63,262 bases of DNA from a virus, in IMG/VR virus record IMGVR_UViG_3300031951_000146, positions 1-63,262 of that record; one strand, 5' to 3'. The notes beneath the pieces are model-generated. The model had not been told where the DNA came from. It worked only from the letters and a program-made list of their open reading frames with translations, and ran no database searches. Within the stretch, counting starts at the first letter, position 1. Each line of letters begins with the position of its first letter. The position numbers and the translations under genes were made by a program. Below, in pieces: positions 1-63,262 of this stretch.

Positions 1-224
1 CTGGGATGACGCGGAGCAGAAGAAGGTCCAGACGGTGACGGGCTTCCCCTTGACTCTGATGAAGGATGACAACGGTACTTGGGGTGTTGCGAAGAAAAGC
101 AAGCTTCACGCTCTGGCTGAAGCTACCGATTCATTGGATGCCAATGGCCGTCTCCTCCCCGAGAATCTTGGTCTCCTGCTTGGCAAGGCGGCTCAGTTTC
201 AGGTGGAGGTGTTGCTCACCCCGA
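1..224. repeat. Terminal repeat or assembly overlap, left copy
   Basis: Bases 1-224 match 63039-63262 base for base except at position 97 (A here, C at 63135). This is either the overlap produced when a circularly permuted genome is assembled as a linear contig, or a true short terminal repeat. Both copies lie inside the SSB coding region, which favours assembly overlap. Confidence 0.9.
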
Positions 225-607
225 GCAAGGACGGCTCGAAGAAGTACCTCAACGAGCGCATCAAGCTGGCAGGTGTCATCCCCGAGGGTCTTCCGGTTCC
301 CGAGCTGGATGAGTCTTACATTCACGGAGTGAACTTCGATGGTCCGAATGATCTCGATATGTTGAAGATGGTGCGCAAGGTGGTGAAGGATACGATCAAG
401 CGAGCCACTAACTTCGAGGGAAGTGCAATCCAGCAGGCTCTTGCCTCCATCGAATCCGAAGCCCCTAAGACCGCCTCCACGCCAGCACCTTCCCGACCTG
501 CTACCCCAGCACCAGCCATCCCCCGCCCGAAGCCCACCGCCTCTCCCAAGCCAGCTCCCGTAGCCGCTAGCTGGGAAGATGAAGAGTCCGACGATAGTCC
601 TTTTTGA
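1..607 (+). CDS. Single-stranded DNA-binding protein, C-terminal part (gene enters from the other end)
   Basis: This is the 3' part of the gene that starts at 62647. Joining across the 224-base terminal overlap keeps the frame and gives 332 residues. The protein ends in a Pro/Ala/Ser-rich linker (about the last 60 residues) and an acidic tail, WEDEESDDSPF. Acidic tails ending in Phe are the partner-recruiting tails of bacterial SSB (DDDIPF) and of T7 gp2.5, so a role in coating ssDNA and recruiting polymerase and helicase is inferred from the tail and from the polymerase gene just upstream in the circle. I see no diagnostic OB-fold motif by eye. This copy reads Lys at base 97 where the other end reads Asn. 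Confidence 0.75.
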   Translation, partial: WDDAEQKKVQTVTGFPLTLMKDDNGTWGVAKKSKLHALAEATDSLDANGRLLPENLGLLLGKAAQFQVEVLLTPSKDGSKKYLNERIKLAGVIPEGLPVPELDESYIHGVNFDGPNDLDMLKMVRKVVKDTIKRATNFEGSAIQQALASIESEAPKTASTPAPSRPATPAPAIPRPKPTASPKPAPVAASWEDEESDDSPF

Positions 608-620
608 GGAGTGACGCAAC

Positions 621-830
621 ATGGCACGATGGATCACAGACATGGCTTACGATGATGACGACTGTCCAGAGGCTCCCGGTATCGAGTACAACCCTGACCC
701 GGAGCTTGCTTACCTCCGGGCCTTCTGGTACTACGTGACTGAAGACCTTACCTTGAACGAGCTTCGTCAAGTGAACGACCACCTTGATAGTCAGTTTGAC
801 TTCATCATCCCACAGGAGTACTACATCTAA
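621..830 (+). CDS. Hypothetical acidic protein, 69 aa
   Basis: I do not recognise a family. The protein is acidic and aromatic-rich, with a DDDD run near residues 11-14 and a WYY near residue 36. It starts 13 bases after the SSB stop behind a GAGGAG ribosome-binding site, and its TAA stop overlaps the next ATG (TAATG), so the pair is probably translationally coupled. Confidence 0.75.
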   Translation: MARWITDMAYDDDDCPEAPGIEYNPDPELAYLRAFWYYVTEDLTLNELRQVNDHLDSQFDFIIPQEYYI

Positions 831-1024
831 TGACCACCTACATCGTGAAGAAGAACAACCGCCGCATTCCCAACAAGGTGTTCTCTACTTACGAGAAGGC
901 TCGTCAGTGGGTTCGTAAGAAGGTACGAGATATTGGTCCGCACTGGGCCGATGACTCTGCCACCCATCATCGGACCCCTGCCCTCTGTTACTACGGCTAC
1001 TCCATCTCGAAGGTGGAGGGTTGA
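830..1024 (+). CDS. Hypothetical basic protein, 64 aa
   Basis: This is a small Lys/Arg-rich protein with no recognised domain. Its start overlaps the stop of the preceding gene (TAATG). It is the last gene before tRNA-Gln and a terminator, so it closes the SSB transcription block. Confidence 0.75.
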   Translation: MTTYIVKKNNRRIPNKVFSTYEKARQWVRKKVRDIGPHWADDSATHHRTPALCYYGYSISKVEG

Positions 1025-1032
1025 TTTAAACT

Positions 1033-1107
1033 AGCCTCGTAGCCAAGCGATCAAGGCAACTGGCTTTGACCCAGTGACCGCAGGTTTGAATCCTGCCGAG
1101 GCTGCCA
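1033..1107 (+). tRNA. tRNA-Gln (UUG anticodon)
   Basis: The whole cloverleaf can be folded by eye. The acceptor stem is agcctcg (1033-1039) paired with cgaggct (1097-1103). The D arm has gcc/ggc stems, the anticodon stem actgg/ccagt (1059-1075) closes the loop ctttgac with anticodon TTG at 1066-1068, and the T arm is gcagg-tttgaat-cctgc. The discriminator is G, and CCA is encoded at 1105-1107. It reads CAA glutamine codons. It is the only tRNA I found, and it sits immediately before a terminator. Confidence 0.93.
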
Positions 1108-1111
1108 CCCC

Positions 1112-1144
1112 AACCCCCGGCCTAAACAACCGGGGGTTTTCTTT
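1112..1144 (+). terminator. Rho-independent terminator after tRNA-Gln
   Basis: A 9-bp stem aacccccgg/ccgggggtt (1112-1120 with 1130-1138) is followed by a T-rich run (ttttcttt). It ends the SSB-tRNA transcript and separates it from the ribonucleotide reductase block. The remaining gap to 1217 holds two small GC hairpins (gcccttcgggc and gcccgtaccgggc) and the ribosome-binding site of the next gene. Confidence 0.85.
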
Positions 1145-1217
1145 CCTCGCCCTTCGGGCTCAGGCGCCCGTACCGGGCTTTCCCTAAAACAACACGGAGG
1201 TTGTACAAAAAGGAACT

Positions 1218-3131
1218 ATGACGACGAACGTTACTGCGATTGAAACACCTTGGTCCTCGGTTGGCTACTTGACCTACAAGCGTACTTACTCCCGCCGCAA
1301 GGCGGACGGTACTCTCGAAGAGTTTCCCGACACCATCACTCGTATCCTCGACTCGTGTCGTGACCAGCTCAACGTAGGCTTCACCGAGGACGAGGAGCAG
1401 CGACTGGCTAACTACCTAGCCTCCCTCAAGGGTACGGTTGCGGGTCGCTTCCTGTGGCAGATGGGCACAGATACGGTGGGTCGCCTTGGTCTGGCCTCTC
1501 TCCAGAACTGTGCGTTCGTGACGGTGGATGATCCGGTGCGTCCGTTCACTTGGGCCTTCGACATGCTTATGCTCGGCTCGGGTGTGGGCTACAACATCCA
1601 GCGAGAGAACGTTGACAAGCTCCCTCCGGTTCTTCAGAACTTCAAGGCTCCTGTTCGGGTGGACTCTCCGGATGCAGACTTCATCGTGCCGGATACTCGC
1701 GAGGGCTGGGTCCATCTTTTGCACCACACTCTTAGCACTGCGTTCTACAACCGAGATTCGTACAAGCCGGGCTTTACCTACAGCACTCATTGCGTTCGCA
1801 GTAAGGGCGCTCCCATTAAGGGCTTCGGTGGTGTGGCATCTGGTCCCGAGGATTTGGTCCGAGGCATTGAACAGATTTCTCGGTTGCTGGAGCAGCGTCG
1901 TGGGCGTAAGCTGCGTCCGATTAATTGCCTTGACATCATGAACATCATTGGCTCGGTGGTGGTGGCTGGTAATGTTCGCCGCTCGGCTCAGATCGCTATT
2001 GGCGACTGCGATGATGTTGAGTACCTTGGAGCTAAGAATTGGGCCAAGGGTGGCATCCCGAACTGGCGTGCCATGTCGAACAACTCGGTGGTATGCAACG
2101 ACATTAACAAGTTGCCCGAGGCTTTCTGGAAAACGTATGAGGGTGGATCGGAACCTTACGGTCTGATTAACCTTGAGCTTGCCCGCTCGTGTGGGCGACT
2201 GGGTGAGACGCAGTATCCGGACCCGGATGTTCAGGGGTTCAATCCGTGCGCCGAACAAAGTCTTGCAAACTTCGAGACGTGTTGCCTTGCCGAGGTGTAC
2301 CTTAGCAACATCACCTCGTATGTTGAGTTGATTGATGTGTTGAAGTTGCTGTACCGTGTGAACAAGCACTCGCTCCGTCTCCCGTGTCACCACAAGGAAA
2401 CGGAAGCTATCGTCCACAAGAACATGCGAATGGGTATTGGTGTAACGGGCTACCTTCAGGCAACGGAGGAGCAGCGTAGCTGGTTGAAGAGTGCTTACGA
2501 GGAACTGCGAGCCTATGACAAGGAGTACAGCGCCCAGCACGGGTGGCCCATCTCGATCAAACTGGCAACGGTCAAGCCCTCGGGTACGCTGAGTCTGCTT
2601 CCGGGTGTGACTCCGGGTGTGCATCCGGGCTACGCCCAGTACATGATTCGTCGTATCCGTATCGCGGCAGATAACCCGTTGGTCCAGCAGTGTCGTGACC
2701 ACGGTTATCCGGTTGAGTACGTTCGTGGGTTCGATGGCAAGGACGACCATTCGACAGTGGTGGTTGAGTTCCCGTTTGCGTATCCGGTCGGCTCGGTACT
2801 GGCTGAGCACGTCACGGCTATCGACCAGCTTAACTGGATCGAGCGGCTCCAGCGTGAGTGGTCGGACAATAGCGTGAGTTGCACGGTCTACTACAAGGCC
2901 GAGGAACTCCCCGCTATCCGAGAGCACTTGAAGAAGAAGTACAACAATACGTTCAAGACGGTATCGTTCCTTCTCCACTCGGACCACGGCTTCGACCAAG
3001 CCCCGTTCGAGGAGATCACCAAGGAAGAGTACGACCGTCGAGTGGCATCCAGCCGCCTCATCACCGGAGGTGAGGTGGAGCTTGAGGTGGATATGAGTGA
3101 ATGTGCAGGGGGTGCGTGTCCCATTCGGTGA
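1218..3131 (+). CDS. nrdJ: Adenosylcobalamin-dependent (class II) ribonucleoside-triphosphate reductase
   Basis: This enzyme reduces ribonucleotides to deoxyribonucleotides for phage DNA synthesis, using a coenzyme B12 radical and no oxygen. The 637-residue protein matches the monomeric Lactobacillus leichmannii-type enzyme, which is about 740 aa. Cys98 sits in QNCAF (first redox Cys). The NPCAE motif at 342-346 has Cys344 as the thiyl-radical Cys and Glu346. Cys355, 11 residues on, is the second redox Cys. The C-terminal swinging pair is Cys629/Cys634 in CAGGAC. All five functional cysteines are therefore in register. The ATG follows AAGGA. The host must supply or import cobalamin. ThyX and dUTPase downstream complete a dNTP pathway. 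Confidence 0.95.
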   Translation: MTTNVTAIETPWSSVGYLTYKRTYSRRKADGTLEEFPDTITRILDSCRDQLNVGFTEDEEQRLANYLASLKGTVAGRFLWQMGTDTVGRLGLASLQNCAFVTVDDPVRPFTWAFDMLMLGSGVGYNIQRENVDKLPPVLQNFKAPVRVDSPDADFIVPDTREGWVHLLHHTLSTAFYNRDSYKPGFTYSTHCVRSKGAPIKGFGGVASGPEDLVRGIEQISRLLEQRRGRKLRPINCLDIMNIIGSVVVAGNVRRSAQIAIGDCDDVEYLGAKNWAKGGIPNWRAMSNNSVVCNDINKLPEAFWKTYEGGSEPYGLINLELARSCGRLGETQYPDPDVQGFNPCAEQSLANFETCCLAEVYLSNITSYVELIDVLKLLYRVNKHSLRLPCHHKETEAIVHKNMRMGIGVTGYLQATEEQRSWLKSAYEELRAYDKEYSAQHGWPISIKLATVKPSGTLSLLPGVTPGVHPGYAQYMIRRIRIAADNPLVQQCRDHGYPVEYVRGFDGKDDHSTVVVEFPFAYPVGSVLAEHVTAIDQLNWIERLQREWSDNSVSCTVYYKAEELPAIREHLKKKYNNTFKTVSFLLHSDHGFDQAPFEEITKEEYDRRVASSRLITGGEVELEVDMSECAGGACPIR

Positions 3132-3154
3132 CACAATCCTTCACCAAGCTTCGC

Positions 3155-3183
3155 TTGACAACCGAAGGTTGAGGAGTTAAATT
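3155..3183 (+). promoter_or_regulatory. Possible sigma70 promoter before ligase block
   Basis: A perfect -35 TTGACA (3155-3160) lies 17 bp from TAAATT (3178-3183), which matches 4 of 6 consensus -10 bases. The weakness is that transcription would begin just inside the small TTG-started frame that follows, so its leader would be lost for that gene. Confidence 0.35.
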
Positions 3184-3289
3184 GAAGACAATCCGCACAA
3201 CGGCTGGGCGTTCCCGGTCGGCTTATCACACCAATGTGCCCCGCATGAGGGTAAGCGGGACTTTTTCCAATAGAGATGGTGTTCTATGA
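3182..3289 (+). CDS. Small basic ORF, TTG start, 35 aa
   Basis: The frame opens at TTG, 5 bases after a strong GAGGAG site (3171-3176), and encodes a Ser/Arg/Thr-rich peptide beginning MKTIRTTAGR. Its TGA overlaps the ligase ATG (ATGA), the coupling arrangement used throughout this genome. That overlap and the ribosome-binding site are the evidence for translation. The function is unknown. Confidence 0.6.
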   Translation: MKTIRTTAGRSRSAYHTNVPRMRVSGTFSNRDGVL

Positions 3290-3912
3290 TCCGCTGTAAG
3301 CCGTGGAAAGGCAATGACCTAAAGGGGAAGTGGCACGTAACACGTAAGCTCGACGGTGTTCGGGCGCTTAGAAACGAAGATGGTTCTGTTGTTTCTCGAA
3401 ATGGTAAGCCGTTGTACAACCTAGACCACTTGGACTTCCAAGACGCGGAGGTCTTTGCTGGGTCGTGGGAAGAGTCGGTATCTCTCGTTCGTACTAAGAG
3501 TGGAGGGCCTGTTCCGCAAGAGTTTATCTACCATCTTAATCCTCTGGACGAGAGGTTGGACATCGGTATCTGGTACGATCCATCCCGCGATGAGATACTC
3601 TCCGCACTTTCCGAAACAGAGGCTCTCGGCGACGAGGGTCTTGTCCTTCGGCAAGGCAACGTGTGGTTGAAGGTCAAGTCCTCAGATACTTTTGATGTTC
3701 AGGTCACAGACGTAGTGCCGGGCAGGGGTAAACACACCGGAAGGATGGGTGCTTTGATGACCGATCGAGGCAAGGTCGGCACAGGTTTTACAGACGCGGA
3801 GCGTAGTGAGGATTGGCGGGTGGGGGAGATCATCGAAGTTGAGTGTATGTCTCTTACACCTTCTGGTAAGTTCCGCCATCCGCGATTTGTGCGTAGGCGA
3901 TTTGACAAGTAA
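3286..3912 (+). CDS. Mini ATP-dependent DNA ligase
   Basis: This enzyme seals nicks in DNA through a ligase-adenylate intermediate. Motif I is KLDG at residues 21-24, with Lys21 as the adenylated residue and Arg26 following. A motif IV-like EGLVLR and a motif V WLKVK are present, followed by a short OB-fold region ending in a basic tail. At 208 residues it is far shorter than T7 ligase (about 359 aa), lacking extra N-terminal sequence and most of motif III spacing, so it is a minimal nucleotidyltransferase plus OB enzyme. Nick ligation is the best reading; an RNA-ligase-like role is less likely. Confidence 0.85.
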   Translation: MIRCKPWKGNDLKGKWHVTRKLDGVRALRNEDGSVVSRNGKPLYNLDHLDFQDAEVFAGSWEESVSLVRTKSGGPVPQEFIYHLNPLDERLDIGIWYDPSRDEILSALSETEALGDEGLVLRQGNVWLKVKSSDTFDVQVTDVVPGRGKHTGRMGALMTDRGKVGTGFTDAERSEDWRVGEIIEVECMSLTPSGKFRHPRFVRRRFDK

Positions 3913-3942
3913 ACCCACCTTAGTTTCCGAAGGAAACGTGCT

Positions 3943-4077
3943 ATGAATGCGCTCGCTTTAAGCTATACCTTAGACAACGAACCCACCTACCCCACCGAGG
4001 AACAAGCCCACGAGGCGTACCTCCAAGCGGGGTGGGATTACTTGGCGGAAGAGGAGGTTGTGTGTGAAGACTTTTGA
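3943..4077 (+). CDS. Small acidic protein, 44 aa
   Basis: The frame starts at ATG 14 bases after AAGGAAA and encodes an acidic peptide starting MNALALSYTL and ending EEEVVCEDF. It overlaps the next gene by 14 bases and contains that gene's GAGGAGG site. No family is recognised. Confidence 0.6.
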   Translation: MNALALSYTLDNEPTYPTEEQAHEAYLQAGWDYLAEEEVVCEDF

Positions 4078-4315
4078 GGAGTTCTGGAAGGAGTGTCTCG
4101 AAGACGAGATGTTTTATGACGCAGAGAAGCCTGCTGCTCGTGAGGCTTGGGAAGCCGCCACCCTCGCGGAGCGAGAGAGGTTGAAGAAAGCTATCTTAAC
4201 TAGCCGCAATTTCATCGAAAAGAATTACTCTGAGCTTCACGGTGAGATAGGTCGCTACTTTGCAGGTCGGATAGACTCCTATGACGAGGTGCTACATGTT
4301 ATCGACAACCCTTAG
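4064..4315 (+). CDS. Hypothetical protein, 83 aa
   Basis: A GTG at 4064 is chosen over an upstream TTG at 4058 because GAGGAGG (4051-4057) lies 6 bases before the GTG but touches the TTG. The protein is helical and charged, with the pattern FEEFWKECLEDEMF seen in many small phage proteins of unknown role. Confidence 0.75.
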   Translation: MKTFEEFWKECLEDEMFYDAEKPAAREAWEAATLAERERLKKAILTSRNFIEKNYSELHGEIGRYFAGRIDSYDEVLHVIDNP

Positions 4316-4508
4316 TCTCGTAGCGGTCTTGTCCCTCCCACCCTATCTCGTAGTGAACAAAGGCCCTCTCCGAGTAGAGACTCCATCGGGGAGCATCCTC
4401 ATCATCCCCGAGGGTTCCTCCTTTCTCGTCAACTCTCACGAGACGAGGTTCGATCTCCGAGAGGTGACTCTCGACAACGTAGGAGTTTTCAAAGATGGGT
4501 TTGAGTGA
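4296..4508 (+). CDS. Small membrane-anchored protein, 70 aa
   Basis: The ATG at 4296 follows GAGGTG by 4 bases and is preferred over an in-frame ATG at 4281. The N-terminus (LSTTLSLVAVLSLPPYLVV) is a signal anchor or signal peptide, and the remainder is a soluble beta-rich tail. Family unknown. It overlaps both neighbours. Confidence 0.65.
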   Translation: MLSTTLSLVAVLSLPPYLVVNKGPLRVETPSGSILIIPEGSSFLVNSHETRFDLREVTLDNVGVFKDGFE

Positions 4509-4656
4509 AGATGCCCGCTTCAATCTTATCGTTCTGTGGCTGCCTTTACTGAACATCGCGTTCATTCCTCTGGTGCTTATGGGCTCCGCTTGGTTCTTGG
4601 TCCCTCAAGTTCTGGTTCTGTTGTTTCAGCTGGCCCTCTTCTGGGAGTGGGTATGA
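4495..4656 (+). CDS. Small hydrophobic membrane protein, 53 aa
   Basis: This is a short frame starting MGLSEDARFN. Almost all of the rest is two hydrophobic stretches (residues about 11-33 and 35-50), consistent with a two-span membrane peptide. Its TGA overlaps the next ATG (ATGA). The role is unknown. Confidence 0.65.
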   Translation: MGLSEDARFNLIVLWLPLLNIAFIPLVLMGSAWFLVPQVLVLLFQLALFWEWV

Positions 4657-4853
4657 ATAAGGATAAGTGGCAGCCGATTGAGACGGCTCCGAAGGATGGA
4701 ACTTTTGTTCTGTTGTATTGCCCCTCGTCTTTGGGTAGTTACATGGACGTTTACAGTTTCACTGAATGCGGTGGGTGGCAGTGCAGCAACTTCGAGTATT
4801 CTCCTTACCCAGACCCCACCCACTGGATGCCCTTGCCGGATGCACCGGAGTGA
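4653..4853 (+). CDS. DUF551 family protein, 66 aa
   Basis: The protein has the DUF551 signature: WQPIETAPKDG near the N-terminus and HWMPLPDAPE at the C-terminus. The family is common in phages and prophages, but no activity is established. It is coupled by ATGA to the preceding membrane peptide and by GTGA to the following gene. Confidence 0.85.
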   Translation: MNKDKWQPIETAPKDGTFVLLYCPSSLGSYMDVYSFTECGGWQCSNFEYSPYPDPTHWMPLPDAPE

Positions 4854-5068
4854 GTGAGAACATCTCCGAGAAAGAGTACGCTCTTGCCATGTGGGATTTG
4901 GTCAAGCCTCAGACGTTTCGACAAGCGAAGAGGGCGTTGACTACGGAGCACATGTCGTGTACGGATGGGACTCTTCGGGTGTACTTCAGCTTCTGGAAGA
5001 AGTCCCACGGAATCCAGAGGCGATATAGGAAAGCCGCGCCAGCGGCGGAAGTCGGAGAAGAGGGATGA
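4850..5068 (+). CDS. Hypothetical basic protein, 72 aa
   Basis: The GTG at 4850 overlaps the previous TGA. The sequence is helical in its first half, with a basic C-terminal half (KKSHGIQRRYRK) that could bind nucleic acid. No family is recognised. Confidence 0.65.
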   Translation: MSENISEKEYALAMWDLVKPQTFRQAKRALTTEHMSCTDGTLRVYFSFWKKSHGIQRRYRKAAPAAEVGEEG

Positions 5069-5298
5069 GTGAGTATAGCGTAGTAGCTGAGCGTCTCCGG
5101 TGGGAGTATCTTCCAACTGATGCTTTGGATGGGCACCCTTGGTATGAGTTGTACGTCAAGCGTCGTCTCGATCCTACGTTCCGAATGAACGAGCAAGTGG
5201 AGCGACTGTGTGCAGCTCTCCACGGAATCTTGATGCGGGAAGAGCAGGATCGAGATTGGCTCCAAGAGATTGAGAGTACAGCGAGGGACTATGAGTGA
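5065..5298 (+). CDS. Hypothetical protein, 77 aa
   Basis: The gene is coupled by ATGA to the gene before it. The protein is helical and acidic with several tryptophans and no recognised motif. Its last 8 bases overlap the exonuclease start. Confidence 0.7.
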   Translation: MSEYSVVAERLRWEYLPTDALDGHPWYELYVKRRLDPTFRMNEQVERLCAALHGILMREEQDRDWLQEIESTARDYE

Positions 5299-6085
5299 CA
5301 TCGTACCGGCTTACGTGGAGTCTAAGACGGCTCATCTGAATTGTATCATTGACTGTGACTCCATCGTGTACAAGTGCGGCTGGGTCGGTGTCGAGCGAGA
5401 TGAGGACGGCAACCCGCTCCCTTCTCCGTTGGCGCACAGTCTCTCTAATCTGAAGACAACCATTGAAGGTATCCTCGCCCGGTTCCCTCATAGAAATTGG
5501 GAGCGTATCTACCTAACCCCTTCGGGGGGGTTTCGCTATTCGGTAGCGAAGAGCAAGCCATACAAGGGGTCGAGGAAGTCGAAGAAGCCCCAGTGGTTCC
5601 ACGAGATGCGCGAGTACCTTGTCAAGCACTACGGGGCGATCATCGTAGATGAGGATAAGCCGGAGAACGAGAGGCGGGAGGCAGATGACCTGTGTTCCTC
5701 AGACCAATGGGCACATCCTGACAAGTCAACCTGTGTTTGTTCGATAGATAAAGATTTGCTGATGGTCCCCGGATGGAACTACAACTTTAACAAAGACCAG
5801 TTCCAGTGTCGGACGCTGGTCGAAGCTGATCTTTGGTTTTACTATCAGCTCATGGTAGGGGACGGCGTTGACAACATCGCAGGATTGAAAGGGATTGGCC
5901 CTAAGAAGGCTGAGCAACTGATCGAAGCATGTTCTCGGAAAAGGAACAGAGTCAGGCGAGCTGTGTTCGACCTTTATCGCAAAGAGTTTTCCTCGAAGTG
6001 GGAGGATGCTTTAGATGAGACGGCTACCCTCTTGTTCCTTGAGCGGGAACCGGGTAAGACTTGGAGGGAGTATTTCCAAACATGA
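5291..6085 (+). CDS. 5'-3' exonuclease (FEN/PIN-like, T7 gp6 type role)
   Basis: This enzyme probably removes primers and degrades host DNA 5' to 3'. The ATG at 5291 begins MSDIVPAY. The FEN metal-binding acids are in order: IIDCDSIVYK near residue 21, EADDL in the middle, SIDKDLLM, then GDGVDN. GLKGIGPKKAEQ follows, the helix-3-turn-helix that grips duplex DNA. The length is 264 aa, normal for phage enzymes. It lies with ligase, dUTPase and endonuclease I, matching a T7-like DNA metabolism block. Confidence 0.9.
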   Translation: MSDIVPAYVESKTAHLNCIIDCDSIVYKCGWVGVERDEDGNPLPSPLAHSLSNLKTTIEGILARFPHRNWERIYLTPSGGFRYSVAKSKPYKGSRKSKKPQWFHEMREYLVKHYGAIIVDEDKPENERREADDLCSSDQWAHPDKSTCVCSIDKDLLMVPGWNYNFNKDQFQCRTLVEADLWFYYQLMVGDGVDNIAGLKGIGPKKAEQLIEACSRKRNRVRRAVFDLYRKEFSSKWEDALDETATLLFLEREPGKTWREYFQT

Positions 6086-6267
6086 ATCTCCTGTCCCTTC
6101 CAACGAAGTACGGAACACGTTTGTGGTTGGAACTTTGGCCTCGGTTTTATTTCGGTGCAATCCTCAATGGATGGTACTGGTCTGTGTGGTGGGCTAATGG
6201 TAAGTTCCACACCAACCGCTTTGACAATATCTGGAGAAAGAATGGAACCCCTTTGCCTAAGCGTTAA
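6082..6267 (+). CDS. Hypothetical aromatic-rich protein, 61 aa
   Basis: The ATG overlaps the exonuclease stop (ATGA). The protein is very rich in Trp, Tyr and Phe, for example a GWYWSVWW stretch, and basic at its C-terminus. It looks like a compact beta protein rather than a membrane span. Family unknown. Confidence 0.7.
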   Translation: MNLLSLPTKYGTRLWLELWPRFYFGAILNGWYWSVWWANGKFHTNRFDNIWRKNGTPLPKR

Positions 6268-6673
6268 GCGTCTCCACAAAGATGCCACCCTTCCCACGAA
6301 AGCTCACCCCGGTGACGCCGGATGGGACATCTACTCCCTAGACATTACCGAAGTCCCCGCGTGGGGGTCTAGGCTTGTCTCCACGGGCATCGCACTAAGC
6401 ATCCCGTACGGGTGGTGCGGTATCATCAAGGATCGCTCCTCCGTGGCTCTCAAGCAGGATACGACGACCAATGCCGGGGTGATCGACCACGGCTATACCG
6501 GAGAACTGAAGGTGCTTCTTCGCAACAACTCGCCACAGATCAAGTGGCTTAACGCTGGGGATCGTATCGCTCAGCTCTTGTTAATTCCCGTCCCCGAAGT
6601 CACCCTCGTTGAGGTGGATTCTTTTGAGGAGACGGATCGTGGTGAGGGTGGGTTCGGGAGCAGCGGCCGGTGA
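6242..6673 (+). CDS. dut: dUTP diphosphatase
   Basis: This enzyme hydrolyses dUTP to dUMP and diphosphate, keeping uracil out of phage DNA and feeding ThyX. All five trimeric dUTPase motifs are present in 143 residues: AGWDIYS, KDRSSVA, GVIDHGYTGEL (active-site Asp in VIDHGY), GDRIAQLLL, and the C-terminal GEGGFGSSG arm. The start ATG at 6242 follows GGAG and overlaps the preceding gene by 26 bases. Confidence 0.96.
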   Translation: MEPLCLSVKRLHKDATLPTKAHPGDAGWDIYSLDITEVPAWGSRLVSTGIALSIPYGWCGIIKDRSSVALKQDTTTNAGVIDHGYTGELKVLLRNNSPQIKWLNAGDRIAQLLLIPVPEVTLVEVDSFEETDRGEGGFGSSGR

Positions 6674-7011
6674 TTGACGATAACAAGATTGTTCTACCCG
6701 ACCAGATTCTTGAAGACTACGAGAAGATGACCCCCGAGCAACACGCTGCCCTCCGGTGGAACGGGTGGCTCTTTCTCCAGCGTATTCTCAAACCCAAGGG
6801 TCTTCTCCGAAAGGACATCCTTGAACCCCACGAGGAGACCAATGCTGAGTACGTAGCTAATCTCTACGCCTTCGACAACAATATGATGCGTGCCTCTACC
6901 AAGTACGCTCTAATGGAGGCAGCGTCAGTTGGGTTGGCGGATGCTTCTTCGGTGTCCCATGTGGATACGTTCTTCGATGACCTGATGAAACTTGAGAGCG
7001 GGGTGAAGTGA
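6670..7011 (+). CDS. Hypothetical helical protein, 113 aa
   Basis: The GTG start overlaps the dUTPase TGA (GTGA). The protein is mostly helical and mildly acidic. No motif is recognised. Confidence 0.75.
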   Translation: MIDDNKIVLPDQILEDYEKMTPEQHAALRWNGWLFLQRILKPKGLLRKDILEPHEETNAEYVANLYAFDNNMMRASTKYALMEAASVGLADASSVSHVDTFFDDLMKLESGVK

Positions 7012-7012
7012 G

Positions 7013-7300
7013 ATGGGTACTGTTATTGCCGACGGTTTGAACACCAGCTACTATGGTGTTACTACGTACAAGCGCGCAGGGTCGGACAAGTGGGGAGATG
7101 AGTTCTCCACTTTTATCGAGGGTGACACCATTGAGAAGATTCTTGACCTGATTTTCTCCGTATGCGGTCCTGCCGGCTGTGGGGAGTCAATGGCCCAGAG
7201 CGACACCCATATCATCGGATGGCAGAACATCGGGCCTGAGATTTGTGACCTTCTCGCTATCAAAAACAAGTACGACGAAGACGATGAGGAGGAGTCTTGA
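7013..7300 (+). CDS. Hypothetical protein with acidic C-terminus, 95 aa
   Basis: It follows the previous gene by 1 base. Two cysteines sit in CGPAGCGE in mid-protein, and the tail is DEDDEEES. No family is recognised. Confidence 0.75.
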   Translation: MGTVIADGLNTSYYGVTTYKRAGSDKWGDEFSTFIEGDTIEKILDLIFSVCGPAGCGESMAQSDTHIIGWQNIGPEICDLLAIKNKYDEDDEEES

Positions 7301-7301
7301 G

Positions 7302-7769
7302 ATGGGTGTAACTGCTAGTGGTCCTCCATTTGTGACGCTGACTGACCTCTTGTGTAAGTGCGGGTGGATGTGGGAGCACGAGTGTAAGAAAACTGGGGAG
7401 TGTGGCCTCAACCAAGGGATGCCGGAGTACAACCGAGAGGAGGCTCTCTCCGAAGAGCACACCCCCTACGAGTTCCTTTCCGAGTCTGCCAAGGAAGCGG
7501 CTGTCAACATGGTGCGAGATATGATTGAGAACAGCAAGTCCACTCATCAGGTGGGTGGTACTCACTACGCCGAGATGTCGGTACAGCCTTGGTCAGCCAT
7601 GAAGGCGTGGATGTCTCCCGAGGAGTACGCGGGCTACCACGTCGGTACGGTGATTGGCTACCTGTCTCGCCATAAGAAGAAGGGTGCCCTTCAAGACATC
7701 CTGAAAGCCAAGCACCACCTCGAAGAGTTGGTTCGCTACTTTGAAGAAGACGAGGAGTATCCGTGGTGA
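7302..7769 (+). CDS. DUF3310 protein (T7 gp1.7-like nucleotide kinase family)
   Basis: The ATG at 7302 follows GAGGAGG. The C-terminal half carries the DUF3310 pattern: HYAEMSVQPW, then YHVGTVIGYLSRHKKKGA and ILKAKHHLEELVRYF. T7 gp1.7 of this family phosphorylates dGMP and dTMP, so a nucleotide-kinase role beside dUTPase and ThyX is plausible. The roughly 70-residue N-terminal extension holds cysteines (CKCGWMWEHECKK) that could bind zinc. The total is 155 aa. Confidence 0.85.
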   Translation: MGVTASGPPFVTLTDLLCKCGWMWEHECKKTGECGLNQGMPEYNREEALSEEHTPYEFLSESAKEAAVNMVRDMIENSKSTHQVGGTHYAEMSVQPWSAMKAWMSPEEYAGYHVGTVIGYLSRHKKKGALQDILKAKHHLEELVRYFEEDEEYPW

Positions 7770-7990
7770 GTAAGAGCGGCCTTGTGTGCTTGATTCCTGA
7801 TGATGGTTCTGCGAAGGTGTGGACAATCGTCCACCCCTCTTTCCCCTGCTCTCCGAAAGTCTCTTTCCACAACGTAAACGGTTCGTTAGAGTTGCTCTTT
7901 CACAGGAAGGAGTACACAACACATTGTATCGGCTATGATGTGGATTTCATTTTTGCCAAGTGGCATGCCTTCAAGGAGGCGAATAAGTGA
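7766..7990 (+). CDS. Hypothetical protein, 74 aa
   Basis: A GTG at 7766 forms a GTGA overlap with the DUF3310 stop; a GTG at 7763 is an alternative. This is a small beta-rich protein with no recognised family. Confidence 0.65.
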   Translation: MSKSGLVCLIPDDGSAKVWTIVHPSFPCSPKVSFHNVNGSLELLFHRKEYTTHCIGYDVDFIFAKWHAFKEANK

Positions 7991-8289
7991 CCAAGCGCGA
8001 CAAGATTCCCCACACCCCTGAAGAAGAACTCCGTCTCGAACGGGCTCAAGCTAAGGCCGAGCGTAACCTCCGACGACGCACCCAAGACAAGAAGAAGGGT
8101 TCCCGTCACGCCGAGGAAAAGATCAGTGCCCTATCTAACGAGAACAACGTCCTTCGTCGTCGTATCGAAGATGTATCCAAGTTGATCCGAGCCTTGGTCA
8201 AGATGCTTCCTCCGGACTTGAAGCTTGAGTACGAGAAGCTCCGGGTGGCTATCAATCAAGGGGATTTTGATGAGGTCCATCCGGAATGA
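7987..8289 (+). CDS. Hypothetical charged coiled-coil protein, 100 aa
   Basis: The GTG start overlaps the previous stop. The sequence is highly basic at first (about residues 15-45), then a likely coiled coil (ISALSNENNVLRRRIEDVSK), with an acidic end. Its place just before endonuclease I suggests DNA metabolism, but the function is unknown. Confidence 0.75.
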   Translation: MTKRDKIPHTPEEELRLERAQAKAERNLRRRTQDKKKGSRHAEEKISALSNENNVLRRRIEDVSKLIRALVKMLPPDLKLEYEKLRVAINQGDFDEVHPE

Positions 8290-8693
8290 AGCCGCGTAAG
8301 GTTCGCCCTAAGTTCAGGTCTGGTTACGAGTCCAAAGCATACAAGTCCCTGAAGGACCGGGGCATCGACTTCACATACGAAGAGGAGAAGCTACCTTACG
8401 TAGTGCCTCAACGCAAAGCGTACTATCTGCCCGACATGGTGATTACCCGAGAGGACGGCTCTAAACTCTACTTGGAGTTCAAAGGGCAGTTCTCAGCAGC
8501 AGACCGTCGCAAGATGGAACTCGTCATCGAACAACATCCCGACAAAGAGATTGCCATGATTTTTATGAGGAACAACAAACTGCGGAAGGACTCTCGCACG
8601 TCGTACACCGATTGGTGTCACAAGCGTGGGATTAAGTGCACGGTGAGTACTGCGGGTCATGTACCAGACTCTTGGATTCGAGGAGAGGAGTGA
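8286..8693 (+). CDS. Endonuclease I (Holliday-junction resolvase, T7 gp3 family)
   Basis: This enzyme cleaves branched DNA before packaging and helps degrade host DNA. In 135 residues it shows Glu15 (YESKAY), Asp50 (LPDMVI), and Glu64 with Lys66 (LEFKGQF). These align in spacing with the T7 catalytic residues E20, D55, E65 and K67. The T7 protein is 149 aa. It is coupled by ATGA to the coiled-coil gene. Confidence 0.93.
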   Translation: MKPRKVRPKFRSGYESKAYKSLKDRGIDFTYEEEKLPYVVPQRKAYYLPDMVITREDGSKLYLEFKGQFSAADRRKMELVIEQHPDKEIAMIFMRNNKLRKDSRTSYTDWCHKRGIKCTVSTAGHVPDSWIRGEE

Positions 8694-8902
8694 TGTGGTG
8701 TCTTATGGGCAACACCCTCATGCTTTCAGCTATTGTCGGATTGACAATAGGAACCCTACTCGGCATCTTTGGTATGTTGTACGCGATATACAGAGAGGTC
8801 ATGGACGAAGTGCGCTACCGCCAATACATGCGTCACCGCTGGCCTGTGAGTAAAGAGTGGATCAAGCCGAACAACCCCGAGTGGGAGAAGGATAGTGGCT
8901 GA
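8693..8902 (+). CDS. Small membrane protein, 69 aa
   Basis: The ATG overlaps the previous stop (TGATG), with GGAG 7 bases upstream. One transmembrane segment spans about residues 10-32 (LSAIVGLTIGTLLGIFGMLY), followed by a charged cytoplasmic tail. Function unknown. Confidence 0.7.
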   Translation: MWCLMGNTLMLSAIVGLTIGTLLGIFGMLYAIYREVMDEVRYRQYMRHRWPVSKEWIKPNNPEWEKDSG

Positions 8903-9170
8903 CTGGAAGAAGTGGTATCCGATTCTTGTTGAACACAAAGCCCCGGTCAAGGTCATCACCTACAAGGATGAAACCGGGGAAGGCCCTTGCTACCGCATCC
9001 TCCCCGAGGACCTAGACGAGTGGATCAAAACCCTCCCGAAAGACTGGCCCGAGACGTTCTCGTCTGTGATGGGGTCGGTCACTTGGGATGGGACGGGGTA
9101 CTATCTTACGGATGTAGCTGAGACTTTGTATGCACTTGAACGGGGGTACCCATATCGTGGTGGAGTTTAA
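8895..9170 (+). CDS. Hypothetical protein, 91 aa
   Basis: The GTG start overlaps the previous gene by 8 bases. The protein is soluble and Trp-rich (DWKKWYP at the start) without a recognised motif. Its 3' end overlaps the annotated ThyX start. Confidence 0.75.
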   Translation: MADWKKWYPILVEHKAPVKVITYKDETGEGPCYRILPEDLDEWIKTLPKDWPETFSSVMGSVTWDGTGYYLTDVAETLYALERGYPYRGGV

Positions 9171-9906
9171 GACTAGCGAACAATGCCGAGTGGAGTTGGT
9201 GGCGCATACGATGTCTGTGGACAAGGAGGGGTTTCTGCAACTTGCAGATTATCTTCCCGTGAGTGCAGCACGAGCGTCCTTCGGACGGGAGGACAAGACC
9301 GGAGACGACCCCAAGGCTGACCTCAAGCTGATGAAGTATCTGGCTGACCACCAGCACCTCACTCCGTTCGAGTACAACCACGCTACGTTTCTTGTTGAGT
9401 GCCCGTTGTTCATTCGGTCACAGATACATCGACATAGAACCTTCGCTTTCAATGAAATTTCGAGACGCTACACCTCGGAAGAAATTGCCTTCTGGATTCC
9501 TGACAAGTGGCGAGCACAGAGCAAGAGTAACAAGCAGGCGAGTACGGATGACGAGGTGCGTAATGAGATTTGGGTAGACACTGACTTTGGCGATGGTGGG
9601 ACTCTTCTTAGGACAGAGCCTAACGACAGCTACTACGAGGGCGTGGATAGCGCCTTGTGGTACTACGAGCAGATGCTTGCATCCGGCTGTTGTCGCGAAC
9701 AGGCCCGAGCCGTTCTCCCACAGTCGCTGCTCACCCGTTTCTACATGGGAGGTTCTCTCCGTAATTGGGTCCACTTCCTCAAGCTCCGGCTGGATAGCCA
9801 CGCCCAACGGGAGGTCCAAATCGTAGCCCGTAAGATCGAGTCCCAACTCCGCGAGCTTTGGCCCGAGGCGATGGGTGTTCTACTTCCACATGAGGAAGCC
9901 AACTAA
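9130..9906 (+). CDS. thyX: Flavin-dependent thymidylate synthase ThyX
   Basis: ThyX makes dTMP from dUMP using FAD, NADPH and methylene-tetrahydrofolate. The diagnostic ThyX motif RHR(x7)S is present as RHRTFAFNEIS, followed by RRY. The length is 258 aa from the ATG at 9130. Starts at GTG 9157 or 9160 would shorten the long overlap with the preceding gene and fit the usual ThyX N-terminus. It works with the upstream dUTPase, which supplies dUMP. Confidence 0.95.
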   Translation: MHLNGGTHIVVEFKTSEQCRVELVAHTMSVDKEGFLQLADYLPVSAARASFGREDKTGDDPKADLKLMKYLADHQHLTPFEYNHATFLVECPLFIRSQIHRHRTFAFNEISRRYTSEEIAFWIPDKWRAQSKSNKQASTDDEVRNEIWVDTDFGDGGTLLRTEPNDSYYEGVDSALWYYEQMLASGCCREQARAVLPQSLLTRFYMGGSLRNWVHFLKLRLDSHAQREVQIVARKIESQLRELWPEAMGVLLPHEEAN

Positions 9907-9909
9907 CCT

Positions 9910-10104
9910 ATGGACATCCTAATCACTCTTTCAATCGTGTACTTCACGGGGTTCCTTCTTTCCATGCTGGTGCTTTCAGACGGGGACAAGACGAACTCGA
10001 ACGGGGGGTGGGCACTTGCCCTCTCCCTCCTTTGGCCTGTGTTCTGGGTAGCCGTTGTGGTGTCCAGTCTCAAGGGTCTTTTCTACCATCGGTTTGGGAA
10101 GTAA
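9910..10104 (+). CDS. Two-span membrane protein, 64 aa
   Basis: Two hydrophobic helices (about residues 3-23 and 32-54) are separated by a short polar loop (SDGDKTNSNGG), with a basic C-terminus. It is an unknown small inner-membrane protein placed after thyX. Confidence 0.75.
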   Translation: MDILITLSIVYFTGFLLSMLVLSDGDKTNSNGGWALALSLLWPVFWVAVVVSSLKGLFYHRFGK

Positions 10105-10110
10105 GGTTGA

Positions 10111-10230
10111 ATGAGCACCATGATCGTAGATGGTAAGGGTGTGCTGTCAATTCCTATACAAAAAGTGGTAGCTATGTTGATTCGTAACGGTACGTTGGCT
10201 GCTTGGAAAAAGTCTAGAGGTGTGAAGTGA
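10111..10230 (+). CDS. Small basic protein, 39 aa
   Basis: This short ATG frame follows AAGG and starts MSTMIVDGKG with a Lys/Arg-rich end. Its TGA overlaps the next GTG (GTGA), which supports translation. Family unknown. Confidence 0.6.
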   Translation: MSTMIVDGKGVLSIPIQKVVAMLIRNGTLAAWKKSRGVK

Positions 10231-10886
10231 GCACCCTAATTGCTAACCTCCCACCCAAGAAGGTGTGGGTAGACAAGTCGTATCTTACAGCCGGAGAGGA
10301 AGACGGCTGGGTAGAGGGTTACTGGGTGTCGGTCAAGTCCGTCCCCGGTTCCTCGTTCCTCTTTGAAACGTACATCCCCCAGATGGGGGCTCTGTACGAT
10401 AAGCTGCCGATCAAAGCGTTCACAGCGGACAAGGTGCTTGAGACGGAGGAGCCGGATAACCTCATCCTTCAACCTTGGGATTGCTTTGGAATGGGCGTCA
10501 CGATCCTTGAGAAAAATCTTCTCGGGGGTTGTGAGGTTGAGGCTCGTATCCCTTGTCTCGATCTTGACGATGACTTGGAAGTTGAGCGTACCATAGAAGT
10601 ACGCCGAGGCACCTACCTCTTCACCATCGACAACTACGCCATCGGGAACCCGGACCTTTCCTTCGCTCACATCCTTCCCGAACACAAGAGCTTCAACGTG
10701 ATCGAACTTGAGACGGGTCAGTTTGCCCTTCTTCCCAACAACCTCGTGACGTTCAAGGTGTCCTCTCTCTACTGGAAAGACCCCGAGCCTATCAAGTTGA
10801 AGGCTTGTCCTCACGAGGGGTTCTATTCGGAAGGGGTGTGTTGGCCTTTGGGTAAGGCGACTAGGAGTGATTATTCAGATGGGTGA
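10227..10886 (+). CDS. Conserved-looking hypothetical protein, 219 aa
   Basis: The GTG start overlaps the previous TGA. This is a mixed, probably beta-rich soluble protein of unknown family. Its C-terminus (KATRSDYSDG) is encoded by an 18-base sequence repeated at the end of the next gene. Confidence 0.75.
   Translation: MSTLIANLPPKKVWVDKSYLTAGEEDGWVEGYWVSVKSVPGSSFLFETYIPQMGALYDKLPIKAFTADKVLETEEPDNLILQPWDCFGMGVTILEKNLLGGCEVEARIPCLDLDDDLEVERTIEVRRGTYLFTIDNYAIGNPDLSFAHILPEHKSFNVIELETGQFALLPNNLVTFKVSSLYWKDPEPIKLKACPHEGFYSEGVCWPLGKATRSDYSDG
10857..10874 (+). repeat. 18-bp direct repeat, copy 1
   Basis: The sequence gcgactaggagtgattat occurs here and at 11038-11055. In each case it encodes ATRSDYS at the end of one gene and supplies the GGAG and upstream region of the next gene's ATG 5-12 bases on. 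It is a duplicated gene junction. Confidence 0.85.
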
Positions 10887-11070
10887 CTCCGTATCTTACA
10901 GAATCAATGGCTCTGTCATCATAGATGAGGTAAAACTCATTCAAAGCCCAGAATTTCAAAGGCAGATGGCTGCGTCTGAAAGAATTGCTAGGCGGCTTGG
11001 GTTGCTGCTAGAGAAAGACACGGATATGCCGCAAAAAGCGACTAGGAGTGATTATAGTGATGATACCTAA
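10879..11070 (+). CDS. Hypothetical protein, 63 aa
   Basis: The ATG at 10879 begins MGDSVSYRING, and a GTG at 10867 is an alternative. It ends with KATRSDYSDDT, nearly the same tail as its upstream neighbour, through the 18-bp repeat. Function unknown. Confidence 0.65.
   Translation: MGDSVSYRINGSVIIDEVKLIQSPEFQRQMAASERIARRLGLLLEKDTDMPQKATRSDYSDDT
11038..11055 (+). repeat. 18-bp direct repeat, copy 2
   Basis: This is identical to 10857-10874 and stands in the same relation to the following ATG at 11060, suggesting duplication of a gene-end plus ribosome-binding-site module. Confidence 0.85.
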
Positions 11071-11248
11071 ATGGGCTATGCCTTTGTGGAGAAAGTGGCT
11101 CTGTTCAAAAGGCATCCACTGGTTCCCACTAAACTCTCAAGACAACTCGATTGTCCACCACAGTTACCACACAAAGGCAGGGGCACAAGTGTACGAACGA
11201 CGGTGTAAGATGTGCGGAGCACGAGAGGAGATTGCCCGTGTCGGCTAA
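11060..11248 (+). CDS. Small zinc-ribbon-like protein, 62 aa
   Basis: The ATG at 11060 has the same spacing from the 18-bp repeat as its upstream neighbour; GTG 11048 is an alternative. It carries an isolated CKMCG near the C-terminus and one earlier Cys (CSKG), which could form a partial zinc site. The C-terminal region overlaps the next start. Confidence 0.65.
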   Translation: MIPKWAMPLWRKWLCSKGIHWFPLNSQDNSIVHHSYHTKAGAQVYERRCKMCGAREEIARVG

Positions 11249-12014
11249 GATTCTGTTCCTTGACATCGAGACGCTCCCCCACCACGCCGCTGTCTGGGGT
11301 TTGTGGGGTCAAAATGTTGGCATCAAGCAGATCATCAAGCCCGGACGTACTACGTGTGCTGCTTGGAAGTGGGGCGATAACAAGAAGGTGGATTTTGCAG
11401 CGGAGTGGCACCCTGTTCCTGAGCGGGAGAACTGGTTCTCTTACGCAGACTTCCTAAAGAAGCTGCACGCTGTCCTCGATCAGGCCGACATCGTAGTCAC
11501 CTACAACGGAAAGCGCTTCGATATCCCCACTCTCTACAAGGAGTTTGTCCAACACGGGCTTAACCCTCCAGCCCCGTTCCACCACATCGACTTGTACCAG
11601 ACGGTGAAGCGTCAGTTCCGGTGGGCAAGCAACAAGCTTGACTTCGTTTGCCAACAGCTTGGGTTGGGGTCCAAGGTCCACCATAAGGGCCAAGAGTTGT
11701 GGACCGATGTAGAGGCGGGCTGTCCCAAGGCACAGCGCATCATGGAGAAGTACAACAGGGGCGATGTCATCCTGCTTGAGAAGCTCTACAAGAAGCTCTT
11801 GCCTTGGATCAAGGGGCACCCTACTGTGTCCCTCTTGGAAGGCCACAGCGGCTCCCACAAGTGCCCCTCCTGCGGAGGCCACCACCTCCAGCACCGAGGC
11901 TACCGCACCACCAAGACTCGTCGGTACAAGCGTTACCAGTGTCAAGATTGTGGTAGCTGGTCTAGCGAGACTATCTCGGATAAGGAAGTCGTAGCCGGTG
12001 TGGTATGTACCTAG
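11238..12014 (+). CDS. DEDD 3'-5' exonuclease with C-terminal zinc ribbon
   Basis: This is an RNase H-like exonuclease of the PolB-exonuclease or YprB-like type. The GTG at 11238 follows GAGGAG by 7 bases. The DEDD acids appear as FLDIET near residue 8, TYNGKRFDIP in the middle, and NRGDVILLEKLY. A C4 zinc ribbon forms the last 60 residues (CPSCGG and CQDCG), likely for nucleic-acid binding. The protein is 258 aa. It probably processes DNA ends during replication, recombination or host DNA breakdown. Confidence 0.85.
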   Translation: MSAKILFLDIETLPHHAAVWGLWGQNVGIKQIIKPGRTTCAAWKWGDNKKVDFAAEWHPVPERENWFSYADFLKKLHAVLDQADIVVTYNGKRFDIPTLYKEFVQHGLNPPAPFHHIDLYQTVKRQFRWASNKLDFVCQQLGLGSKVHHKGQELWTDVEAGCPKAQRIMEKYNRGDVILLEKLYKKLLPWIKGHPTVSLLEGHSGSHKCPSCGGHHLQHRGYRTTKTRRYKRYQCQDCGSWSSETISDKEVVAGVVCT

Positions 12015-12193
12015 CCTTGATCGGCCGAGTCGTAGAGGACGACGACTTCACAGACTTCATCGTGGGTATGTATCACGGAGGACCTGAGTGTCACACAGTT
12101 ATTGACACTCTTGCATCGTGCGGTTACTCTTTAATCCGGGTAAGCTACCAAACCCCCGATAACGATAAGGAGATCACCGACGACTATGAGTAA
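12005..12193 (+). CDS. Hypothetical acidic protein, 62 aa
   Basis: It overlaps the exonuclease gene by 10 bases and the next gene by 8. The protein is acidic with no recognised motif. Confidence 0.65.
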   Translation: MYLALIGRVVEDDDFTDFIVGMYHGGPECHTVIDTLASCGYSLIRVSYQTPDNDKEITDDYE

Positions 12194-12458
12194 CGAATAC
12201 TACGAGGATGAGTTTGTGGATACCGTTGACACCTACAGCCTCTATCAAAGCATGAACCAACTAGACCTAGCCGAGGACATCCTCCTCCGGATCAACGTCA
12301 ACGAGAACGATCTCGGAGAGATTGAGGAGGCTCTCGGGGAGGCAGTTCGTCTTCTCCGAGAAGCTCGTATGTTGATCGAGGTTGTGACGGGGGATGCCGA
12401 GACGGAGGACGAGTACTGGGCTGAGCCGGATAAGGATGACCACAGCGATGACACCTGA
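12186..12458 (+). CDS. Hypothetical acidic helical protein, 90 aa
   Basis: Strongly acidic, mainly helical, with a possible short coiled coil (IEEALGEAVRLLREARMLIE), ending in HSDDT. No family is recognised. Such acidic small proteins are sometimes host-factor inhibitors, but nothing here shows that. Confidence 0.75.
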   Translation: MSNEYYEDEFVDTVDTYSLYQSMNQLDLAEDILLRINVNENDLGEIEEALGEAVRLLREARMLIEVVTGDAETEDEYWAEPDKDDHSDDT

Positions 12459-12702
12459 CGAGAACTTTCACAAGAGCATCTTCCGAAATGTCCACGGCCG
12501 ATGGCCGAAGGGCAGGGAGTTTGATGAGTGGTTCAAGAGGCTCGGTGAGTATTGGACAGTAGAAAGTTTCCCTCTGAATAGTTTACTTGATAGTCGACTC
12601 TTGCTTGAGGCAGCGGGACTGGATCAGTACGCAAGGGAAGTCTACTGGACTTCGACAGCTTTGTTGATGAAGAAATACGACGAGGGGAATCGGGATGAAT
12701 AA
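12448..12702 (+). CDS. Hypothetical protein, 84 aa
   Basis: The ATG at 12448 overlaps the previous gene by 11 bases. The protein is basic at first (GRWPKGREFDEWFKRL), then helical. No recognised motif. Confidence 0.7.
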   Translation: MTPDENFHKSIFRNVHGRWPKGREFDEWFKRLGEYWTVESFPLNSLLDSRLLLEAAGLDQYAREVYWTSTALLMKKYDEGNRDE

Positions 12703-12847
12703 CACCGAAGCAAATAACCTCAAACAATATACCCTCCCTGAAATCCTAGCAACGGCTCTCTATGCTAGTCGTATCAAAGATAGAGGTGCAGCTTTGGACT
12801 TCTCACTGAGTACACTACAGAAGCTGAAGGAGGCTCGGGATGAGTGA
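12695..12847 (+). CDS. Small protein, 50 aa
   Basis: This short frame starts MNNTEANNLK after GAGGGG. Residues about 17-45 look like a helix-turn-helix-sized segment, but it is too short to assign. It overlaps both neighbours by 8 bases. Confidence 0.65.
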   Translation: MNNTEANNLKQYTLPEILATALYASRIKDRGAALDFSLSTLQKLKEARDE

Positions 12848-13184
12848 CGACACCACCGACGACACCAACCTCCCCGGGGAGGACGAGGAACTCTCCGGGG
12901 GTATCCACATCGACATGGGTGACACCCCTCCGGTGTACGTCCTAGAGGGCCAGAACTACTCGGTCTTGTTTGCCAACCCTAGTCACGTTGCCCACCCGTT
13001 CCATTGGATCAAGGATTGTGTGGGTTGCACTGTGTTCTCCAAGCAGGGCAGTCAAGCCAAGGATGAGGTGCGCTACATCGTCCGAGTAGGGGATGGTTTT
13101 GAGGAGCGAGAACTCTCCGAGGTGTACCACCACGAGAGTACGAAGGTGTACGAACCCACGGTTCGGTTGAAGAGGGTGCATTGA
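12840..13184 (+). CDS. Hypothetical protein, 114 aa
   Basis: An acidic Thr/Asp-rich N-terminus is followed by a beta-rich domain with Cys in DCVGC. No family is recognised. The same leader text (agagggtrcattgagaga) follows this gene and the next one. Confidence 0.75.
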   Translation: MSDDTTDDTNLPGEDEELSGGIHIDMGDTPPVYVLEGQNYSVLFANPSHVAHPFHWIKDCVGCTVFSKQGSQAKDEVRYIVRVGDGFEERELSEVYHHESTKVYEPTVRLKRVH

Positions 13185-13191
13185 GAGAGCT

Positions 13192-13701
13192 ATGAAAACC
13201 ATCGAAGACGCTAAGCAGTTTGCCATAGCAGCCCACGGAGACCAAAAGCGAAAGTACACGGGTGAACCGTACTGGCACCATCTAGAGGAGGTTGCTTACT
13301 TGGTGTCTCTCCTAGAGCCCGCTCCCTTAGGACACGTCATCCAAGCGGCTTGGCTTCACGATGTCCTTGAGGATACCTCGGTTGAGTTTCTCGAGCTGCG
13401 GGAGGAGTTCGGAGATGAGGTTGCGGAGATCGTGCTCTGGTTGACGGACGCCTACACCTCGAAGGAGTACGGAAATCGAAAGGAAAGGAAGCGCCTTGAG
13501 CGGCTACGGTTTGAAAGGGCTCCCTACTACGCCAAGGTCATCAAGCTAGCCGACCTCATCTCCAACACCAGCTCTATCGTGGAACGTGATCCGGAGTTTG
13601 CTAAGGTATACTTAGAAGAGAAGCGTCTCTTGTTAGAGGAAGCAATGAGTGACATGAGGGATCATCTGCTGTACGAAGAAGCTCTTGGGTTGGTGAGTTG
13701 A
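13192..13701 (+). CDS. HD-domain hydrolase, SpoT/MESH1-like
   Basis: The protein resembles the hydrolase half of RelA/SpoT and small MESH1-type enzymes. His15 is in AAHGDQKRKY with His29/30, the metal-binding HD is His56-Asp57 in WLHDVLEDT, and a later KLADLISNTSS segment corresponds to the KLADRLHN block. The length of 169 aa suits a stand-alone hydrolase. Removal of (p)ppGpp or a related nucleotide to relieve the host stringent response is the natural inference; a dNTP-hydrolysing role cannot be excluded. Confidence 0.85.
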   Translation: MKTIEDAKQFAIAAHGDQKRKYTGEPYWHHLEEVAYLVSLLEPAPLGHVIQAAWLHDVLEDTSVEFLELREEFGDEVAEIVLWLTDAYTSKEYGNRKERKRLERLRFERAPYYAKVIKLADLISNTSSIVERDPEFAKVYLEEKRLLLEEAMSDMRDHLLYEEALGLVS

Positions 13702-13719
13702 GAGAGGGTACATTGAGAG

Positions 13720-13953
13720 ATGGCTACTAAGTGTGAAGCCTGCGAGAGGCATGCTTTCGTCTATGCCCGGTGGGGCACTCAGGGCCAAAAGGCAATCCTT
13801 TGTGAGAGGCACGCATCGGAGTTGCACGAGCGTATTAGCGGGGCGGTGGCCTCGCTCCGTATTCCTTCACCGACCTACGTGCCTGCCGATGTGTACCTGA
13901 GAAGCAAGGCTGCTGTTCGGGATGACCGCGCAGCGATGAGAGACATAGCCTAA
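13720..13953 (+). CDS. Small CxxC/H zinc-binding protein, 77 aa
   Basis: CEACERH and CERH at residues about 5-35 form a plausible C3H or C2H2 zinc site, followed by a helical tail. It is the last gene of the rightward transcription unit before the convergent terminator. Function unknown. Confidence 0.75.
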   Translation: MATKCEACERHAFVYARWGTQGQKAILCERHASELHERISGAVASLRIPSPTYVPADVYLRSKAAVRDDRAAMRDIA

Positions 13954-13959
13954 AACAAG

Positions 13960-14012
13960 AAAGGGGCGAAGCCGGAAGGAGTTAATTCTCCAACTAGCTT
14001 CGCCCCTTTTTT
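13960..14012. terminator. Bidirectional terminator between convergent units
   Basis: A 13-bp GC-rich stem (aaaggggcgaagc at 13960-13972 with gcttcgccccttt at 13997-14009) is followed by a T run on the plus strand and an A-rich flank that gives a weaker T run on the minus strand. It ends the rightward unit and reaches the stop of the leftward spanin gene, so both operons can end here. Confidence 0.9.
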
Positions 14013-14284
14013 CATTTCCGACTCTTGGGTTTGTCCGCCTCGACACAAGCTCTCAACACTTCGTGTTTCATCTTGCACTGGTTATACTCCAAAGCCCAGT
14101 TCAACATGGCTTGGCCTACCGGCAACGTCTCATCGAACGTGAGGCTATCACACGGTTGGAGTACGATCTCCGGAACGTAGTCGCAGTTCCTACTCGGAGG
14201 CGGTACGACTTGCTGCTTCCTGTAACAGCCTACGCTGCTCAGGAGATATACAGTTAACAGGATCACTTTGATGGACTGGGGCAC
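14012..14284 (-). CDS. Outer-membrane spanin lipoprotein (Rz1-like)
   Basis: The GTG start follows GGAGGG by 9 bases. A lipoprotein signal (LLTVYLLSSVGC, lipobox Cys20) is followed by a PPP motif and a compact Cys-containing domain resembling Rz1-type spanins (LNWALEYNQCKMKHE). It would sit in the outer membrane and fuse it to the inner membrane with the Rz-like partner at the end of lysis. It overlaps that gene by 95 bases in another frame, as in other Rz/Rz1 pairs. It is longer (90 aa) than lambda Rz1. Confidence 0.85.
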   Translation of the reverse strand: MPQSIKVILLTVYLLSSVGCYRKQQVVPPPSRNCDYVPEIVLQPCDSLTFDETLPVGQAMLNWALEYNQCKMKHEVLRACVEADKPKSRK

Positions 14285-14537
14285 GTTCGTATTCCCTCCG
14301 TAGGTTGTCCCCCTCTACAACGCTCTGTGCGATCTTCTGAGCGTCTTGGGCTGCTTGCTGGGACGCCCGTAGGGCCAGAGCCTTCTCGGCCTCTAGGAGC
14401 TTTCCCAAGGCCCTCTCCGTTGATTTGGCTTGAGACTCGTATCCCTTGTGGTATCCCCACGAGTACACGAGTCCAACCACAAGGAGAGCCCCAAGCCCCA
14501 TCACGAGGTACTTGTTGGGTAAGGTGGGGAGGATCAC
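14190..14537 (-). CDS. Inner-membrane spanin (Rz-like)
   Basis: An N-terminal transmembrane segment (about residues 10-28) is followed by an Ala/Gln/Lys-rich coiled coil reaching the C-terminus, the standard i-spanin design, in 115 aa. The 3' end contains the start of the Rz1-like gene. It is coupled by ATGA to the candidate holin upstream. Confidence 0.87.
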   Translation of the reverse strand: MILPTLPNKYLVMGLGALLVVGLVYSWGYHKGYESQAKSTERALGKLLEAEKALALRASQQAAQDAQKIAQSVVEGDNLRREYERAPVHQSDPVNCISPEQRRLLQEAASRTASE

Positions 14538-14815
14538 TCAGGTGGTCCCCACTTCTTGTAACCATCAATCGCCGCGATAGTCGCCCTCAAGTCTCCCTTT
14601 AACTCTTGCATAGCTTCCTTCAAAGGGGCGAGACTCTCACGGACCACCTCCTTGAGATCAGCCTTCGAGGCGTACTCGGCGATCAACTTCTTCTCTAGCT
14701 CGTGCATACTTTCCTTGACCTCCTCGATCTGGCCTTTCAAATACCAAAGCCAGAAGCACAGTCCGCCTAGCGCGAATAAGATGATTCCCTCTACTAGTGT
14801 GGGTGACAAATCCAT
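14534..14815 (-). CDS. One-span membrane coiled-coil protein; candidate holin
   Basis: One N-terminal hydrophobic helix (residues about 9-26, IILFALGGLCFWLWYLKG) is followed by a charged coiled coil in 93 aa. Its position directly before the spanin pair suggests a lysis role, and a holin is the obvious candidate, but the long cytoplasmic coil is not typical. The endolysin is 27 kb away in the same unit. Confidence 0.65.
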   Translation of the reverse strand: MDLSPTLVEGIILFALGGLCFWLWYLKGQIEEVKESMHELEKKLIAEYASKADLKEVVRESLAPLKEAMQELKGDLRATIAAIDGYKKWGPPE

Positions 14816-14871
14816 TTGTGTTCTTTCACTCCCCTGTGAAATGTGTAATACTTGCCAAGTACCTCTACATC

Positions 14872-15141
14872 TTACTCGAACGAGAAGGTCAAGGTGCTCG
14901 TGCCCGCCTCGAAGTCATCCACCCGAGAGATAAGAGCCGTCGGAAAGACAGGTTCGGGAAGGGGCAGAAGGGTCATGCGGAGGTCAGCGATAGGTGCTCC
15001 GGGGAGCGGGGGGATGTAGCCGAGAGGAATGACAACCGTCACACCCTCATCTTCAGTGGTGCCGATGGCCGGATGGGTGACATTCACCACACCCTCTTCA
15101 TCCCGAACTTCAAGCAACAGGTCAACGGTTTTGGTAGCCAT
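14872..15141 (-). CDS. Hypothetical protein, 89 aa
   Basis: The ATG follows AAGGAGA. This is a beta-rich small protein with no recognised motif, lying between lysis and virion genes. A small virion component is possible. Confidence 0.75.
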   Translation of the reverse strand: MATKTVDLLLEVRDEEGVVNVTHPAIGTTEDEGVTVVIPLGYIPPLPGAPIADLRMTLLPLPEPVFPTALISRVDDFEAGTSTLTFSFE

Positions 15142-15158
15142 GTGTGTACGTCTCCTTA

Positions 15159-16151
15159 TTAAGCCCAGTGAAAGGTGCCAACAATATCGTTGGCGGTAAC
15201 AGCCGTGGTGTCTGCCGCAGCAGCGCCCGTAACGGTGGTGTAAGCAATACCCGTAGCAAACCCGATACCGCCCGGCACAGACAACGTGACAGTGCCTCCG
15301 TTCGGGGGAATGCCGTAGGTCTGGACAACACCCGAGCCAGCGGTCGGGGTGGTGGTCTGGTTGTGGAACTTGACGTATCGAACAGCGGTGGCGTTGTTGG
15401 TCAGTTGGAACCCAAGGAGACGACCGGGAGATGCTTTGAGGACTGCGGCGTTAGTGGAACCTGCCGCTACGAAGTTGGTGGCCGAGGCGGCGCCCGTGGC
15501 GTTACCTCGATACTGGATACCTACATCGCCGATAGCAGAAGTGCCAGCCGGAAGGGCAACCATCGTGCCTTGGTTAGCTGTCACCGTACCCGACACAGTC
15601 TGGGTGGCGGCGCCTGTGGGGATCATATGGGCCACACCGGCAGCTTGCATAGCCCGGACGGTGACGTTGATGGTTCCCGAGGTGAAGGCTGTAGCGATTG
15701 CTCGGACGTGGGAGAAGCCGGAAGCCTGACCCATCCAAGCACCCGCTGCTGTAGCCGTGGTCACAGTGGCTACGTTGACACTGCCACCGGCCGGGATCAC
15801 AGCCAAGGTGAAGAAGTCCGTTCCGTTAATACTTCCTTGGAAAGTTACCGTGGCAGTGAACGTACCACGCAAATCAACAGCAAACCCCGTAGCTCCGTTC
15901 AACGGGAGAGACACGGTGCCGTTCAGAGCGGTAATCGAACCCGTTGCCACAACACCGGATTGATTAACCGAAAGGGTTGACTGGTCCGAGGCGATGACCA
16001 CGGGGCTGGAGTTAGCCGAGGTGGCTTGTCCCAAGGTGGGACCGCTACCCCCACCCGCCGCGTAGGCCAGACCCGTTGCCGGATCAATCAGTACGATTGG
16101 AGTGGGCCGGTTGCCTCGTGCCGGGGCGGGGAATTCTTGAGTGTACGACAT
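15159..16151 (-). CDS. Putative virion structural protein, Ala/Thr/Gly-rich
   Basis: The start MSYTQEF at 16151 follows AAGGAGA and is preferred over an upstream in-frame start. The 330-residue protein is rich in Ala, Gly, Thr and Val with repeating beta stretches (SSPVVIASDQST, TVSGTVTANQGT), as in phage fibre, spike or capsid-decoration proteins. No specific family is assigned. It lies at the end of the structural gene run. Confidence 0.75.
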   Translation of the reverse strand: MSYTQEFPAPARGNRPTPIVLIDPATGLAYAAGGGSGPTLGQATSANSSPVVIASDQSTLSVNQSGVVATGSITALNGTVSLPLNGATGFAVDLRGTFTATVTFQGSINGTDFFTLAVIPAGGSVNVATVTTATAAGAWMGQASGFSHVRAIATAFTSGTINVTVRAMQAAGVAHMIPTGAATQTVSGTVTANQGTMVALPAGTSAIGDVGIQYRGNATGAASATNFVAAGSTNAAVLKASPGRLLGFQLTNNATAVRYVKFHNQTTTPTAGSGVVQTYGIPPNGGTVTLSVPGGIGFATGIAYTTVTGAAAADTTAVTANDIVGTFHWA

Positions 16152-16195
16152 GTGCGAATGTTCTCCTTGTCTTATTTGTTTGTGTGTGTGCGGTC

Positions 16196-16894
16196 TTACC
16201 GGACTCGGGTTGCCCACCCGTGGGCTGCGATTCTTTGGCCGATACTTGATCCTCCGCCCCCACCACCCCCGACTCCGCCTCCTCCGCTGGAGCCTCCCCC
16301 GCCTCCGCCTGAGCCCCCACCGCTCGCCCCTTGAGGGGCACGCATCATACCTTGTCCAGTGCCGTAGAGAGGGGCTGGCTGGGCTCTCATCATGCCTTGG
16401 CCTGTTCCATACAGAGGCTGGGGTGCCATAGAGGGTATGAATGAAGGGAGTCCAAATGACCCCATCATTCCTTGTCCCGCTCCGAATACAGGAGCTGTGG
16501 GTGTGTACGGGTTGAAGGAGCCTATCTGAGGCAGAGGGGCTGGCCCCATCTGAGAGGGCTCCCCTTCCTCTCCGCCCCCAAACAAACTACGAGCCCAGCT
16601 CCGGAGTCTTTGACCCATGCTGTACTGCTCGTAGCCGGGATCATCCTTCATAAGCTGCCGCATGTAGGCGTTGGTGTCTTGTTGGTTACGGGCAAGAGTC
16701 GCTCCGGAAAGACGATCTGCAAAATTACGAACATTGTTCCCGGTCATTCTATCCGCAGCACCAACACCCGGAGGAAGAAGACCCATCATCGCTCCCGAGG
16801 CCATAAGTCGGGGGTTGAACGCTGTTCGATACCAAGCGTAAGGAGAGCCTCTGCGGTCCCCTTCCATGTTAGATGGGATAGGTGCTTGGCTCAT
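16196..16894 (-). CDS. Gly/Met-rich low-complexity virion protein, 232 aa
   Basis: A charged N-terminal half is followed by three near-repeats of GTGQGMM with Ala/Pro between, then a long Gly/Ser tract (about residues 190-215). Its C-terminus overlaps the upstream frame of the next gene only slightly. It is probably an internal or minor virion component. No family is recognised. Confidence 0.75.
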   Translation of the reverse strand: MSQAPIPSNMEGDRRGSPYAWYRTAFNPRLMASGAMMGLLPPGVGAADRMTGNNVRNFADRLSGATLARNQQDTNAYMRQLMKDDPGYEQYSMGQRLRSWARSLFGGGEEGEPSQMGPAPLPQIGSFNPYTPTAPVFGAGQGMMGSFGLPSFIPSMAPQPLYGTGQGMMRAQPAPLYGTGQGMMRAPQGASGGGSGGGGGGSSGGGGVGGGGGGGSSIGQRIAAHGWATRVR

Positions 16895-16897
16895 AAC

Positions 16898-17824
16898 TTA
16901 TCCCCATCCGCCCATCATCTGGTACAGGGCGTTCATGTTGTAGGAGCGATTCTCGGGACGATCATAGGCCGGGATATCTTCAACCATCGGACCAGCGCGG
17001 TTATCCCGAGGAGCGCGAGGTCCGGGGAGAGGGGCGAAGCCTGTCTGAAGGGGACGACCGTCTTTGCCGGGGGGCATGCCGCTGTCCCCTTGAGCTTGGA
17101 AAATATTACCGGGTCCGATAATCGGGGCGTTGCGAGGGTCGGGTGTAGTGCTCCACGTTCCAATGTCTACCCGAGGACCACCACTACCCATCCCACCCCA
17201 GCCTGATTGACCGGACGCAGGCTCGTTAGTGACAACATTCCCTGCGTTCTGACGCCTTTGGTTCCACTCCTCTTCTGACAGGGTGTATTGTCCGGGCTGA
17301 CGTTGCCTCAAGTAATTTGCATATTCTTCCGACCCATACGGGCTTGTTGCCGGGAAGAAACCAGAAGCATCCGTCCTACCCAACATCGTCGCAGCAAACG
17401 GATCGTTGTACCCAAACGTATTCCCCGAGAGCATGTTCGGGTTCATGTACTGCCCGAACTGACCCGGCATCGGGGCGAACTGACCACCGCCCTGCGGGCT
17501 GCCGTAGGAACCCGGAAGGTTGTAGTCGTACCCACCAAAGTTATTCCACTGGTTTGAATTGTATCCGAACCGACCACCATCGCCCATCGTCGGAGGTACG
17601 TACCGACCGAGGTTGGTCTGTTGCATGTACGACGGGGCAAAGCCTTGACCCCGGAAGTTGGTGTTGTACGCACCCCGAGGGTTGCCGTTGAACTGGCCTT
17701 GATTGGGGACTCGCTGCTGGATGTTCTGTTGGAGAGCACCGCTCCCGCCTTGCATACCCCCGGAGGGAAGGGGGGCCGAAGCCCCCGATCCCATACCGGG
17801 CTTGTTGAATTGACTACCGATCAT
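16898..17824 (-). CDS. Gly/Asn/Gln/Pro-rich low-complexity protein, 308 aa
   Basis: The whole protein is of prion-like composition (G, N, Q, P, Y and M), with few charged blocks and no domain I recognise. It sits directly after the giant virion protein and just before another Gly-rich protein. It may be an unstructured internal virion protein carried with the ejection apparatus. Confidence 0.75.
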   Translation of the reverse strand: MIGSQFNKPGMGSGASAPLPSGGMQGGSGALQQNIQQRVPNQGQFNGNPRGAYNTNFRGQGFAPSYMQQTNLGRYVPPTMGDGGRFGYNSNQWNNFGGYDYNLPGSYGSPQGGGQFAPMPGQFGQYMNPNMLSGNTFGYNDPFAATMLGRTDASGFFPATSPYGSEEYANYLRQRQPGQYTLSEEEWNQRRQNAGNVVTNEPASGQSGWGGMGSGGPRVDIGTWSTTPDPRNAPIIGPGNIFQAQGDSGMPPGKDGRPLQTGFAPLPGPRAPRDNRAGPMVEDIPAYDRPENRSYNMNALYQMMGGWG

Positions 17825-17850
17825 CGGTTATCTAAGCCTCCTAGTTGGTG

Positions 17851-20800
17851 TTAAAGGTTGTCGAGAGATACCTGACGACGCGGTTGCATCTCAGCCATCA
17901 CTTGCCTAATCTCAGCCAGTCGTCGCTCCATCTGAGCTTGCCGCTCGGCTCGTGCTGCTCGGGTGGCTCCCCTCATCCGGTTGAGTTCCGTCTGGATGGC
18001 GTCAGCCCCCCACGAGTCTCCGAGGATGAGTGGCTTGAACTCCGCCGTTCCTTGGGCAATAGCTCGGGCGTTGTCCTCTCGGACATTGCCGTTCTTCAAA
18101 GCCGTTTGGATACCCGTCCGGATAGCAGACTCAGACAACCCTGCCATACGTCCAGCATACCGAGCACCTCGAACTGCCGTTCCAAGTTCATTGAACGCTT
18201 CAGCCTCTGCGTCGATGACATCTTGGAGTTGAGCTTTGATCTTATCCTTCGAGATATCATCGGTCGAGGATAGAATCTCTTTGAGAGACTCGACCCCAAC
18301 GCGGGAATCCTTGGAGTAAGCAAACTCAGCTTGCTGTTGGATGTTGAGGAACGGGTTGTGGATGTTGACCGGGGCTCGGACGTTCAAAGCCAAAGCCATC
18401 AAGGGAGCACCAAACGTTTCGGGATTTGCTTCCTCCAATTGATTCTGGCGAAGCGGACCTTTAAACAGCGCAGGCATGAACAACTGCCACGATGCGTTCG
18501 ATATACTTGAGGCCCTGTCACGGTCGATGAAGGGAAGGTAGTCCATCGTCTCCACGATGTAGTCGTGAAGCCACTTGGCATCGTTCTCCATCGCCCGAGG
18601 CATCGGGGTTCCTTGTACCGTGCGGATGAGAACATCCGACACAGGGCCACCTCCGGCGAACTGAGAGCTTAGGTTAGACCACGCACCCGCCACAGCCTTC
18701 TCTGCCCCTTCTGTATCTCCCTTGGCGAGGGCAACAAACCCTTCGACAGTTGCTCGAATCACGGAGTGAGTAGAGTCAAGTGGGTTGAGTCGTCCGATGT
18801 CCGTGTAGATCACAGTGCCGTCATCTTCCACTCGGACAATCATGGGCTGCTGACCTTGCTCAAGGAAGGGCAAGGACTCAAAGAAAGCCCGAGCATCCGG
18901 GTCTTCGTCATCCTCCCCAATCCAACCCATCGCCTCTGCTGCTGCGGTTAGACCATAGGTGCCGAGAGCGTAGGCCATCGAAGACCCTGCGATCTTCTTC
19001 AAGCCGTACTTGGCAAGCTCGGTGTTACCTGAGCGGATTCCTTCGATGGCTTGGCGGGCTCCGGAGGAGGCGCTGTACCAGCTTGTTGCCAACACCTGCT
19101 GCATGTAGCCAGCCACGTAGGAGACACCCAGAGTTTCGGTGGCCTTGACAATCTCCGGTACTCGGGAGTAGGTCAGGTTCAGACGGTTGGTTTCCTCGGC
19201 AGCAAGCCGCTTGATGTCCGTCTCGGAAAGATCGGGGTAAATCTTCCGCATAGTCTCCTTGGCGTTGAGATAGTTCCAAATCTTCGGGAACGTTTCAAGT
19301 ACCGCAGAACCTTCAAGCCCTGTATCCCAGATGTTTGTAAAGAAACTCTTAGTTGCGGTCCCGACGTTTCCGAGGACACGCACCCGCCGCATAGCCCGAG
19401 CTTCTTTGGTACGCTGGTTGATGACATCCTGAGCTTGGGTCAACACTGGGTCGATGATCCCCATCTCCAGAACTTCAAGCACCAAGGGATCAGTGCTGTC
19501 GGATCGGAACCCTGAACCCACCAACTTCCACGCAACCTTCGCCGCCTTGTCGGAGTTCTTCGGAGAGAAGTTCCCGTTGATGAGCGGGAAGGCAACCATG
19601 TTCGCGGTGTTGCTCAAGAACGTGTACAGGTTGGTCACAATACCCATGAGCTTCTGATAACGGGTGATTGCTGCCAGCGTGTTGAGTGTAATCTCACCAC
19701 CCCTGCGACCAAGACGACCCGGATCAATCGGCTTACCAAACAGAAGGGCAGTGCCCATTTCCATCTGGCCTGCAATCAAGCCGAAGGTTCCTTCGTCCGT
19801 GTACTTGCCTGCGAGCTGACCATAGGCCACCGGGTTGTTCGGAATCTGAGAGGTCTTGCCCGAGTCGGCATCGTACTTGTCGGAGAACGCCTCCGGGGTT
19901 GTCTCAGCTAGCAGGTTGCTTGCCTTCAAACCAGAGAGCAAGGTAGCCATCCGCTGAGAGGTGTTCACCAGATTGAGGATCGGGTCACCAACCTCACCCC
20001 ACACCTTGAGGATTTCTTCGGGGATAGACGAGCGACTCTTCAACGGGTTGTCATTGGACCGCAGGCCACGGTAGTATTGAGCAAGAGAAGACATACCCTT
20101 ACCCACGCCCATGATCTCTTGGACAACTCGACGGGCTTCCGCTCCAATGTCCTTGTCCGCTGCCTTGGAGAACTTATCGAGGGCCTCGATCATGTCTTGC
20201 TTGGTGCGACCTTGGCTGGAGCCGATGTAGTTCTCGTACATACGACGAAGCTGGTTGCCCGTGAACGTGTCCTCCGGGGAAAACTGCGCCCTTCCCGAGG
20301 ACAAGTCTGCTGCCTCTTGACGAGCTGCTTCAAGAACGGAGGGAAGTTCCGTGATCTCTTTGGTCAGCCTGTTCAAAAGGGGTTGGACTGTAGCCACCGC
20401 TTCGGGCACGCCCTTGGTAAAGTTGTTCCACACCTCATCGGCGTACTTCTTTTCCAAGTCGGACATGTACGAACGGGACACATACTTGCCAATCTGGGAT
20501 TTGATAGTTTTCAGTTTAGAGACAACACTCTCAGGCATGTCACGTCCTCTGTAGGAGCGTGCCACCTCGTCGCCAATCTCCATCGAGAACTTGTCGATTA
20601 CCCGACGACCTTCCCTTACCGAATCGGCAACCCTCTCCCTGATCTCTGGCGATATGACCTTAGAGTCCTCAATCTTCATCTCTCCTTTCAAGACCTTGTT
20701 GACATCATCAACAATAGCTTGGAAGTTGGGACGACCTTTCAGGGCTCTAAGTGTGTCTCGAAGACGGTTGATCGCCGGAGTCACCTCAGCATCCATTCGC

Positions 20801-23800
20801 TCTTTGACACCCCCGAGATAGCTCATCGCCTCGGCGGTGGGCTTGGTAGCCCCTCGCTTAGAGGAGAAGAGTCGGCTCAGGTAGTAGTCGAACTTGCGGG
20901 CGTAGTGTCCTGTCGTGGAGAAAGGACTGGTTCGCTTTTGGATTTGACGGGTGAGCAAAGAGGTGTCCTCGCCGAGGACTTGGCGACGGGCTTGGGCTAC
21001 GTCAGGCTTAGTGGGAGTTGCTACCGAGCGGTTGACTTCATTGGAGGTGGTCCTATCCCTAGCTGTGTCTCCACCCCGCTCCGCGTTCACGGTGTTGACC
21101 GCATCCACAATGGCATAGGCAGCGTCCAGCACCTCATCAAGCGCGGACTTCTGGCTACGGGGCGCCCCAATCAAAACTCGAATGGTGTTAACCCACCGCT
21201 TAAAGAAGCCCTCTTTCTTCATCGCGCTTTGAACAAGCGGATTAGTCATCGCTCCTGAGTGAAACTCGTACAAGTTTTCAGTGGCATAGTCAACCGCCTC
21301 AGCTTCGTCTCGGGTCAAGTCCTTTCGGTCAGCCTTACGAACCTCATTGCGAATGCTCTCATAGTTCTTAACTGCCTTGGCAATACGCTCATCCTTCTCA
21401 GTGCCGTTGAGAACCTCGCGAATAGCCTTGGTTCCTTTGGCGTGGACAATCTCGTGAAGGGTTGTCTCAACCGACTTGGTGCCGTCTCGACCAGCGTATC
21501 CGTCACCCGTGATAACAACGCTTTGTTTACCCGTGGCGTTATCAACTTCGTGAAGTCCCTTGGTGTACTTGTCAATTCCGATGCCTTCCTTGACTCGACG
21601 CTGGGCTTCGGTGGTAGCTTCCGTCTCGGGTTGGAGGAGTTTGAACTCCACATCCTTCATGTCCTCGGTAGAGAGCACTTGGATCAAGCGGTCGTACCGC
21701 TCGATGTTCGGATTCTCACCACGAGCCACAGCAGCGCGCACACCCGCAAGAGCATCCCAAGCCGTCTTGGCCCGACCAAGAGCCGCACGAAGCGGAGTAA
21801 CTCGACGCTGTTCGGGAGGAACAGTTCGGTTAGCAATAGTAGCAGCCACTGCTTCGAGTCGAGGGTCAACCGAGCGGTTGGTCAGGTTGTTGGCTTGATC
21901 TTGCTGGACAGCCGCCGTCTGCTCAGGCGTAGCTCCCGAGAAGAAACTCTCCACCTCCCTCCGACGAGTATCCTCCGGAGACACTGCCGCCTCTACAACC
22001 GTCTCCATCTGACCCGTCTCGGGGTTGATGACTTGCTCAGTTACGGTACGCTGCTGGGAGACACGCTCAGCCCGCGTGAGCGGGGCTGTGGGGGCCGTCT
22101 GGGGAAGAGGAGCGGGGGTAGTACCGCCCTTAGCTTGCTCTCTCTTAGAGAGTCTGTCAAAGCGTCCAAGAGTGAACTCGGCTTCTCGGACTCGGAGGCT
22201 TGCTGCTTCCGCCCGATCAAGTACATCTTGAGGTACAGGCTGATCGGCCTTGTTGAACTTGGTGACCTCATTCCGAGCCTTGGTCAAATCAGATTTGGCA
22301 ATCTTCAGGTCTTCTGCGTAGACACTACGAGCACGTTCTTGACGCGCCTTGGCCTCCCCTGTCTCGCCAAGATCACGCATCTCCTTGACGGGTTTCCCTT
22401 GCGGTTTCCCAAACGGAAGCTCCATAGTTGGGCCACCGAGGGGGGCTTGAGCTACTGGTTGCGTAGTCGGGGCTGAGGCTGCTACAGAGGCAGTCTCTGG
22501 CTTTTTAGTACTGGGTTGAGAAGTTAGAGATTGCAAGGCCCCTTGAAGCTGGGCCATCTGAGATTCCAATTGCTGCTTTTCTACTCGTTGCTTTCGCGTC
22601 AGTCCACCATCTTTACCCCTCGGGGTGATAGAATCGAGAGCTTCCTGAGTGGTAGAAAGTGCGCCCTGAACCTGAGCAATCCTTTGATTTACTGCCTCAT
22701 CTTCTGGACGGAAAGTAAGGCCAAGATCAGCGGGCATCTGCTCGGGAAGGGCAAGCTCTCCTTGAAAGGGCTCAGGAATCTCAGCGGACTTGGCTACTGG
22801 AGTCGTCTTTGTTGCTGGGCGTGGGCGAGAAAGCTCCGCAATCTGAGCCTCGATAAGCCTCTGGGCAATGGCATTATCTCGGTATTGCGGAGTGCTCTTC
22901 AGATAATCTAACTCTGCAATCCGAAGACCCACTGCTTCGTCTTGCTTAACCTTTCTCGCCTGCTCAATTTCGGCTCGAACAAAACCAGCCTCCCGTTCTA
23001 GGCGAGCCGCACGCCCTTGCTCCGCAGTGACTTGCTCTTGCTCGCGACGAGATTCAGGATCAAGAGCGGGGCGAGTCTCGCCAGAGAACAGGTCGACGAT
23101 GGTTGGCTCTGGCTCGGGGAGTCCGAGAGATGCTTGCCGATCACCAACAACTGGGCGATTAGTCGGGCCAAGGAACAGCCCTGTCTCGCCAACAGCTTGC
23201 TGTGGACGAGCAACCGGACCGAGAACTGGGCGGGTATCTTCGAGGCCGAGGGCCTCTTGAGCCGGGGCTCTCTCTTCAACCTTCGGTTGCCCGGACTTCC
23301 GATTGAGAGCTTTCTCGGTCAGCTTGTTGAGTTCGGCGATAGCCAGTTCGGCTTGGCGAACAGAGTCTTGCTGCTGGGCAGCCTCGATACCCCGAGCCAC
23401 TTCCGCATCGCGCATAGCCGCAAGATCGCGGGCAGCATCACTCAGCTTAGGAGCCGGGCGAGTACCAAACGCAGCACCCATCAAAGCACCCAGACCCGCA
23501 GCAGTGGTCAGGTTGGTCGGATCGGTAAGATCACGCTGAGCAGCAAGCTCTTCGGGAAGGAGGGGGTTGACTGCACCTTGGACACCCGCTTCAGCGGCTA
23601 CACCGCCGACAGCGCCGGTGGCTGCTCGCTTAGCTAGATTACCGCGTGCGGAGATTGGAAGGCCAGCTGTGAGCATGGTGCCGAGGGTGTCAGCTGCACC
23701 AGCAACAGTTGCCTCTAGTGGAGTTGCTCCCGCTGCCTCTGCTTCCGCAGAAGTCTGAGCACCAAGACGAGGGGCCAGTAGAGAGGTAGCCGCAGCGCCC

Positions 23801-24435
23801 TCGCGCGTCTGACGCAGAGCGAACTCAGCGGCAGTCTCCGCGCCTTCGTTGAGGAGGGTAGTACCCGCTCGGGTGCCTTGGCGGATCAGACCTCCGCCTA
23901 CCAGAGTTTCAGGAATCATACCAGCAGCAGAGCCTGCCCCAAAGGCAACCTGCTCTGCCGTAGACATCTCCCCTAGACCTTGGCGAAGATTCTCCGATAT
24001 TTGTCGGGACTCTTCCAAGCGATTACGGTAGCGAGGCTCACGACCAACCAGCCCAGCCTCGGCCCACTCAATGGCGTTCTGAACCGGATCAACAACAGTG
24101 GCACCAATAAAACTGCCGGCCTGCTGAAGCTGGTCAAGAATGCCTGTACCGCCTGCCTCTGCCAAACTGCCGAGGGTCGTCTCGTCGGCGGAGGGGGGAG
24201 TTGCCGGGAGGGGCGCTGGTCGGTTGGCAACCTCGGCACGTTGTACTGCCTCTCGTTGCCTTTCATCAATCTGCTCTTGGGTGAGATTGACCGACGATGG
24301 GTTAGCGGCATTGACCCGCAGAGCTTGTTCGCCCTGTTCACGGGCAAGGAGAAACTCAATCTCCGCTGCCGCTTCATTGTCCCCAGCCGCACGAGCACGA
24401 GCCAGAGCCTGCTGGATTTGTTCAATACGGGTCAT
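17851..24435 (-). CDS. Giant internal virion / DNA-ejection protein with zincin motif, 2194 aa
   Basis: This is a T7 gp16-scale virion protein that probably travels in the capsid and enters the host with the DNA. The first 350 residues hold Gly/Ala-rich hydrophobic stretches that could insert in membranes. Gln/Pro/Arg-rich linkers and coiled coils occupy about residues 350-850. A zincin metallopeptidase motif HEIVH lies at 994-998 (His994, Glu995, His998), and a downstream ENLYEFHSGAMTNP at 1053-1066 offers the third ligand (Glu1057). This HExxH plus trailing EF pattern is that of zincin domains in phage polyvalent proteins. The rest is helical. ATG follows AGAGGAA. Confidence 0.85.
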   Translation of the reverse strand: MTRIEQIQQALARARAAGDNEAAAEIEFLLAREQGEQALRVNAANPSSVNLTQEQIDERQREAVQRAEVANRPAPLPATPPSADETTLGSLAEAGGTGILDQLQQAGSFIGATVVDPVQNAIEWAEAGLVGREPRYRNRLEESRQISENLRQGLGEMSTAEQVAFGAGSAAGMIPETLVGGGLIRQGTRAGTTLLNEGAETAAEFALRQTREGAAATSLLAPRLGAQTSAEAEAAGATPLEATVAGAADTLGTMLTAGLPISARGNLAKRAATGAVGGVAAEAGVQGAVNPLLPEELAAQRDLTDPTNLTTAAGLGALMGAAFGTRPAPKLSDAARDLAAMRDAEVARGIEAAQQQDSVRQAELAIAELNKLTEKALNRKSGQPKVEERAPAQEALGLEDTRPVLGPVARPQQAVGETGLFLGPTNRPVVGDRQASLGLPEPEPTIVDLFSGETRPALDPESRREQEQVTAEQGRAARLEREAGFVRAEIEQARKVKQDEAVGLRIAELDYLKSTPQYRDNAIAQRLIEAQIAELSRPRPATKTTPVAKSAEIPEPFQGELALPEQMPADLGLTFRPEDEAVNQRIAQVQGALSTTQEALDSITPRGKDGGLTRKQRVEKQQLESQMAQLQGALQSLTSQPSTKKPETASVAASAPTTQPVAQAPLGGPTMELPFGKPQGKPVKEMRDLGETGEAKARQERARSVYAEDLKIAKSDLTKARNEVTKFNKADQPVPQDVLDRAEAASLRVREAEFTLGRFDRLSKREQAKGGTTPAPLPQTAPTAPLTRAERVSQQRTVTEQVINPETGQMETVVEAAVSPEDTRRREVESFFSGATPEQTAAVQQDQANNLTNRSVDPRLEAVAATIANRTVPPEQRRVTPLRAALGRAKTAWDALAGVRAAVARGENPNIERYDRLIQVLSTEDMKDVEFKLLQPETEATTEAQRRVKEGIGIDKYTKGLHEVDNATGKQSVVITGDGYAGRDGTKSVETTLHEIVHAKGTKAIREVLNGTEKDERIAKAVKNYESIRNEVRKADRKDLTRDEAEAVDYATENLYEFHSGAMTNPLVQSAMKKEGFFKRWVNTIRVLIGAPRSQKSALDEVLDAAYAIVDAVNTVNAERGGDTARDRTTSNEVNRSVATPTKPDVAQARRQVLGEDTSLLTRQIQKRTSPFSTTGHYARKFDYYLSRLFSSKRGATKPTAEAMSYLGGVKERMDAEVTPAINRLRDTLRALKGRPNFQAIVDDVNKVLKGEMKIEDSKVISPEIRERVADSVREGRRVIDKFSMEIGDEVARSYRGRDMPESVVSKLKTIKSQIGKYVSRSYMSDLEKKYADEVWNNFTKGVPEAVATVQPLLNRLTKEITELPSVLEAARQEAADLSSGRAQFSPEDTFTGNQLRRMYENYIGSSQGRTKQDMIEALDKFSKAADKDIGAEARRVVQEIMGVGKGMSSLAQYYRGLRSNDNPLKSRSSIPEEILKVWGEVGDPILNLVNTSQRMATLLSGLKASNLLAETTPEAFSDKYDADSGKTSQIPNNPVAYGQLAGKYTDEGTFGLIAGQMEMGTALLFGKPIDPGRLGRRGGEITLNTLAAITRYQKLMGIVTNLYTFLSNTANMVAFPLINGNFSPKNSDKAAKVAWKLVGSGFRSDSTDPLVLEVLEMGIIDPVLTQAQDVINQRTKEARAMRRVRVLGNVGTATKSFFTNIWDTGLEGSAVLETFPKIWNYLNAKETMRKIYPDLSETDIKRLAAEETNRLNLTYSRVPEIVKATETLGVSYVAGYMQQVLATSWYSASSGARQAIEGIRSGNTELAKYGLKKIAGSSMAYALGTYGLTAAAEAMGWIGEDDEDPDARAFFESLPFLEQGQQPMIVRVEDDGTVIYTDIGRLNPLDSTHSVIRATVEGFVALAKGDTEGAEKAVAGAWSNLSSQFAGGGPVSDVLIRTVQGTPMPRAMENDAKWLHDYIVETMDYLPFIDRDRASSISNASWQLFMPALFKGPLRQNQLEEANPETFGAPLMALALNVRAPVNIHNPFLNIQQQAEFAYSKDSRVGVESLKEILSSTDDISKDKIKAQLQDVIDAEAEAFNELGTAVRGARYAGRMAGLSESAIRTGIQTALKNGNVREDNARAIAQGTAEFKPLILGDSWGADAIQTELNRMRGATRAARAERQAQMERRLAEIRQVMAEMQPRRQVSLDNL

Positions 24436-24457
24436 TTAGTTCCTCTCGTTGTGTGTT

Positions 24458-25087
24458 TTACTGTTGAAAGAAGCTATCCGGCAAGAAGCGCCTAGCGGCA
24501 CCCAGCCCTTTTTGAAGGGTCTGCGCGTTTTGTCCCATGCGCTCCGCTCTTCCGGGGAAAGCTCGTTGAGCAATGTCCTCTGAGAACATTTGAGCGACAC
24601 GCTCTTCGGCCTGAGCGGCAGAAAGTTTTTCTTGCCGCATCAGAGTCTCTACCATCCGACGGGCTGCATCAATATCTTTCTGGTTTGCACCTTGAGGCTT
24701 GGCAAGAGAGCCGCCGCTACTAGATGCCGGGGAGCGCATCGCCTCTACCCGTGCGCGAGACTCTTCAACAAGAGACATGCGGTACGGATCATTAGCTTCT
24801 CGCGCTGCTTGAGCAGCGTCTCGTTCAAGCTGGAACGACTGCTGCTGCTTGTTCTCCTTCATCCGGTAGTTACGATCTTCGGCACGAAGGCCCTTCTCGA
24901 ACTCCATCTTTTGTGCTTGCATCCGCTCCTCGTAGGAACGACGAGCTTTCTCTCGCTTCTCCTCCGCGATGCGGGCAGCTTCATCTCGTTGAGTTTGGTA
25001 TTTGTTCTGTTGCATCCCGCGAAGGGAGTCAACCGCTAGGCCAAACGATTGCTGGCTAAGACCAGCCCACGCATCACCCCATCCCAT
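24458..25087 (-). CDS. Coiled-coil internal virion protein, 209 aa
   Basis: The start MGWGDAW at 25087 follows GGGAGG by 8 bases and overlaps the previous gene by 14. Residues about 35-115 are a Gln/Glu/Lys/Arg-rich coiled coil, and the C-terminal third is helical. Its place between capsid-tail genes and the giant ejection protein suggests an inner-core component like T7 gp14 or gp15 by position only. Confidence 0.78.
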   Translation of the reverse strand: MGWGDAWAGLSQQSFGLAVDSLRGMQQNKYQTQRDEAARIAEEKREKARRSYEERMQAQKMEFEKGLRAEDRNYRMKENKQQQSFQLERDAAQAAREANDPYRMSLVEESRARVEAMRSPASSSGGSLAKPQGANQKDIDAARRMVETLMRQEKLSAAQAEERVAQMFSEDIAQRAFPGRAERMGQNAQTLQKGLGAARRFLPDSFFQQ

Positions 25088-25583
25088 TAGGCATACCTCC
25101 CATCGGTTGTCCCGGCATTGGAGCCGGGGAAGGCGGAGCGCCGCCACCCTGCTGCTGTTGGGCAAGGATGGCCTCTCGCCGCTTCATCAGTACAGTGGCC
25201 ACTTCATCAATGACCATCTCCTCGAAGTCATCAGGAAGCTCGATACCGTTCGCTTCAGCAACGGCTTCAATATCTTCTTCGGCATTGTCGATAGCCCCAC
25301 CCTCCATCAACCAAACGGTTGGAGTCATCGGGATGTCCGTCTGACCCGATTCGGTCTGAGCCATCTCGATGATCTGGGCAATGATGATAGCCACAGCCTT
25401 CTCCGGCTCAGGGCCAGCAAGAGCGGTGACAAGGGCTTGCTCGCCTTGTTCGGAAAGAAGGCTGGTGGTCAAAAGGGACGATGCAATCTTGAGGTCCGCT
25501 GCCTCCTCGGGGGACAGCTTAGGTCCACTAGCTTCCTTTTCACCCTCCATCTCTTTCATCTTCATCGGTGCTTTACTGAGCAT
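25074..25583 (-). CDS. Putative virion protein with Gln/Gly/Pro-rich tail, 169 aa
   Basis: A Met/Lys/Glu-rich N-terminus and helical acidic middle end in QQQQGGG and Pro/Gly/Met repeats. No family is recognised. A virion role is inferred from position. Confidence 0.72.
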   Translation of the reverse strand: MLSKAPMKMKEMEGEKEASGPKLSPEEAADLKIASSLLTTSLLSEQGEQALVTALAGPEPEKAVAIIIAQIIEMAQTESGQTDIPMTPTVWLMEGGAIDNAEEDIEAVAEANGIELPDDFEEMVIDEVATVLMKRREAILAQQQQGGGAPPSPAPMPGQPMGGMPNGMG

Positions 25584-25588
25584 ATGAG

Positions 25589-25999
25589 TTATCGTCCTTG
25601 CATCGGAAGAGTGTTAGAGGGCAGCGGTGCGGCTCCCGCTTGAGGAGCGGTTGGTCCGACGTTGCCAAGACCCGATGTGCGCTGATACACTTCGTCGTTG
25701 GGGACAGGGTTTACCGGGGCGTCGGGAACCTCAACTGCGATCGGGCTATACCCAGACTGGGCCAAGCCCATTTGCTGGCCCATCTTGTCGAAGGCAGCAG
25801 CCCGTCGTGCTCGCTCCTTCTGTAGATTGCGCTCAATCATGTCAGCTTCAAACTGCATTGTACGACGCTGTTCGTAGCCTTGGATGGGCACCATCTCCTT
25901 GTTCGTCATAGCCTCGAACTCACTTTGAGCCTTGGCGCTCTTCGATGCTTTCCGTGCGGAGTACACTCCAACCACGGTGCTTGCAATCCAAACTTCCAA
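25589..25999 (-). CDS. Putative inner-core virion protein, 136 aa
   Basis: The TTG start is supported by AGGAGG 6 bases upstream. A short hydrophobic N-terminus (VWIASTVVGVYSA) is followed by a charged helix and a Pro/Ala/Gly tail, similar in plan to small internal core proteins of podoviruses. Confidence 0.72.
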   Translation of the reverse strand: MEVWIASTVVGVYSARKASKSAKAQSEFEAMTNKEMVPIQGYEQRRTMQFEADMIERNLQKERARRAAAFDKMGQQMGLAQSGYSPIAVEVPDAPVNPVPNDEVYQRTSGLGNVGPTAPQAGAAPLPSNTLPMQGR

Positions 26000-26015
26000 T
26001 CTACACCTCCTTAGT

Positions 26016-26246
26016 CTATACGGCCACAGGCTCGTAGCCCAAGGCGTTGATGATCTTGAATACGATCTCTCGAATCTCGTCCGTTGTTTCCTCGGGGAAC
26101 GAAAGAAACGCCTTATCTTCTTGGTGGTTAAAGTACACGTTGTACGTCACCCCACTCTCGTGTCTAAGAGCAATCATGTCGCCCTGCTGGTTAAGGCGCT
26201 GGTCGTAGTCATCCTCTATCTCTTCCCAATCACAAAGCCTAATCAT
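26016..26246 (-). CDS. Hypothetical protein, 76 aa
   Basis: The start MIRLCDWEE at 26246 follows AAGGAGA and overlaps the oxygenase gene by 8 bases, suggesting coupling to it. The fold looks beta-alpha, and no family is recognised. Confidence 0.7.
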   Translation of the reverse strand: MIRLCDWEEIEDDYDQRLNQQGDMIALRHESGVTYNVYFNHQEDKAFLSFPEETTDEIREIVFKIINALGYEPVAV

Positions 26247-26832
26247 TGATTGATTCTCCTTTGATATTGAAGAACACAACACACACGATACGCGGCTCCA
26301 TCTCAGCAGTCAGTGGCAAGTCTTTCGGATAGCGGGAGTGAAAGAGTTGACTGTCAAACAGAACTGCCCGGTTGGCTTTAGCCTCGGCGTACTCCAACTT
26401 GGTCCACTTATCCTCATCCCGAGTGTCCTTGTCCACAGCATCCCACAAGTCTTTGGGAGGAGGCCAAGGCATACGATCCATGTTCGTCTCGTTGTGTAGC
26501 CAGAACTGAGTCCCCGTCTCACACTCGGGTTCATTCAAGTACCACACACAGGCATACTTGCAAGCTGCGTTGTCTGCGTGGATGTAGTTAGTGAGAGGTG
26601 TGTTCTCATTCCCCATACGAACGTGGGACATTGTGAACTCCACCTCTTTGCCCATATGCCTTTCGATGTGCTTCTTGATGGGAAGGGTGAGGCCAGCAAC
26701 CCCGAGATATGTCTTACCCGCGAACTCGTACTCAGTGAAGTCCACCCCGTATATCAAAGATCGAACAGTTTTGTAGAACTCCGGAGGAGTAAACTCGTCA
26801 ATGATTTTGATAAAGCGGGGTGGGGTGGTCAC
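26239..26832 (-). CDS. 2-oxoglutarate/Fe(II)-dependent oxygenase
   Basis: The double-stranded beta-helix residues are visible: the iron ligands His85 and Asp87 in IHADNA, the distal His165 in LFHSRYP, and Arg181 in EPRIVCVVFF as the 2-oxoglutarate anchor. With 197 aa it resembles prolyl-4-hydroxylase-like phage enzymes. It lies among virion genes, so it may hydroxylate a virion protein or a host target. The substrate is unknown. Confidence 0.88.
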   Translation of the reverse strand: MTTPPRFIKIIDEFTPPEFYKTVRSLIYGVDFTEYEFAGKTYLGVAGLTLPIKKHIERHMGKEVEFTMSHVRMGNENTPLTNYIHADNAACKYACVWYLNEPECETGTQFWLHNETNMDRMPWPPPKDLWDAVDKDTRDEDKWTKLEYAEAKANRAVLFDSQLFHSRYPKDLPLTAEMEPRIVCVVFFNIKGESIND

Positions 26833-26836
26833 TTAG

Positions 26837-27787
26837 TTATCCTCGTTGTGGTCCGTAGACAGATCGGAAGGTTGTCATGAACTGCGGCATGAACGACTGA
26901 CCGAACCCCAGAATAGTCTGTCGCCGGACAGGGTCTTGATAGATTTCTGGGTTGTTAACATAGTCGTCTGCCACGTTATTGTAGAAGTTGTTCATCACAT
27001 TCAAACCTGCTCCGAACTGAGCAAGCTGCATTTGACGCTGCATGTCCCGCTGACCTTCAAGGGAGTTGTAGTAGTCCTGAGCACCCATCCGACCAATGTC
27101 AAACTGGAATCCCTGCTGGCCGAGCGCGCTCTGGAAATTGAACCCTTGCTGACCACGAGTTAGGTCAGCGCCCAGTCCAAACTGAGCAAGCCACTGCTGC
27201 TGACCCCTATCAAGCCCCTGCTGCTCGCCCGAGAAGGCAAGGTTCTCACGCTGGCGCTGGAGATCGAGAGCCATTTGCTCACGGGCAAGCTGAGCTTGGA
27301 GCCCTGCTTGGATGCCTGCTCCCGCTTGGCGTCGGCCTTCAAGAGTCTGTTGATTAAGGATGTCTCGCTCTTGCATCAAGCCTCGGTTAAGGGCATCCAT
27401 ATTCTCAGCCTGAGTGCGACCGAAGGTAGCTGCATCAGCTTGGGCAATCGGCATGGCTGATTCGAGGGCACTTCGCTCAGCACTACCAGAGGCGATGGAC
27501 GAGTTAAGAAGTCCTCGACGGTTAGCCGTCTCCAAGCCACGCCTTGCGGCGTTTTGCATGTAGGCTCCGCCTCGGTTCATCAACCCTTGCATCTGGTTCT
27601 GGACAAGTTCGTTGCCCGTTACATTCCGGGTGTACGCTCGATTGTCCGTGCCTTGGATTCCTCGGGCTTGAGATTGTCGGGGTGGTGCTACCTGCTGATA
27701 CAGGCCCTGACTCCCTAGAGTACCTGCCGTACCCCACTGGGAGTTAGAGCCTGAGTTACTGTTGAAATTGCTGTCGACCAATTCCAT
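26837..27787 (-). CDS. Gln-rich internal virion protein, 316 aa
   Basis: The protein is dominated by Gln, Ala, Arg and Gly with long helical stretches (residues about 75-230) and an Asn/Ser-rich N-terminus. It lies directly downstream of the tail nozzle gene, where podoviruses place core or ejection proteins. No domain is recognised. Confidence 0.78.
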   Translation of the reverse strand: MELVDSNFNSNSGSNSQWGTAGTLGSQGLYQQVAPPRQSQARGIQGTDNRAYTRNVTGNELVQNQMQGLMNRGGAYMQNAARRGLETANRRGLLNSSIASGSAERSALESAMPIAQADAATFGRTQAENMDALNRGLMQERDILNQQTLEGRRQAGAGIQAGLQAQLAREQMALDLQRQRENLAFSGEQQGLDRGQQQWLAQFGLGADLTRGQQGFNFQSALGQQGFQFDIGRMGAQDYYNSLEGQRDMQRQMQLAQFGAGLNVMNNFYNNVADDYVNNPEIYQDPVRRQTILGFGQSFMPQFMTTFRSVYGPQRG

Positions 27788-27835
27788 AGTCTCGGTTTCT
27801 CCTTGGATGTTCTTGGGTTGGAGAAAGGGGACGCA

Positions 27836-30800
27836 CTAGGCGTCCCGCTTTCCTCCGCTTTGGTACTGGACAAGAAGGACTTGGAAAACCGTGGGAGGTA
27901 CGAGAGTCTTTTGATCTTCGTCTCGGGACACTCGGAACGACAAACAACGCCCTTCCTTTGCCACGTTAGCCATCGTCGTTGCAGGCTTGTAGTCCGTCGT
28001 TGGAGTCGCTCCGGGATTCCTCGGGAGGCTCAACGGGATAGTGGTCGTGGAATACGAACTTTCGTCGTAGTCCTTTGCAACCGTAATGGTATACGGTCCG
28101 TATCCGCGAGTCAAGCCGTCTGCTCGAATCTTCCGAATGGTGTTGTCTTTAAACGGGTCTTTGTACGAGAACGCCGTATCAAAGAATGCTTCGTACCACG
28201 ACCCATCGAACCCCAACCCATTCTCAAACTCGTACACGTACTGGGAAGCACTTTGTGAGATGCCCGACTTCGGGGAGTAATGAGCCATATGGATGCGCTC
28301 CTTTCCGTCGTTGTCAACTTGAGACGAGTGGCAAATGGGTACGAAGTAGTCGTCCCGATCTTCGTTGAGGTAGTATTGGCCGTAGGTGAAAGCTCCCGAT
28401 CCGTCCGGCATAGCCGTGTAGATGAGGAAGAACCCATCTCGGAAGAAGATGCGGTACTGGTTCTTGCTACGAACCGGGACTGCACACACCACGCCCGCTG
28501 TGTTGTTGACCTCGAACAAGTTGTCCGAACGAGTCATACGAGGAAGAAGCCAAGGTGTGACCTTCTGAGAGATTCGGTAGCCGACAAAATTGCCGTACCG
28601 CTGTGATTGCTCCAACGTAGAGATACCACGGTAGTCGCAGTACAAAGGCTGACCGCCGTTGTCCACCACCGTGTACTCGATAGCGCCCGAGTACGGACTC
28701 AAGACTTCCACGTTGAATGTCTCAGCAGAATCCCCGAGGATGGTGTAGATCGACCCATCACAGAACACACCGAGGGCTTTGCCTCGCATCCCCAGCAAGC
28801 CGGTTACGCGGTCGCCTACGCCCACCTCTGCCGCACCCGCTAGTCCATCAAAGTTCTCGGGTTCTCCCGGCACAGAGAAGCGCACAGTGCCGTCCCGGTA
28901 GCCAAGGGCTAGGTGGTACTGGTGAAAGGCGATGTGTCGAGGCTTGTCCTCATCGGGAACGATGGTGTTGGTAGTGATGAACTGGACGTACTGTTCCTCG
29001 TCCCCGTCGTTATCCGCATCAAAGGCGGCGAATGAAAAGGCTTTCCCCGCACCGGAGACTCCGTAGAACCCGTCCCAGTCTTCTCGGGCAAAGAAGTTTG
29101 CCGTGATAAACTGGTATCGAGAACCTTCGGAAAGGATGTCCTTCAAAGGCGCAAACCCGTTCAAGGTCATGGCACCTGTGACATCGGCTACCTTTCGGGA
29201 CAGAGCTTCGTCTAGGAAGATTTCATCCCCGGACTTGATCGTGAACTTATCCTCTGTCCAAGCGGGATCGTTGCCCTTTTGGTTGGTGACGTTCACAACT
29301 TGAAGCTCACCCACAGCATCCGAGTTCCGGAGCTGGCCGCTGGTCACAGTGTTCTTTACCAGATCGAAGGTCAAGACTCGGGAGGTGCTGCCTGCCTCGC
29401 GGACGTAGTACCGAGCACTCGGCTCATCGTAGTAAATCTTGATGAACAACGAATCGAAGCTGAGACGGGTAGCGCCCACCAGACCAAAGGGGTCCGCGCT
29501 TACGGCTGTCACCTTGATTCCGGGGGTGGGGTTAGCCGCATTCTCTCCATAAAGGATCAGGCCGAACCCTTGGTCATCGAAGTCTTCCCGGTCGAAGTCC
29601 ACCAACCCAAACAGGTCAGCCGTGCCTCCGATGGTTAAAGTCGTATCAGACCCAAGAGCGTACAGTCCCTCAACCGTGTGATCCGTGACACCCGTGGTGG
29701 TGCTCCAAGTGTACGAAGCCCGCGTAGCGGGAAGGGGAAGGGTAGCTGAGCGCTTCTGGCCTTTCGTCTCGAACTTGCCCGCTTCCGTGTTGTACGATCC
29801 GAACTGAGCTGAGCAAAGGAACAGGTTGTTGACTTGGGAGATAAGGGCCGTCTCGGCATTTGCTGCGGTAGCGTAGGTAGCAATCGGCATCAAGCCATTT
29901 ACTCCAAAGGCCACCTTGATCTGACCACTGATCTCGATACCCGACACTTGTGCGTCTCGGGGAATCTGGTCAAAGATCGGACCCAGTCCGAGGAACATCA
30001 TCGGAGAGCGGGCCGAGGACACGCCTGCGGCTTGTGTACCGCTAGCCGGTAGGGCGATAGGGTCTACGCTTGCAAGGCGCTGCTGGACGCTGGCAGGCTG
30101 GTTATTGACGATGGCGTTAGCGATGCGAGTAGTAAGACCATCTGAGACTCGCACACCGAAGTCAATATCTCCGTGGAGGTACACTCCGTCGTCCGTCTCA
30201 AGAGCTGTGTCATCCGCAGCAAACCCCGAGACATCTCGCCAACCCGGCTCGTTCGGAGTGATCTCCGTGTTGTCCGGTGAGACATCCGTCCCATTAAACC
30301 ACAGGGCACTCAAGCCTTGTTTGTCATCCGATCCGAACTGGAAGTTGTTGTCGGTGGCTCGTTCGACGGCTCGAAGGGTATCTGCAAAAGAGAAGCCGTT
30401 GTTATAGGGAACAACCCAACCGGACTCGATGTATTCCCATCCGGGGCTAGGCTCATCCTTGGTACGCCACAGTCCCGCGAAGGTGGGCTGCGGGTCAGAA
30501 GCCGTCAGGACTCGGGCTGTGAACAGATTGAGGAAGTAGTTGTTGGCGGGGTCGTTCCAGTTACCACTGTTTGGAACTTCAATCAAGGCGTCGAAGTTAC
30601 CGGAGGTGGGGGGTACTTGGTTGAAGGCAGTGTCCACTCCGTCGAAGAACGGAACAGGCTCGATCAAGACCATACCTACCGCATTGCCGGTCAACCAAGC
30701 TCCGCTTTGCAACACCACATCAAGTACTCGGCAACAGAACGTGTTGGCCTGATCTCGAAGGATCATGTTGGGCTCGATGAGGGCAACTACCGTAGGAGGC

Positions 30801-31462
30801 CCCGGTACAAGAATGCCACCACCACTGGTGAATCCCATACGCAGCTCGTCAACCACAGCGTACAGCCGATCACGATACCAGTGGACACCGATGGGTTGGT
30901 TGGGAAGAGCGTCGATCTGAGCGCGGAGTACATCGTTCCAACCCTCGAATCGAGCATAGATGTCCGCTGCGTTTTCGTCGTCGGTGAACTGTGTGTACGG
31001 CACAGGGGCGCTAAGAGGCTCGAACGGAGCCGTCAATCCGCCCGCGTTGTACACCTCAAGAGTCTCCCCGCTCGATGGAGTAAGATCGGCTGAGAAGCGT
31101 GCGTACACGATGTATTGCCGAGAGTCTTGGACAAGTCGCTCGACAATCACACCGTAACGGTTTGCGGGGGTGGCTTGGGATCGGAACTTATCTCCCGCCC
31201 CCGGAGGGATGGGGGAGTTGTCAAGGTCAAGCTCGAACACATAGAACTCTACTTGATCGGGAGAGAGACTCCCATCGTACCGATCAAACCCAGAAAGAGT
31301 CTGGTAGCCTAGACGATCCACCACCTCGAAGTTAAGACAATCCCGAAGGGCACCCTTGTCCACTTGGAGGTTGGATGTGGTGAGGTCTAGTCCTTGGTTG
31401 AGGACAATCCCATCGTTCTCCAACTCGACCGGGGGGTTGACCTTAGAATTGAGTTGTGTCAT
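27836..31462 (-). CDS. Large tail nozzle (tail tubular protein B-like), 1208 aa
   Basis: The start MTQLNSKVNPP at 31462 is preferred to an upstream start, since it overlaps the adaptor gene by only 20 bases. The protein is beta-rich throughout and, near residues 850-1050, carries the pattern of podoviral nozzle proteins (FSVPGEPENFDG, VTGLLGMRGKALGVFCDGSI, SPYSGAIEYTVVDNGGQ). It is longer than T7 gp12 (about 794 aa). It would form the distal tail tube. Confidence 0.8.
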   Translation of the reverse strand: MTQLNSKVNPPVELENDGIVLNQGLDLTTSNLQVDKGALRDCLNFEVVDRLGYQTLSGFDRYDGSLSPDQVEFYVFELDLDNSPIPPGAGDKFRSQATPANRYGVIVERLVQDSRQYIVYARFSADLTPSSGETLEVYNAGGLTAPFEPLSAPVPYTQFTDDENAADIYARFEGWNDVLRAQIDALPNQPIGVHWYRDRLYAVVDELRMGFTSGGGILVPGPPTVVALIEPNMILRDQANTFCCRVLDVVLQSGAWLTGNAVGMVLIEPVPFFDGVDTAFNQVPPTSGNFDALIEVPNSGNWNDPANNYFLNLFTARVLTASDPQPTFAGLWRTKDEPSPGWEYIESGWVVPYNNGFSFADTLRAVERATDNNFQFGSDDKQGLSALWFNGTDVSPDNTEITPNEPGWRDVSGFAADDTALETDDGVYLHGDIDFGVRVSDGLTTRIANAIVNNQPASVQQRLASVDPIALPASGTQAAGVSSARSPMMFLGLGPIFDQIPRDAQVSGIEISGQIKVAFGVNGLMPIATYATAANAETALISQVNNLFLCSAQFGSYNTEAGKFETKGQKRSATLPLPATRASYTWSTTTGVTDHTVEGLYALGSDTTLTIGGTADLFGLVDFDREDFDDQGFGLILYGENAANPTPGIKVTAVSADPFGLVGATRLSFDSLFIKIYYDEPSARYYVREAGSTSRVLTFDLVKNTVTSGQLRNSDAVGELQVVNVTNQKGNDPAWTEDKFTIKSGDEIFLDEALSRKVADVTGAMTLNGFAPLKDILSEGSRYQFITANFFAREDWDGFYGVSGAGKAFSFAAFDADNDGDEEQYVQFITTNTIVPDEDKPRHIAFHQYHLALGYRDGTVRFSVPGEPENFDGLAGAAEVGVGDRVTGLLGMRGKALGVFCDGSIYTILGDSAETFNVEVLSPYSGAIEYTVVDNGGQPLYCDYRGISTLEQSQRYGNFVGYRISQKVTPWLLPRMTRSDNLFEVNNTAGVVCAVPVRSKNQYRIFFRDGFFLIYTAMPDGSGAFTYGQYYLNEDRDDYFVPICHSSQVDNDGKERIHMAHYSPKSGISQSASQYVYEFENGLGFDGSWYEAFFDTAFSYKDPFKDNTIRKIRADGLTRGYGPYTITVAKDYDESSYSTTTIPLSLPRNPGATPTTDYKPATTMANVAKEGRCLSFRVSRDEDQKTLVPPTVFQVLLVQYQSGGKRDA

Positions 31463-32375
31463 AAGGATTGAATCCAAAAGTGATGGTGGGGAGTTTGTTC
31501 GTTTCCAAGGTGTTCTGGTAGAACTTGTACCGACGCTCTGCCCGAGCAAACACTTGAGGCTTCTCGTCGTAGTCTGCGTAGTTCATCAAGGCTCGCCACA
31601 CGATAGCGTCGTGGTACTCCGTGGGAAGAGTCGGCTCATCGTCGTCATCGGTCAGCTCTTGGGGGCTGGTCACGTAATCGTACCAAATTCGGTACTGTTT
31701 TTGGGGACGAGGGAAGAAGTCCCACTCACCATCCTGAGTCTCGGTGACGAACATCGGTTCTCCGAAGGAGGCCGTTCCCGAGGTGTTGGCAAGCTGCTGG
31801 AAGTTTTCCCAAGAGACGAAGTTCAACCTACGACGATCTGACCCATCCACATTCTGGATGTAGAAGGATGCCTTGTTGATCTCGAACGTACCTGCCGTGT
31901 CGGCAACAAAGTTGTACTGACCAAACCACTTGAGCTGGAATACGTTAACGTTGGCGGGAGTAGGATCGACCTCATCAAAGGTCTCTCCGAACACCCAGCC
32001 AGCCGTATCCACATCATCAAGGTCAAGGTAAGCGGCAGCCGTACCAGCCGACCAAGAACCTTCGATCAACTGCACTGCCTTGACGGTGATGTTCTTCTCG
32101 GTGGTATCACCCTCAAAGACCGAATCCACCGGAGGTGCGGTGGGCCGATCCCCGAGGATTACTTTCACTCGGGGTCGGATAAGGGACATCTGGGTTTTGG
32201 TTTTGAACTCCCACTCGTTCCTAGACATCTGGATTTCAAACCAAGCGTCTCGAACGTAGTTCTTGAAACGAGTGTACATGGGGTCGGAAGGGGAGGCGAA
32301 AGTACCCGTAGTCAAGGGGTCAAGCTCAACACCCGCTTCCAAGATTGTACGATTTGTGAGCTGAAGAAAATCCAT
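31443..32375 (-). CDS. Head-to-tail adaptor (tail tubular protein A-like), 310 aa
   Basis: It begins MDFLQLTNRTILEAGV, the helical opening common to podoviral gp11/gp4-type adaptors, has a beta insertion in the middle, and ends with a helix-rich block (YHDAIVWRALMNYADYDEKP). Adaptor-then-nozzle order is as in T7. It connects the portal to the tail. Confidence 0.82.
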   Translation of the reverse strand: MDFLQLTNRTILEAGVELDPLTTGTFASPSDPMYTRFKNYVRDAWFEIQMSRNEWEFKTKTQMSLIRPRVKVILGDRPTAPPVDSVFEGDTTEKNITVKAVQLIEGSWSAGTAAAYLDLDDVDTAGWVFGETFDEVDPTPANVNVFQLKWFGQYNFVADTAGTFEINKASFYIQNVDGSDRRRLNFVSWENFQQLANTSGTASFGEPMFVTETQDGEWDFFPRPQKQYRIWYDYVTSPQELTDDDDEPTLPTEYHDAIVWRALMNYADYDEKPQVFARAERRYKFYQNTLETNKLPTITFGFNPYDTTQF

Positions 32376-32410
32376 CGTTCTTTACTTTTCGCCTCCCGGT
32401 GGGTTGGTGG

Positions 32411-32677
32411 TTATCCTGTTTGAATTGCTGAGACGTAGCCGCCCCAAAGTATGCGAGGGCCTTGTATGTCTAAGATGTAGACTTCCCGGCGAGGGGGAGA
32501 AATCGGACCTTCTGGGAGTTCAACATCAAACCCCTCGAAGGGACCGCCTCCTAAGAAATCGGCACAGGCGTTCAAGGCTTCTTGTTTCGTGTCGTAGCCG
32601 CCATTCACAAAACGCGGAGAGACGTGCGTAAAACCACCTATGCTCAAGGAGCCTACAAGTAGGAATCTCTTAGCCAT
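32411..32677 (-). CDS. Hypothetical protein, 88 aa
   Basis: A Gly-rich protein starting MAKRFLLVGSLSIGGF with no recognised family, located 7 bases downstream of the previous gene's stop. Confidence 0.68.
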   Translation of the reverse strand: MAKRFLLVGSLSIGGFTHVSPRFVNGGYDTKQEALNACADFLGGGPFEGFDVELPEGPISPPRREVYILDIQGPRILWGGYVSAIQTG

Positions 32678-32684
32678 ATCGGTA

Positions 32685-33332
32685 TCACTTCGAGTCGGTA
32701 AGGATGGCCTTCGTCTCGGGGCTGAGATTGCCCGAGGCCAGTTCCTTAAACTTCAACTCGTTGATCTTGTCTTGGAACTCGCGCTGTTCAGCGCTCTTCG
32801 GCCAACGACCAAAGATAGCGCGGAACTTCTGGCGAACACTCTGCTCTTCCTTGGTGCGAGTCGTGGGGGCAACCGAGATGGAATCGTCTCGACCGTACTC
32901 TCGGTACGGGTAGGCGATAGCCAACTGGGTTACGGTGTACTTGTTGCCATCGGGACCATTCTGTTCCTTGTGGGTGAACGAGGTGGCGTCACCGAGGCAC
33001 GAGTCAACGACTTCGTAAGGAAGCTCCACAACGGTGTTGAGAGGAACCATCGTCTTGAACGTACCGTTGAAGTTCAACGGAATCGGGGCGGGGTTCTCTT
33101 CACCGAAATGGGGAATCTCGATGCGGGCGTAGCCCGGCTGGATCGGCTGGCTCAGGTCGTCAATGACACGAGCAATCACTCGGTCACGCTGGCGAGCACC
33201 AATCGCCTTTCGGTATTCGTCTTCACCCCAGTCCTTCAGGGCCGAGATGTTCATGCTCTTGGCCGTCTTCTTCAGTTCGGCAAGGCCCATCTTGGCAAGG
33301 TTGGTCTTCGGGGCGGCGGTCTTCGTGGTCAT
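32685..33332 (-). CDS. Putative virion-associated protein, 215 aa
   Basis: A Lys/Ala-rich helical N-terminus (about 60 aa) precedes a beta domain. No family is recognised. It follows the terminator downstream of the capsid genes, so it is expressed at a reduced or separate level. Confidence 0.72.
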   Translation of the reverse strand: MTTKTAAPKTNLAKMGLAELKKTAKSMNISALKDWGEDEYRKAIGARQRDRVIARVIDDLSQPIQPGYARIEIPHFGEENPAPIPLNFNGTFKTMVPLNTVVELPYEVVDSCLGDATSFTHKEQNGPDGNKYTVTQLAIAYPYREYGRDDSISVAPTTRTKEEQSVRQKFRAIFGRWPKSAEQREFQDKINELKFKELASGNLSPETKAILTDSK

Positions 33333-33400
33333 AGCTTTGTGATCTCCTAGTTGTGGGGACGACGGGATTGTTCCCGCTCGGATGACGTTTTCTGCTGAAA

Positions 33401-33445
33401 TGAAAAGGGGGAGGAGAGAGGGTCATCTCCTCAACTCCTCCCCCA
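33401..33445 (-). terminator. Minus-strand terminator downstream of capsid genes
   Basis: On the minus strand a 10-bp stem gggggaggag/ctcctccccc (33444-33435 with 33416-33407) is followed by TTTTC. It lies after the capsid and decoration-like genes and would reduce read-through into tail genes. A second small hairpin (gccaca/tgtggc) lies at 33450-33466. Confidence 0.85.
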
Positions 33446-33483
33446 AGGGGTGCCACATCCTTGTGGCCCGCTAGTCCCGAGGA

Positions 33484-34083
33484 TTAGTCGAGGTCAGCGG
33501 TTTCGTTCGTGTAGTTGTACGAGTCGCTACCCGAGAACTCGCCCGGGGTGATCGGCAGGCCGCTGTACTCAATCAGCACATCGATGAAGCCGTCCGAGGT
33601 GATAGCGCCGTTGGCGGTCGTGGTCACTTCGTACACCAGATCAACGGTGCCGGTGATGACACCCGAGTTAGCGAACTCGTTGTCCAGAGCCGACTGGCCC
33701 GCGACGTAGGTAGCAACACCGCCCGCCTGAAGCGGAACCGCGTTGAGGGTGACGAAGTAGTCCGTGTCATCGCCAGCAGAGGTGCCAGCAATATACGGAT
33801 TACTGGTTGCGTTGTACGGCTTGCTCGGGTCGCGAACAGCCCGCTCGTAGCCAAGCTGCGCCACCAAGGCCGGGGAACCGCCACCGTCCAGATCAGTAGC
33901 CCGAACCGTGATGCGGTGGATCGGCACTTGTGAGGCGATGCGGGCGATGCGGATGAAATCACCATCCGTGAGGCGAGTACCAGAGGGCAGCTTGACTCGG
34001 GCGGAAGTGGTGCCAAGGCCCTGACTGTTACCCTGAATCGGCAGCGCGCCGTCCAGCATCAGGTTGGAAATAAAGATTGCCAT
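33484..34083 (-). CDS. Putative capsid decoration or minor head protein, 199 aa
   Basis: A beta-rich, Gly/Ala/Thr/Asp-rich soluble protein placed immediately downstream of the major capsid gene and upstream of a terminator, the usual spot for a highly expressed decoration or accessory head protein. No family assignment is possible by eye. Confidence 0.7.
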   Translation of the reverse strand: MAIFISNLMLDGALPIQGNSQGLGTTSARVKLPSGTRLTDGDFIRIARIASQVPIHRITVRATDLDGGGSPALVAQLGYERAVRDPSKPYNATSNPYIAGTSAGDDTDYFVTLNAVPLQAGGVATYVAGQSALDNEFANSGVITGTVDLVYEVTTTANGAITSDGFIDVLIEYSGLPITPGEFSGSDSYNYTNETADLD

Positions 34084-34115
34084 TTGTGTGTTCCTCCTTT
34101 AGAGATTAGTTGGGA

Positions 34116-35126
34116 TTAGACCGAGCACGCGGCTTCGATGCGGACACCCCAACGCTCGTTCAGGCGGGTCACGGCGTACCAGAACACGTACGAGGCAAAA
34201 CCACGCTCGCCGGTCGGGTCGTCCTTGGTGGCCTTACCAGCCGGCTCAACCGTCACCTTGACGTTGCCAGCACCGCTCAGGTTGGTGATACCAAAGAAGT
34301 TCTGAGCCATGACCACAACCGGGTACACGTCCAGAGCCACGCCATCACGCGAACGCTCGGTAGCGGTAGCGGTGTTACCAGCGCCCCAGAACGGCTCAAG
34401 GTGCGGGGTCAGGCAGAAACGGATGCCTTCGCACGAACCAACCTCGTACGTGTTCAGGGTGGAACCCGAACCGTAGCGGTGGCTCTCAACGAACTTGTCC
34501 ATGTCACGCAGGTCGCCGTCCAGATCGCGGTGGCCCACACCCACAAAGCTCGGCTGGACCGGCTCGGTGGCCTGACCCGTCGAGGCATTCAGCTTTGAGG
34601 TCAGGAACATACCGTGGTTGTTGCTCAGGACGTTGGTGGCCTTACGGACTTCCGCGAGGGTGATAACGTCGTCAACCGTAGCGCGGCTGGTAGCCGTACC
34701 TGCGTACGTGACCTGAGTACCGCCACGGATGGCTTCCCAAGTCAGCAGTTCCTTCTGAGTCGCAGCACGCTTGACCAGCTCTTCGGTCATGTCGGACAGC
34801 TTGACATCCGAGTGAAGCTGCTGGAAGTGGTCGGTGATCTGAACGTACGCACCAAACTTACGGATGCGGTTCGAGGTGTTTTCCTTCTGGAAGTTCAGCG
34901 GGGTCGGGGTCTGGCCCTCAACCATCGCATCGGTCGGGACATCGAACGGCACGAAGCGCTGCCACACGATGTTCTCGCCCTTGTTCTTCGGGAGGTCGGT
35001 ACGACTACCCAGCTTTTCCAGCATGAGCCAAGGCTGGGCATTGACCAGCGCCTTGGGGACGGCATAAAGATCGACGCGCTGCTGGAGCGAGGCGCTACCG
35101 TACTGAATAAAACCCTGATTCGACAT
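34116..35126 (-). CDS. Major capsid protein, N4-gp56 family type
   Basis: The 336-residue protein has the pattern of the N4-gp56 major capsid family: an N-terminal GSASLQQRVDLYAVPKALVN, then NIVWQRFVPF, TPTPLNF and GAYVQITDHFQQLH. It would form the icosahedral shell. It lies directly after the scaffold gene, as expected. Confidence 0.87.
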   Translation of the reverse strand: MSNQGFIQYGSASLQQRVDLYAVPKALVNAQPWLMLEKLGSRTDLPKNKGENIVWQRFVPFDVPTDAMVEGQTPTPLNFQKENTSNRIRKFGAYVQITDHFQQLHSDVKLSDMTEELVKRAATQKELLTWEAIRGGTQVTYAGTATSRATVDDVITLAEVRKATNVLSNNHGMFLTSKLNASTGQATEPVQPSFVGVGHRDLDGDLRDMDKFVESHRYGSGSTLNTYEVGSCEGIRFCLTPHLEPFWGAGNTATATERSRDGVALDVYPVVVMAQNFFGITNLSGAGNVKVTVEPAGKATKDDPTGERGFASYVFWYAVTRLNERWGVRIEAACSV

Positions 35127-35174
35127 TTGGATGAATCCTCCGTGATTCGATTAAAGATGGACTGATCGGGCGGG

Positions 35175-36398
35175 TTACTTGAGTCCGCCCTTCTCAGCTA
35201 GTGCGTAAGCCCTTTCCATGATCTTCATGTACTCGGGAGAATCAGGGTCAAGGCCAGCGGCGCTCTGGATGAGTTCTTCAATGGTGTTACCCCCTCGACC
35301 CGCCGGAGGCGGACTCGATTTGACCGGGGCTGCTGCCGTGGAGGAAACCATCTTCGATTGACGGTTGGCTTGAACCTGAGCCGCCCGAGGATCAACCTCG
35401 GACTGGGCACTCTTGGGTGGTTCGTTATTGGGACTAGGCTGAGTGTACCCGTGAGCCGCGTTGTACCGTTCCGCCCACGGGACATACAATCGCATGAGCG
35501 CCTCGTAGGCGTCGGCACTAGGCTCGTTGGCAGCAGCTTGGAACTGGGGCGGAAGAGTCGTAAGGAACTCTTGCCAAGGACTCCAGCCTCGCTGGTCAAC
35601 ATAGTCGATGACTTGAAGAGCACCCGGCACTCGCCGCTCAAGTTCGTACCGCTCCCGCTCAATCGTCAGTTCGGCCTTCTGCTGCTCGAACTCGCGCTTG
35701 AAGTCTAGAATGGAGGGGTCAATAACTGGCTGAGTGGGAGTTGCTCGGTTAGCAATCTCTTCAAGGAAAGCGTCTCGAAGCGTCTTCAGAGAGGTTGCCA
35801 ACTCTGGATCGGTGCGTTCGAGATTTCCAATCTGCTCGTTTAGCGCCTTGAGCTTGGCGTTGTCCGAGTTGACCTGAGCGGGGGTGCGGTTGTCCGACGC
35901 GGGCGGGTTAGCCGGGGTGGACGCTAGCTTGTGCTCAAGCTGTTCACGAGCCTTGCGCTCGTTCTCGTACTTCTCTTTGTAAGCGGTGATCCGCCCGATG
36001 TCACTCTTGTACTTCTGCTCGTGGTACTCTCGCGCTTTGCGCTCTTGGTCAAGACGCTGGAGAACTAGGTCGCGTACTTTCGGGTCAAGAGAAGCGAGCC
36101 AGTCTTCCGTCTCCGAAGTACCGCCTTCCTTGGCGGGTTCTTCCGTAACTGAAGTCGCTTGCTCGGTCGGTTTGGCCTCTTCAGTCTGGGGCGGGGGGGT
36201 TTCCTCGGCCTCGGGTTCTGCGGGCTTCTTGCCGAACAAGGCGTTGATCTCGTTCTCGACAGTGGCGATCTTGTCTTTGTCACCACTCTCTAGGGCTTCG
36301 ATGTAACGGGCTTGTAGCTCTTCGTTAGGATCAGCCTCTAGTTGGTCCGAATTGTACACCTGATCTTCTGAAGTGTCAACAGTTGTGTCTTGACTCAT
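35175..36398 (-). CDS. Scaffolding protein, 407 aa
   Basis: Acidic Glu/Pro-rich N-terminus, long coiled-coil middle (residues about 110-250) and Pro/Ser-rich C-terminal part, typical for a capsid scaffold, directly upstream of the major capsid gene. The first 20 codons contain a consensus promoter sequence on the coding strand (36351-36379). Confidence 0.85.
   Translation of the reverse strand: MSQDTTVDTSEDQVYNSDQLEADPNEELQARYIEALESGDKDKIATVENEINALFGKKPAEPEAEETPPPQTEEAKPTEQATSVTEEPAKEGGTSETEDWLASLDPKVRDLVLQRLDQERKAREYHEQKYKSDIGRITAYKEKYENERKAREQLEHKLASTPANPPASDNRTPAQVNSDNAKLKALNEQIGNLERTDPELATSLKTLRDAFLEEIANRATPTQPVIDPSILDFKREFEQQKAELTIERERYELERRVPGALQVIDYVDQRGWSPWQEFLTTLPPQFQAAANEPSADAYEALMRLYVPWAERYNAAHGYTQPSPNNEPPKSAQSEVDPRAAQVQANRQSKMVSSTAAAPVKSSPPPAGRGGNTIEELIQSAAGLDPDSPEYMKIMERAYALAEKGGLK
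36351..36379 (-). promoter_or_regulatory. Consensus promoter inside the scaffold gene
   Basis: On the minus strand TTGACA (36379-36374), a 17-bp spacer ending AGGTG, and TACAAT (36356-36351), 5 of 6 consensus. It would start transcription inside the scaffold coding region and so drive the major capsid and following genes independently of scaffold. Confidence 0.65.
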
Positions 36399-36448
36399 CT
36401 TGGTAATCTCCTATTTAGGTCGGCCTCTTGGGGCGGACGGATAGCGGG

Positions 36449-36652
36449 TTAAATGTCGCTGATGTGTTTCAGCAGTTCAGAGCAAAGAAGGATACGACCC
36501 CGCATCTTGTCGGATTCCTTTTCGTCCGTGGCCCGAATAAGACCTTGGACAGCTTTGGTGTGTTTATCGAGGATGAGAGCCTCCAGCCATTGAAGACTGG
36601 AGGACTCTTTATCCACGAAGAAGGTAGCGTTTTCTACTCTCTTCTCGGCCAT
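36449..36652 (-). CDS. Hypothetical protein, 67 aa
   Basis: A small charged helical protein between portal and scaffold genes. No recognised motif; a head-assembly role is inferred only from position. Confidence 0.72.
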   Translation of the reverse strand: MAEKRVENATFFVDKESSSLQWLEALILDKHTKAVQGLIRATDEKESDKMRGRILLCSELLKHISDI

Positions 36653-36655
36653 TTG

Positions 36656-38899
36656 TTAAATACCTGATCCGGTGGCAGCTTTGAGTTTCATCTCCTCAAC
36701 AGCCAATAGCCTGTCTTGAGCCTGTGCGTTCTGCCTCATACCCTCAAGGAACTTGTCGGCGTTGATGGTAGCTTGAGACTTCTGCATGTCTGCATAAATC
36801 TCTGCCCGCTTGTGCTCATCGCGCATAGCAAGCTCAGCCATCTTCGCTTGGAGTTCAAGCTGGGCCTGAGTGACACGGGCCTGAGCGTCGAACTTACGGG
36901 CTTCAATTTGCTCAAGCTGTACCAGCTCTTCAAGCCGGAGTTGTTCAGCCTGCTTGGTACTCTCAAACTGGAACTTCTCCCGCTCAAAGGCAAGGCGCTC
37001 GCGTTCCATTTGGACACGATTGTTTTCAATCTCCAGCTTGACCATATTCGGGTCAGGCGGCTGGGGCTGCTGGGCCTTCTGTTCTTGGACTTGAGCGTAC
37101 TCTTGGGGGGTGCGAACAATGCCCACATCCGGCAATCGCATCATGGCAAGGCGAGCCTCGGTCAGTTTGTCAGTGTTGATCCAGTCAGCCATAAGAGGAT
37201 TCTGGCCTGCTTCAATCGACAGCTTCTCAAGGTTGTTGACTTGCATTTGCTTGTTGCGAAGCTCGGTCGAGGATCGGACATCCACCTCGAAGTCAAAGCC
37301 TTGGAACTCAGGACGAAGGTTGTACTGGATGTTCCAATGGTACATACGGTCAATGAGGATTTGGGTGACGTTATCATCCCAGTCCACGTTGAGCATGTCC
37401 GTGACAATCGTGGCTTGCTGTTGCATGATGGCGAGGCCGGTGGCGGAATCAGCACCCGCTTGGGGAGCCGCCATACCTGCCGCAATAGCATTGATCCCAG
37501 ACTCTTCCATCGCCCATTGTTGGGCCATACCAAGAAGAGGACTCAGATTGCCTGAGACGTTGGGGATGATGTACGACTTGAACGCTTGGTCGATGTTCTG
37601 GAGAGTCGAATCGGTAGACTCCCAAATCTTGTGAGGCTGGATTTCCCAGACGTTGTTAACCGGCTTGATGTACTCTCGGTTAATGACGATCTGAGGACCA
37701 CCGGACACTGCCGCGTTATCCAGCAGCATGTGAAGGGTAGCCGTGTGGATGCGCTGGGCATCCTCCATCTCAAGGGGAAGACCAAACCCGAACGGGGAGT
37801 TGGGGTCTTTCAACCAGACCGACGCCATGTACGGTAGCTGGTAAGCCCCGTCAATGACCTCCAGAGAGGCTCGGATGACCTTGCCCATACACACCCACAC
37901 CTCACCGATGTAAGTCTCGTCTAGGCTCTCGTAGGAGGGCTCTAGGCCGAGCATCTTGGCTTGGTCTATTGAGATAGGGCCGTGGTATTCAAGGACGGCG
38001 TACTTGTTCTTGAGGTAGTTCTCGCCCGAATCGGTGAGTGCCGTGACATCGTTGAAGTATTCCTCGTTGTACTCTTGAGGACCAAGCTTCAACAGGCTGA
38101 GGATCACGTCATCCATGAACCCTTCGGACATAGCCAGCTTACGAAGCTGGGTTTTGTTCATCGGGTGGACTTCGATAGCGAACTCGGCATCCCGAATGTC
38201 GTTAACCGACTGGTCGGGGTAGAACATCCACGGGTCTACGCGGTAAACCTCGGGGCGAGGGACTGCCTCAAAGCGGGGAATAGCGACCGGACCACTGGGA
38301 CCGCTCACCATATCGTACATCCGCTTCTTTTGGATGGCGGGGACCGGGCCTTTGAGGATACCCGTACCGTAGATCACCCGATCCTTGATTGCATCTCGGC
38401 ATCGGTCGCCATACTTGGTGGCGGTAAGCTGGTCCTCGATCTCTTTTTCGAGGAGTTCTGCTGCGGAGGCAGCCATTCCGGGGTCAACGTCGGGACGAGC
38501 ACTCGGAACGATGTCCCAGTTCTTGTCTCCACCCGCAAACTGCTGGGACCAAAGCTGGGCAATAGCGGTTGTGCACTTGATCTTGACCAGATTGTGGTCA
38601 GGTCGTACCTTTCCACCTTCGTTACCCGCAATGTTGGGGTTCTTGTTGCGAGCACCCCTCTCTGCGGCTAGGTTTCCGAGGAAGAGGTTGATGGACTTGC
38701 GCCATTGCTCCTCTTTTTGGTTACGATCTGAGGAGGCTTTGGTCCACCGATCCTCGATTTCCCGCGCTAGGTTGCTGAGAGACTGTTCCCGAAGCTGGTT
38801 TTGACGCTCGGCCTCCTCTTGGAGGGCTTGCATCTGTTCCGGGGAGAGTTCAATCTCAGCGACTAGCACGGCGTCAGCAGTCATAGGACCTGCTTCCAT
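36656..38899 (-). CDS. Portal protein, 747 aa
   Basis: It forms the dodecameric DNA gateway. The order terminase, portal, scaffold, capsid is diagnostic, and the sequence shows podoviral portal features: a helical clip and stem region in the middle, and a long C-terminal Gln/Glu/Arg-rich coiled coil (residues about 600-730) that may form a barrel. It starts 12 bases after GGAGG; a second in-frame ATG lies 15 bases further in. It overlaps the terminase gene by 26 bases. Confidence 0.9.
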   Translation of the reverse strand: MEAGPMTADAVLVAEIELSPEQMQALQEEAERQNQLREQSLSNLAREIEDRWTKASSDRNQKEEQWRKSINLFLGNLAAERGARNKNPNIAGNEGGKVRPDHNLVKIKCTTAIAQLWSQQFAGGDKNWDIVPSARPDVDPGMAASAAELLEKEIEDQLTATKYGDRCRDAIKDRVIYGTGILKGPVPAIQKKRMYDMVSGPSGPVAIPRFEAVPRPEVYRVDPWMFYPDQSVNDIRDAEFAIEVHPMNKTQLRKLAMSEGFMDDVILSLLKLGPQEYNEEYFNDVTALTDSGENYLKNKYAVLEYHGPISIDQAKMLGLEPSYESLDETYIGEVWVCMGKVIRASLEVIDGAYQLPYMASVWLKDPNSPFGFGLPLEMEDAQRIHTATLHMLLDNAAVSGGPQIVINREYIKPVNNVWEIQPHKIWESTDSTLQNIDQAFKSYIIPNVSGNLSPLLGMAQQWAMEESGINAIAAGMAAPQAGADSATGLAIMQQQATIVTDMLNVDWDDNVTQILIDRMYHWNIQYNLRPEFQGFDFEVDVRSSTELRNKQMQVNNLEKLSIEAGQNPLMADWINTDKLTEARLAMMRLPDVGIVRTPQEYAQVQEQKAQQPQPPDPNMVKLEIENNRVQMERERLAFEREKFQFESTKQAEQLRLEELVQLEQIEARKFDAQARVTQAQLELQAKMAELAMRDEHKRAEIYADMQKSQATINADKFLEGMRQNAQAQDRLLAVEEMKLKAATGSGI

Positions 38900-40490
38900 A
38901 GTTTGTAGACCCTCCGTGGTAGTTATTGGTTGGGATTGGCTGTGAGCGGGCGTGCTTTAGGGCCATTACTGCGTACCGGAGTGCGTCAAGAAGGTGGTCG
39001 TTTTCCTTTACGACTCGACCCTTTTGATCTCGGCGGTACACAACGTACTCTTTTGCCAGCTCAGACAGGCTTCGGAAGAACTTGAGTCGTCCCGTAGCCA
39101 GCATCTCTTGGATTTGGTAGATGCCTGCCTCAACAGCATTGTCTGCGGGGAAGAGTTTTACCCCTAGCTCTCGGTACAGATTGAACAACTGTTTGCCGTC
39201 TACCTGAGAACGTCCTCGGGAAGCTGGGTCAATAGCTACAGGAATCCAATCTCCACGTCCTTTTACCGCACTTGCGTGGATGAGAGGCTCAGCTTGGCCT
39301 CGCTTGTACTCAGAATAGACCACAACCTCTTTGGTGTCAGGGTTCTGAGCTAGCCAGATAGAAGCTGTGTTGTTCCAGCCTACGTCCATTCCCGCTACTT
39401 TCTTCCAGTGAGCTGGGATGTCAAAGTCTTTGACGAGGATTTCCTCAAGCGGGATGGTGTAGATCGTACCTGATCCCATCGAAGGGAGGCCCTTTGAGCG
39501 AGACTCTTTCAAGTGGGGAGGGGTAGCATCGAGCATACGTCGCTTGGCGTCTTCGGTAAGCCAAACGGCATCATCCCATCCCGCCACAATCACGGCTTTG
39601 GAGACGTTCTCGTTCTTCTTGATCTGGTCAATCTCGCCTCGTCGCAGAGCCTCCTTGGCTTTCTCTTCCTCGTCCTCTCGGGAGAGCTTGACAATACCCG
39701 GAACTTCAGACCCACGGGGCAGGAAGTCAGCGTTGTTGTAGAAGGACAACACAAGGGGAGTCAAGCCAGCAAGGGGGGTGGCCGTCACGTAGATGATGCC
39801 GTTGGTAGTCATCGTACGGAGGTAGCACTCTGAGTAAATATCGGCAGGAGGAAGCTCGTCCATCCAGATGAAGTCCTTTTGCGTACCGTAGAACGACACG
39901 ATACCCTGCTCTGAGGACTTAAAGCCGAGGCGGCTAGTGCCACCCGAGGAGTGCTTGACTAGAACGTAGTCAACCGCTCCGCCTGAGTTGGGGCGATAGA
40001 CCACCTTCTCAATATGGTCAGCGGGAATCATACCTGTGCCGATCTTACCGACATCGCCCAGCAGCTCTTTCTGGATAATGTCTCGACAGGTTTCCTTGTT
40101 GTCGCCGACTGCCCAGCCGTCTGTCGGTTTGTCAAACTTCCGACCGGGCCACCACGAAGGATAGTCTCCGAGGAGATGGCACGCCGTCTGGAAAGCTCCG
40201 GCAATCGTCTTACCGCATCGGTTAGCTGCGGAAAAGTACGTTTCTTGGTACTGGAACGAAGATGAGAAGAACGCCTTGTGTTTGGGAAGATTCTCGATCC
40301 CATAGGGGGTGCCCGGCACGAACCACCGAACCCAGCCGGAGACACGCTCAACAGCTTTTTGGTTCTCGATGGCTTGGAGAATTTCCAGCGCCTTTTCTAC
40401 TTGCTCATCAATCGTCAAGTCAAGTTTCAAGTTCTCCACATCGAGGTCGTCATCAGAGAACGAGAACGTCATCGTGTCCTTATTCACCAT
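38874..40490 (-). CDS. Terminase large subunit
   Basis: This packaging motor and nuclease is 538 aa. Walker A is AANRCGKT (88-95), Walker B with catalytic Glu is FIWMDE (207-212), and a motif III-like VTATP follows. The nuclease domain begins near GMDVGW (Asp369), with further acids in AIDPASRG and HLLDALRYA. ATG follows GAGGAG by 7 bases and overlaps the small subunit gene by 11. The Gly/Ser/Asn-rich C-terminus could contact the portal. Confidence 0.95.
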   Translation of the reverse strand: MVNKDTMTFSFSDDDLDVENLKLDLTIDEQVEKALEILQAIENQKAVERVSGWVRWFVPGTPYGIENLPKHKAFFSSSFQYQETYFSAANRCGKTIAGAFQTACHLLGDYPSWWPGRKFDKPTDGWAVGDNKETCRDIIQKELLGDVGKIGTGMIPADHIEKVVYRPNSGGAVDYVLVKHSSGGTSRLGFKSSEQGIVSFYGTQKDFIWMDELPPADIYSECYLRTMTTNGIIYVTATPLAGLTPLVLSFYNNADFLPRGSEVPGIVKLSREDEEEKAKEALRRGEIDQIKKNENVSKAVIVAGWDDAVWLTEDAKRRMLDATPPHLKESRSKGLPSMGSGTIYTIPLEEILVKDFDIPAHWKKVAGMDVGWNNTASIWLAQNPDTKEVVVYSEYKRGQAEPLIHASAVKGRGDWIPVAIDPASRGRSQVDGKQLFNLYRELGVKLFPADNAVEAGIYQIQEMLATGRLKFFRSLSELAKEYVVYRRDQKGRVVKENDHLLDALRYAVMALKHARSQPIPTNNYHGGSTNYGSRSYDC

Positions 40491-40896
40491 TGGTAGACTC
40501 CTCGTTGGTCAACTGCTTGACCTTTGCATGGGGAAGAAGCTCGGGAAGATACGACTCCAGCTTCTTGAGCAACTCCTCTTTAGACATCTCAGCGTTGACG
40601 TTGAGTGCCTTGGTATTTTGGTCAACCTTCTGGGACCACCCAAACATATTCTGCATGCGGGTGTTGAAGAGGGTTGTATTGAAATCTTTGTTTTGAAGGT
40701 TAACCCGGCTTTGCTCAAGGTTCCAAGCCTCGGCGTAGTCGTTCCCCTTTTCAATCAGGTCACGGAAAATGGGGTTAACCGCCTTCATCTTTTCAAACTG
40801 ACGTTTGGTGATCTCCAGTTCTCGGCACACCTCAACGTCACTGTAGCCTTGTTTGTATAGCTCAATGATCTGAGCCGCTGTCAAGTCCTTTGCCAC
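40480..40896 (-). CDS. Terminase small subunit
   Basis: An N-terminal helix-turn-helix (TAAQIIELYKQGYSDVEVCR, then LEITKRQFEKM) for DNA binding is followed by a helical oligomerisation region, in 138 aa. The GTG start follows AAGGAG by 9 bases. It overlaps the large-subunit gene, the standard terminase pair. Confidence 0.87.
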   Translation of the reverse strand: MAKDLTAAQIIELYKQGYSDVEVCRELEITKRQFEKMKAVNPIFRDLIEKGNDYAEAWNLEQSRVNLQNKDFNTTLFNTRMQNMFGWSQKVDQNTKALNVNAEMSKEELLKKLESYLPELLPHAKVKQLTNEESTNGE

Positions 40897-40920
40897 CGCT
40901 CGATCTCCTTGTTGAGACGA

Positions 40921-40952
40921 CCGAGGACGAGGAGTGCTAATCCTCGCCTCGG
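40921..40952 (-). promoter_or_regulatory. Strong stem-loop upstream of terminase genes
   Basis: A 12-bp stem with a single bulge (ccgagg-a-cgagga paired with tcctcg-cctcgg, 7-base loop) lies in the 74-base gap before the small terminase gene. No T run follows on either strand, so it looks like a processing or translational control structure rather than a terminator. Confidence 0.7.
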
Positions 40953-40970
40953 CAACTTTCCGTGTTCTTC

Positions 40971-41378
40971 TTAACCCAGCTTGTTCACAACCCCCGAGAA
41001 CTCCAAGATCGCCGGAGGCGGCGGGGAGAACTGCGGAGAGGGGTACACGATAAGGGAGTTGATAAGCGCCTTGTACTGGAGCTTACCGTTCCCGATGTCC
41101 GTGAACTCAATCGTACCGGCATCCGATTCGATCTTGTTTCGGATGCTGTCCATGAAACCCGTAGCCCGTGTCTCGGTAAGCTGGAAGAAACCCGTTGTTC
41201 GTGGAGCCGCACCAACCAACCAAACCTGACCACCCCGCTCGTTGTGCGTATAGATCGCAACCGAGTGGGTTTCCTCCCCGAAGTTGTCAATGAAGACACC
41301 CCAACCCGATTTCTCAGGGTTGTAGTAGACGCCGCTCAGATCAAGCGTCGGGGGAGTTCGTGATTTATTACGAGCCAT
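40971..41378 (-). CDS. Beta-rich protein of unknown role, 135 aa
   Basis: The N-terminal half (SGVYYNPEKSGWGVFI, then SVAIYTHNERGGQVWLVGA) resembles repeat units (LSGxWYDPxxSGxG..., AxWFTYxxxGxQxWLxG) of bacterial secreted and cell-surface proteins. A single such unit in a phage, between endolysin and terminase, may contact the host surface or a virion part. ATG follows AAGAGGTG. Confidence 0.72.
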   Translation of the reverse strand: MARNKSRTPPTLDLSGVYYNPEKSGWGVFIDNFGEETHSVAIYTHNERGGQVWLVGAAPRTTGFFQLTETRATGFMDSIRNKIESDAGTIEFTDIGNGKLQYKALINSLIVYPSPQFSPPPPAILEFSGVVNKLG

Positions 41379-41505
41379 TTTTCACCTCTTTCGTAATTAC
41401 GAGTTGATGGGGTTGAGCGGTAAGGTGCTTTAGTTGACCGAACACTTGCTCAGGGTGGGCGACCAACAGATACGGATCACCTCCTTGGGTTGTGCCACCT
41501 ACTTA

Positions 41506-42249
41506 CTAATCTCCCTTCTTCAGCATGTACCAGATTGCAAGAAGGGAGACACCTACAAACAGCATTCCGAGATACTTGTTGAAACTTGCAAGGGGAGCGA
41601 CCGCGTCCCTTACCTGCTCTACTTGGGAGACTTGGGAAAGGGCACCGGCTGTCGCTGCGACTCCGCCTGCGACCTTGGCTTTGGAGCTGGAGTCGGGCGG
41701 GGTAGCGGGCTCCACGTTGCTATAGGCGGGGGTAGGGAGGTTCGGGACCAGTTCTTCGGCATCGATCTTTTCCTCCTTTGTCATCGCCTGAGTTCCACGA
41801 AGGAACAAAGCCGCCTCATCGGCTCGCCTGTTTGTCAGCCCTCTGTTAGGACGAAGCTGCTTGGTAACAGGGTCTGTCTCTTTGTTCCACCTTATAAACT
41901 GGGCGTGAGCGCCCTCATAGTCCCCGCTATTGAGCTTCCTCAAGAGCGTTGAAGAAGAGAAGCGGGGGATGCCGATGTTGTAACAAAGGCTGAGAATAGC
42001 GGTCTGCTGGTCTGGAGTCGTAGGCACTTTGACTAGACGATTGCACTCCTCTATGTCGCGGAGGATGTACTCTCTTGCCAACCTCGCAGATTCCGCCTCT
42101 GTGATAACATTGCCCTCAAACGCATACCGAGGGTCTGTAATACCACGTCCAATTGTCCATTTTCCAACCGTGTCTCGATAGGCTCGAAGGACGTTGCCCT
42201 CGTGCTTTGAGATAAAATCAAATATCTCTGGTCTGTATACGAAGTTCAT
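41506..42249 (-). CDS. Lysozyme-type endolysin with C-terminal membrane segment
   Basis: This is a muramidase of the T4-lysozyme (GH24) type. Glu17, Asp26 and Thr32 in HEGNVLRAYRD...KWTIGRG have the exact 9- and 15-residue spacing of T4 E11/D20/T26. The catalytic domain fills about residues 1-155. A Pro/Ser/Ala linker follows, and the C-terminus is a transmembrane helix (about 222-241, YLGMLFVGVSLLAIWYML) ending KKGD. C-terminal anchoring is unusual for a phage lysozyme and may control release. ATG at 42249 is preferred to a TTG at 42252. Confidence 0.88.
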   Translation of the reverse strand: MNFVYRPEIFDFISKHEGNVLRAYRDTVGKWTIGRGITDPRYAFEGNVITEAESARLAREYILRDIEECNRLVKVPTTPDQQTAILSLCYNIGIPRFSSSTLLRKLNSGDYEGAHAQFIRWNKETDPVTKQLRPNRGLTNRRADEAALFLRGTQAMTKEEKIDAEELVPNLPTPAYSNVEPATPPDSSSKAKVAGGVAATAGALSQVSQVEQVRDAVAPLASFNKYLGMLFVGVSLLAIWYMLKKGD

Positions 42250-42258
42250 CAAAGTCCT

Positions 42259-42960
42259 TTAAGTGAGTTCAGCGCCCCACTTCGCGGCAGTAAATCCCGT
42301 AGGCACGGTCCCGGTTGTGCTGGCGGCATCTCCGTGAAGGATTGCCCTGCGAGCAGATGTCGCGCCGGATCGGACAATAGATGCGCCGACGCACACCCAG
42401 AAGGAGGCTATCGCAACGCTTCTGACGTAAGAGGGAGTAGTATTCGCGACAGGATCGCCACCGCCATACCAAGCACCACCAGATTGCCTAATCCAGAACC
42501 GATATTCAGAGATACCGCCAGAGGGCGGGACGATTCTTACCGCCATTTCAACTGTGATAGCGTTACCCGAAGCCCCTGTGATGTTGGGGTTTCCCGCTCG
42601 GTAAAGGGTGCCGGTGTTCGCCCAGATGCCCGCGCTACCGTCAGATGTTGTGCCAGACCCCACCCAACCAGCAGCGCCGCCGGGGAAGTTAGCGGTCGGA
42701 GAAGACCGACTCACGGCAGCCAAGCCAACTACGCCGTTCTCACCGCCACTTGCTTCGATGACCCCGGAGTAATACCCAAGGTCTTGCACCTCTCGCGAGG
42801 ACACGGCGTTTGCGTACGTCCCTACCGCGCCAGTGTTAGCAGTCAAGATCAGGTTTGATCCTGAAAGAACAGTGGGAGTCGATTGGTATTTAGTCAGCGG
42901 GGACCAAGTGGCGGTTAAAACAACAGAGGCTATCTTTCTTGCCGGTATACCTAGAATCAT
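42259..42960 (-). CDS. Tail fibre-associated protein, SPRY-like beta domain
   Basis: A 233-residue beta protein in which GWVGSGTTSDGSAGIWANTG and later WIRQSGGAWYGGGDP resemble the SPRY-like lectin folds found in phage tail fibres. It overlaps the upstream fibre gene by 4 bases. Receptor binding is the likely role; the family is not certain. Confidence 0.7.
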   Translation of the reverse strand: MILGIPARKIASVVLTATWSPLTKYQSTPTVLSGSNLILTANTGAVGTYANAVSSREVQDLGYYSGVIEASGGENGVVGLAAVSRSSPTANFPGGAAGWVGSGTTSDGSAGIWANTGTLYRAGNPNITGASGNAITVEMAVRIVPPSGGISEYRFWIRQSGGAWYGGGDPVANTTPSYVRSVAIASFWVCVGASIVRSGATSARRAILHGDAASTTGTVPTGFTAAKWGAELT

Positions 42961-44024
42961 GTCGTTGCCCCAAACACGTCGAACTCAGTGCTTGCCACTT
43001 GCTTGACGGTCACAGTGCCCCCCGGAGGGACAATAAGCGTACCACCAGCCGGTGCATTAAGAGTTGTGCTACTAGGGGTAAGAGTCAAGTTGTTAGCCCC
43101 CACATTCCGAATATGAAACTCTTGGCCTACAACGTTCAAACCAGTTCCAAAGGTGGCTGTCTTTGCCGAGTCAGAAGTGAATCGGATGTACCGACCAGCG
43201 TCCCCGTTAGCCATTGCTCGGGAGGTTCCGCTTTCAGTCACCACAGTAGCCGGCACATCCGTGTCGGTAAGCGTTATAGCCCCCGTCCGGGTGTTAACCG
43301 ATGTGACTGGGAACGGAACATCGCCCGACCCGAGAAGAGAGGTGCTTCCTACGGTCCTGATGTTCGTACCCGAGACAAGGGTATCTTGTTTGGTGGAAGG
43401 ATTGAACGTACCCGTGTGCCAAACGTCTTGGAGGGTTGACCCATCAAAATACCGGGGCGAGCTTTTGTCGTTTTCAACCTGAAGGAACTTGTTAGTCAGC
43501 CCTCGGTTGGTGTTAAGACGGACGATGCACGACGTGCTTCCGTTCGACTCAAGCTCAACTCCGGCAATCAACCCCGAGATGGGATTGTAGCTCATCGAAG
43601 AGATTGTGGACAGCCCAACAACAGCTTCGGCTATTGAGGAATTACCACCAAACTCGTAGCCGTTAGTGCTTTGAGGTAGGCTACCTGTGGAGTCCCAAGT
43701 GAACCCTGACGTACCTCCAAAGGCACCCGAGTCGTTCCATTGGAACTGGCCCGAGGAGCCTCCCGGAGAGCCACTCCCTCCGCTGATTGTGATGTTCCCC
43801 GGACCCTTGAGAGACTCCCCGTTGATAGTCTTGAGAGGGTGGTTCTCCCAAGTGTCGTTCGAGAAGTTGTAGAAGATCGTGTCGTTGTCGTCTGGGTTGA
43901 GAACGTCTACGTCAGTCAAGCCGTCAAAGCTGACTTGATCGAAAGCATCCTCGGCCAACTTACGCAACGACACCTCTTCGCGAGTGTCCCAGATGTCCAG
44001 CTTTGATTTAGGGATTCGAGCCAT
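42957..44024 (-). CDS. Tail fibre protein, 355 aa
   Basis: A short virion-attachment-like N-terminus (about 60 aa) leads into Gly/Ser/Thr/Asn-rich beta repeats, then TSVNTRTGAITLTDTDVP, a motif common in tail fibres. Coupled by ATGA to the SPRY-like gene. It would mediate host recognition. Confidence 0.8.
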   Translation of the reverse strand: MARIPKSKLDIWDTREEVSLRKLAEDAFDQVSFDGLTDVDVLNPDDNDTIFYNFSNDTWENHPLKTINGESLKGPGNITISGGSGSPGGSSGQFQWNDSGAFGGTSGFTWDSTGSLPQSTNGYEFGGNSSIAEAVVGLSTISSMSYNPISGLIAGVELESNGSTSCIVRLNTNRGLTNKFLQVENDKSSPRYFDGSTLQDVWHTGTFNPSTKQDTLVSGTNIRTVGSTSLLGSGDVPFPVTSVNTRTGAITLTDTDVPATVVTESGTSRAMANGDAGRYIRFTSDSAKTATFGTGLNVVGQEFHIRNVGANNLTLTPSSTTLNAPAGGTLIVPPGGTVTVKQVASTEFDVFGATT

Positions 44025-44077
44025 AGTTGTTATCTAGTCCCTCCGTGGACGTGGGTTAAACTCTCTTAGGTGCGTAC

Positions 44078-44272
44078 TTACAGGACCGGCGGCTGGTAGT
44101 TCGTATCGGTGACACCCGCGTCGGCGTTGAGCTTCGTGGCAAGGGTAGCACCCCAAGCACGAATCGTTTCGATGTTAAGCATCACTTCCTCGAAGGCTCG
44201 CTTTAGTTCGAGGGCCTTGTCGGAATCGCCTTGGGCGTAGAAGGTGTAGGTCTTGGGATCGAAAGCAGGCAT
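44078..44272 (-). CDS. Small helical protein, 64 aa
   Basis: One long helix (residues about 17-50) with a short N-terminal beta stretch. Directly behind a promoter and before the tail fibre gene. Function unknown. Confidence 0.72.
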   Translation of the reverse strand: MPAFDPKTYTFYAQGDSDKALELKRAFEEVMLNIETIRAWGATLATKLNADAGVTDTNYQPPVL

Positions 44273-44316
44273 GGTGTTTTAGTCTCCTCTGGTGTGGGGT
44301 GGGTACAACGTGGGCG

Positions 44317-44345
44317 AGTTTACACCTAATCGGAAGGAGAGTCAA
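44317..44345 (-). promoter_or_regulatory. Sigma70-like promoter before fibre/lysis/capsid genes
   Basis: On the minus strand TTGACT (44345-44340), a 17-bp spacer ending AGGTG, and TAAACT (44322-44317). It shares the GGTG-TA junction with the promoters at 46615 and 36351. Transcription would begin near 44310 and enter the 64-aa gene and tail fibre gene. Confidence 0.65.
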
Positions 44346-44538
44346 GAGAAGGGGGAGGGTCGAAGATGATATGACCTCGACTAGGGACGCTTACCCCTCC
44401 AAAGCACTTGTGTGCGTTTTCCAACGTAAATCCTTTCGACAGGGCGATCTTCCGGAAGGTGTCTTCAATCCTTGCTACCTGCTCCGGGGTCCAGACCTCA
44501 TCTACCCACACCCAGTCTTCGTCTTTGTTGGGCTCCAT
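44326..44538 (-). CDS. Hypothetical protein, 70 aa
   Basis: The ATG at 44538 follows AGGAGGT by 8 bases. The protein is acidic and Trp-rich at the N-terminus (DEDWVWVDEVW), with a Pro-rich end. Its 3' end contains the -35 of the following promoter. Confidence 0.72.
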   Translation of the reverse strand: MEPNKDEDWVWVDEVWTPEQVARIEDTFRKIALSKGFTLENAHKCFGGVSVPSRGHIIFDPPPSLDSPSD

Positions 44539-44621
44539 CCTTTGACCTCCTGTAAGCCTCTGTGAGGCTCGTCTAGTATCTACCCGCACCCCACGGTAGG
44601 GGTCGGGGCTAAGATCGCCTC

Positions 44622-44900
44622 CTAGAGGCTCGTAGGCGGCTTCTCGTTCGTGTTCGACGTGTACAGCCCCAGTGCCTCTGATTCTCGGACCAACTCTTCC
44701 AACGCTTGCTTTCGTTCCAAGGCTCGTTGACGGCCTAGCTCGGAGAAGTTGTGACCGACGCACTTGTCCAACTCAACTCGAAAAGCAAGGCTCTCGGGGT
44801 AGAAGCCCTTGTCGTGCCGCTCTCGGGACTTGATGCTCAGGTCGTGGATGAGTTGGTTGAGTTGTTCGGTTGCGAGGTGGGAGTAGTTATCAGCGTTCAA
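44622..44900 (-). CDS. Hypothetical helical protein, 92 aa
   Basis: A helical charged protein (ELGRQRALERKQALEELVRE) with no recognised family. It overlaps the upstream gene by 11 bases. Confidence 0.72.
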   Translation of the reverse strand: MNADNYSHLATEQLNQLIHDLSIKSRERHDKGFYPESLAFRVELDKCVGHNFSELGRQRALERKQALEELVRESEALGLYTSNTNEKPPTSL

Positions 44901-45144
44901 TGGTCACGGCTCCTTCGGTGGGGTTGTACACGACTCGGGTGCCACCTCGAACGACAAGTCCTTTCCGGGCGGTGGCCTCCCAGTGAATCTTGGAATACTC
45001 GTCCATGTTCGGGGTTTCCTCCAAAGCTCGCAGGTAAGCAGCTTCAGCGTCTTTCCTCCACGAGGACTCAGGTGGGAGGTCTGATCCCCACTTCCAGTCC
45101 AAGTACGCTTCGGTCCGTGTGCGGTAGTCGTCGAGGTGACTCAT
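44890..45144 (-). CDS. Hypothetical protein, 84 aa
   Basis: The ATG overlaps the preceding TGA by one base (TGATG). It begins MSHLDDYRTRTEAYLDWKWG, is helical and ends in a small beta stretch. Family unknown. Confidence 0.72.
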   Translation of the reverse strand: MSHLDDYRTRTEAYLDWKWGSDLPPESSWRKDAEAAYLRALEETPNMDEYSKIHWEATARKGLVVRGGTRVVYNPTEGAVTIER

Positions 45145-45503
45145 CACGTGTACCTCCAGATTTTGTTGAGGACGATGTTTGAGATATTGGCCGGGCTGAT
45201 CCGAAACTCTCGGGCTAGGTTTGCTTGAGACTCTCCCAGTTTGTGGCGAAGTCGAATCTCTTTCACCTGATCTCGCTTCAGCTTCGATGACCCCTTGACC
45301 ATCGGCGTCCACGGAATGTCCGTGACCCGCTCCGCTCGGAAAGGTGCCTCCTTCGGGAGAGGCTCCAACCCATCCCGCCTTCGTCGGGCCTCCAACTTAC
45401 GTTCGTAGTGCGGATCATCCATGAAGAGGCCGTCGTAGTAGGGGCATGGGACAGAGTACATTTCTTTGGGGTGCTCCGATCTAGGTAACTTGGAAGATGC
45501 CAC
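45144..45503 (-). CDS. Helix-turn-helix DNA-binding protein, first late gene
   Basis: The C-terminal 45 residues hold an HTH of the homeodomain-like or resolvase type: LKRDQVKEIRLRHKLGESQA then NLAREFRISPANISNIVLNK. The N-terminal half is Pro/Arg-rich. As the first gene behind the AT-rich leader it is a good candidate transcription regulator of the phage. The GTG start at 45503 has no clear ribosome-binding site; an internal ATG at 45461 is an alternative. It could also be a remnant of an HNH endonuclease, many of which carry such a C-terminal HTH. Confidence 0.75.
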   Translation of the reverse strand: MASSKLPRSEHPKEMYSVPCPYYDGLFMDDPHYERKLEARRRRDGLEPLPKEAPFRAERVTDIPWTPMVKGSSKLKRDQVKEIRLRHKLGESQANLAREFRISPANISNIVLNKIWRYT

Positions 45504-45520
45504 AAGGAAGAGATAGATAT

Positions 45521-45715
45521 ATTCTCCGAAGGAGAAGAAGTATCTAGTTTGAGAGATAGTATGTTTTAGATAGAGGGGTATACTCTTTCTTAGAGTATTA
45601 GTATTAGATAGAGAGAGTATATAGTTAGAGAGATGGTATATACTCTTTAGAGTAGTAGTATATCTATAGTAGTAATACTACTCTCTATGTATATACTTTC
45701 TACTTCATTGTATAC
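45521..45715. repeat. AT-rich tract of overlapping dyads: long leader or origin
   Basis: About 195 bases are far richer in A and T than any other part of the window. They are built from short related words (tagagagagtat, gtatatactcttt, agtagtag). Several hairpins can be seen: ttctcc-gaa-ggagaa (45522-45536), atactct/agagtat (about 45580-45598), and agtagta-a-tactact (about 45668-45682). It lies just downstream of a minus-strand promoter, so it is transcribed as the late leader. It could equally be the replication origin. Confidence 0.7.
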
Positions 45716-45735
45716 CTCCGAAGGAAAGCTGTCAA
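45707..45735 (-). promoter_or_regulatory. Near-consensus sigma70 promoter for the late unit
   Basis: On the minus strand TTGACA (45735-45730), 17 bp, then TACAAT (45712-45707). The predicted start near 45700 gives an untranslated leader of about 195 bases through the AT-rich tract to the HTH gene. Between 45736 and 45868 I see a second TTGACA without a good -10 and a small hairpin (cccacctagcggtggg). Confidence 0.75.
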
Positions 45736-45868
45736 GCCCCCTCGCACTGCTACTCGCAGTGCTCCTACTCCCCACCTAGCGGTGGGTCTGTGACCTGTCA
45801 ACCCCAAGGGAAGTTCACCCCTTAGGAGAGTTATTCATCCCTTCATAATTCCCACTAACCCTTGAAGA

Positions 45869-46585
45869 TCAATACCTTAACAAAGGAAACCCACCCCCCT
45901 TCACATCTATACCCTCCACCACAACTAGGTTCCCTCGTCGGAAAGGTTGGGAGGTGTCCACCCTCATGACTGTGTGAACCATCCCTAAACCCCCTAGTTC
46001 CTCCGGAGTACCCAGCTCTCGGAGAGTACCGACCCATGTGGGTAGCTGACGTGGGTGAGCCTTCAATCCTCTTCTCTTCTTCCTGAACCTGAACGGGATC
46101 ACCACCTCCTCGTACATCTCGATCCACTCTGTCCGAGTGATCTCCACCTTCCACCCTCGGAACCGAGCCACCGCTAGGAGCCTGTCGTACCTCCGTCCGG
46201 GGTCTGACTTAACCAATAGAAGTGTTTTCCTATTGGCCTCCTTCTTCTCCACGATAGGCTTCCACCGAGCCTTCTTGGAGAGTCCCGGTCTGTTGCCCGC
46301 TCGGTTCATCATCTCCTCAAGGTAAATCTTTTCCCGAGAGGAAAGGGGCTTATCCGAATAGGCCTTTCGATTAAGGTAATCCGCATAAGACCTCAATTGA
46401 AAGATAGGGGCTACATCCGTCTCCCAATTAGGGTCAAGCCAGTGGGGATGGGTGTAGGTTGGATTGAGGCACTCCTCCAAGATACGTTCGTTGACTTTTA
46501 AGGATACGGGGCAGAGGTCTTCCTCGGTAAGCTTTTGATATTCCGAAGGAATGGGGTGAGTTTCACCACACAATCTACAAGTCAT
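45869..46585 (-). CDS. Putative HNH-like or zinc-ribbon protein, 238 aa
   Basis: It starts MTCRLCGETHPI (CxxC plus His) with another Cys in EDLCP, giving a possible N-terminal zinc site. The C-terminal third has HTVMRVDTSQPFRRGNLVVV, which resembles the core of HNH nucleases (HxxRxDxxxxYxxGNxxxx). Residues between are basic. Either a degenerate HNH endonuclease or an unrelated DNA-binding protein. It has its own promoter. Confidence 0.65.
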   Translation of the reverse strand: MTCRLCGETHPIPSEYQKLTEEDLCPVSLKVNERILEECLNPTYTHPHWLDPNWETDVAPIFQLRSYADYLNRKAYSDKPLSSREKIYLEEMMNRAGNRPGLSKKARWKPIVEKKEANRKTLLLVKSDPGRRYDRLLAVARFRGWKVEITRTEWIEMYEEVVIPFRFRKKRRGLKAHPRQLPTWVGTLRELGTPEELGGLGMVHTVMRVDTSQPFRRGNLVVVEGIDVKGGGFPLLRY

Positions 46586-46614
46586 GTTTGAGTTCTCCGA
46601 CGATATATAAGCGA

Positions 46615-46643
46615 AGTGTACACCACAAGAAAGGGGGAGTCAA
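46615..46643 (-). promoter_or_regulatory. Sigma70-like promoter for the 238-aa gene
   Basis: On the minus strand TTGACT (46643-46638), a 17-bp spacer ending TGGTG, and TACACT (46620-46615). The leader to the ATG at 46585 is about 23 bases and includes CGGAG. Confidence 0.65.
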
Positions 46644-47117
46644 CAAGGGAGAGTTAAATACCTATTTGGGCTTTTCCGTGGGAATAGGGGTGGTACTCAT
46701 CGACACACACCCCCTATCAGGCGGGGGATACCCCCGGGGGTCTAAACACAATAAAACCCCAATGAAGGGGCCAAGATGAATAATGGACCCATTACAAATA
46801 GGGCCTAATGAATTAGCAATCAATTGAGAAGAGGGCTAATGGAACGGGGAGACGGCCTGCGGCTCTGTGTCCTGTTAAATGTGGAGAGACGGGAGTGAGT
46901 GAGGGGGGCGCACCACACACACACACACCCGAAGGGGACACAAACAAGCCTTGCCCAACGTTCCCAGGTTCCCCCACCCACAGCGGGCTCCCCTTTAATA
47001 TACACTTGTGCAGCAATGGGGCTATTATCGATGCACCATAGGCGCTACGCGCTGGCGCGGGGCTTCTCCCCGCTTCGGTGCAACGGTCACCCTACCTGTG
47101 GTGAAAATACAACACAC
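46644..47117. other. Non-coding divergent control region
   Basis: No credible gene is present between the leftward and rightward units here. The stretch contains GC hairpins (gggggatacccccggggg near 46725; cccc-aatgaa-gggg near 46757; gcggggcttctccccgc near 47057) and a (CA)n run at 46914-46927. I could not find a good consensus promoter for the rightward genes in it. Confidence 0.6.
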
Positions 47118-47130
47118 ATTGTGACACAAT
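47118..47130. promoter_or_regulatory. Perfect 13-bp palindrome, possible operator
   Basis: attgtg-a-cacaat is a perfect inverted repeat just upstream of the first rightward gene's leader. Its size and position fit a binding site for a dimeric regulator. No partner protein is assigned. Confidence 0.5.
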
Positions 47131-47141
47131 CTCTTACAATC

Positions 47142-47216
47142 GCCCCCTTGTGCTAGCCTATTCCCCTAGAGTAGGCTATCCCGAGCTAAGCGATAGTCGC
47201 GAAGCCACCCGGAGCA
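47142..47216 (+). promoter_or_regulatory. Conserved leader, copy A
   Basis: Three blocks are shared with copy B: cgccc(c)cttgtgctag, then a different-sequence hairpin (agccta/taggct), then a 27-base block starting cccgagcta at 47180 (26 of 27 identical, with a gcga/tcgc dyad), then cacccggagca. The start codon follows by 8 bases in both copies. It appears to be a promoter or translation leader module. Confidence 0.75.
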
Positions 47217-47224
47217 CACAAGCC

Positions 47225-47425
47225 ATGACAAGAATTAACCCTCCGAATCCAGCAGATAGCGGAATTGATCGTTGGCGCTTTTGCGGGCTTTCCCTCGAAA
47301 GCCTCACCGTGCACTTTTGGAGATACGGACAAGCCGCGAAGGGTGAGCCGTCGCAGATCGGCAGCTATTGCGAGTTTTCCGACAAAGATTCCTTTGATAA
47401 GTACGTTCGTACTATCATAGGTTAA
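47225..47425 (+). CDS. Small early protein, 66 aa
   Basis: The first gene of the rightward unit, starting MTRINPPNPADSGIDRWRFC behind leader A. Cys and Trp are frequent, and no family is recognised. Being first suggests an early host-takeover role. Confidence 0.72.
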   Translation: MTRINPPNPADSGIDRWRFCGLSLESLTVHFWRYGQAAKGEPSQIGSYCEFSDKDSFDKYVRTIIG

Positions 47426-47451
47426 CAAAGATTAACAAAGGACGCATCCGT

Positions 47452-47576
47452 CGCCCCTTGTGCTAGAGTCTTCCCATATGCGAGGATTCTAGCGCTGATA
47501 AGCGCGCCCCACGGGCGAAGCCCGTAGCCCGAGCTAGGCGATAGTCGCGAAGCCGCACCAACAGTCACCCGGAGCA
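47452..47576 (+). promoter_or_regulatory. Conserved leader, copy B
   Basis: Second copy of the leader: cgccccttgtgctag (47452-47466), a hairpin with arms agagtc/gattct, the 27-base block at 47528-47554, and cacccggagca (47566-47576), 8 bases before the next ATG. An extra hairpin acgggcgaagcccgt precedes the 27-base block. Confidence 0.75.
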
Positions 47577-47584
47577 AAGCCGCT

Positions 47585-47890
47585 ATGCGCAAGATCGAAC
47601 AACAAATGACCCAAGCCATCCGAGACGGCCAGAACTGGCAGAGCGGGAACACTATGGTCAATCGGTGTGATGTTATCGGCGACACAGAGACAGGGGTTTA
47701 TCTTCACGGGCACTTAATCGCTAAGCGGTATTCAAGGGGGTTTGACACTGCAAGCGAGGCGCCTTTTCAAGTAATTGAACACACCTTCCGCAAGTGGCCC
47801 ACCCGCACTACCGTCTCCCGCCTCCGCGCCCTTGGTATTGATGCCGCTATCCGCAAGGGCAAGCCCACGATTAACGGAAAGGAAGTCTAA
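47585..47890 (+). CDS. Conserved small phage protein, 101 aa
   Basis: Begins MRKIEQQMTQAIRDGQNWQSGNT (Trp-Gln-Ser-Gly-Asn-Thr) with later VYLHGHLIAKR and a basic end (WPTRTTVSRLRALG). The pattern is familiar from early regions of many podoviruses and prophages, with no known activity. Confidence 0.8.
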   Translation: MRKIEQQMTQAIRDGQNWQSGNTMVNRCDVIGDTETGVYLHGHLIAKRYSRGFDTASEAPFQVIEHTFRKWPTRTTVSRLRALGIDAAIRKGKPTINGKEV

Positions 47891-47891
47891 C

Positions 47892-48176
47892 ATGCGCATC
47901 ACCCGCAAGCATCTCCAACCTGCCATTGATCGCCTCAACCGCGAGACCAACAGCCCCGCTAGTCCGTGGGCTCGTCGTGACGAAGATGGCAGGCGGCGTG
48001 CCAACATCGGCAACTATCACCTCAGCCAAGCCTACGGCGGCTTTTCCCTTCACCGGATGGTAAACGAATCAGGCGGTGTCTCGGACGTGTTCTCGTGTGG
48101 TCACGTCCCCGCTCGTGACCTGTATAACCAGCTCCACGCTTTCTTGCGTGGGATTGAGTTCGGACGGGAGGGTTAA
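47892..48176 (+). CDS. Conserved small phage protein, 94 aa
   Basis: Starts MRITRKHLQPAIDRLNRETN and contains GNYHLSQAYGGFSLHRM and a Cys-Gly-His segment, a pattern common in phage early regions. One base after the preceding stop. Function unknown. Confidence 0.8.
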   Translation: MRITRKHLQPAIDRLNRETNSPASPWARRDEDGRRRANIGNYHLSQAYGGFSLHRMVNESGGVSDVFSCGHVPARDLYNQLHAFLRGIEFGREG

Positions 48177-48179
48177 AAC

Positions 48180-48443
48180 ATGGATCGCCTGAGCTACCGC
48201 ACCCACTCCGGGCTTCTTACCCAAGCCCGGACCAACAACCCCGAGCCGATGCGCTCCCGACTCGCCACAATCGCCCTTAGCGGCTACAAGAGCCGCAAGC
48301 GTAGGCGAGTCTATGCCACCCTACGGGAGGCGGGTATCACGGCCCTAGAGTGGTTCCTAGCGGCTCTCTTGTGTGCCGGGGGCACCTATGTCACCCTGTA
48401 CCTTATCAGTGAATACGCTTGTACGTTCCGGGGGGTTTGTTGA
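48180..48443 (+). CDS. Small membrane protein, 87 aa
   Basis: A basic N-terminal half (SGYKSRKRRRVYATL) is followed by one transmembrane segment (about residues 57-78) and a short Cys-containing tail. Probably an inner-membrane protein expressed early. Confidence 0.75.
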   Translation: MDRLSYRTHSGLLTQARTNNPEPMRSRLATIALSGYKSRKRRRVYATLREAGITALEWFLAALLCAGGTYVTLYLISEYACTFRGVC

Positions 48444-48444
48444 T

Positions 48445-48651
48445 ATGAGCGCTTCGCGTTTTGAAGTCTTCAACATGGAAACCGGGGAGTCCGTCAAGGG
48501 CTTCCCGTTCTCAGAGCACAACCCCCGCACCCGCTCCCTTGCTCTTGTGAGAGCCAAGCAACTGGCGTTGGCCTACACCTTCCGTTCCCTCGCTGTCCGT
48601 CTGTGGGAGAAGGGCAACCCGGTCCCGACGATTGTTTACAGTCCTGCTTAA
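48445..48651 (+). CDS. Hypothetical protein, 68 aa
   Basis: One base after the preceding stop. The protein starts MSASRFEVFNMETGESV with a helical basic middle. The gap to 48764 contains no gene but a variant of the leader text (ttgtgcggctag at about 48704, and a gcgg/ccgc hairpin). Confidence 0.72.
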   Translation: MSASRFEVFNMETGESVKGFPFSEHNPRTRSLALVRAKQLALAYTFRSLAVRLWEKGNPVPTIVYSPA

Positions 48652-48764
48652 GTGTCCTAGCTCCACAGCCTCTAATCTGTAACACTCTTTTACACTTTAG
48701 GGGTTGTGCGGCTAGTCCGCTTGTGATCTAGTAGCTTCACCCAACAAGAGAGGAATACATCGTC

Positions 48765-49124
48765 ATGTTTACCCTGCCGTTTTCCAGCTTTGATGTTCGC
48801 CCCGGCGATTGGATCGTCTGCACTGTAGATGGCACCGACTACACTGCGCGCATCGAACGCGACGACACAACCGTCCCTAGCGACTTTGAGTGCTACAGCC
48901 CCGAGCAAGTCTACGAATGGGAGCGTGGCGATTGGTGCTTTGTCGGAGTTGTGATTGAAGCTAAGCGCAATGGCGTACCTTTGGGCGGGTGGCTAACGGG
49001 TCTCTGGGGCATCGAGTCCGACAGCTCCCCAGAATACTTCCTTGAAGTCGCCAACGATCTTCTCCGCGAAGCTATCCCCCTTGCCAACGAAGCCCGCAAG
49101 CGTATTGCTTTGGCGATGGCGTGA
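48765..49124 (+). CDS. Hypothetical protein, 119 aa
   Basis: An SH3-like beta N-terminus (VRPGDWIVCTVDGTDYTARIE) and a helical end. Phage early-region position. No family named. Confidence 0.75.
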   Translation: MFTLPFSSFDVRPGDWIVCTVDGTDYTARIERDDTTVPSDFECYSPEQVYEWERGDWCFVGVVIEAKRNGVPLGGWLTGLWGIESDSSPEYFLEVANDLLREAIPLANEARKRIALAMA

Positions 49125-49260
49125 TGCTAGACTTCCTATCATCACCCTTACTTTGGTTCGGCCTCTTGTGGATACGTGTCACCTTTGTTTACATTTCTTG
49201 CGTCAGTGCAACCAACCCCGCCAAGTTTTGCAATCCGTAGCACACAACGAGGGCACAAGA

Positions 49261-49599
49261 TTGACACGCCACTATGTACCTAGTTTGTCGGGCGATGCTC
49301 TTTTGTGGGTCTGCGGCTTCGCTCTGGAGTCATCACGAAAAGGCCGGGAGGAGGTACAGTGGTTGCCTTTTATTGCAATTGAAACCGCACGCCATACCGA
49401 TCCACTCGACCTGCAAACGCTTGCCCGTTTGACGTGCGGGTTCGAGGCCCACCCGGACGGGGATTGTTTCGCATCTTGCCCGAAAACGAACATAAAGGTG
49501 CGGGCAAGTTCCCCGAAAGAGGCTATACTTCGCTGCTTCTCAGCGTCTCAGGTGGGATGCTGGGTAGACGTACCAGATTCCATTTTCGACGAAAAGTAA
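49261..49599 (+). CDS. Hypothetical Cys-rich protein, 112 aa
   Basis: A TTG start is chosen because GAGGG lies 8 bases upstream; the frame stays open far upstream, so a longer form is possible. Cysteines at several sites (CGFEAHPDGDCFASC) could bind metal or form disulphides. Family unknown. Confidence 0.55.
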   Translation: MTRHYVPSLSGDALLWVCGFALESSRKGREEVQWLPFIAIETARHTDPLDLQTLARLTCGFEAHPDGDCFASCPKTNIKVRASSPKEAILRCFSASQVGCWVDVPDSIFDEK

Positions 49600-49629
49600 C
49601 CCGCCCCATCGCAATCGGAGACTGCTCTT

Positions 49630-49986
49630 ATGCCATCCATCCGCCTCCGCTCCTCCTCCGACCTCCGCGAAGAGTTCCGCGCTTACGGTCGCCAGTCCAC
49701 TTTCTCCGCCCAAGCCTATGACTGGCTCTGGGACTACCTCGAACAGCTTGAAGAAGACACCGGCACTCCGCTTGAGATCGACGTTGTGGGTCTGTGCTGT
49801 GACTACACCGAAGAGGACTACGATAGCATCGCGTCGTCTTACAGTATCGACCTGCCCGAGCGGGACGAGGACGAGTCCGAGGAGGATCACGCCGAGTCCG
49901 TGCGCGAAACCATCCTCGATTATCTCCGGGATAACACGGTTGTTCTCGGGTACGATGATGATTCGGTTCTCTACGCGGCTTTTTAA
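49630..49986 (+). CDS. Conserved acidic phage protein, 118 aa
   Basis: Basic first 20 residues, then [16 protein letters not shown], a [13 protein letters not shown] segment and very acidic stretch ([11 protein letters not shown]). This pattern occurs in early regions of many phages. Acidic character suggests mimicry of nucleic acid, which is only a guess. Confidence 0.8.
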
Positions 49987-50000
49987 GGAGTAAAACCGCC

Positions 50001-50912
50001 GTGTCTATTGTCAAAATCGTTTCCCGCTGGGACTCGTCAAAAGTTCTGTTTGAATCCACCACATCCAATAGTTTGAAAGAGGCTGTTATTGAGGCACGGA
50101 GGCAACGGGCGAACCTCTCCGGGGCGAACCTCTACGGGGCGAACCTCTACGGGGCGAACCTCTCCGGGGCGAACCTCTACGGGGCGAACCTCTCCCGGGC
50201 GGACCTCTCCGGGGCGAACCTCTCCGGGGCGAACCTCTCCCGGGCGGACCTCTCCCGGGCGGACCTCTCCGGGGCGAACCTCTCCGGGGCGAACCTCTCC
50301 GGGGCGAACCTCTACGGGGCGAACCTCTACGGGGCGAACCTCTCCGGGGCGAACCTCTACGGGGCGAACCTCTCCCGGGCGAACCTCTCCGGGGCGGACC
50401 TCTCCCGGGCGAACCTCTCCGGGGCGAACCTCTACGGGGCGGACCTCTCCGGGGCGAACCTCTCCGGGGCGAACCTCTCCGGGGCGGACCTCTACGGGGC
50501 GAACCTCTCCGGGGCGAACCTCTACGGGGCGAACCTCTCCGGGGCGAACCTCTCCGGGGCGAACCTCTACGGGGCGCTGCACGCTGAACTTACAATTGCC
50601 CAAACGCGCATCCTCCCCGATGAGGGTGCAGTCATCGGGTGGAAAAAGTGCCGAGGCGGTGTGATCGTCAAGTTGCTTGTCCCTGAAGGAGCCAAGCGTT
50701 CCCACGCCTTCGGGCGTAAGTGCCGGGCCGAATGGGTGGAAGTCCTCGAAGTGTTCGGGGCAGACGTTGGTGTGTCCCTCCACGATGCCGCGACTAAGTA
50801 CCGCAAGGGCGAGGTTGTCCGCCCGGATTCGTTCTCCGACAACTGGCGGGACGAGTGCGCCCCCGGTATCCACTTCTTCATCACCCGAATTGAAGCCGAG
50901 AACTACAACTAA
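50001..50912 (+). CDS. Pentapeptide-repeat protein with DUF5758-like C-terminus, 303 aa
   Basis: After a 36-residue N-terminal part, 31 uninterrupted pentapeptides A(N/D)L(S/Y)(G/R) fill residues 37-191, expected to form a right-handed quadrilateral beta-helix about 8 coils long. The C-terminal about 110 residues ([22 protein letters not shown], then [15 protein letters not shown]) match the DUF5758 domain often found behind such repeats. Known pentapeptide proteins mimic DNA and inhibit or protect gyrase; that role here is inference. Confidence 0.87.
50109..50573 (+). repeat. Tandem 15-bp repeat array, 31 units
   Basis: 31 consecutive copies of a 15-base unit near gcgaacctctccggg, varying only at the Asn/Asp, Ser/Tyr and Gly/Arg codons. 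Because 15 is a multiple of 3 and no stops occur, all frames and the opposite strand stay open across it. Confidence 0.95.
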
Positions 50913-50924
50913 GGGAGTTCCGTT

Positions 50925-51143
50925 ATGCTAGACCGCACCACACATCCGTTCATCGTTAATACGCTTGATTCCTCCCCTGCGTGGAGTCTTGAGACTCGCA
51001 AGTATCCTGATGCTTGGGAAGCTACGATCTGGTTTCATGATGACGGTCTTTCTCAGGCATCCTCCCGTGCCGAAGACCTGACCCTCCCTGATGCGCTTAA
51101 CAACCTTGAGCGCCTGCTGGAAACCGGGAGTGCCAAAGCTTGA
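50925..51143 (+). CDS. Hypothetical protein, 72 aa
   Basis: A beta-rich N-terminus (WEATIWFHDDGLS) with a helical end (TLPDALNNLERLLE), resembling HicB-like small proteins in plan, though not close enough to assign. It precedes a TTG-started coupled gene. Confidence 0.72.
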   Translation: MLDRTTHPFIVNTLDSSPAWSLETRKYPDAWEATIWFHDDGLSQASSRAEDLTLPDALNNLERLLETGSAKA

Positions 51144-51325
51144 GCTACTACATCGTCCAAATCCCCCCGAGAAATCCCGAAACGGACGTTTGGCGTCTCC
51201 ACGAAGTCCCCTACCGGGAACGACGCCACGCAATCGCCGCCGTGGAAGCCCACCGGACTTACGGTTTCCACGATGCTGATTACATCGAAGTGACAACCGG
51301 AGAGTACGAAGATGAAAATTTCTAA
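51140..51325 (+). CDS. Hypothetical protein, 61 aa, TTG start
   Basis: The TTG overlaps the preceding TGA (TTGA), with GGGAG about 12 bases upstream. It starts MSYYIVQIPPRNPETDVWRL and is basic in the middle. Unknown family. Confidence 0.65.
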   Translation: MSYYIVQIPPRNPETDVWRLHEVPYRERRHAIAAVEAHRTYGFHDADYIEVTTGEYEDENF

Positions 51326-51629
51326 AAAGCAGAGAGCAGAATACCACAAGGCGTTTCTAGAGTTGAGAGAACTCGGGCCGAGATATTCAGGGGTAGGGAT
51401 TTGCCTAAATTGTGGAATTGATTCACAAGTTGTTGGTGCCCTGTCAGAAAAATGGCCTAGGTTTTCCGGTGACATCAGTTATCCAATCCCTTCCTCTAGG
51501 AAGGGTGGTTGTCCTGAAGTTGCTTATCACGGAGCCAAAAGTCTCTGGAACAAACGTACCAAGTACGGGCGTCTCCGGTGGGAGTTGTTGGATTTCCTCA
51601 TTGACGCAACGAAGCCGGAGGATAAGTGA
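51312..51629 (+). CDS. Conserved-type phage protein, 105 aa
   Basis: It holds GICLNCGID, SEKWPRFSGDISYPIP and AYHGAKSLWNKRTKYGRLRW, a layout seen in small proteins of many phages. One CxxC motif only. Overlaps the previous gene by 14 bases. Confidence 0.76.
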   Translation: MKISKKQRAEYHKAFLELRELGPRYSGVGICLNCGIDSQVVGALSEKWPRFSGDISYPIPSSRKGGCPEVAYHGAKSLWNKRTKYGRLRWELLDFLIDATKPEDK

Positions 51630-51835
51630 TGAAAACCCCTGACTGGTCACAAGCCCCCGAGTGGGCTAACTATGTGGCGATGGATGCGGATGGGGAGTGG
51701 TTCTGGTATTCCGAGGAACCAACCATTGTCGATAATGTTTGGATTCCCGATGGTGGGCATCACATCTATGCTGGGACGACCGACTCGCCGTGGACTTCCT
51801 CTCTGTCAACACGGCCCAACTCAAAAGGGGCTTGA
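51629..51835 (+). CDS. Hypothetical protein, 68 aa
   Basis: The ATG overlaps the preceding TGA (TGATG), with GGAG 8 bases upstream. The protein opens MKTPDWSQAPEWANYVAMD, resembling small phage proteins of unknown role rich in Trp. Confidence 0.72.
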   Translation: MKTPDWSQAPEWANYVAMDADGEWFWYSEEPTIVDNVWIPDGGHHIYAGTTDSPWTSSLSTRPNSKGA

Positions 51836-51839
51836 CGGT

Positions 51840-52046
51840 ATGCACACTCTAAAAGAAGTCTCACCGGGAATTGTCATCGGCATCACATCGGCTATCAAAC
51901 CCACCCCCCGCACTATCCGTGCGCTTGCTGATATGCTCCGGGGGAGGAATCCCGGCTTGTCGGTATCTCACCGGGATTCGGCTTCGGGAATGTGGTTCGT
52001 TGCAGTACAATTGACCGGAGAGGAGGTAAACCATGAATATCAGTAA
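51840..52046 (+). CDS. Hypothetical protein, 68 aa
   Basis: Start MHTLKEVSPG after AAGGGG. A helix (TPRTIRALADMLRG) between beta strands suggests a small alpha/beta fold. Overlaps the next gene by 14 bases. Confidence 0.68.
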   Translation: MHTLKEVSPGIVIGITSAIKPTPRTIRALADMLRGRNPGLSVSHRDSASGMWFVAVQLTGEEVNHEYQ

Positions 52047-52512
52047 TGTTGGGGTGCTGCGGTTGGGCGCTAATACCGAGTCCGTAGGGTGGTTGGACCT
52101 CCCCGACAATTGCGGTTGGAGTGAAGACTTGGCTGACTACACCAACATCCCCGGTGGTTATGAGATTGGAGATATCCTCCTCGTCCCCACCTACCGCCTA
52201 GAGGAGGTGGAGGAGATCATCGAACCCGAGAAGCCGGGGGTTCCGGTGGAACCGTATGTGGGGATGGTTTTGTACCACAATGAAGGCTGCTCTTCTTGTG
52301 TGATCGTAGCGCAGGTCCAGTCCGATGCTTGGATGGTAGCTTGGTGGGGAGAGGATTGCCCAATTGAGATTAACTCAGCCCTCTACTTCAACGACCTCCT
52401 CTTCAAGAGGAAGGACTACCCCCACACCCCCTCCACCCCAGCCGTTACCCGAAAGGTCAAGAAGTGGGTTAAGATCGAGCACCCGGAGGTGTCTTCCGAT
52501 GGTATCGCTTGA
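52033..52512 (+). CDS. Hypothetical protein, 159 aa
   Basis: A mixed beta protein with VGMVLYHNEGCSSCVIVAQV (CxxC) in the middle and a basic end. No family recognised. Confidence 0.75.
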   Translation: MNISNVGVLRLGANTESVGWLDLPDNCGWSEDLADYTNIPGGYEIGDILLVPTYRLEEVEEIIEPEKPGVPVEPYVGMVLYHNEGCSSCVIVAQVQSDAWMVAWWGEDCPIEINSALYFNDLLFKRKDYPHTPSTPAVTRKVKKWVKIEHPEVSSDGIA

Positions 52513-52720
52513 ATCCGTGTGGCTGCTCGGGTGTTCCCTTGTTGGGTTGTCGTACATCCTCACGGAGTATCTTCGACGTGAATCGTGGAAGTATGTCACG
52601 AAGGAGCGGGACGAGTTTCCGTGGGTGTTGAGTGTTCTCCGAGACGGCTCCCTAATCTTCGGATGTGTTATCGTGCTTGGGGTGATTGGTCATTTGGTTC
52701 TTAACGGAGGGGGTGTGTGA
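52499..52720 (+). CDS. Two-span membrane protein, 73 aa
   Basis: Hydrophobic segments at about residues 4-21 and 50-68 flank a charged loop. It overlaps the previous gene by 14 bases and the next start by one. Function unknown. Confidence 0.74.
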   Translation: MVSLESVWLLGCSLVGLSYILTEYLRRESWKYVTKERDEFPWVLSVLRDGSLIFGCVIVLGVIGHLVLNGGGV

Positions 52721-52908
52721 TGATGAAAAATGGAGACGTGCCGGCGACACTACTCACCAAGCGCGAGCTGTTCGCAGCTATGGCGATGCAGGGGTTGCTA
52801 TCTGGCCCTGAATTTTCCAATGCTGACGCGCATCAGTCCCGCCAAGTCGCAATGTGCGCAGTCAATCAGGCCGACGCCCTCCTAGCCGGCCTGGAGCCCA
52901 AGCCGTGA
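52720..52908 (+). CDS. Hypothetical protein, 62 aa
   Basis: TGATG overlap with the previous gene, GGAGG 9 bases upstream. The pattern LLTKRELFAAMAMQGLLSG and the end DALLAGLEPKP are frequent in short prophage proteins. The bases and codons of this gene and the next are more GC-rich than the neighbours. Confidence 0.75.
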   Translation: MMKNGDVPATLLTKRELFAAMAMQGLLSGPEFSNADAHQSRQVAMCAVNQADALLAGLEPKP

Positions 52909-53240
52909 GCGCGGAGAGCGGAAAGGCAGTCGAGCGATTTGACTGCACCAACGGCGGCGCGCAGTTCTGCCAAGGCTGCTATACGATGACCGTGGATTCA
53001 GACGGCGAGTATGTCCGCCACGAGGACTACGCCAAGTTGGAACAGCAGCGCGCCGCGCTTGTGGAGGCGCTAACCGCAGCTAACGCTGCTTTGCGGGAGT
53101 GCCTGCGCGAGTGCGCCGATGACCTTGAGGCCGAAGTCAACGCCCGCGCATCCGGCGAGCTACCCCGCAGGATCGAGCGCGACCTAGAGCCCGTGCGCAA
53201 AGCGCGTGTGTTGCTGGCCCAGCGCGGCGAGGGGGAGTGA
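52905..53240 (+). CDS. Coiled-coil protein, 111 aa, GC-rich codons
   Basis: The GTG overlaps the previous TGA. A Cys-bearing N-terminus (FDCTNGGAQFCQGCYTM) is followed by YVRHEDYAKLEQQRAALVEA and a long Ala/Glu/Arg coiled coil, as in many prophage proteins of the Ead/Ea22 type. Codon use with GCG and CGC suggests recent transfer from a GC-rich genome. Confidence 0.72.
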   Translation: MSAESGKAVERFDCTNGGAQFCQGCYTMTVDSDGEYVRHEDYAKLEQQRAALVEALTAANAALRECLRECADDLEAEVNARASGELPRRIERDLEPVRKARVLLAQRGEGE

Positions 53241-53482
53241 TGGTCGTCTGTACGTTCGACAATCCTGCGACGTGGTGCCGCGAGTGCTGGCAAGATGGTA
53301 AACTCCTTTGCTCGTACAGCTACTTAATCCTACCCGGCATTGCTCGCGAACCTATCCCCGGTCGACTGTACTTCTTTGGTGCGAATGTAGGGGAGTGGTC
53401 GCCGGGGAGATTGTGGGGCGATCCGAGAGCTACCGAGCCTGCTTATTCACACACTGACAACAAGGAACCCACCCCCGAATGA
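53240..53482 (+). CDS. Hypothetical protein, 80 aa
   Basis: TGATG overlap after GGGGGAG. It begins MVVCTFDNPATWCRECWQDG with a CxxC and is Trp/Pro-rich. No family recognised. Confidence 0.7.
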   Translation: MVVCTFDNPATWCRECWQDGKLLCSYSYLILPGIAREPIPGRLYFFGANVGEWSPGRLWGDPRATEPAYSHTDNKEPTPE

Positions 53483-53721
53483 AGCTCGAACTGATACACC
53501 GTTATGACCACAAAGGCCGGATGTGCGTAGCCCCACACATCGACGGCTTCAATGTGTGGGACATTCCTAAAAAGCAATGGACAGAGGAGGTAGCCAGCGC
53601 ACTCCTTCACGCATACAACCTCGGCAGAGCAAGCGCCCGCCGAGACATTGAAGCCTCCATCCGAAACGTAAACACACAAGAGGTATCTGTGTGGAACTTG
53701 AAGTGGCCCACCTCCGAATGA
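53479..53721 (+). CDS. Hypothetical protein, 80 aa
   Basis: ATGA overlap with the preceding gene. Beta start (MKLELIHRYDHKGRMCVAP) and helical end (NLGRASARRDIEASI). Unknown. Confidence 0.7.
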   Translation: MKLELIHRYDHKGRMCVAPHIDGFNVWDIPKKQWTEEVASALLHAYNLGRASARRDIEASIRNVNTQEVSVWNLKWPTSE

Positions 53722-54242
53722 ACCGGACTATTCTTGGTGTACTCTGGACTCCTCTCGATACGACCAATGTCTACCGTTGGTGTGACTGGTACGATGGATA
53801 CCTCCACGCTCGGGGGTCTACCACCTCCGGTAATGCCTCTAGGAAGTCCTCCAAGGCTGACCAACGCCTTACCCAATACCTACCCTACGGGTACCTGTGT
53901 GCTGACCTCCTAGTGGAGGACGGGTGGACTCGTGACGTACACGGTACGTTGTTCAAGACTGACCCCGTCTGGGGGTTGGAATGGGCAGCCTCCGAGAATA
54001 CTTCGGGGGTGCGTACTTCGGATGGACTCAACCCGATCCTTGAGTTCCGGGTACGTCTTCCGAACTCCTACCGCTTCTCCGGGGCTATCCCGAGCTTCGG
54101 CAAGAGGGCGTACTATTCCGTGTTCCGTCAACAGGTTAGTATCCCGGACACACTTGTTGACTGGTTGCTTCAGCTTGGGTACACGGAGGACCGGCTAGGA
54201 TATAAGAGGGAGGAAGATCATCGTAGACGGAACGAAGCGTGA
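53718..54242 (+). CDS. Hypothetical protein, 174 aa
   Basis: The ATG at 53718 overlaps the preceding TGA (ATGA). Trp/Tyr-rich mixed protein ending in a basic KREEDHRRRNEA tail. No recognised motif. The gap of 53 bases after it holds AGGAG but no clear terminator. Confidence 0.73.
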   Translation: MNRTILGVLWTPLDTTNVYRWCDWYDGYLHARGSTTSGNASRKSSKADQRLTQYLPYGYLCADLLVEDGWTRDVHGTLFKTDPVWGLEWAASENTSGVRTSDGLNPILEFRVRLPNSYRFSGAIPSFGKRAYYSVFRQQVSIPDTLVDWLLQLGYTEDRLGYKREEDHRRRNEA

Positions 54243-54295
54243 GCGGAGTGAAGTCGGAGATGGATAGATAACCTTTCTAGGAGTAATACTTAGAT

Positions 54296-54502
54296 ATGAA
54301 AACTGTACGAGTGCGTGTGTTTGTGAGTGTGGCCCAGAGTGGACACTGGTCAGCATATGGGGACGCGCAGGCACAAGTGCCTGAGAAAGCAGCTGTGTTC
54401 TACACTGGGCACGCCTACGGAGACGCCGGCTACTGGATCGAAGCTGACCTTCCCCTTCCTAACCAAGCCCCTGAGATTGTGGCTACTGTTACGCGAGCCT
54501 GA
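54296..54502 (+). CDS. Hypothetical beta protein, 68 aa
   Basis: Begins MKTVRVRVFVSVAQSGHWSA, beta-rich, probably a small single domain. The AGGAG site is 14 bases upstream, rather far. Unknown function. Confidence 0.68.
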   Translation: MKTVRVRVFVSVAQSGHWSAYGDAQAQVPEKAAVFYTGHAYGDAGYWIEADLPLPNQAPEIVATVTRA

Positions 54503-54517
54503 AGGAATAACAAAGAT

Positions 54518-54715
54518 ATGACCAAAGACCAACTCGAAGCGGTCATCAAGAGAAGCTCAGTCAAAGGTTCAGACATCTATGCGGAGGTTGCATCAATTGC
54601 ATTTGGTGTGTTGCCAAATGAAGTCACATCTAGTCAACGCAGACAAGCAAAGCAGATGACACACCAAGCCCTTTATTCAACACCCACTGCTATGGAGACG
54701 CACCGTGACCCTTAA
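54518..54715 (+). CDS. Hypothetical helical protein, 65 aa
   Basis: A helical protein beginning MTKDQLEAVIKRSSVKGSD, with a short HTH-like spacing (SSQRRQAKQMTHQA), not enough to assign. It overlaps the next gene by 11 bases. Confidence 0.68.
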   Translation: MTKDQLEAVIKRSSVKGSDIYAEVASIAFGVLPNEVTSSQRRQAKQMTHQALYSTPTAMETHRDP

Positions 54716-55088
54716 ACTCGAAGCTGGTAAGAAGTACCGCACCCGGGGTGGTGTTTGTGAGGTGGAGGTGCTGAGGATTCTTGAGAATCCAGTCAGCCCT
54801 TCCGAAGCTGTTGTTGGAGTTCTACGTCAGACAGACGGTTGTCAAGAGGTAGTCGCCCATTACGCAAACGGGTCTTTTGCTCAGGGAGAGATTCACTACC
54901 TCGACCTCATCTCCGAGATCAAACCCAAGCGCGTGGCGTGGTTGAATGTGTATGAGGAAGACGAAGGGGGCTTCTACTTCAACTCACGACAAGAAGCGGA
55001 CGATGACGATATGAAGCATCGTTCGATAGATGACGTCCGCATCGCCTGTATCCGGATAGAGATTGAGGAGGGAAGGTTCGATGAGTGA
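54705..55088 (+). CDS. Hypothetical protein, 127 aa
   Basis: A GTG-started beta protein, with KLEAGKKYRTRGGVCEVEVL like a small SH3-type barrel, then an acidic region (DDDD). Unknown family. Confidence 0.72.
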   Translation: MTLKLEAGKKYRTRGGVCEVEVLRILENPVSPSEAVVGVLRQTDGCQEVVAHYANGSFAQGEIHYLDLISEIKPKRVAWLNVYEEDEGGFYFNSRQEADDDDMKHRSIDDVRIACIRIEIEEGRFDE

Positions 55089-55245
55089 GTACCCCACCCC
55101 CGATGAACTAGACGCCTTGATCGACCAAGCCCAGATGTCCCCGGATCAGGAGGCTTGGTGTGTCATGGCTGTGATGGATTATCGACTCGCCGCTAGGCAG
55201 GTGATGTTGGCTATTGCTCAAAAGGAAAAAGCCCATGTCGAATAA
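55081..55245 (+). CDS. Small acidic protein, 54 aa
   Basis: The ATG at 55081 overlaps the preceding gene by 8 bases. Starts MSEYPTPDELDALIDQAQMS, helical. Unknown. Confidence 0.66.
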   Translation: MSEYPTPDELDALIDQAQMSPDQEAWCVMAVMDYRLAARQVMLAIAQKEKAHVE

Positions 55246-55570
55246 CAAGAACTACGAGAAGTACATCCGAGAGGATGGTGCTGTAGGCGTCTTGTCTTCA
55301 CCCGGCTTCGGAGCTGGGTGGTCTACTTGGAACCGCGATGACGTAGCTGAGAGAATGGTCTTTGATAAGGCTCTGGTTGAGGCAGTGCTTGGTGATAACC
55401 GTGGTCTAGCAGCAGAGATTGCATCGGGGTTTGACGAGTATGTTTGTGTCCTTGGTGCTGGAGATTTGGAGGTTTCTTTCCTCCACCCGAACACGGCTTT
55501 TCGTATCGAAGAGTACGATGGCTCGGAGAGCATTCAGGAATTCTCCCACATGGAGTTCTATCATGCATAA
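55235..55570 (+). CDS. Hypothetical protein, 111 aa
   Basis: Starts MSNNKNYEKYIREDGAVGVL after AAGGA. The layout (SPGFGAGWSTW, later FLHPNTAFRIEEYDG) matches small phage proteins of unknown role that bind or mimic peptides, with no known activity. Confidence 0.75.
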   Translation: MSNNKNYEKYIREDGAVGVLSSPGFGAGWSTWNRDDVAERMVFDKALVEAVLGDNRGLAAEIASGFDEYVCVLGAGDLEVSFLHPNTAFRIEEYDGSESIQEFSHMEFYHA

Positions 55571-55811
55571 CCCCCTCGACCGTGTAACCGAAGCAGCCCG
55601 AGCCATCACCAACCTCGGGCTTCCCGACAACTGTGTGTATTCCGAGCGAACTTCGTTTGAGCAGGGGGTTATCCAAGAGTTCCTTCAAGCGTGCTTTGAC
55701 GCACGAAGGGAGTTGCAAGACGACATTGGGTATACCATCTCTGAATTAGAAGACGCCTACGAGCGGGGTTGGAACGATGGGTTTGAAGGGGGGTACAACA
55801 GCCATGACTAA
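55563..55811 (+). CDS. Hypothetical protein, 82 aa
   Basis: Helical, acidic, with an end AYERGWNDGFEGGYNSHD typical of small phage proteins. Overlaps both neighbours by 8 bases. Confidence 0.7.
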   Translation: MHNPLDRVTEAARAITNLGLPDNCVYSERTSFEQGVIQEFLQACFDARRELQDDIGYTISELEDAYERGWNDGFEGGYNSHD

Positions 55812-56118
55812 CGAATCCGAAGACGCGCTCGGCGTCTCAGACGCTTTGTACGAAATGGCGGAACAAGCGTGGAATGAGTGTTGGCCTGATGAGCCAAAGT
55901 ATCTTTCGTCTAAGACCGCTCAGTGTATAGTAGATGCTCAGTGGCTTATCGGTGTAGCAACCGCCATCATTAAGAAATACGATGGCCCTCTCTCGGACAT
56001 TGCCGACCATCTTGGAGACTTTGGAGATAGGTGGATCGAGAAGCGAGCCGAGGCTATTCTCGAAGATGCCCGAGAGGCGGAGGCTCAAGCTCGTGCGGAC
56101 AGTCGGGAGGGGTGGTGA
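55804..56118 (+). CDS. Hypothetical acidic helical protein, 104 aa
   Basis: Start ATG at 55804. Helical throughout with an Ala/Glu/Arg-rich end (EAILEDAREAEAQARADS). Coupled by GTGA to the primase-helicase, so possibly a replication accessory protein. Confidence 0.72.
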   Translation: MTNESEDALGVSDALYEMAEQAWNECWPDEPKYLSSKTAQCIVDAQWLIGVATAIIKKYDGPLSDIADHLGDFGDRWIEKRAEAILEDAREAEAQARADSREGW

Positions 56119-57848
56119 CAGCTCGATACGTAGCCTGCCCTTTGTGTAAGGCCGAAGGCCGGGACTCCACCGGCAACCACCTCAAGTTGTTCGAGGATGG
56201 AAAGGCGGGGTGGTGTATGAGGGGCCACGGACGGGTGGTGTTGGATGCAGATGGTGACGACGAAGGAGGAGCAAGACGAGTGAGCTACACGAGTAGGCCA
56301 GCCGAGCGAGACACTGCTCTTGAAATGGCACAGATTGCCACGTACAAATGTCTCGCCTACCCTCAACGTAAGATCACAAAGGAGACGATGGAGTTCTTCG
56401 GGGTAAAGACAGCCGTCTCCCCGGAGACAGGCCAACCAGCTGAGCACTACTATCCGGGATATGACGAGTTCGATGTATTGTCCGGGTACAAGTGCCGCAT
56501 CCTCCCCAAAAACTTCGGGGGTAAGGGTGTTATCGGCAAGTACAAAAACTGGGTTGGTTGGAATAAGGTAGTTGGCAGGAAGTTCGTTATCGTGGTGGAG
56601 GGTGAGCAAGATATGCTTGCTTGCCATGAGATGATGAAGGTCTTGAAGCCAGACCGCCCGCCGTACAACGTGTTGTCAGTTCCAAGCGGAGCGCCCGAGC
56701 CCGACGAGAATGGACGGGTCAACCTCGGCAAAGACCTCCGCCTCCTCCTCCCGAAACTGCTTGAGTTTGAGAAGGTGGTGCTGTGTCTTGACATGGATGG
56801 TCCGGGTCGTGCCCTAGCCAATGCCATCGCCGAGTTCTTGTGCTCAACTACAGCCGTGTCAATCGCCTCTCTCCCGGCGAAAGACTCGGCCCAGATGTGG
56901 GAAGAGGGACGAGAGCAAGAGTGGGCCAAGGCAATCAACAACGCTCGGAAGTATGTCACGGCTGACATCGTGACTGCTGCTGATGACCCGGATGAAGTAG
57001 ATGAGCCACTAGTCGAGGGCACTCGGTACTCGTTCCTTCCCCGCACATGTGACAAGCTGCACGGGTTCCGTACTCAAGAGATGACAGGCTGGATTGCCCC
57101 GGAGAACGTCGGTAAGAGTTCGATGATGCGACAGATGATGTATGAGGACTTGGCTCGCGATCCTGATGCCCATGTCGGTGCTATCTTCCTAGAGGAGACA
57201 GCAAAAAAGACGAAGCAAGCCGTGGTGGCGTACCACTGCGGAGTCCCCCTGAACAAGTACCGGGCCAATCCATCATGTGCCGACCCGGTCTTGAAGCAAG
57301 AGGCAAAGAAGTTGCTCTTCCCTCGGATGCACCTGTTCACCCACAAGACACAGACCGTCTCGGATGATTTGATCCTTCGTAAGATCGAATACTTCGTCAA
57401 AGCAATGGGGTGTAAGCGGATATACGTGGACCATTTGAGTTTCGTCGTGTCAGCTATGGACACCAAGGATGAGCGTCGTACCATCGACACGTTCCTTACC
57501 AAACTGGCTCGGTCGGTGGAAGACTGGGACTACTGCCTCAACATCGTCTCTCACATCAAGCGAGGCGAGCGAGAGCAAGCTCGGATGGAGTCGAAGCAGA
57601 AGTACCCGTACTGGGAAATCCTCAAGATGGAGGATGCACGAGGGTCGGGCGGAATCTCCCAGTTGTGTCACAACATGGTAGCTATTGAGCGTGAGGTACT
57701 AGACCCCAACTTGGACAACACACGAGGCCGGGTTCGTACCCGCGTACTCCGTGCCCGAGAGTGGGGGTTCACTGGACTGGGCGATGTGCTGACCTTCAAC
57801 GAGGAAGGGAAGTACGCGCCTATTGTGATAGAAGAATTCGAGTCTTGA
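56115..57848 (+). CDS. Primase-helicase (T7 gp4-like)
   Basis: A bifunctional protein that synthesises primers and unwinds DNA at the fork, 577 aa against 566 in T7. The zinc-binding N-terminus has Cys8-Cys11 and Cys34-His38 (a C3H rather than C4 site). The TOPRIM primase domain has VVEGEQDML and LCLDMDGPG. The RecA-like helicase has a variant P-loop APENVGKSS (Gly replaced by Ala at the first position) and IYVDHLSFV (Walker B). GTG at 56115 follows GGGAGG by 4 bases. Confidence 0.93.
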   Translation: MTARYVACPLCKAEGRDSTGNHLKLFEDGKAGWCMRGHGRVVLDADGDDEGGARRVSYTSRPAERDTALEMAQIATYKCLAYPQRKITKETMEFFGVKTAVSPETGQPAEHYYPGYDEFDVLSGYKCRILPKNFGGKGVIGKYKNWVGWNKVVGRKFVIVVEGEQDMLACHEMMKVLKPDRPPYNVLSVPSGAPEPDENGRVNLGKDLRLLLPKLLEFEKVVLCLDMDGPGRALANAIAEFLCSTTAVSIASLPAKDSAQMWEEGREQEWAKAINNARKYVTADIVTAADDPDEVDEPLVEGTRYSFLPRTCDKLHGFRTQEMTGWIAPENVGKSSMMRQMMYEDLARDPDAHVGAIFLEETAKKTKQAVVAYHCGVPLNKYRANPSCADPVLKQEAKKLLFPRMHLFTHKTQTVSDDLILRKIEYFVKAMGCKRIYVDHLSFVVSAMDTKDERRTIDTFLTKLARSVEDWDYCLNIVSHIKRGEREQARMESKQKYPYWEILKMEDARGSGGISQLCHNMVAIEREVLDPNLDNTRGRVRTRVLRAREWGFTGLGDVLTFNEEGKYAPIVIEEFES

Positions 57849-57873
57849 CAGCAACAGATTAACGGGCTACAAT
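57845..57873 (+). promoter_or_regulatory. Near-consensus sigma70 promoter before HNH gene
   Basis: TTGACA (57845-57850), 17 bp, TACAAT (57868-57873). It starts within the helicase stop codon and drives the HNH cassette and downstream replication genes. Confidence 0.75.
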
Positions 57874-57889
57874 AGAGGAGTCACAGCTG

Positions 57890-58033
57890 GTGGCAAGACC
57901 TAGGAAGTACACAGATGAAGAACGAAAGCAACGAGCACGGGACCACTGTAGAGAATGGAGAAAGCGCAACCCCGACTACATGCGGGACTACAACCGAAAG
58001 CGAGGAAAGGTGGCTCCCGGTAGTGGGGTATGA
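57890..58033 (+). CDS. Short basic N-terminal fragment of HNH-type protein, 47 aa
   Basis: A GTG frame behind GAGGAG (9 bases) encodes MARPRKYTDEERKQRARDHC followed by REWRKRNPDYMRDYNRKR, a Lys/Arg-rich helix that is a usual N-terminal part of phage HNH proteins. It stops at 58033 while the HNH domain continues in the +1 frame, overlapping from 57915. This looks like one ancestral gene broken by a frameshift, or a fragment overlapped by a homing gene. Confidence 0.65.
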   Translation: MARPRKYTDEERKQRARDHCREWRKRNPDYMRDYNRKRGKVAPGSGV

Positions 58034-58526
58034 GGGGAGATATGAGGCGTCTAATTTCGGAAGGGTTAGGAGTATCAGGCGTAGTCGCATCCACGTTCTG
58101 AGTCCCGCCTACAGTAGCAGCGGGTATCTCTGTGTCGCTTTAAGCGTAGACGGTAGGCAGTCTGTCAGGCTCATCCATCATCTAGTATTAGAGGCATTTG
58201 CTGGTAGACGGCCCACCGGGATGGACGCTTGTCACAACGATGGAGATCCTTTTAATAATGCCATTTCAAATCTGAGGTGGGCTACAAAGAAGGAAAACAT
58301 GCTCGATCGTAAAATACATGGCAGGAACTATGATCGAACAGGCGAGAAGAATGGGAGGGCAGTTCTCTCAGAATCAAGTGTGATTGACATTCTTCGTAGA
58401 CTTAGCCTTGGAGACTCAGTTTCTACTCTAGCGGCTAATCACGGTGTTCATTATTCCACGATTCGCGGGATCAAGAACATCACAACTTGGAAGCATATCC
58501 CGAGAGAGGAGTTCGATCCGCAATGA
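57915..58526 (+). CDS. HNH homing endonuclease (NUMOD4 + HNH)
   Basis: A NUMOD4 domain (WLPVVGYEGRYEASNFGRVRS, residues about 33-53) is followed by HNH_3 (LIHHLVLEAFAG, ACHNDGD, NNAISNLRWATKKEN) and a C-terminal HTH (VSTLAANHGVHYSTI). It should cut DNA at a specific site and spread itself. The ATG at 57915 has no ribosome-binding site and its first 30 residues lack family similarity, so the true N-terminus may come from the other frame. It lies between the helicase and polymerase genes, which are typical homing targets. Confidence 0.82.
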   Translation: MKNESNEHGTTVENGESATPTTCGTTTESEERWLPVVGYEGRYEASNFGRVRSIRRSRIHVLSPAYSSSGYLCVALSVDGRQSVRLIHHLVLEAFAGRRPTGMDACHNDGDPFNNAISNLRWATKKENMLDRKIHGRNYDRTGEKNGRAVLSESSVIDILRRLSLGDSVSTLAANHGVHYSTIRGIKNITTWKHIPREEFDPQ

Positions 58527-58753
58527 AAGATTTCACAAACCAGATTTACATCTGGACACTAGGCTGTGTTGCCGGAATAGGGATTGGTGTGTTGGCCTAT
58601 GGCTGGGGAGCTGAAAGCCGACTCATCCGCGACTGCTCCATGACAAGAGTCCACATCATCGACAACGACACCCTCATTTCGTGTACCGTCTTGAAGGTGA
58701 ACCGAACCGAGACGCCCATTCAAGATGACAAGAAGCCGGAGATTAGTCTATGA
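58523..58753 (+). CDS. Small membrane protein, 76 aa
   Basis: ATGA overlap with the HNH gene. One transmembrane helix (about residues 8-29) and a soluble beta tail with one Cys pair. Unknown function. Confidence 0.72.
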   Translation: MKDFTNQIYIWTLGCVAGIGIGVLAYGWGAESRLIRDCSMTRVHIIDNDTLISCTVLKVNRTETPIQDDKKPEISL

Positions 58754-59025
58754 GCAAGCAAACGACCGAGGAAAACTATCGGGTTGTGGTAGAGCCGAGG
58801 CGCTGGCGGTGGGGGGCACTGAAACACGACTTCGACCGCGAGACGTGCGAGTCTATCTTGGAGCAGATCAGGCGCCATGTTGATGATGTTCAAGATTCTT
58901 ATATCTCTTTTGATATAGTCGAAACATGCGAGCACTGTGGCGCAGAGTGGACCGAGGATGATTCAGACTACAATGGTGGCTGCTGTGAGGAAGATCAGGC
59001 AGCTTATGAATCTCGCATCAACTGA
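58750..59025 (+). CDS. Hypothetical zinc-ribbon-like protein, 91 aa
   Basis: ATGA overlap with the preceding gene. It has CEHCGAEWTEDDSDYNGGCC near the C-terminus, a likely C4 zinc ribbon, behind a helical N-terminal half. Function unknown. Confidence 0.72.
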   Translation: MSKQTTEENYRVVVEPRRWRWGALKHDFDRETCESILEQIRRHVDDVQDSYISFDIVETCEHCGAEWTEDDSDYNGGCCEEDQAAYESRIN

Positions 59026-59034
59026 GAACATTCC

Positions 59035-59526
59035 ATGAAAACCCGAACAACGCGCTTGACTCTCTCCCACTTCGAGGGTGTCTTTGAGGTAGAGATTATT
59101 GACGAAGGCGCTGGTGAGTACGTATTGGTGAGTTGCGGATTGGATCGTCCTCCCTTTGAGCAAAGCATCTCCATCGACCCCTCCGAGTGGCCTTTCCTCC
59201 GAGACGCTATCGACCGGATGTTTGAGGAGATTGCGGAGAATGAGTCGGAGGGTAAACTCAAGGAACTTCTTGAGACACCGGCACCTTGGGAGAAGGCGAG
59301 CGAAGAGCAGGCAAAGCCGGATGCGGAAGCACCGCAAGGTGCTGCGAGTGGCGGCTGGATTCCTTGGGAGGGTGGGGAGTCTGCACCCGCAGAAGCGGAG
59401 TACAGGCAGGTGTCGGTCCGCCTTCGAGACGGGGTAGTTCCGGCTAAGGAGCAGACCGGGTGGTTGTGGGACTGGACTCACTACGGTAGTGAGAATGACA
59501 TCACCGCCTACAAGGTGGTAGATTGA
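59035..59526 (+). CDS. Hypothetical protein with acidic linker, 163 aa
   Basis: Beta N-terminal domain, a Glu/Ala/Pro-rich linker (about residues 75-120) and a small beta C-terminal part. Overlaps the exonuclease gene start by one base. Confidence 0.72.
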   Translation: MKTRTTRLTLSHFEGVFEVEIIDEGAGEYVLVSCGLDRPPFEQSISIDPSEWPFLRDAIDRMFEEIAENESEGKLKELLETPAPWEKASEEQAKPDAEAPQGAASGGWIPWEGGESAPAEAEYRQVSVRLRDGVVPAKEQTGWLWDWTHYGSENDITAYKVVD

Positions 59527-60020
59527 TGACCGACCGACGAACCCTAGTCTTTGACGTTGAAGCGGACAATCTTTTGCCGCTCTGTACCACCATCCATGTA
59601 GTCTGTACCAAGCTAGTTGAGACGGGAGAGAAGAAATCCTTCCGGGATCGGGATGAGTTCGTAGCGTATGTACGAGAGGTGTCACCCACCCATGTTGTCT
59701 TTCATAACGGACTAGGCTTCGACCTAGAAGCGCTTGCCCGAGTGTGGGACATCCCTTACACCGTGGGAAGGGATGCCTCTTGGATGGGCTCTCCTGTGGT
59801 GTGGGTGGATACTCTTCTGATCTCCCGGTTCCTGAATGCGGATCGGGTAGGGGGTCACTCGTTGGAATCCTACGGGGAGAGGTTTGGTTTTCCGAAGATT
59901 GACCACAGTGACTTCTCACAGTACACAGAGCAGATGAGAATTTATTGCGAGAGAGACGTGGACCTCACCGAGAAGGTGTTGGAATACTTGGAGCGAGAGA
60001 TGGAGGAATACACGAAATGA
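59526..60020 (+). CDS. DNA polymerase 3'-5' exonuclease subunit (split T7 gp5)
   Basis: Corresponds to the proofreading domain of T7 DNA polymerase: FDVEADN (Asp10, Glu12), VFHNGLGFDLEAL and the C-terminal YCERDVDLTEKV give the DEDDy acids. It stops at 164 aa with no polymerase domain; that is encoded 486 bases on as a separate gene. The two would have to associate. ATG overlaps the preceding TGA (TGATG). Confidence 0.92.
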   Translation: MTDRRTLVFDVEADNLLPLCTTIHVVCTKLVETGEKKSFRDRDEFVAYVREVSPTHVVFHNGLGFDLEALARVWDIPYTVGRDASWMGSPVVWVDTLLISRFLNADRVGGHSLESYGERFGFPKIDHSDFSQYTEQMRIYCERDVDLTEKVLEYLEREMEEYTK

Positions 60021-60325
60021 CTGACCAAGAACTTCTTGAGTACGCCGCGAAGGCGGTGGGACTAGAGGATGCAACCTTTGTAGAAGAGTCCTCTTGGGGC
60101 TGGGGTATTACCCACAAGTACGATGAGTATGATTTGTGGAATCCTCTAGCGAAAAACCGGCATGCGTTCGGGTTGATGGTTGACTTGAACCTCACTGAAA
60201 AGCACAGCTTTTTGGACAAGTTGCACGAAGAGAACGCAACGTGGGCGCCGGATTACAGAAAAGCCCACCGACGAGCCATCGTCCGAGCAGCAGCGGAGAT
60301 CGGGAGGGACATGACTGATGGCTAG
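60017..60325 (+). CDS. Hypothetical protein inside the split polymerase locus, 102 aa
   Basis: Coupled by ATGA to the exonuclease. Starts MTDQELLEYAAKAVG, with EYDLWNPLAKNRHAFGLMVD; this pattern is common in small phage and prophage proteins. No nuclease motif. Confidence 0.78.
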   Translation: MTDQELLEYAAKAVGLEDATFVEESSWGWGITHKYDEYDLWNPLAKNRHAFGLMVDLNLTEKHSFLDKLHEENATWAPDYRKAHRRAIVRAAAEIGRDMTDG

Positions 60326-60509
60326 CTCACCTGAATCGAACTGGCTAGATCAGGCTCCTCGCCCGTGCATCGCACGCATTGTTGATGAATATGAGGATGT
60401 GTTGAACCTTGCAATCACGGCGCGTATCTATGATTCAGAGACTCTCGTGGTAATCCCGGTCCGTCTTCTAGGTGATGTTGCTTTTCGGGAGCGGGGTAGG
60501 AATGGATGA
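60318..60509 (+). CDS. Small protein inside the split polymerase locus, 63 aa
   Basis: Starts MASSPESNWLDQAPRPCIAR; beta end. ATGA overlap with the polymerase gene. No recognised family. Confidence 0.7.
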   Translation: MASSPESNWLDQAPRPCIARIVDEYEDVLNLAITARIYDSETLVVIPVRLLGDVAFRERGRNG

Positions 60510-62077
60510 CTCTCGATGAACTTCTAGCGTGGCAACCGTACAAAGTCTTTGAGATGGACTCTTGGTTAATGTCGATTCAGGAGACCTGCGGAATCGGGTT
60601 CGACATCGAAGGGGCTAAGGCTCTTGTCCTTCGTATCGACCGGGAGATGACGGAGATCGCCTCGGAGATTGAACCTCAGCTTCCGCCGAGGCCACTCAAT
60701 AAAGGAGAGGTTGACTCGTGGCGTATCCCGGCGAAGCCGTGGAAGAAGGACGGTACTCTCGCATCTTCGATGGTCAAGTGGATGGAGAGGGTTGGGGCTA
60801 GGTATGTGGGGGTGGAGTACACAGAGCATCCTTCCGTCCTATTGGACGGGAAGATGTACCCGATTGTGGGTGGCTCTCCTACCAAGACTCATGGGCCGAT
60901 GCGGTTGGCGAATCAATCCGACCTCAAGGACTGGCTGATCCGAGAGGGCTGGGTTCCTACTCTCTGGAACTTGAAGAAGGACGAGCGAGGCAAGCCGGTA
61001 CGGGATGACAAGGGTCAAGTCATCCAGACCACCCCGAAGATGCAAGACCAAGGACGACTGTGCCCAAACCTAGAGGAGCTTGCTGGCGAGCTAGTCAAGC
61101 CTGTAGTCAGGTGGTGTAGTCTTCGCAATAGAAAGAGCGTCATCGAAGGGTGGCTTGAGAACAAGCGGCTCGCTTGGGATGGGAGGCTTGGGGCGGGGGC
61201 TAGTTCGATCACACCCACGTTTCGCAAGACCCATGCGGTTGTAGCCAACCTTCCGAAAGCTGATGGTAAGGTAACACTTGGGGTAGAGATTCGTTCTTTG
61301 TTTCGAGCGGCTCGTCCGGGGTATGTGTTCGTGGGCTACGATGCCTCTGGACTGGAGGCCCGAGTTGAGGCACACTACACGTACAACTACCCCGGAGGAA
61401 AGGAGTACGCCCACGAGTTGATTGACGGGGACATTCACACCAACACAGCGGTCAAGATGTTTGCGGAGCAACTGGCTCACTTAGCCCCGGAGGATATTCA
61501 CAAAGATCACCCAGACATCAAGCCGCTACGCAACAAGGCGAAGACGTTGAAGTACGCGGCAAGTTACGGAGCCAGTGCCAAGAAGATTGCCAGTACTCTT
61601 GGTATCCCAGAACGAGAGGGTGAAGAAATCTTCAACGCCTTCTGGGAAGCAGCAGCCCCGCTTGCTACTCTCAAGGAGAGACTGACCGCCCATTGGGAAC
61701 AGAACGGTAAGAAGTGGATTCGGGGATTGGATGGTAGGCGGATCAGTACCCGCTCCAAACACAGTCTGGTCAACAGCCTCTTTCAAAGCGCGGGAGCGCT
61801 GATCTTCTCCTACGCAGGGTTGTTCATGGCTAAGCGTCTTGGGGGCTTGACACATCGAGATGAAGCCGGTACACTTTGCTTCCTCTACAAAGGTCGTCCG
61901 GTCTACCGGGTCGCCGAGTACCACGATGAGAACGTGTACGAAGTACCGGAGGAACTGGCCGAAGAGATCAAGGAACTAGGGGAGCGGAGTCTCTCCGAAG
62001 CAGGGAAGTATTTGAAGGTAAACGTACCGATTCTCGGAGATGGGAAGATCGGTATGACGTGGAGCTGCATCCACTGA
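60506..62077 (+). CDS. DNA polymerase family A, polymerase domain (split T7 gp5)
   Basis: The replicative polymerase without its exonuclease, 523 aa; with the 164-aa exonuclease the total (687) nearly equals T7 gp5 (704). Motif A is DASGLE (279-284), motif B RNKAKTLKYAASYG (342-355), and motif C HDE (473-475). The C-terminus ends WSCIH, like the T7 enzyme. A thioredoxin-binding insertion is not obvious. Confidence 0.94.
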   Translation: MTLDELLAWQPYKVFEMDSWLMSIQETCGIGFDIEGAKALVLRIDREMTEIASEIEPQLPPRPLNKGEVDSWRIPAKPWKKDGTLASSMVKWMERVGARYVGVEYTEHPSVLLDGKMYPIVGGSPTKTHGPMRLANQSDLKDWLIREGWVPTLWNLKKDERGKPVRDDKGQVIQTTPKMQDQGRLCPNLEELAGELVKPVVRWCSLRNRKSVIEGWLENKRLAWDGRLGAGASSITPTFRKTHAVVANLPKADGKVTLGVEIRSLFRAARPGYVFVGYDASGLEARVEAHYTYNYPGGKEYAHELIDGDIHTNTAVKMFAEQLAHLAPEDIHKDHPDIKPLRNKAKTLKYAASYGASAKKIASTLGIPEREGEEIFNAFWEAAAPLATLKERLTAHWEQNGKKWIRGLDGRRISTRSKHSLVNSLFQSAGALIFSYAGLFMAKRLGGLTHRDEAGTLCFLYKGRPVYRVAEYHDENVYEVPEELAEEIKELGERSLSEAGKYLKVNVPILGDGKIGMTWSCIH

Positions 62078-62088
62078 GGAGGTTCCTT

Positions 62089-62622
62089 ATTATAACTCAA
62101 GATGAACTGAAGAGGTTGTTGCACTACTGCCCAGAGACAGGTAGTTTCACTTGGAACGATTCTTGGAACTACAGGGCTAAGGTGAATAATCTGCGGGCCG
62201 GGACTCTGACAAAGGCTGGGTATATTCAGATCAACATCAAGTCAAAGTCTGAACTTGCCCACCGAATTGCATGGCTCTATATGACAGGCTCTTTGCCCAC
62301 AAAATCGCTTGACCACATCGATGGCGATAGGTCAAACAACCGATGGGAAAATCTCCGCGAAGCGACTGCCTCAGAGAATATGAGAAACCGACTTGGACGC
62401 GGCAAGTACAGTAGATTTCTAGGGGTTTCATTTATGAAGGACACAGGTAAGTTCATATCTCAAATGAAAGTCAACGGGAAAACTTCCCTGATCGGGTTCT
62501 TCAGTAGCGATACAGAGGCGTTCGCCGCCTACCTTTGCGAGGTTGCTGAGTTGCAAGACGAGGCTTCTGCGAACATCCTCTACAACCGCCACTTCCCAGA
62601 ACGTAAAGTTGCAATCCACTAA
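62089..62622 (+). CDS. HNH endonuclease with AP2-like domain, ATT start
   Basis: HNH core: LAHRIAWLYMTG, LDHIDGDRSNNRWENLREAT, then an AP2-like DNA-binding domain (RFLGVSFMKDTGKFISQM). The ideal ribosome-binding site GAGGAGG (62076-62082) lies 6 bases before ATT at 62089, giving MITQDELKRLLHYCPETG, exactly the expected N-terminus of the family. The only nearby standard start is GTG at 62059, inside the polymerase gene with no ribosome-binding site. It follows the polymerase gene directly, a homing position. Confidence 0.82.
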   Translation: MITQDELKRLLHYCPETGSFTWNDSWNYRAKVNNLRAGTLTKAGYIQINIKSKSELAHRIAWLYMTGSLPTKSLDHIDGDRSNNRWENLREATASENMRNRLGRGKYSRFLGVSFMKDTGKFISQMKVNGKTSLIGFFSSDTEAFAAYLCEVAELQDEASANILYNRHFPERKVAIH

Positions 62623-62646
62623 ATTTAACACGAGGACACGCCACAC

Positions 62647-63262
62647 ATGGCCTTTACTTTTCAAGCCCCCAAGGGCAACGCTAACGCAACCAACCGCCAG
62701 TCCAATGTGGACTACGATGCTTTGAACGAGCACATCTTCCTGAGCACCACCGCCGGCAAGAAGAAGTCTGTGCCGGGGACCATCTCCGGTATCTACGATC
62801 TGGGTATCCAGAACCGAGAGGACGCCGAGGAAGACTTCAACCCAGCCAAGACCTACCCCGAAGGTCACGAGGTCTACGAGGCGGGCGGTAAGCAGATGGT
62901 TCGTTATCCCCGCAAGCCTTGCCGCATGGTGGCTATCGCGGTGGACTTCCCCCAGTGGCAGGTTGACTACGCCAAGTTCTACCGAGGCGAGTCCAGCCCG
63001 ACTCCGTACCGCATGCTCCTCAACAATACGTGGGGTGTCTGGGATGACGCGGAGCAGAAGAAGGTCCAGACGGTGACGGGCTTCCCCTTGACTCTGATGA
63101 AGGATGACAACGGTACTTGGGGTGTTGCGAAGAACAGCAAGCTTCACGCTCTGGCTGAAGCTACCGATTCATTGGATGCCAATGGCCGTCTCCTCCCCGA
63201 GAATCTTGGTCTCCTGCTTGGCAAGGCGGCTCAGTTTCAGGTGGAGGTGTTGCTCACCCCGA
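62647..63262 (+). CDS. Single-stranded DNA-binding protein, N-terminal part (continues at base 1)
   Basis: ATG at 62647 opens MAFTFQAPKGNANATNRQSN, and the frame runs off the end and continues as the frame at base 2. The joined protein has 332 residues with an acidic tail. It is the gene next to the DNA polymerase and HNH genes, as expected for an SSB. The first 100 residues hold Lys/Arg and aromatic residues consistent with an OB fold, but no motif is decisive. Confidence 0.78.
   Translation, partial: MAFTFQAPKGNANATNRQSNVDYDALNEHIFLSTTAGKKKSVPGTISGIYDLGIQNREDAEEDFNPAKTYPEGHEVYEAGGKQMVRYPRKPCRMVAIAVDFPQWQVDYAKFYRGESSPTPYRMLLNNTWGVWDDAEQKKVQTVTGFPLTLMKDDNGTWGVAKNSKLHALAEATDSLDANGRLLPENLGLLLGKAAQFQVEVLLTP
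63039..63262. repeat. Terminal repeat or assembly overlap, right copy
   Basis: Identical to 1-224 apart from C at 63135 against A at 97. See the left copy. Confidence 0.9.

Follow-up and report, generated by a model that had tools for sequence, protein, structure and literature searches.

The window analyzed here, meaning the whole stretch of DNA, comprises positions 1 to 63,262 of the IMG/VR virus record IMGVR_UViG_3300031951_000146, read on one strand, 5' to 3'. The first and last 224 bases (1-224 and 63039-63262) form a direct terminal repeat that differs at one position, and the record therefore probably represents a complete genome of ~63.0 kb. An operon in it carries the two domains of a T7-type DNA polymerase as separate genes, an exonuclease (exo) and a polymerase (pol). 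The features of this region are:

56112-57848, plus strand: primase/helicase (phrog_239, E 4e-108), upstream of exo in the same operon
57915-58526, plus strand: HNH endonuclease gene with NUMOD4 and HNH_3 (Pfam), in the upstream flank, outside the exo-pol junction
59526-60020, plus strand: exo, 3'-5' exonuclease of 164 aa, DEDDy (PHROG 17, AF2 model, dN/dS)
60017-60325, plus strand: 102-aa gene, phrog_5086 (E 3e-20), a passenger in the exo-pol junction
60318-60509, plus strand: 63-aa ORF, phrog_29220-like (E 1.6e-5)
60506-62077, plus strand: pol, family A DNA polymerase of 523 aa without exonuclease domain (PHROG 17, AF2 model)
62059-62622, plus strand: HNH endonuclease gene immediately 3' of pol (HNH_3, E 3e-18)

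The four ORFs from exo to pol have the sizes and coordinates given in the original prediction, which described exo and pol as separate genes with the 102-aa and 63-aa genes in the gap between them; Pfam matches also confirmed its two HNH genes flanking the replication region. Its description of all junctions as ATGA overlaps applies to exo/102-aa and 63-aa/pol but not to the other two of the four: the junction of an upstream 163-aa ORF with exo is TGATG, and the 102-aa and 63-aa genes share an 8-base ATGGCTAG overlap. By eye, a Shine-Dalgarno-like sequence precedes each start. The exo start was placed at ATG 59526, with TTG at 59523 as a possible alternative. The exo-pol gap of ~500 bases (slightly under) carries a known protein family.

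The product of exo matches positions 670-830 of the PHROG 17 (DNA polymerase) profile (E 1e-24), and its Pfam match is weak and under the cut-off. The DEDDy residues are kept: DxE (D10, E12), D66, and YxxxD (Y140, D144). In an alignment of 44 exonuclease sequences, E12, D66, and D144 were invariant and D10 nearly so; Y140 was invariant in a six-sequence alignment. The AF2 model of exo (pLDDT 96.7) had T7 gp5, the T7 DNA polymerase, as its best match, and residues 6-164 of the model superposed on T7 gp5 1-194 (Z 17.3, 2.2 A over 149 aa). The product of pol matches PHROG 17 positions 839-1230 (E 5e-79), so that the two profile ranges are consecutive and do not overlap, and it also matches Pfam DNA_pol_A (PF00476, E 2e-21). 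Motifs A, B, and C are kept (D279; R342/K346/Y350; H473-D474-E475); across 32 polymerase sequences, all of these residues were invariant except E475, which was nearly so. The AF2 model of pol (pLDDT 89.4) likewise had T7 DNA polymerase as its best match; residues 1/8-523 superposed on T7 203/210-704 with Z up to 32.9, and one stretch of the sequence aligns with the T7 thumb region, of interest for a possible use of thioredoxin as processivity factor.

The predicted structures thus cover T7 1-194 and ~203-704, in agreement with the original prediction of a T7-type polymerase divided at the exo/pol domain boundary, and the models place the break in the interdomain linker, at T7 gp5 residues ~195-203, which implies that no domain was lost. 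Both gp5 domains are present in the window but not in one polypeptide; with two genes and two ORFs between them, neither piece alone is a gp5, and the pair constitutes a split gp5. Searches of the whole record found neither a second polymerase (PF00136) nor an RNase_T-/DnaQ-type exonuclease (PF00929); the original prediction had named a different second polymerase in relatives as an observation that would speak against it.

A polymerase profile search revealed a clade with the same split; relatives are labeled here with L-numbers. The split is common to L117-L120, L122, L123, L002/L121, L135, and the more distant L153. An undivided ORF of roughly 700 aa is present in most of the other relatives (~40-46% identity); in some others (L149, L151, L152, L154-L157, and L186), the interruption lies within the polymerase part. 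A search of a genome collection yielded one relative, in a Bacteroidota MAG. The original prediction had also considered that a sequencing error might have broken a continuous frame; sequencing or assembly error was rejected as the cause of the split, as distinct metagenomic relatives have it too.

The contents of the exo-pol junction vary within the clade. In L002 it holds a phrog_5086 gene, homologous to the 102-aa gene; in L117 and L122, an unrelated 82-aa ORF; in L119, L120, and L123, ORFs of 76 and 60 aa; and in L118, the 76 + 60 aa pair together with a methyltransferase, judged by its sequence to be a putative DNA methyltransferase. In L135 and L153 the junction is empty: exo abuts pol, with stop/start TGATG in L135 and ATGA in L153. 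Among the clade members, the L118 methyltransferase (2781-3587) ends in residues (KRLLKELEEYE) that copy the exo C-terminus, a likely trace of recombination, and the L119 exo (3042-3587) has an extra stretch of ~20 aa relative to its close neighbors L118 and L120. The polymerases of L117 (4001-5554) and L118 (4001-5557) are nearly identical in their first half and diverged in the second, forming a mosaic.

Other phages carry members of the phrog_5086 family with no polymerase gene next to them, and L117, L118, L120, and L122 have a gene similar to the 102-aa gene upstream of exo. For the 102-aa gene, the earlier designation of the two ORFs as foreign is therefore supported. It applies weakly to the 63-aa ORF, which is absent from the L002 junction, had no tblastn match in phage records, and is less certain to be a real gene.

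Selection on exo was estimated from unsaturated or mildly saturated pairs (L117-L118 and window-L002), giving dN/dS of ~0.12-0.16, similar to pol; both genes are under purifying selection. By its sequence, exo is likely still functional, and all clade members seen have the gene directly ahead of pol.

In the polymerase trees, the window groups with L117-L120, followed outward by L002, L135, and L153, and the whole assemblage stands beside intact polymerases (M1 and relatives, A7_1, ICP1), which are the sister of the window clade. Nested supports were 100/100, 100/99, and 95/93 for the clade, in which L135 is deepest, and 93/89 for L153, the next branch. The groups submitted to p-AU tests were chosen knowing the split and not the tree; the exceptions are the tests pairing the window with L002 and with L117, which were set once the trees had been seen. 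The exonuclease tree was weakly resolved. In it, the L153 exo fell outside the clade (p-AU 0.012 for grouping), and L153 may have undergone a fission of its own or had its exo replaced. For the seven-member clade, an exo swapped in from another family was unsupported, with a p-AU of 0.33 for grouping with the exo of the intact sister group.

The window exo is nearest that of L002 (77%), as are the first ~60 aligned residues of pol (~95%), whereas the remainder of pol is mostly nearer L117. Grouping the window pol with L002 was rejected (p-AU 1e-7), and grouping its exo with L117-L120 without L002 was disfavored (p-AU 0.03). The histories of the two halves are thus partly separate, and the operon recombines.

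HNH genes occur elsewhere in these operons, but the exo-pol junctions of the clade members contain none. The start region of the window HNH gene (57844-58002) is 84% identical to L002 4400-4558, at another operon position. The 5' end of exo in L002 contains an HNH module (4400-5190) that carries a promoter-like sequence, TTGACA/TACAAT; a 13-codon exo remnant (4367-4405; SRRTLVFDVEAT, then a stop) precedes the module, and the working exo restarts at 5181. Sequence comparison thus indicates that HNH genes are mobile within the operons of these phages. In L135, an HNH-like gene (2993-3637) interrupts pol at around profile position 140 of the polymerase, and the L152 pol has an interruption at roughly the same point. 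Rfam gave no intron in window 55500-63262, a result that an intron type absent from Rfam could escape; at E up to 5, the one match was a sub-threshold snoRNA outside the exo-pol gap. The same library detects group I introns (RF00028) in the pol genes of L155 (4929-5220) and L186 (5272-5480). The earlier statement that no frameshift or intron is evident in the exo-pol region of the window thus holds.

Split polymerases of this kind are known. Phages tf, LUZ24, and phiEco32 have been reported with separate polymerase and 3'-exonuclease genes, as have all LUZ24-group phages, with a similar organization in phiEco32 and an intron in the LUZ24 polymerase gene (PMC3517423). In UFV-P2, a putative holin separates 'DNA polymerase part I' from 'part II' (PMC3890496), and the DNAP of OM43 phages is split and contains an inserted small ORF (PMC10580990). 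The window clade represents a further independent lineage. Like the window, the LUZ24 group (LUZ24, PaP3, tf, UFV-P2, SCYZ1, Ab22; also JB8 and Lyrsu03) has separate T7-type exo and pol genes divided between the same two domains, with exo after the primase/helicase and several small ORFs before pol; it differs in its separate origin on the pol tree, in its inserts, such as the putative holin, and in the LUZ24 pol intron. The phiEco32/Kuravirus phages share a pol gene without exo domain and a separately reported exonuclease (PMC3517423) but group with LUZ24 on the pol tree; an exo profile search within 8 kb of pol in the Kuravirus record examined found no exo. Cobaviruses and marine relatives (ICBM2, many IMG/VR loci) also encode a T7-type polymerase in two adjacent genes, with the break further in: ~300 aa (exo plus the N-terminal part of pol) and ~355 aa, compared with T7 ~195-203 in the window. 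The OM43 phages MEP401 and MEP402, unlike the window, are Zobellviridae-related. The closest intact polymerases (~44% identity) are those of Pseudomonas phage vB_PsaM_M1 and intact IMG/VR relatives; M1 shares an HNH gene immediately downstream of the polymerase, which in M1 is a single 698-aa gene whose exo part has an extra stretch of ~17 aa.

We consider it probable that a T7 gp5-type gene underwent fission within the short exo/pol linker in an ancestor of the clade, as an event separate from the split in the LUZ24/phiEco32 group. The halves would have remained neighbors in one operon, small accessory genes would have entered the junction afterwards and been exchanged among relatives, and exo would dock as a separate subunit at the site of the missing domain and proofread for pol. 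Judged from the sequences, fission first and small genes later is the most likely order, and with empty junctions in L135 and L153 it is also the simplest by parsimony; these two may instead have lost inserts later. A single ancient fission shared with the LUZ24/Kuravirus group would explain why the same two domains are parted and why the order primase/helicase, exo, small ORFs, pol is identical. Such common descent is very unlikely: the window clade stands beside intact polymerases, and uniting all linker-split phages, including the LUZ24/Kuravirus group, in a single clade was rejected (p-AU 5e-7), which indicates that the split arose independently. The original prediction had suggested that a homing event may have broken the gene. 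On such a route, an HNH gene or mobile intron would have entered the linker and parted the domains, and would afterwards have disappeared or given way to the small genes seen today. The HNH genes flanking the window operon, the L002 module with its exo remnant, and the interrupted pol genes of L135 (HNH) and of L155 and L186 (group I introns) are compatible with this route, which we nevertheless judge unlikely, given that no clade member has an HNH gene or intron in the junction, that the junction is empty in the deeper-branching split relatives, and that Rfam reports no intron in the window operon.

Under linker fission, co-translation of the split genes is presumed, and exo would proofread in trans. 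Were exo instead a free nuclease, for example for DNA turnover, pol would work without proofreading, a reading consistent with separate genes of partly separate history. It seems improbable: all exo catalytic residues are kept, the gene lies just upstream of pol throughout the clade members seen, and the closest structural match of the exo model is the gp5 exo domain. The dN/dS values, the kept active site, and the constant proximity to pol all argue that exo still serves pol. Expression of exo and pol as one joined product, whether through an intron, a frameshift, or ribosomal bypass, has a precedent in the LUZ24 intron (PMC3517423), but is extremely improbable here, since the gap holds a known protein family, Shine-Dalgarno-like sequences (by eye) precede the starts, the gaps of relatives are unrelated, and Rfam finds no intron.

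The relatives form an ordered series, from intact, to split with an empty junction, to split with between one and three genes inserted, which illustrates how the gene for a replicative polymerase may come apart at a domain boundary and gather genes afterwards; the gp5-type split arose more than once. More tentatively, several T7-like lineages might independently have made the proofreader detachable, like bacterial epsilon, and in the window clade it might be exchanged together with the junction gene, although we regard this broader idea as somewhat doubtful. No biochemical test of such a separate exo/pol pair was found in the literature searched, and the loci described here name small, testable pairs for T7-type proofreading in trans.

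Elsewhere in the window, positions 50001-50912 encode a pentapeptide-repeat protein of 303 aa. The phage with the nearest terminase (43%), L197 (StenR_269), has a 614-aa polymerase (22039-23883) and a gene for a distant DnaQ-like exonuclease (32689-33459).
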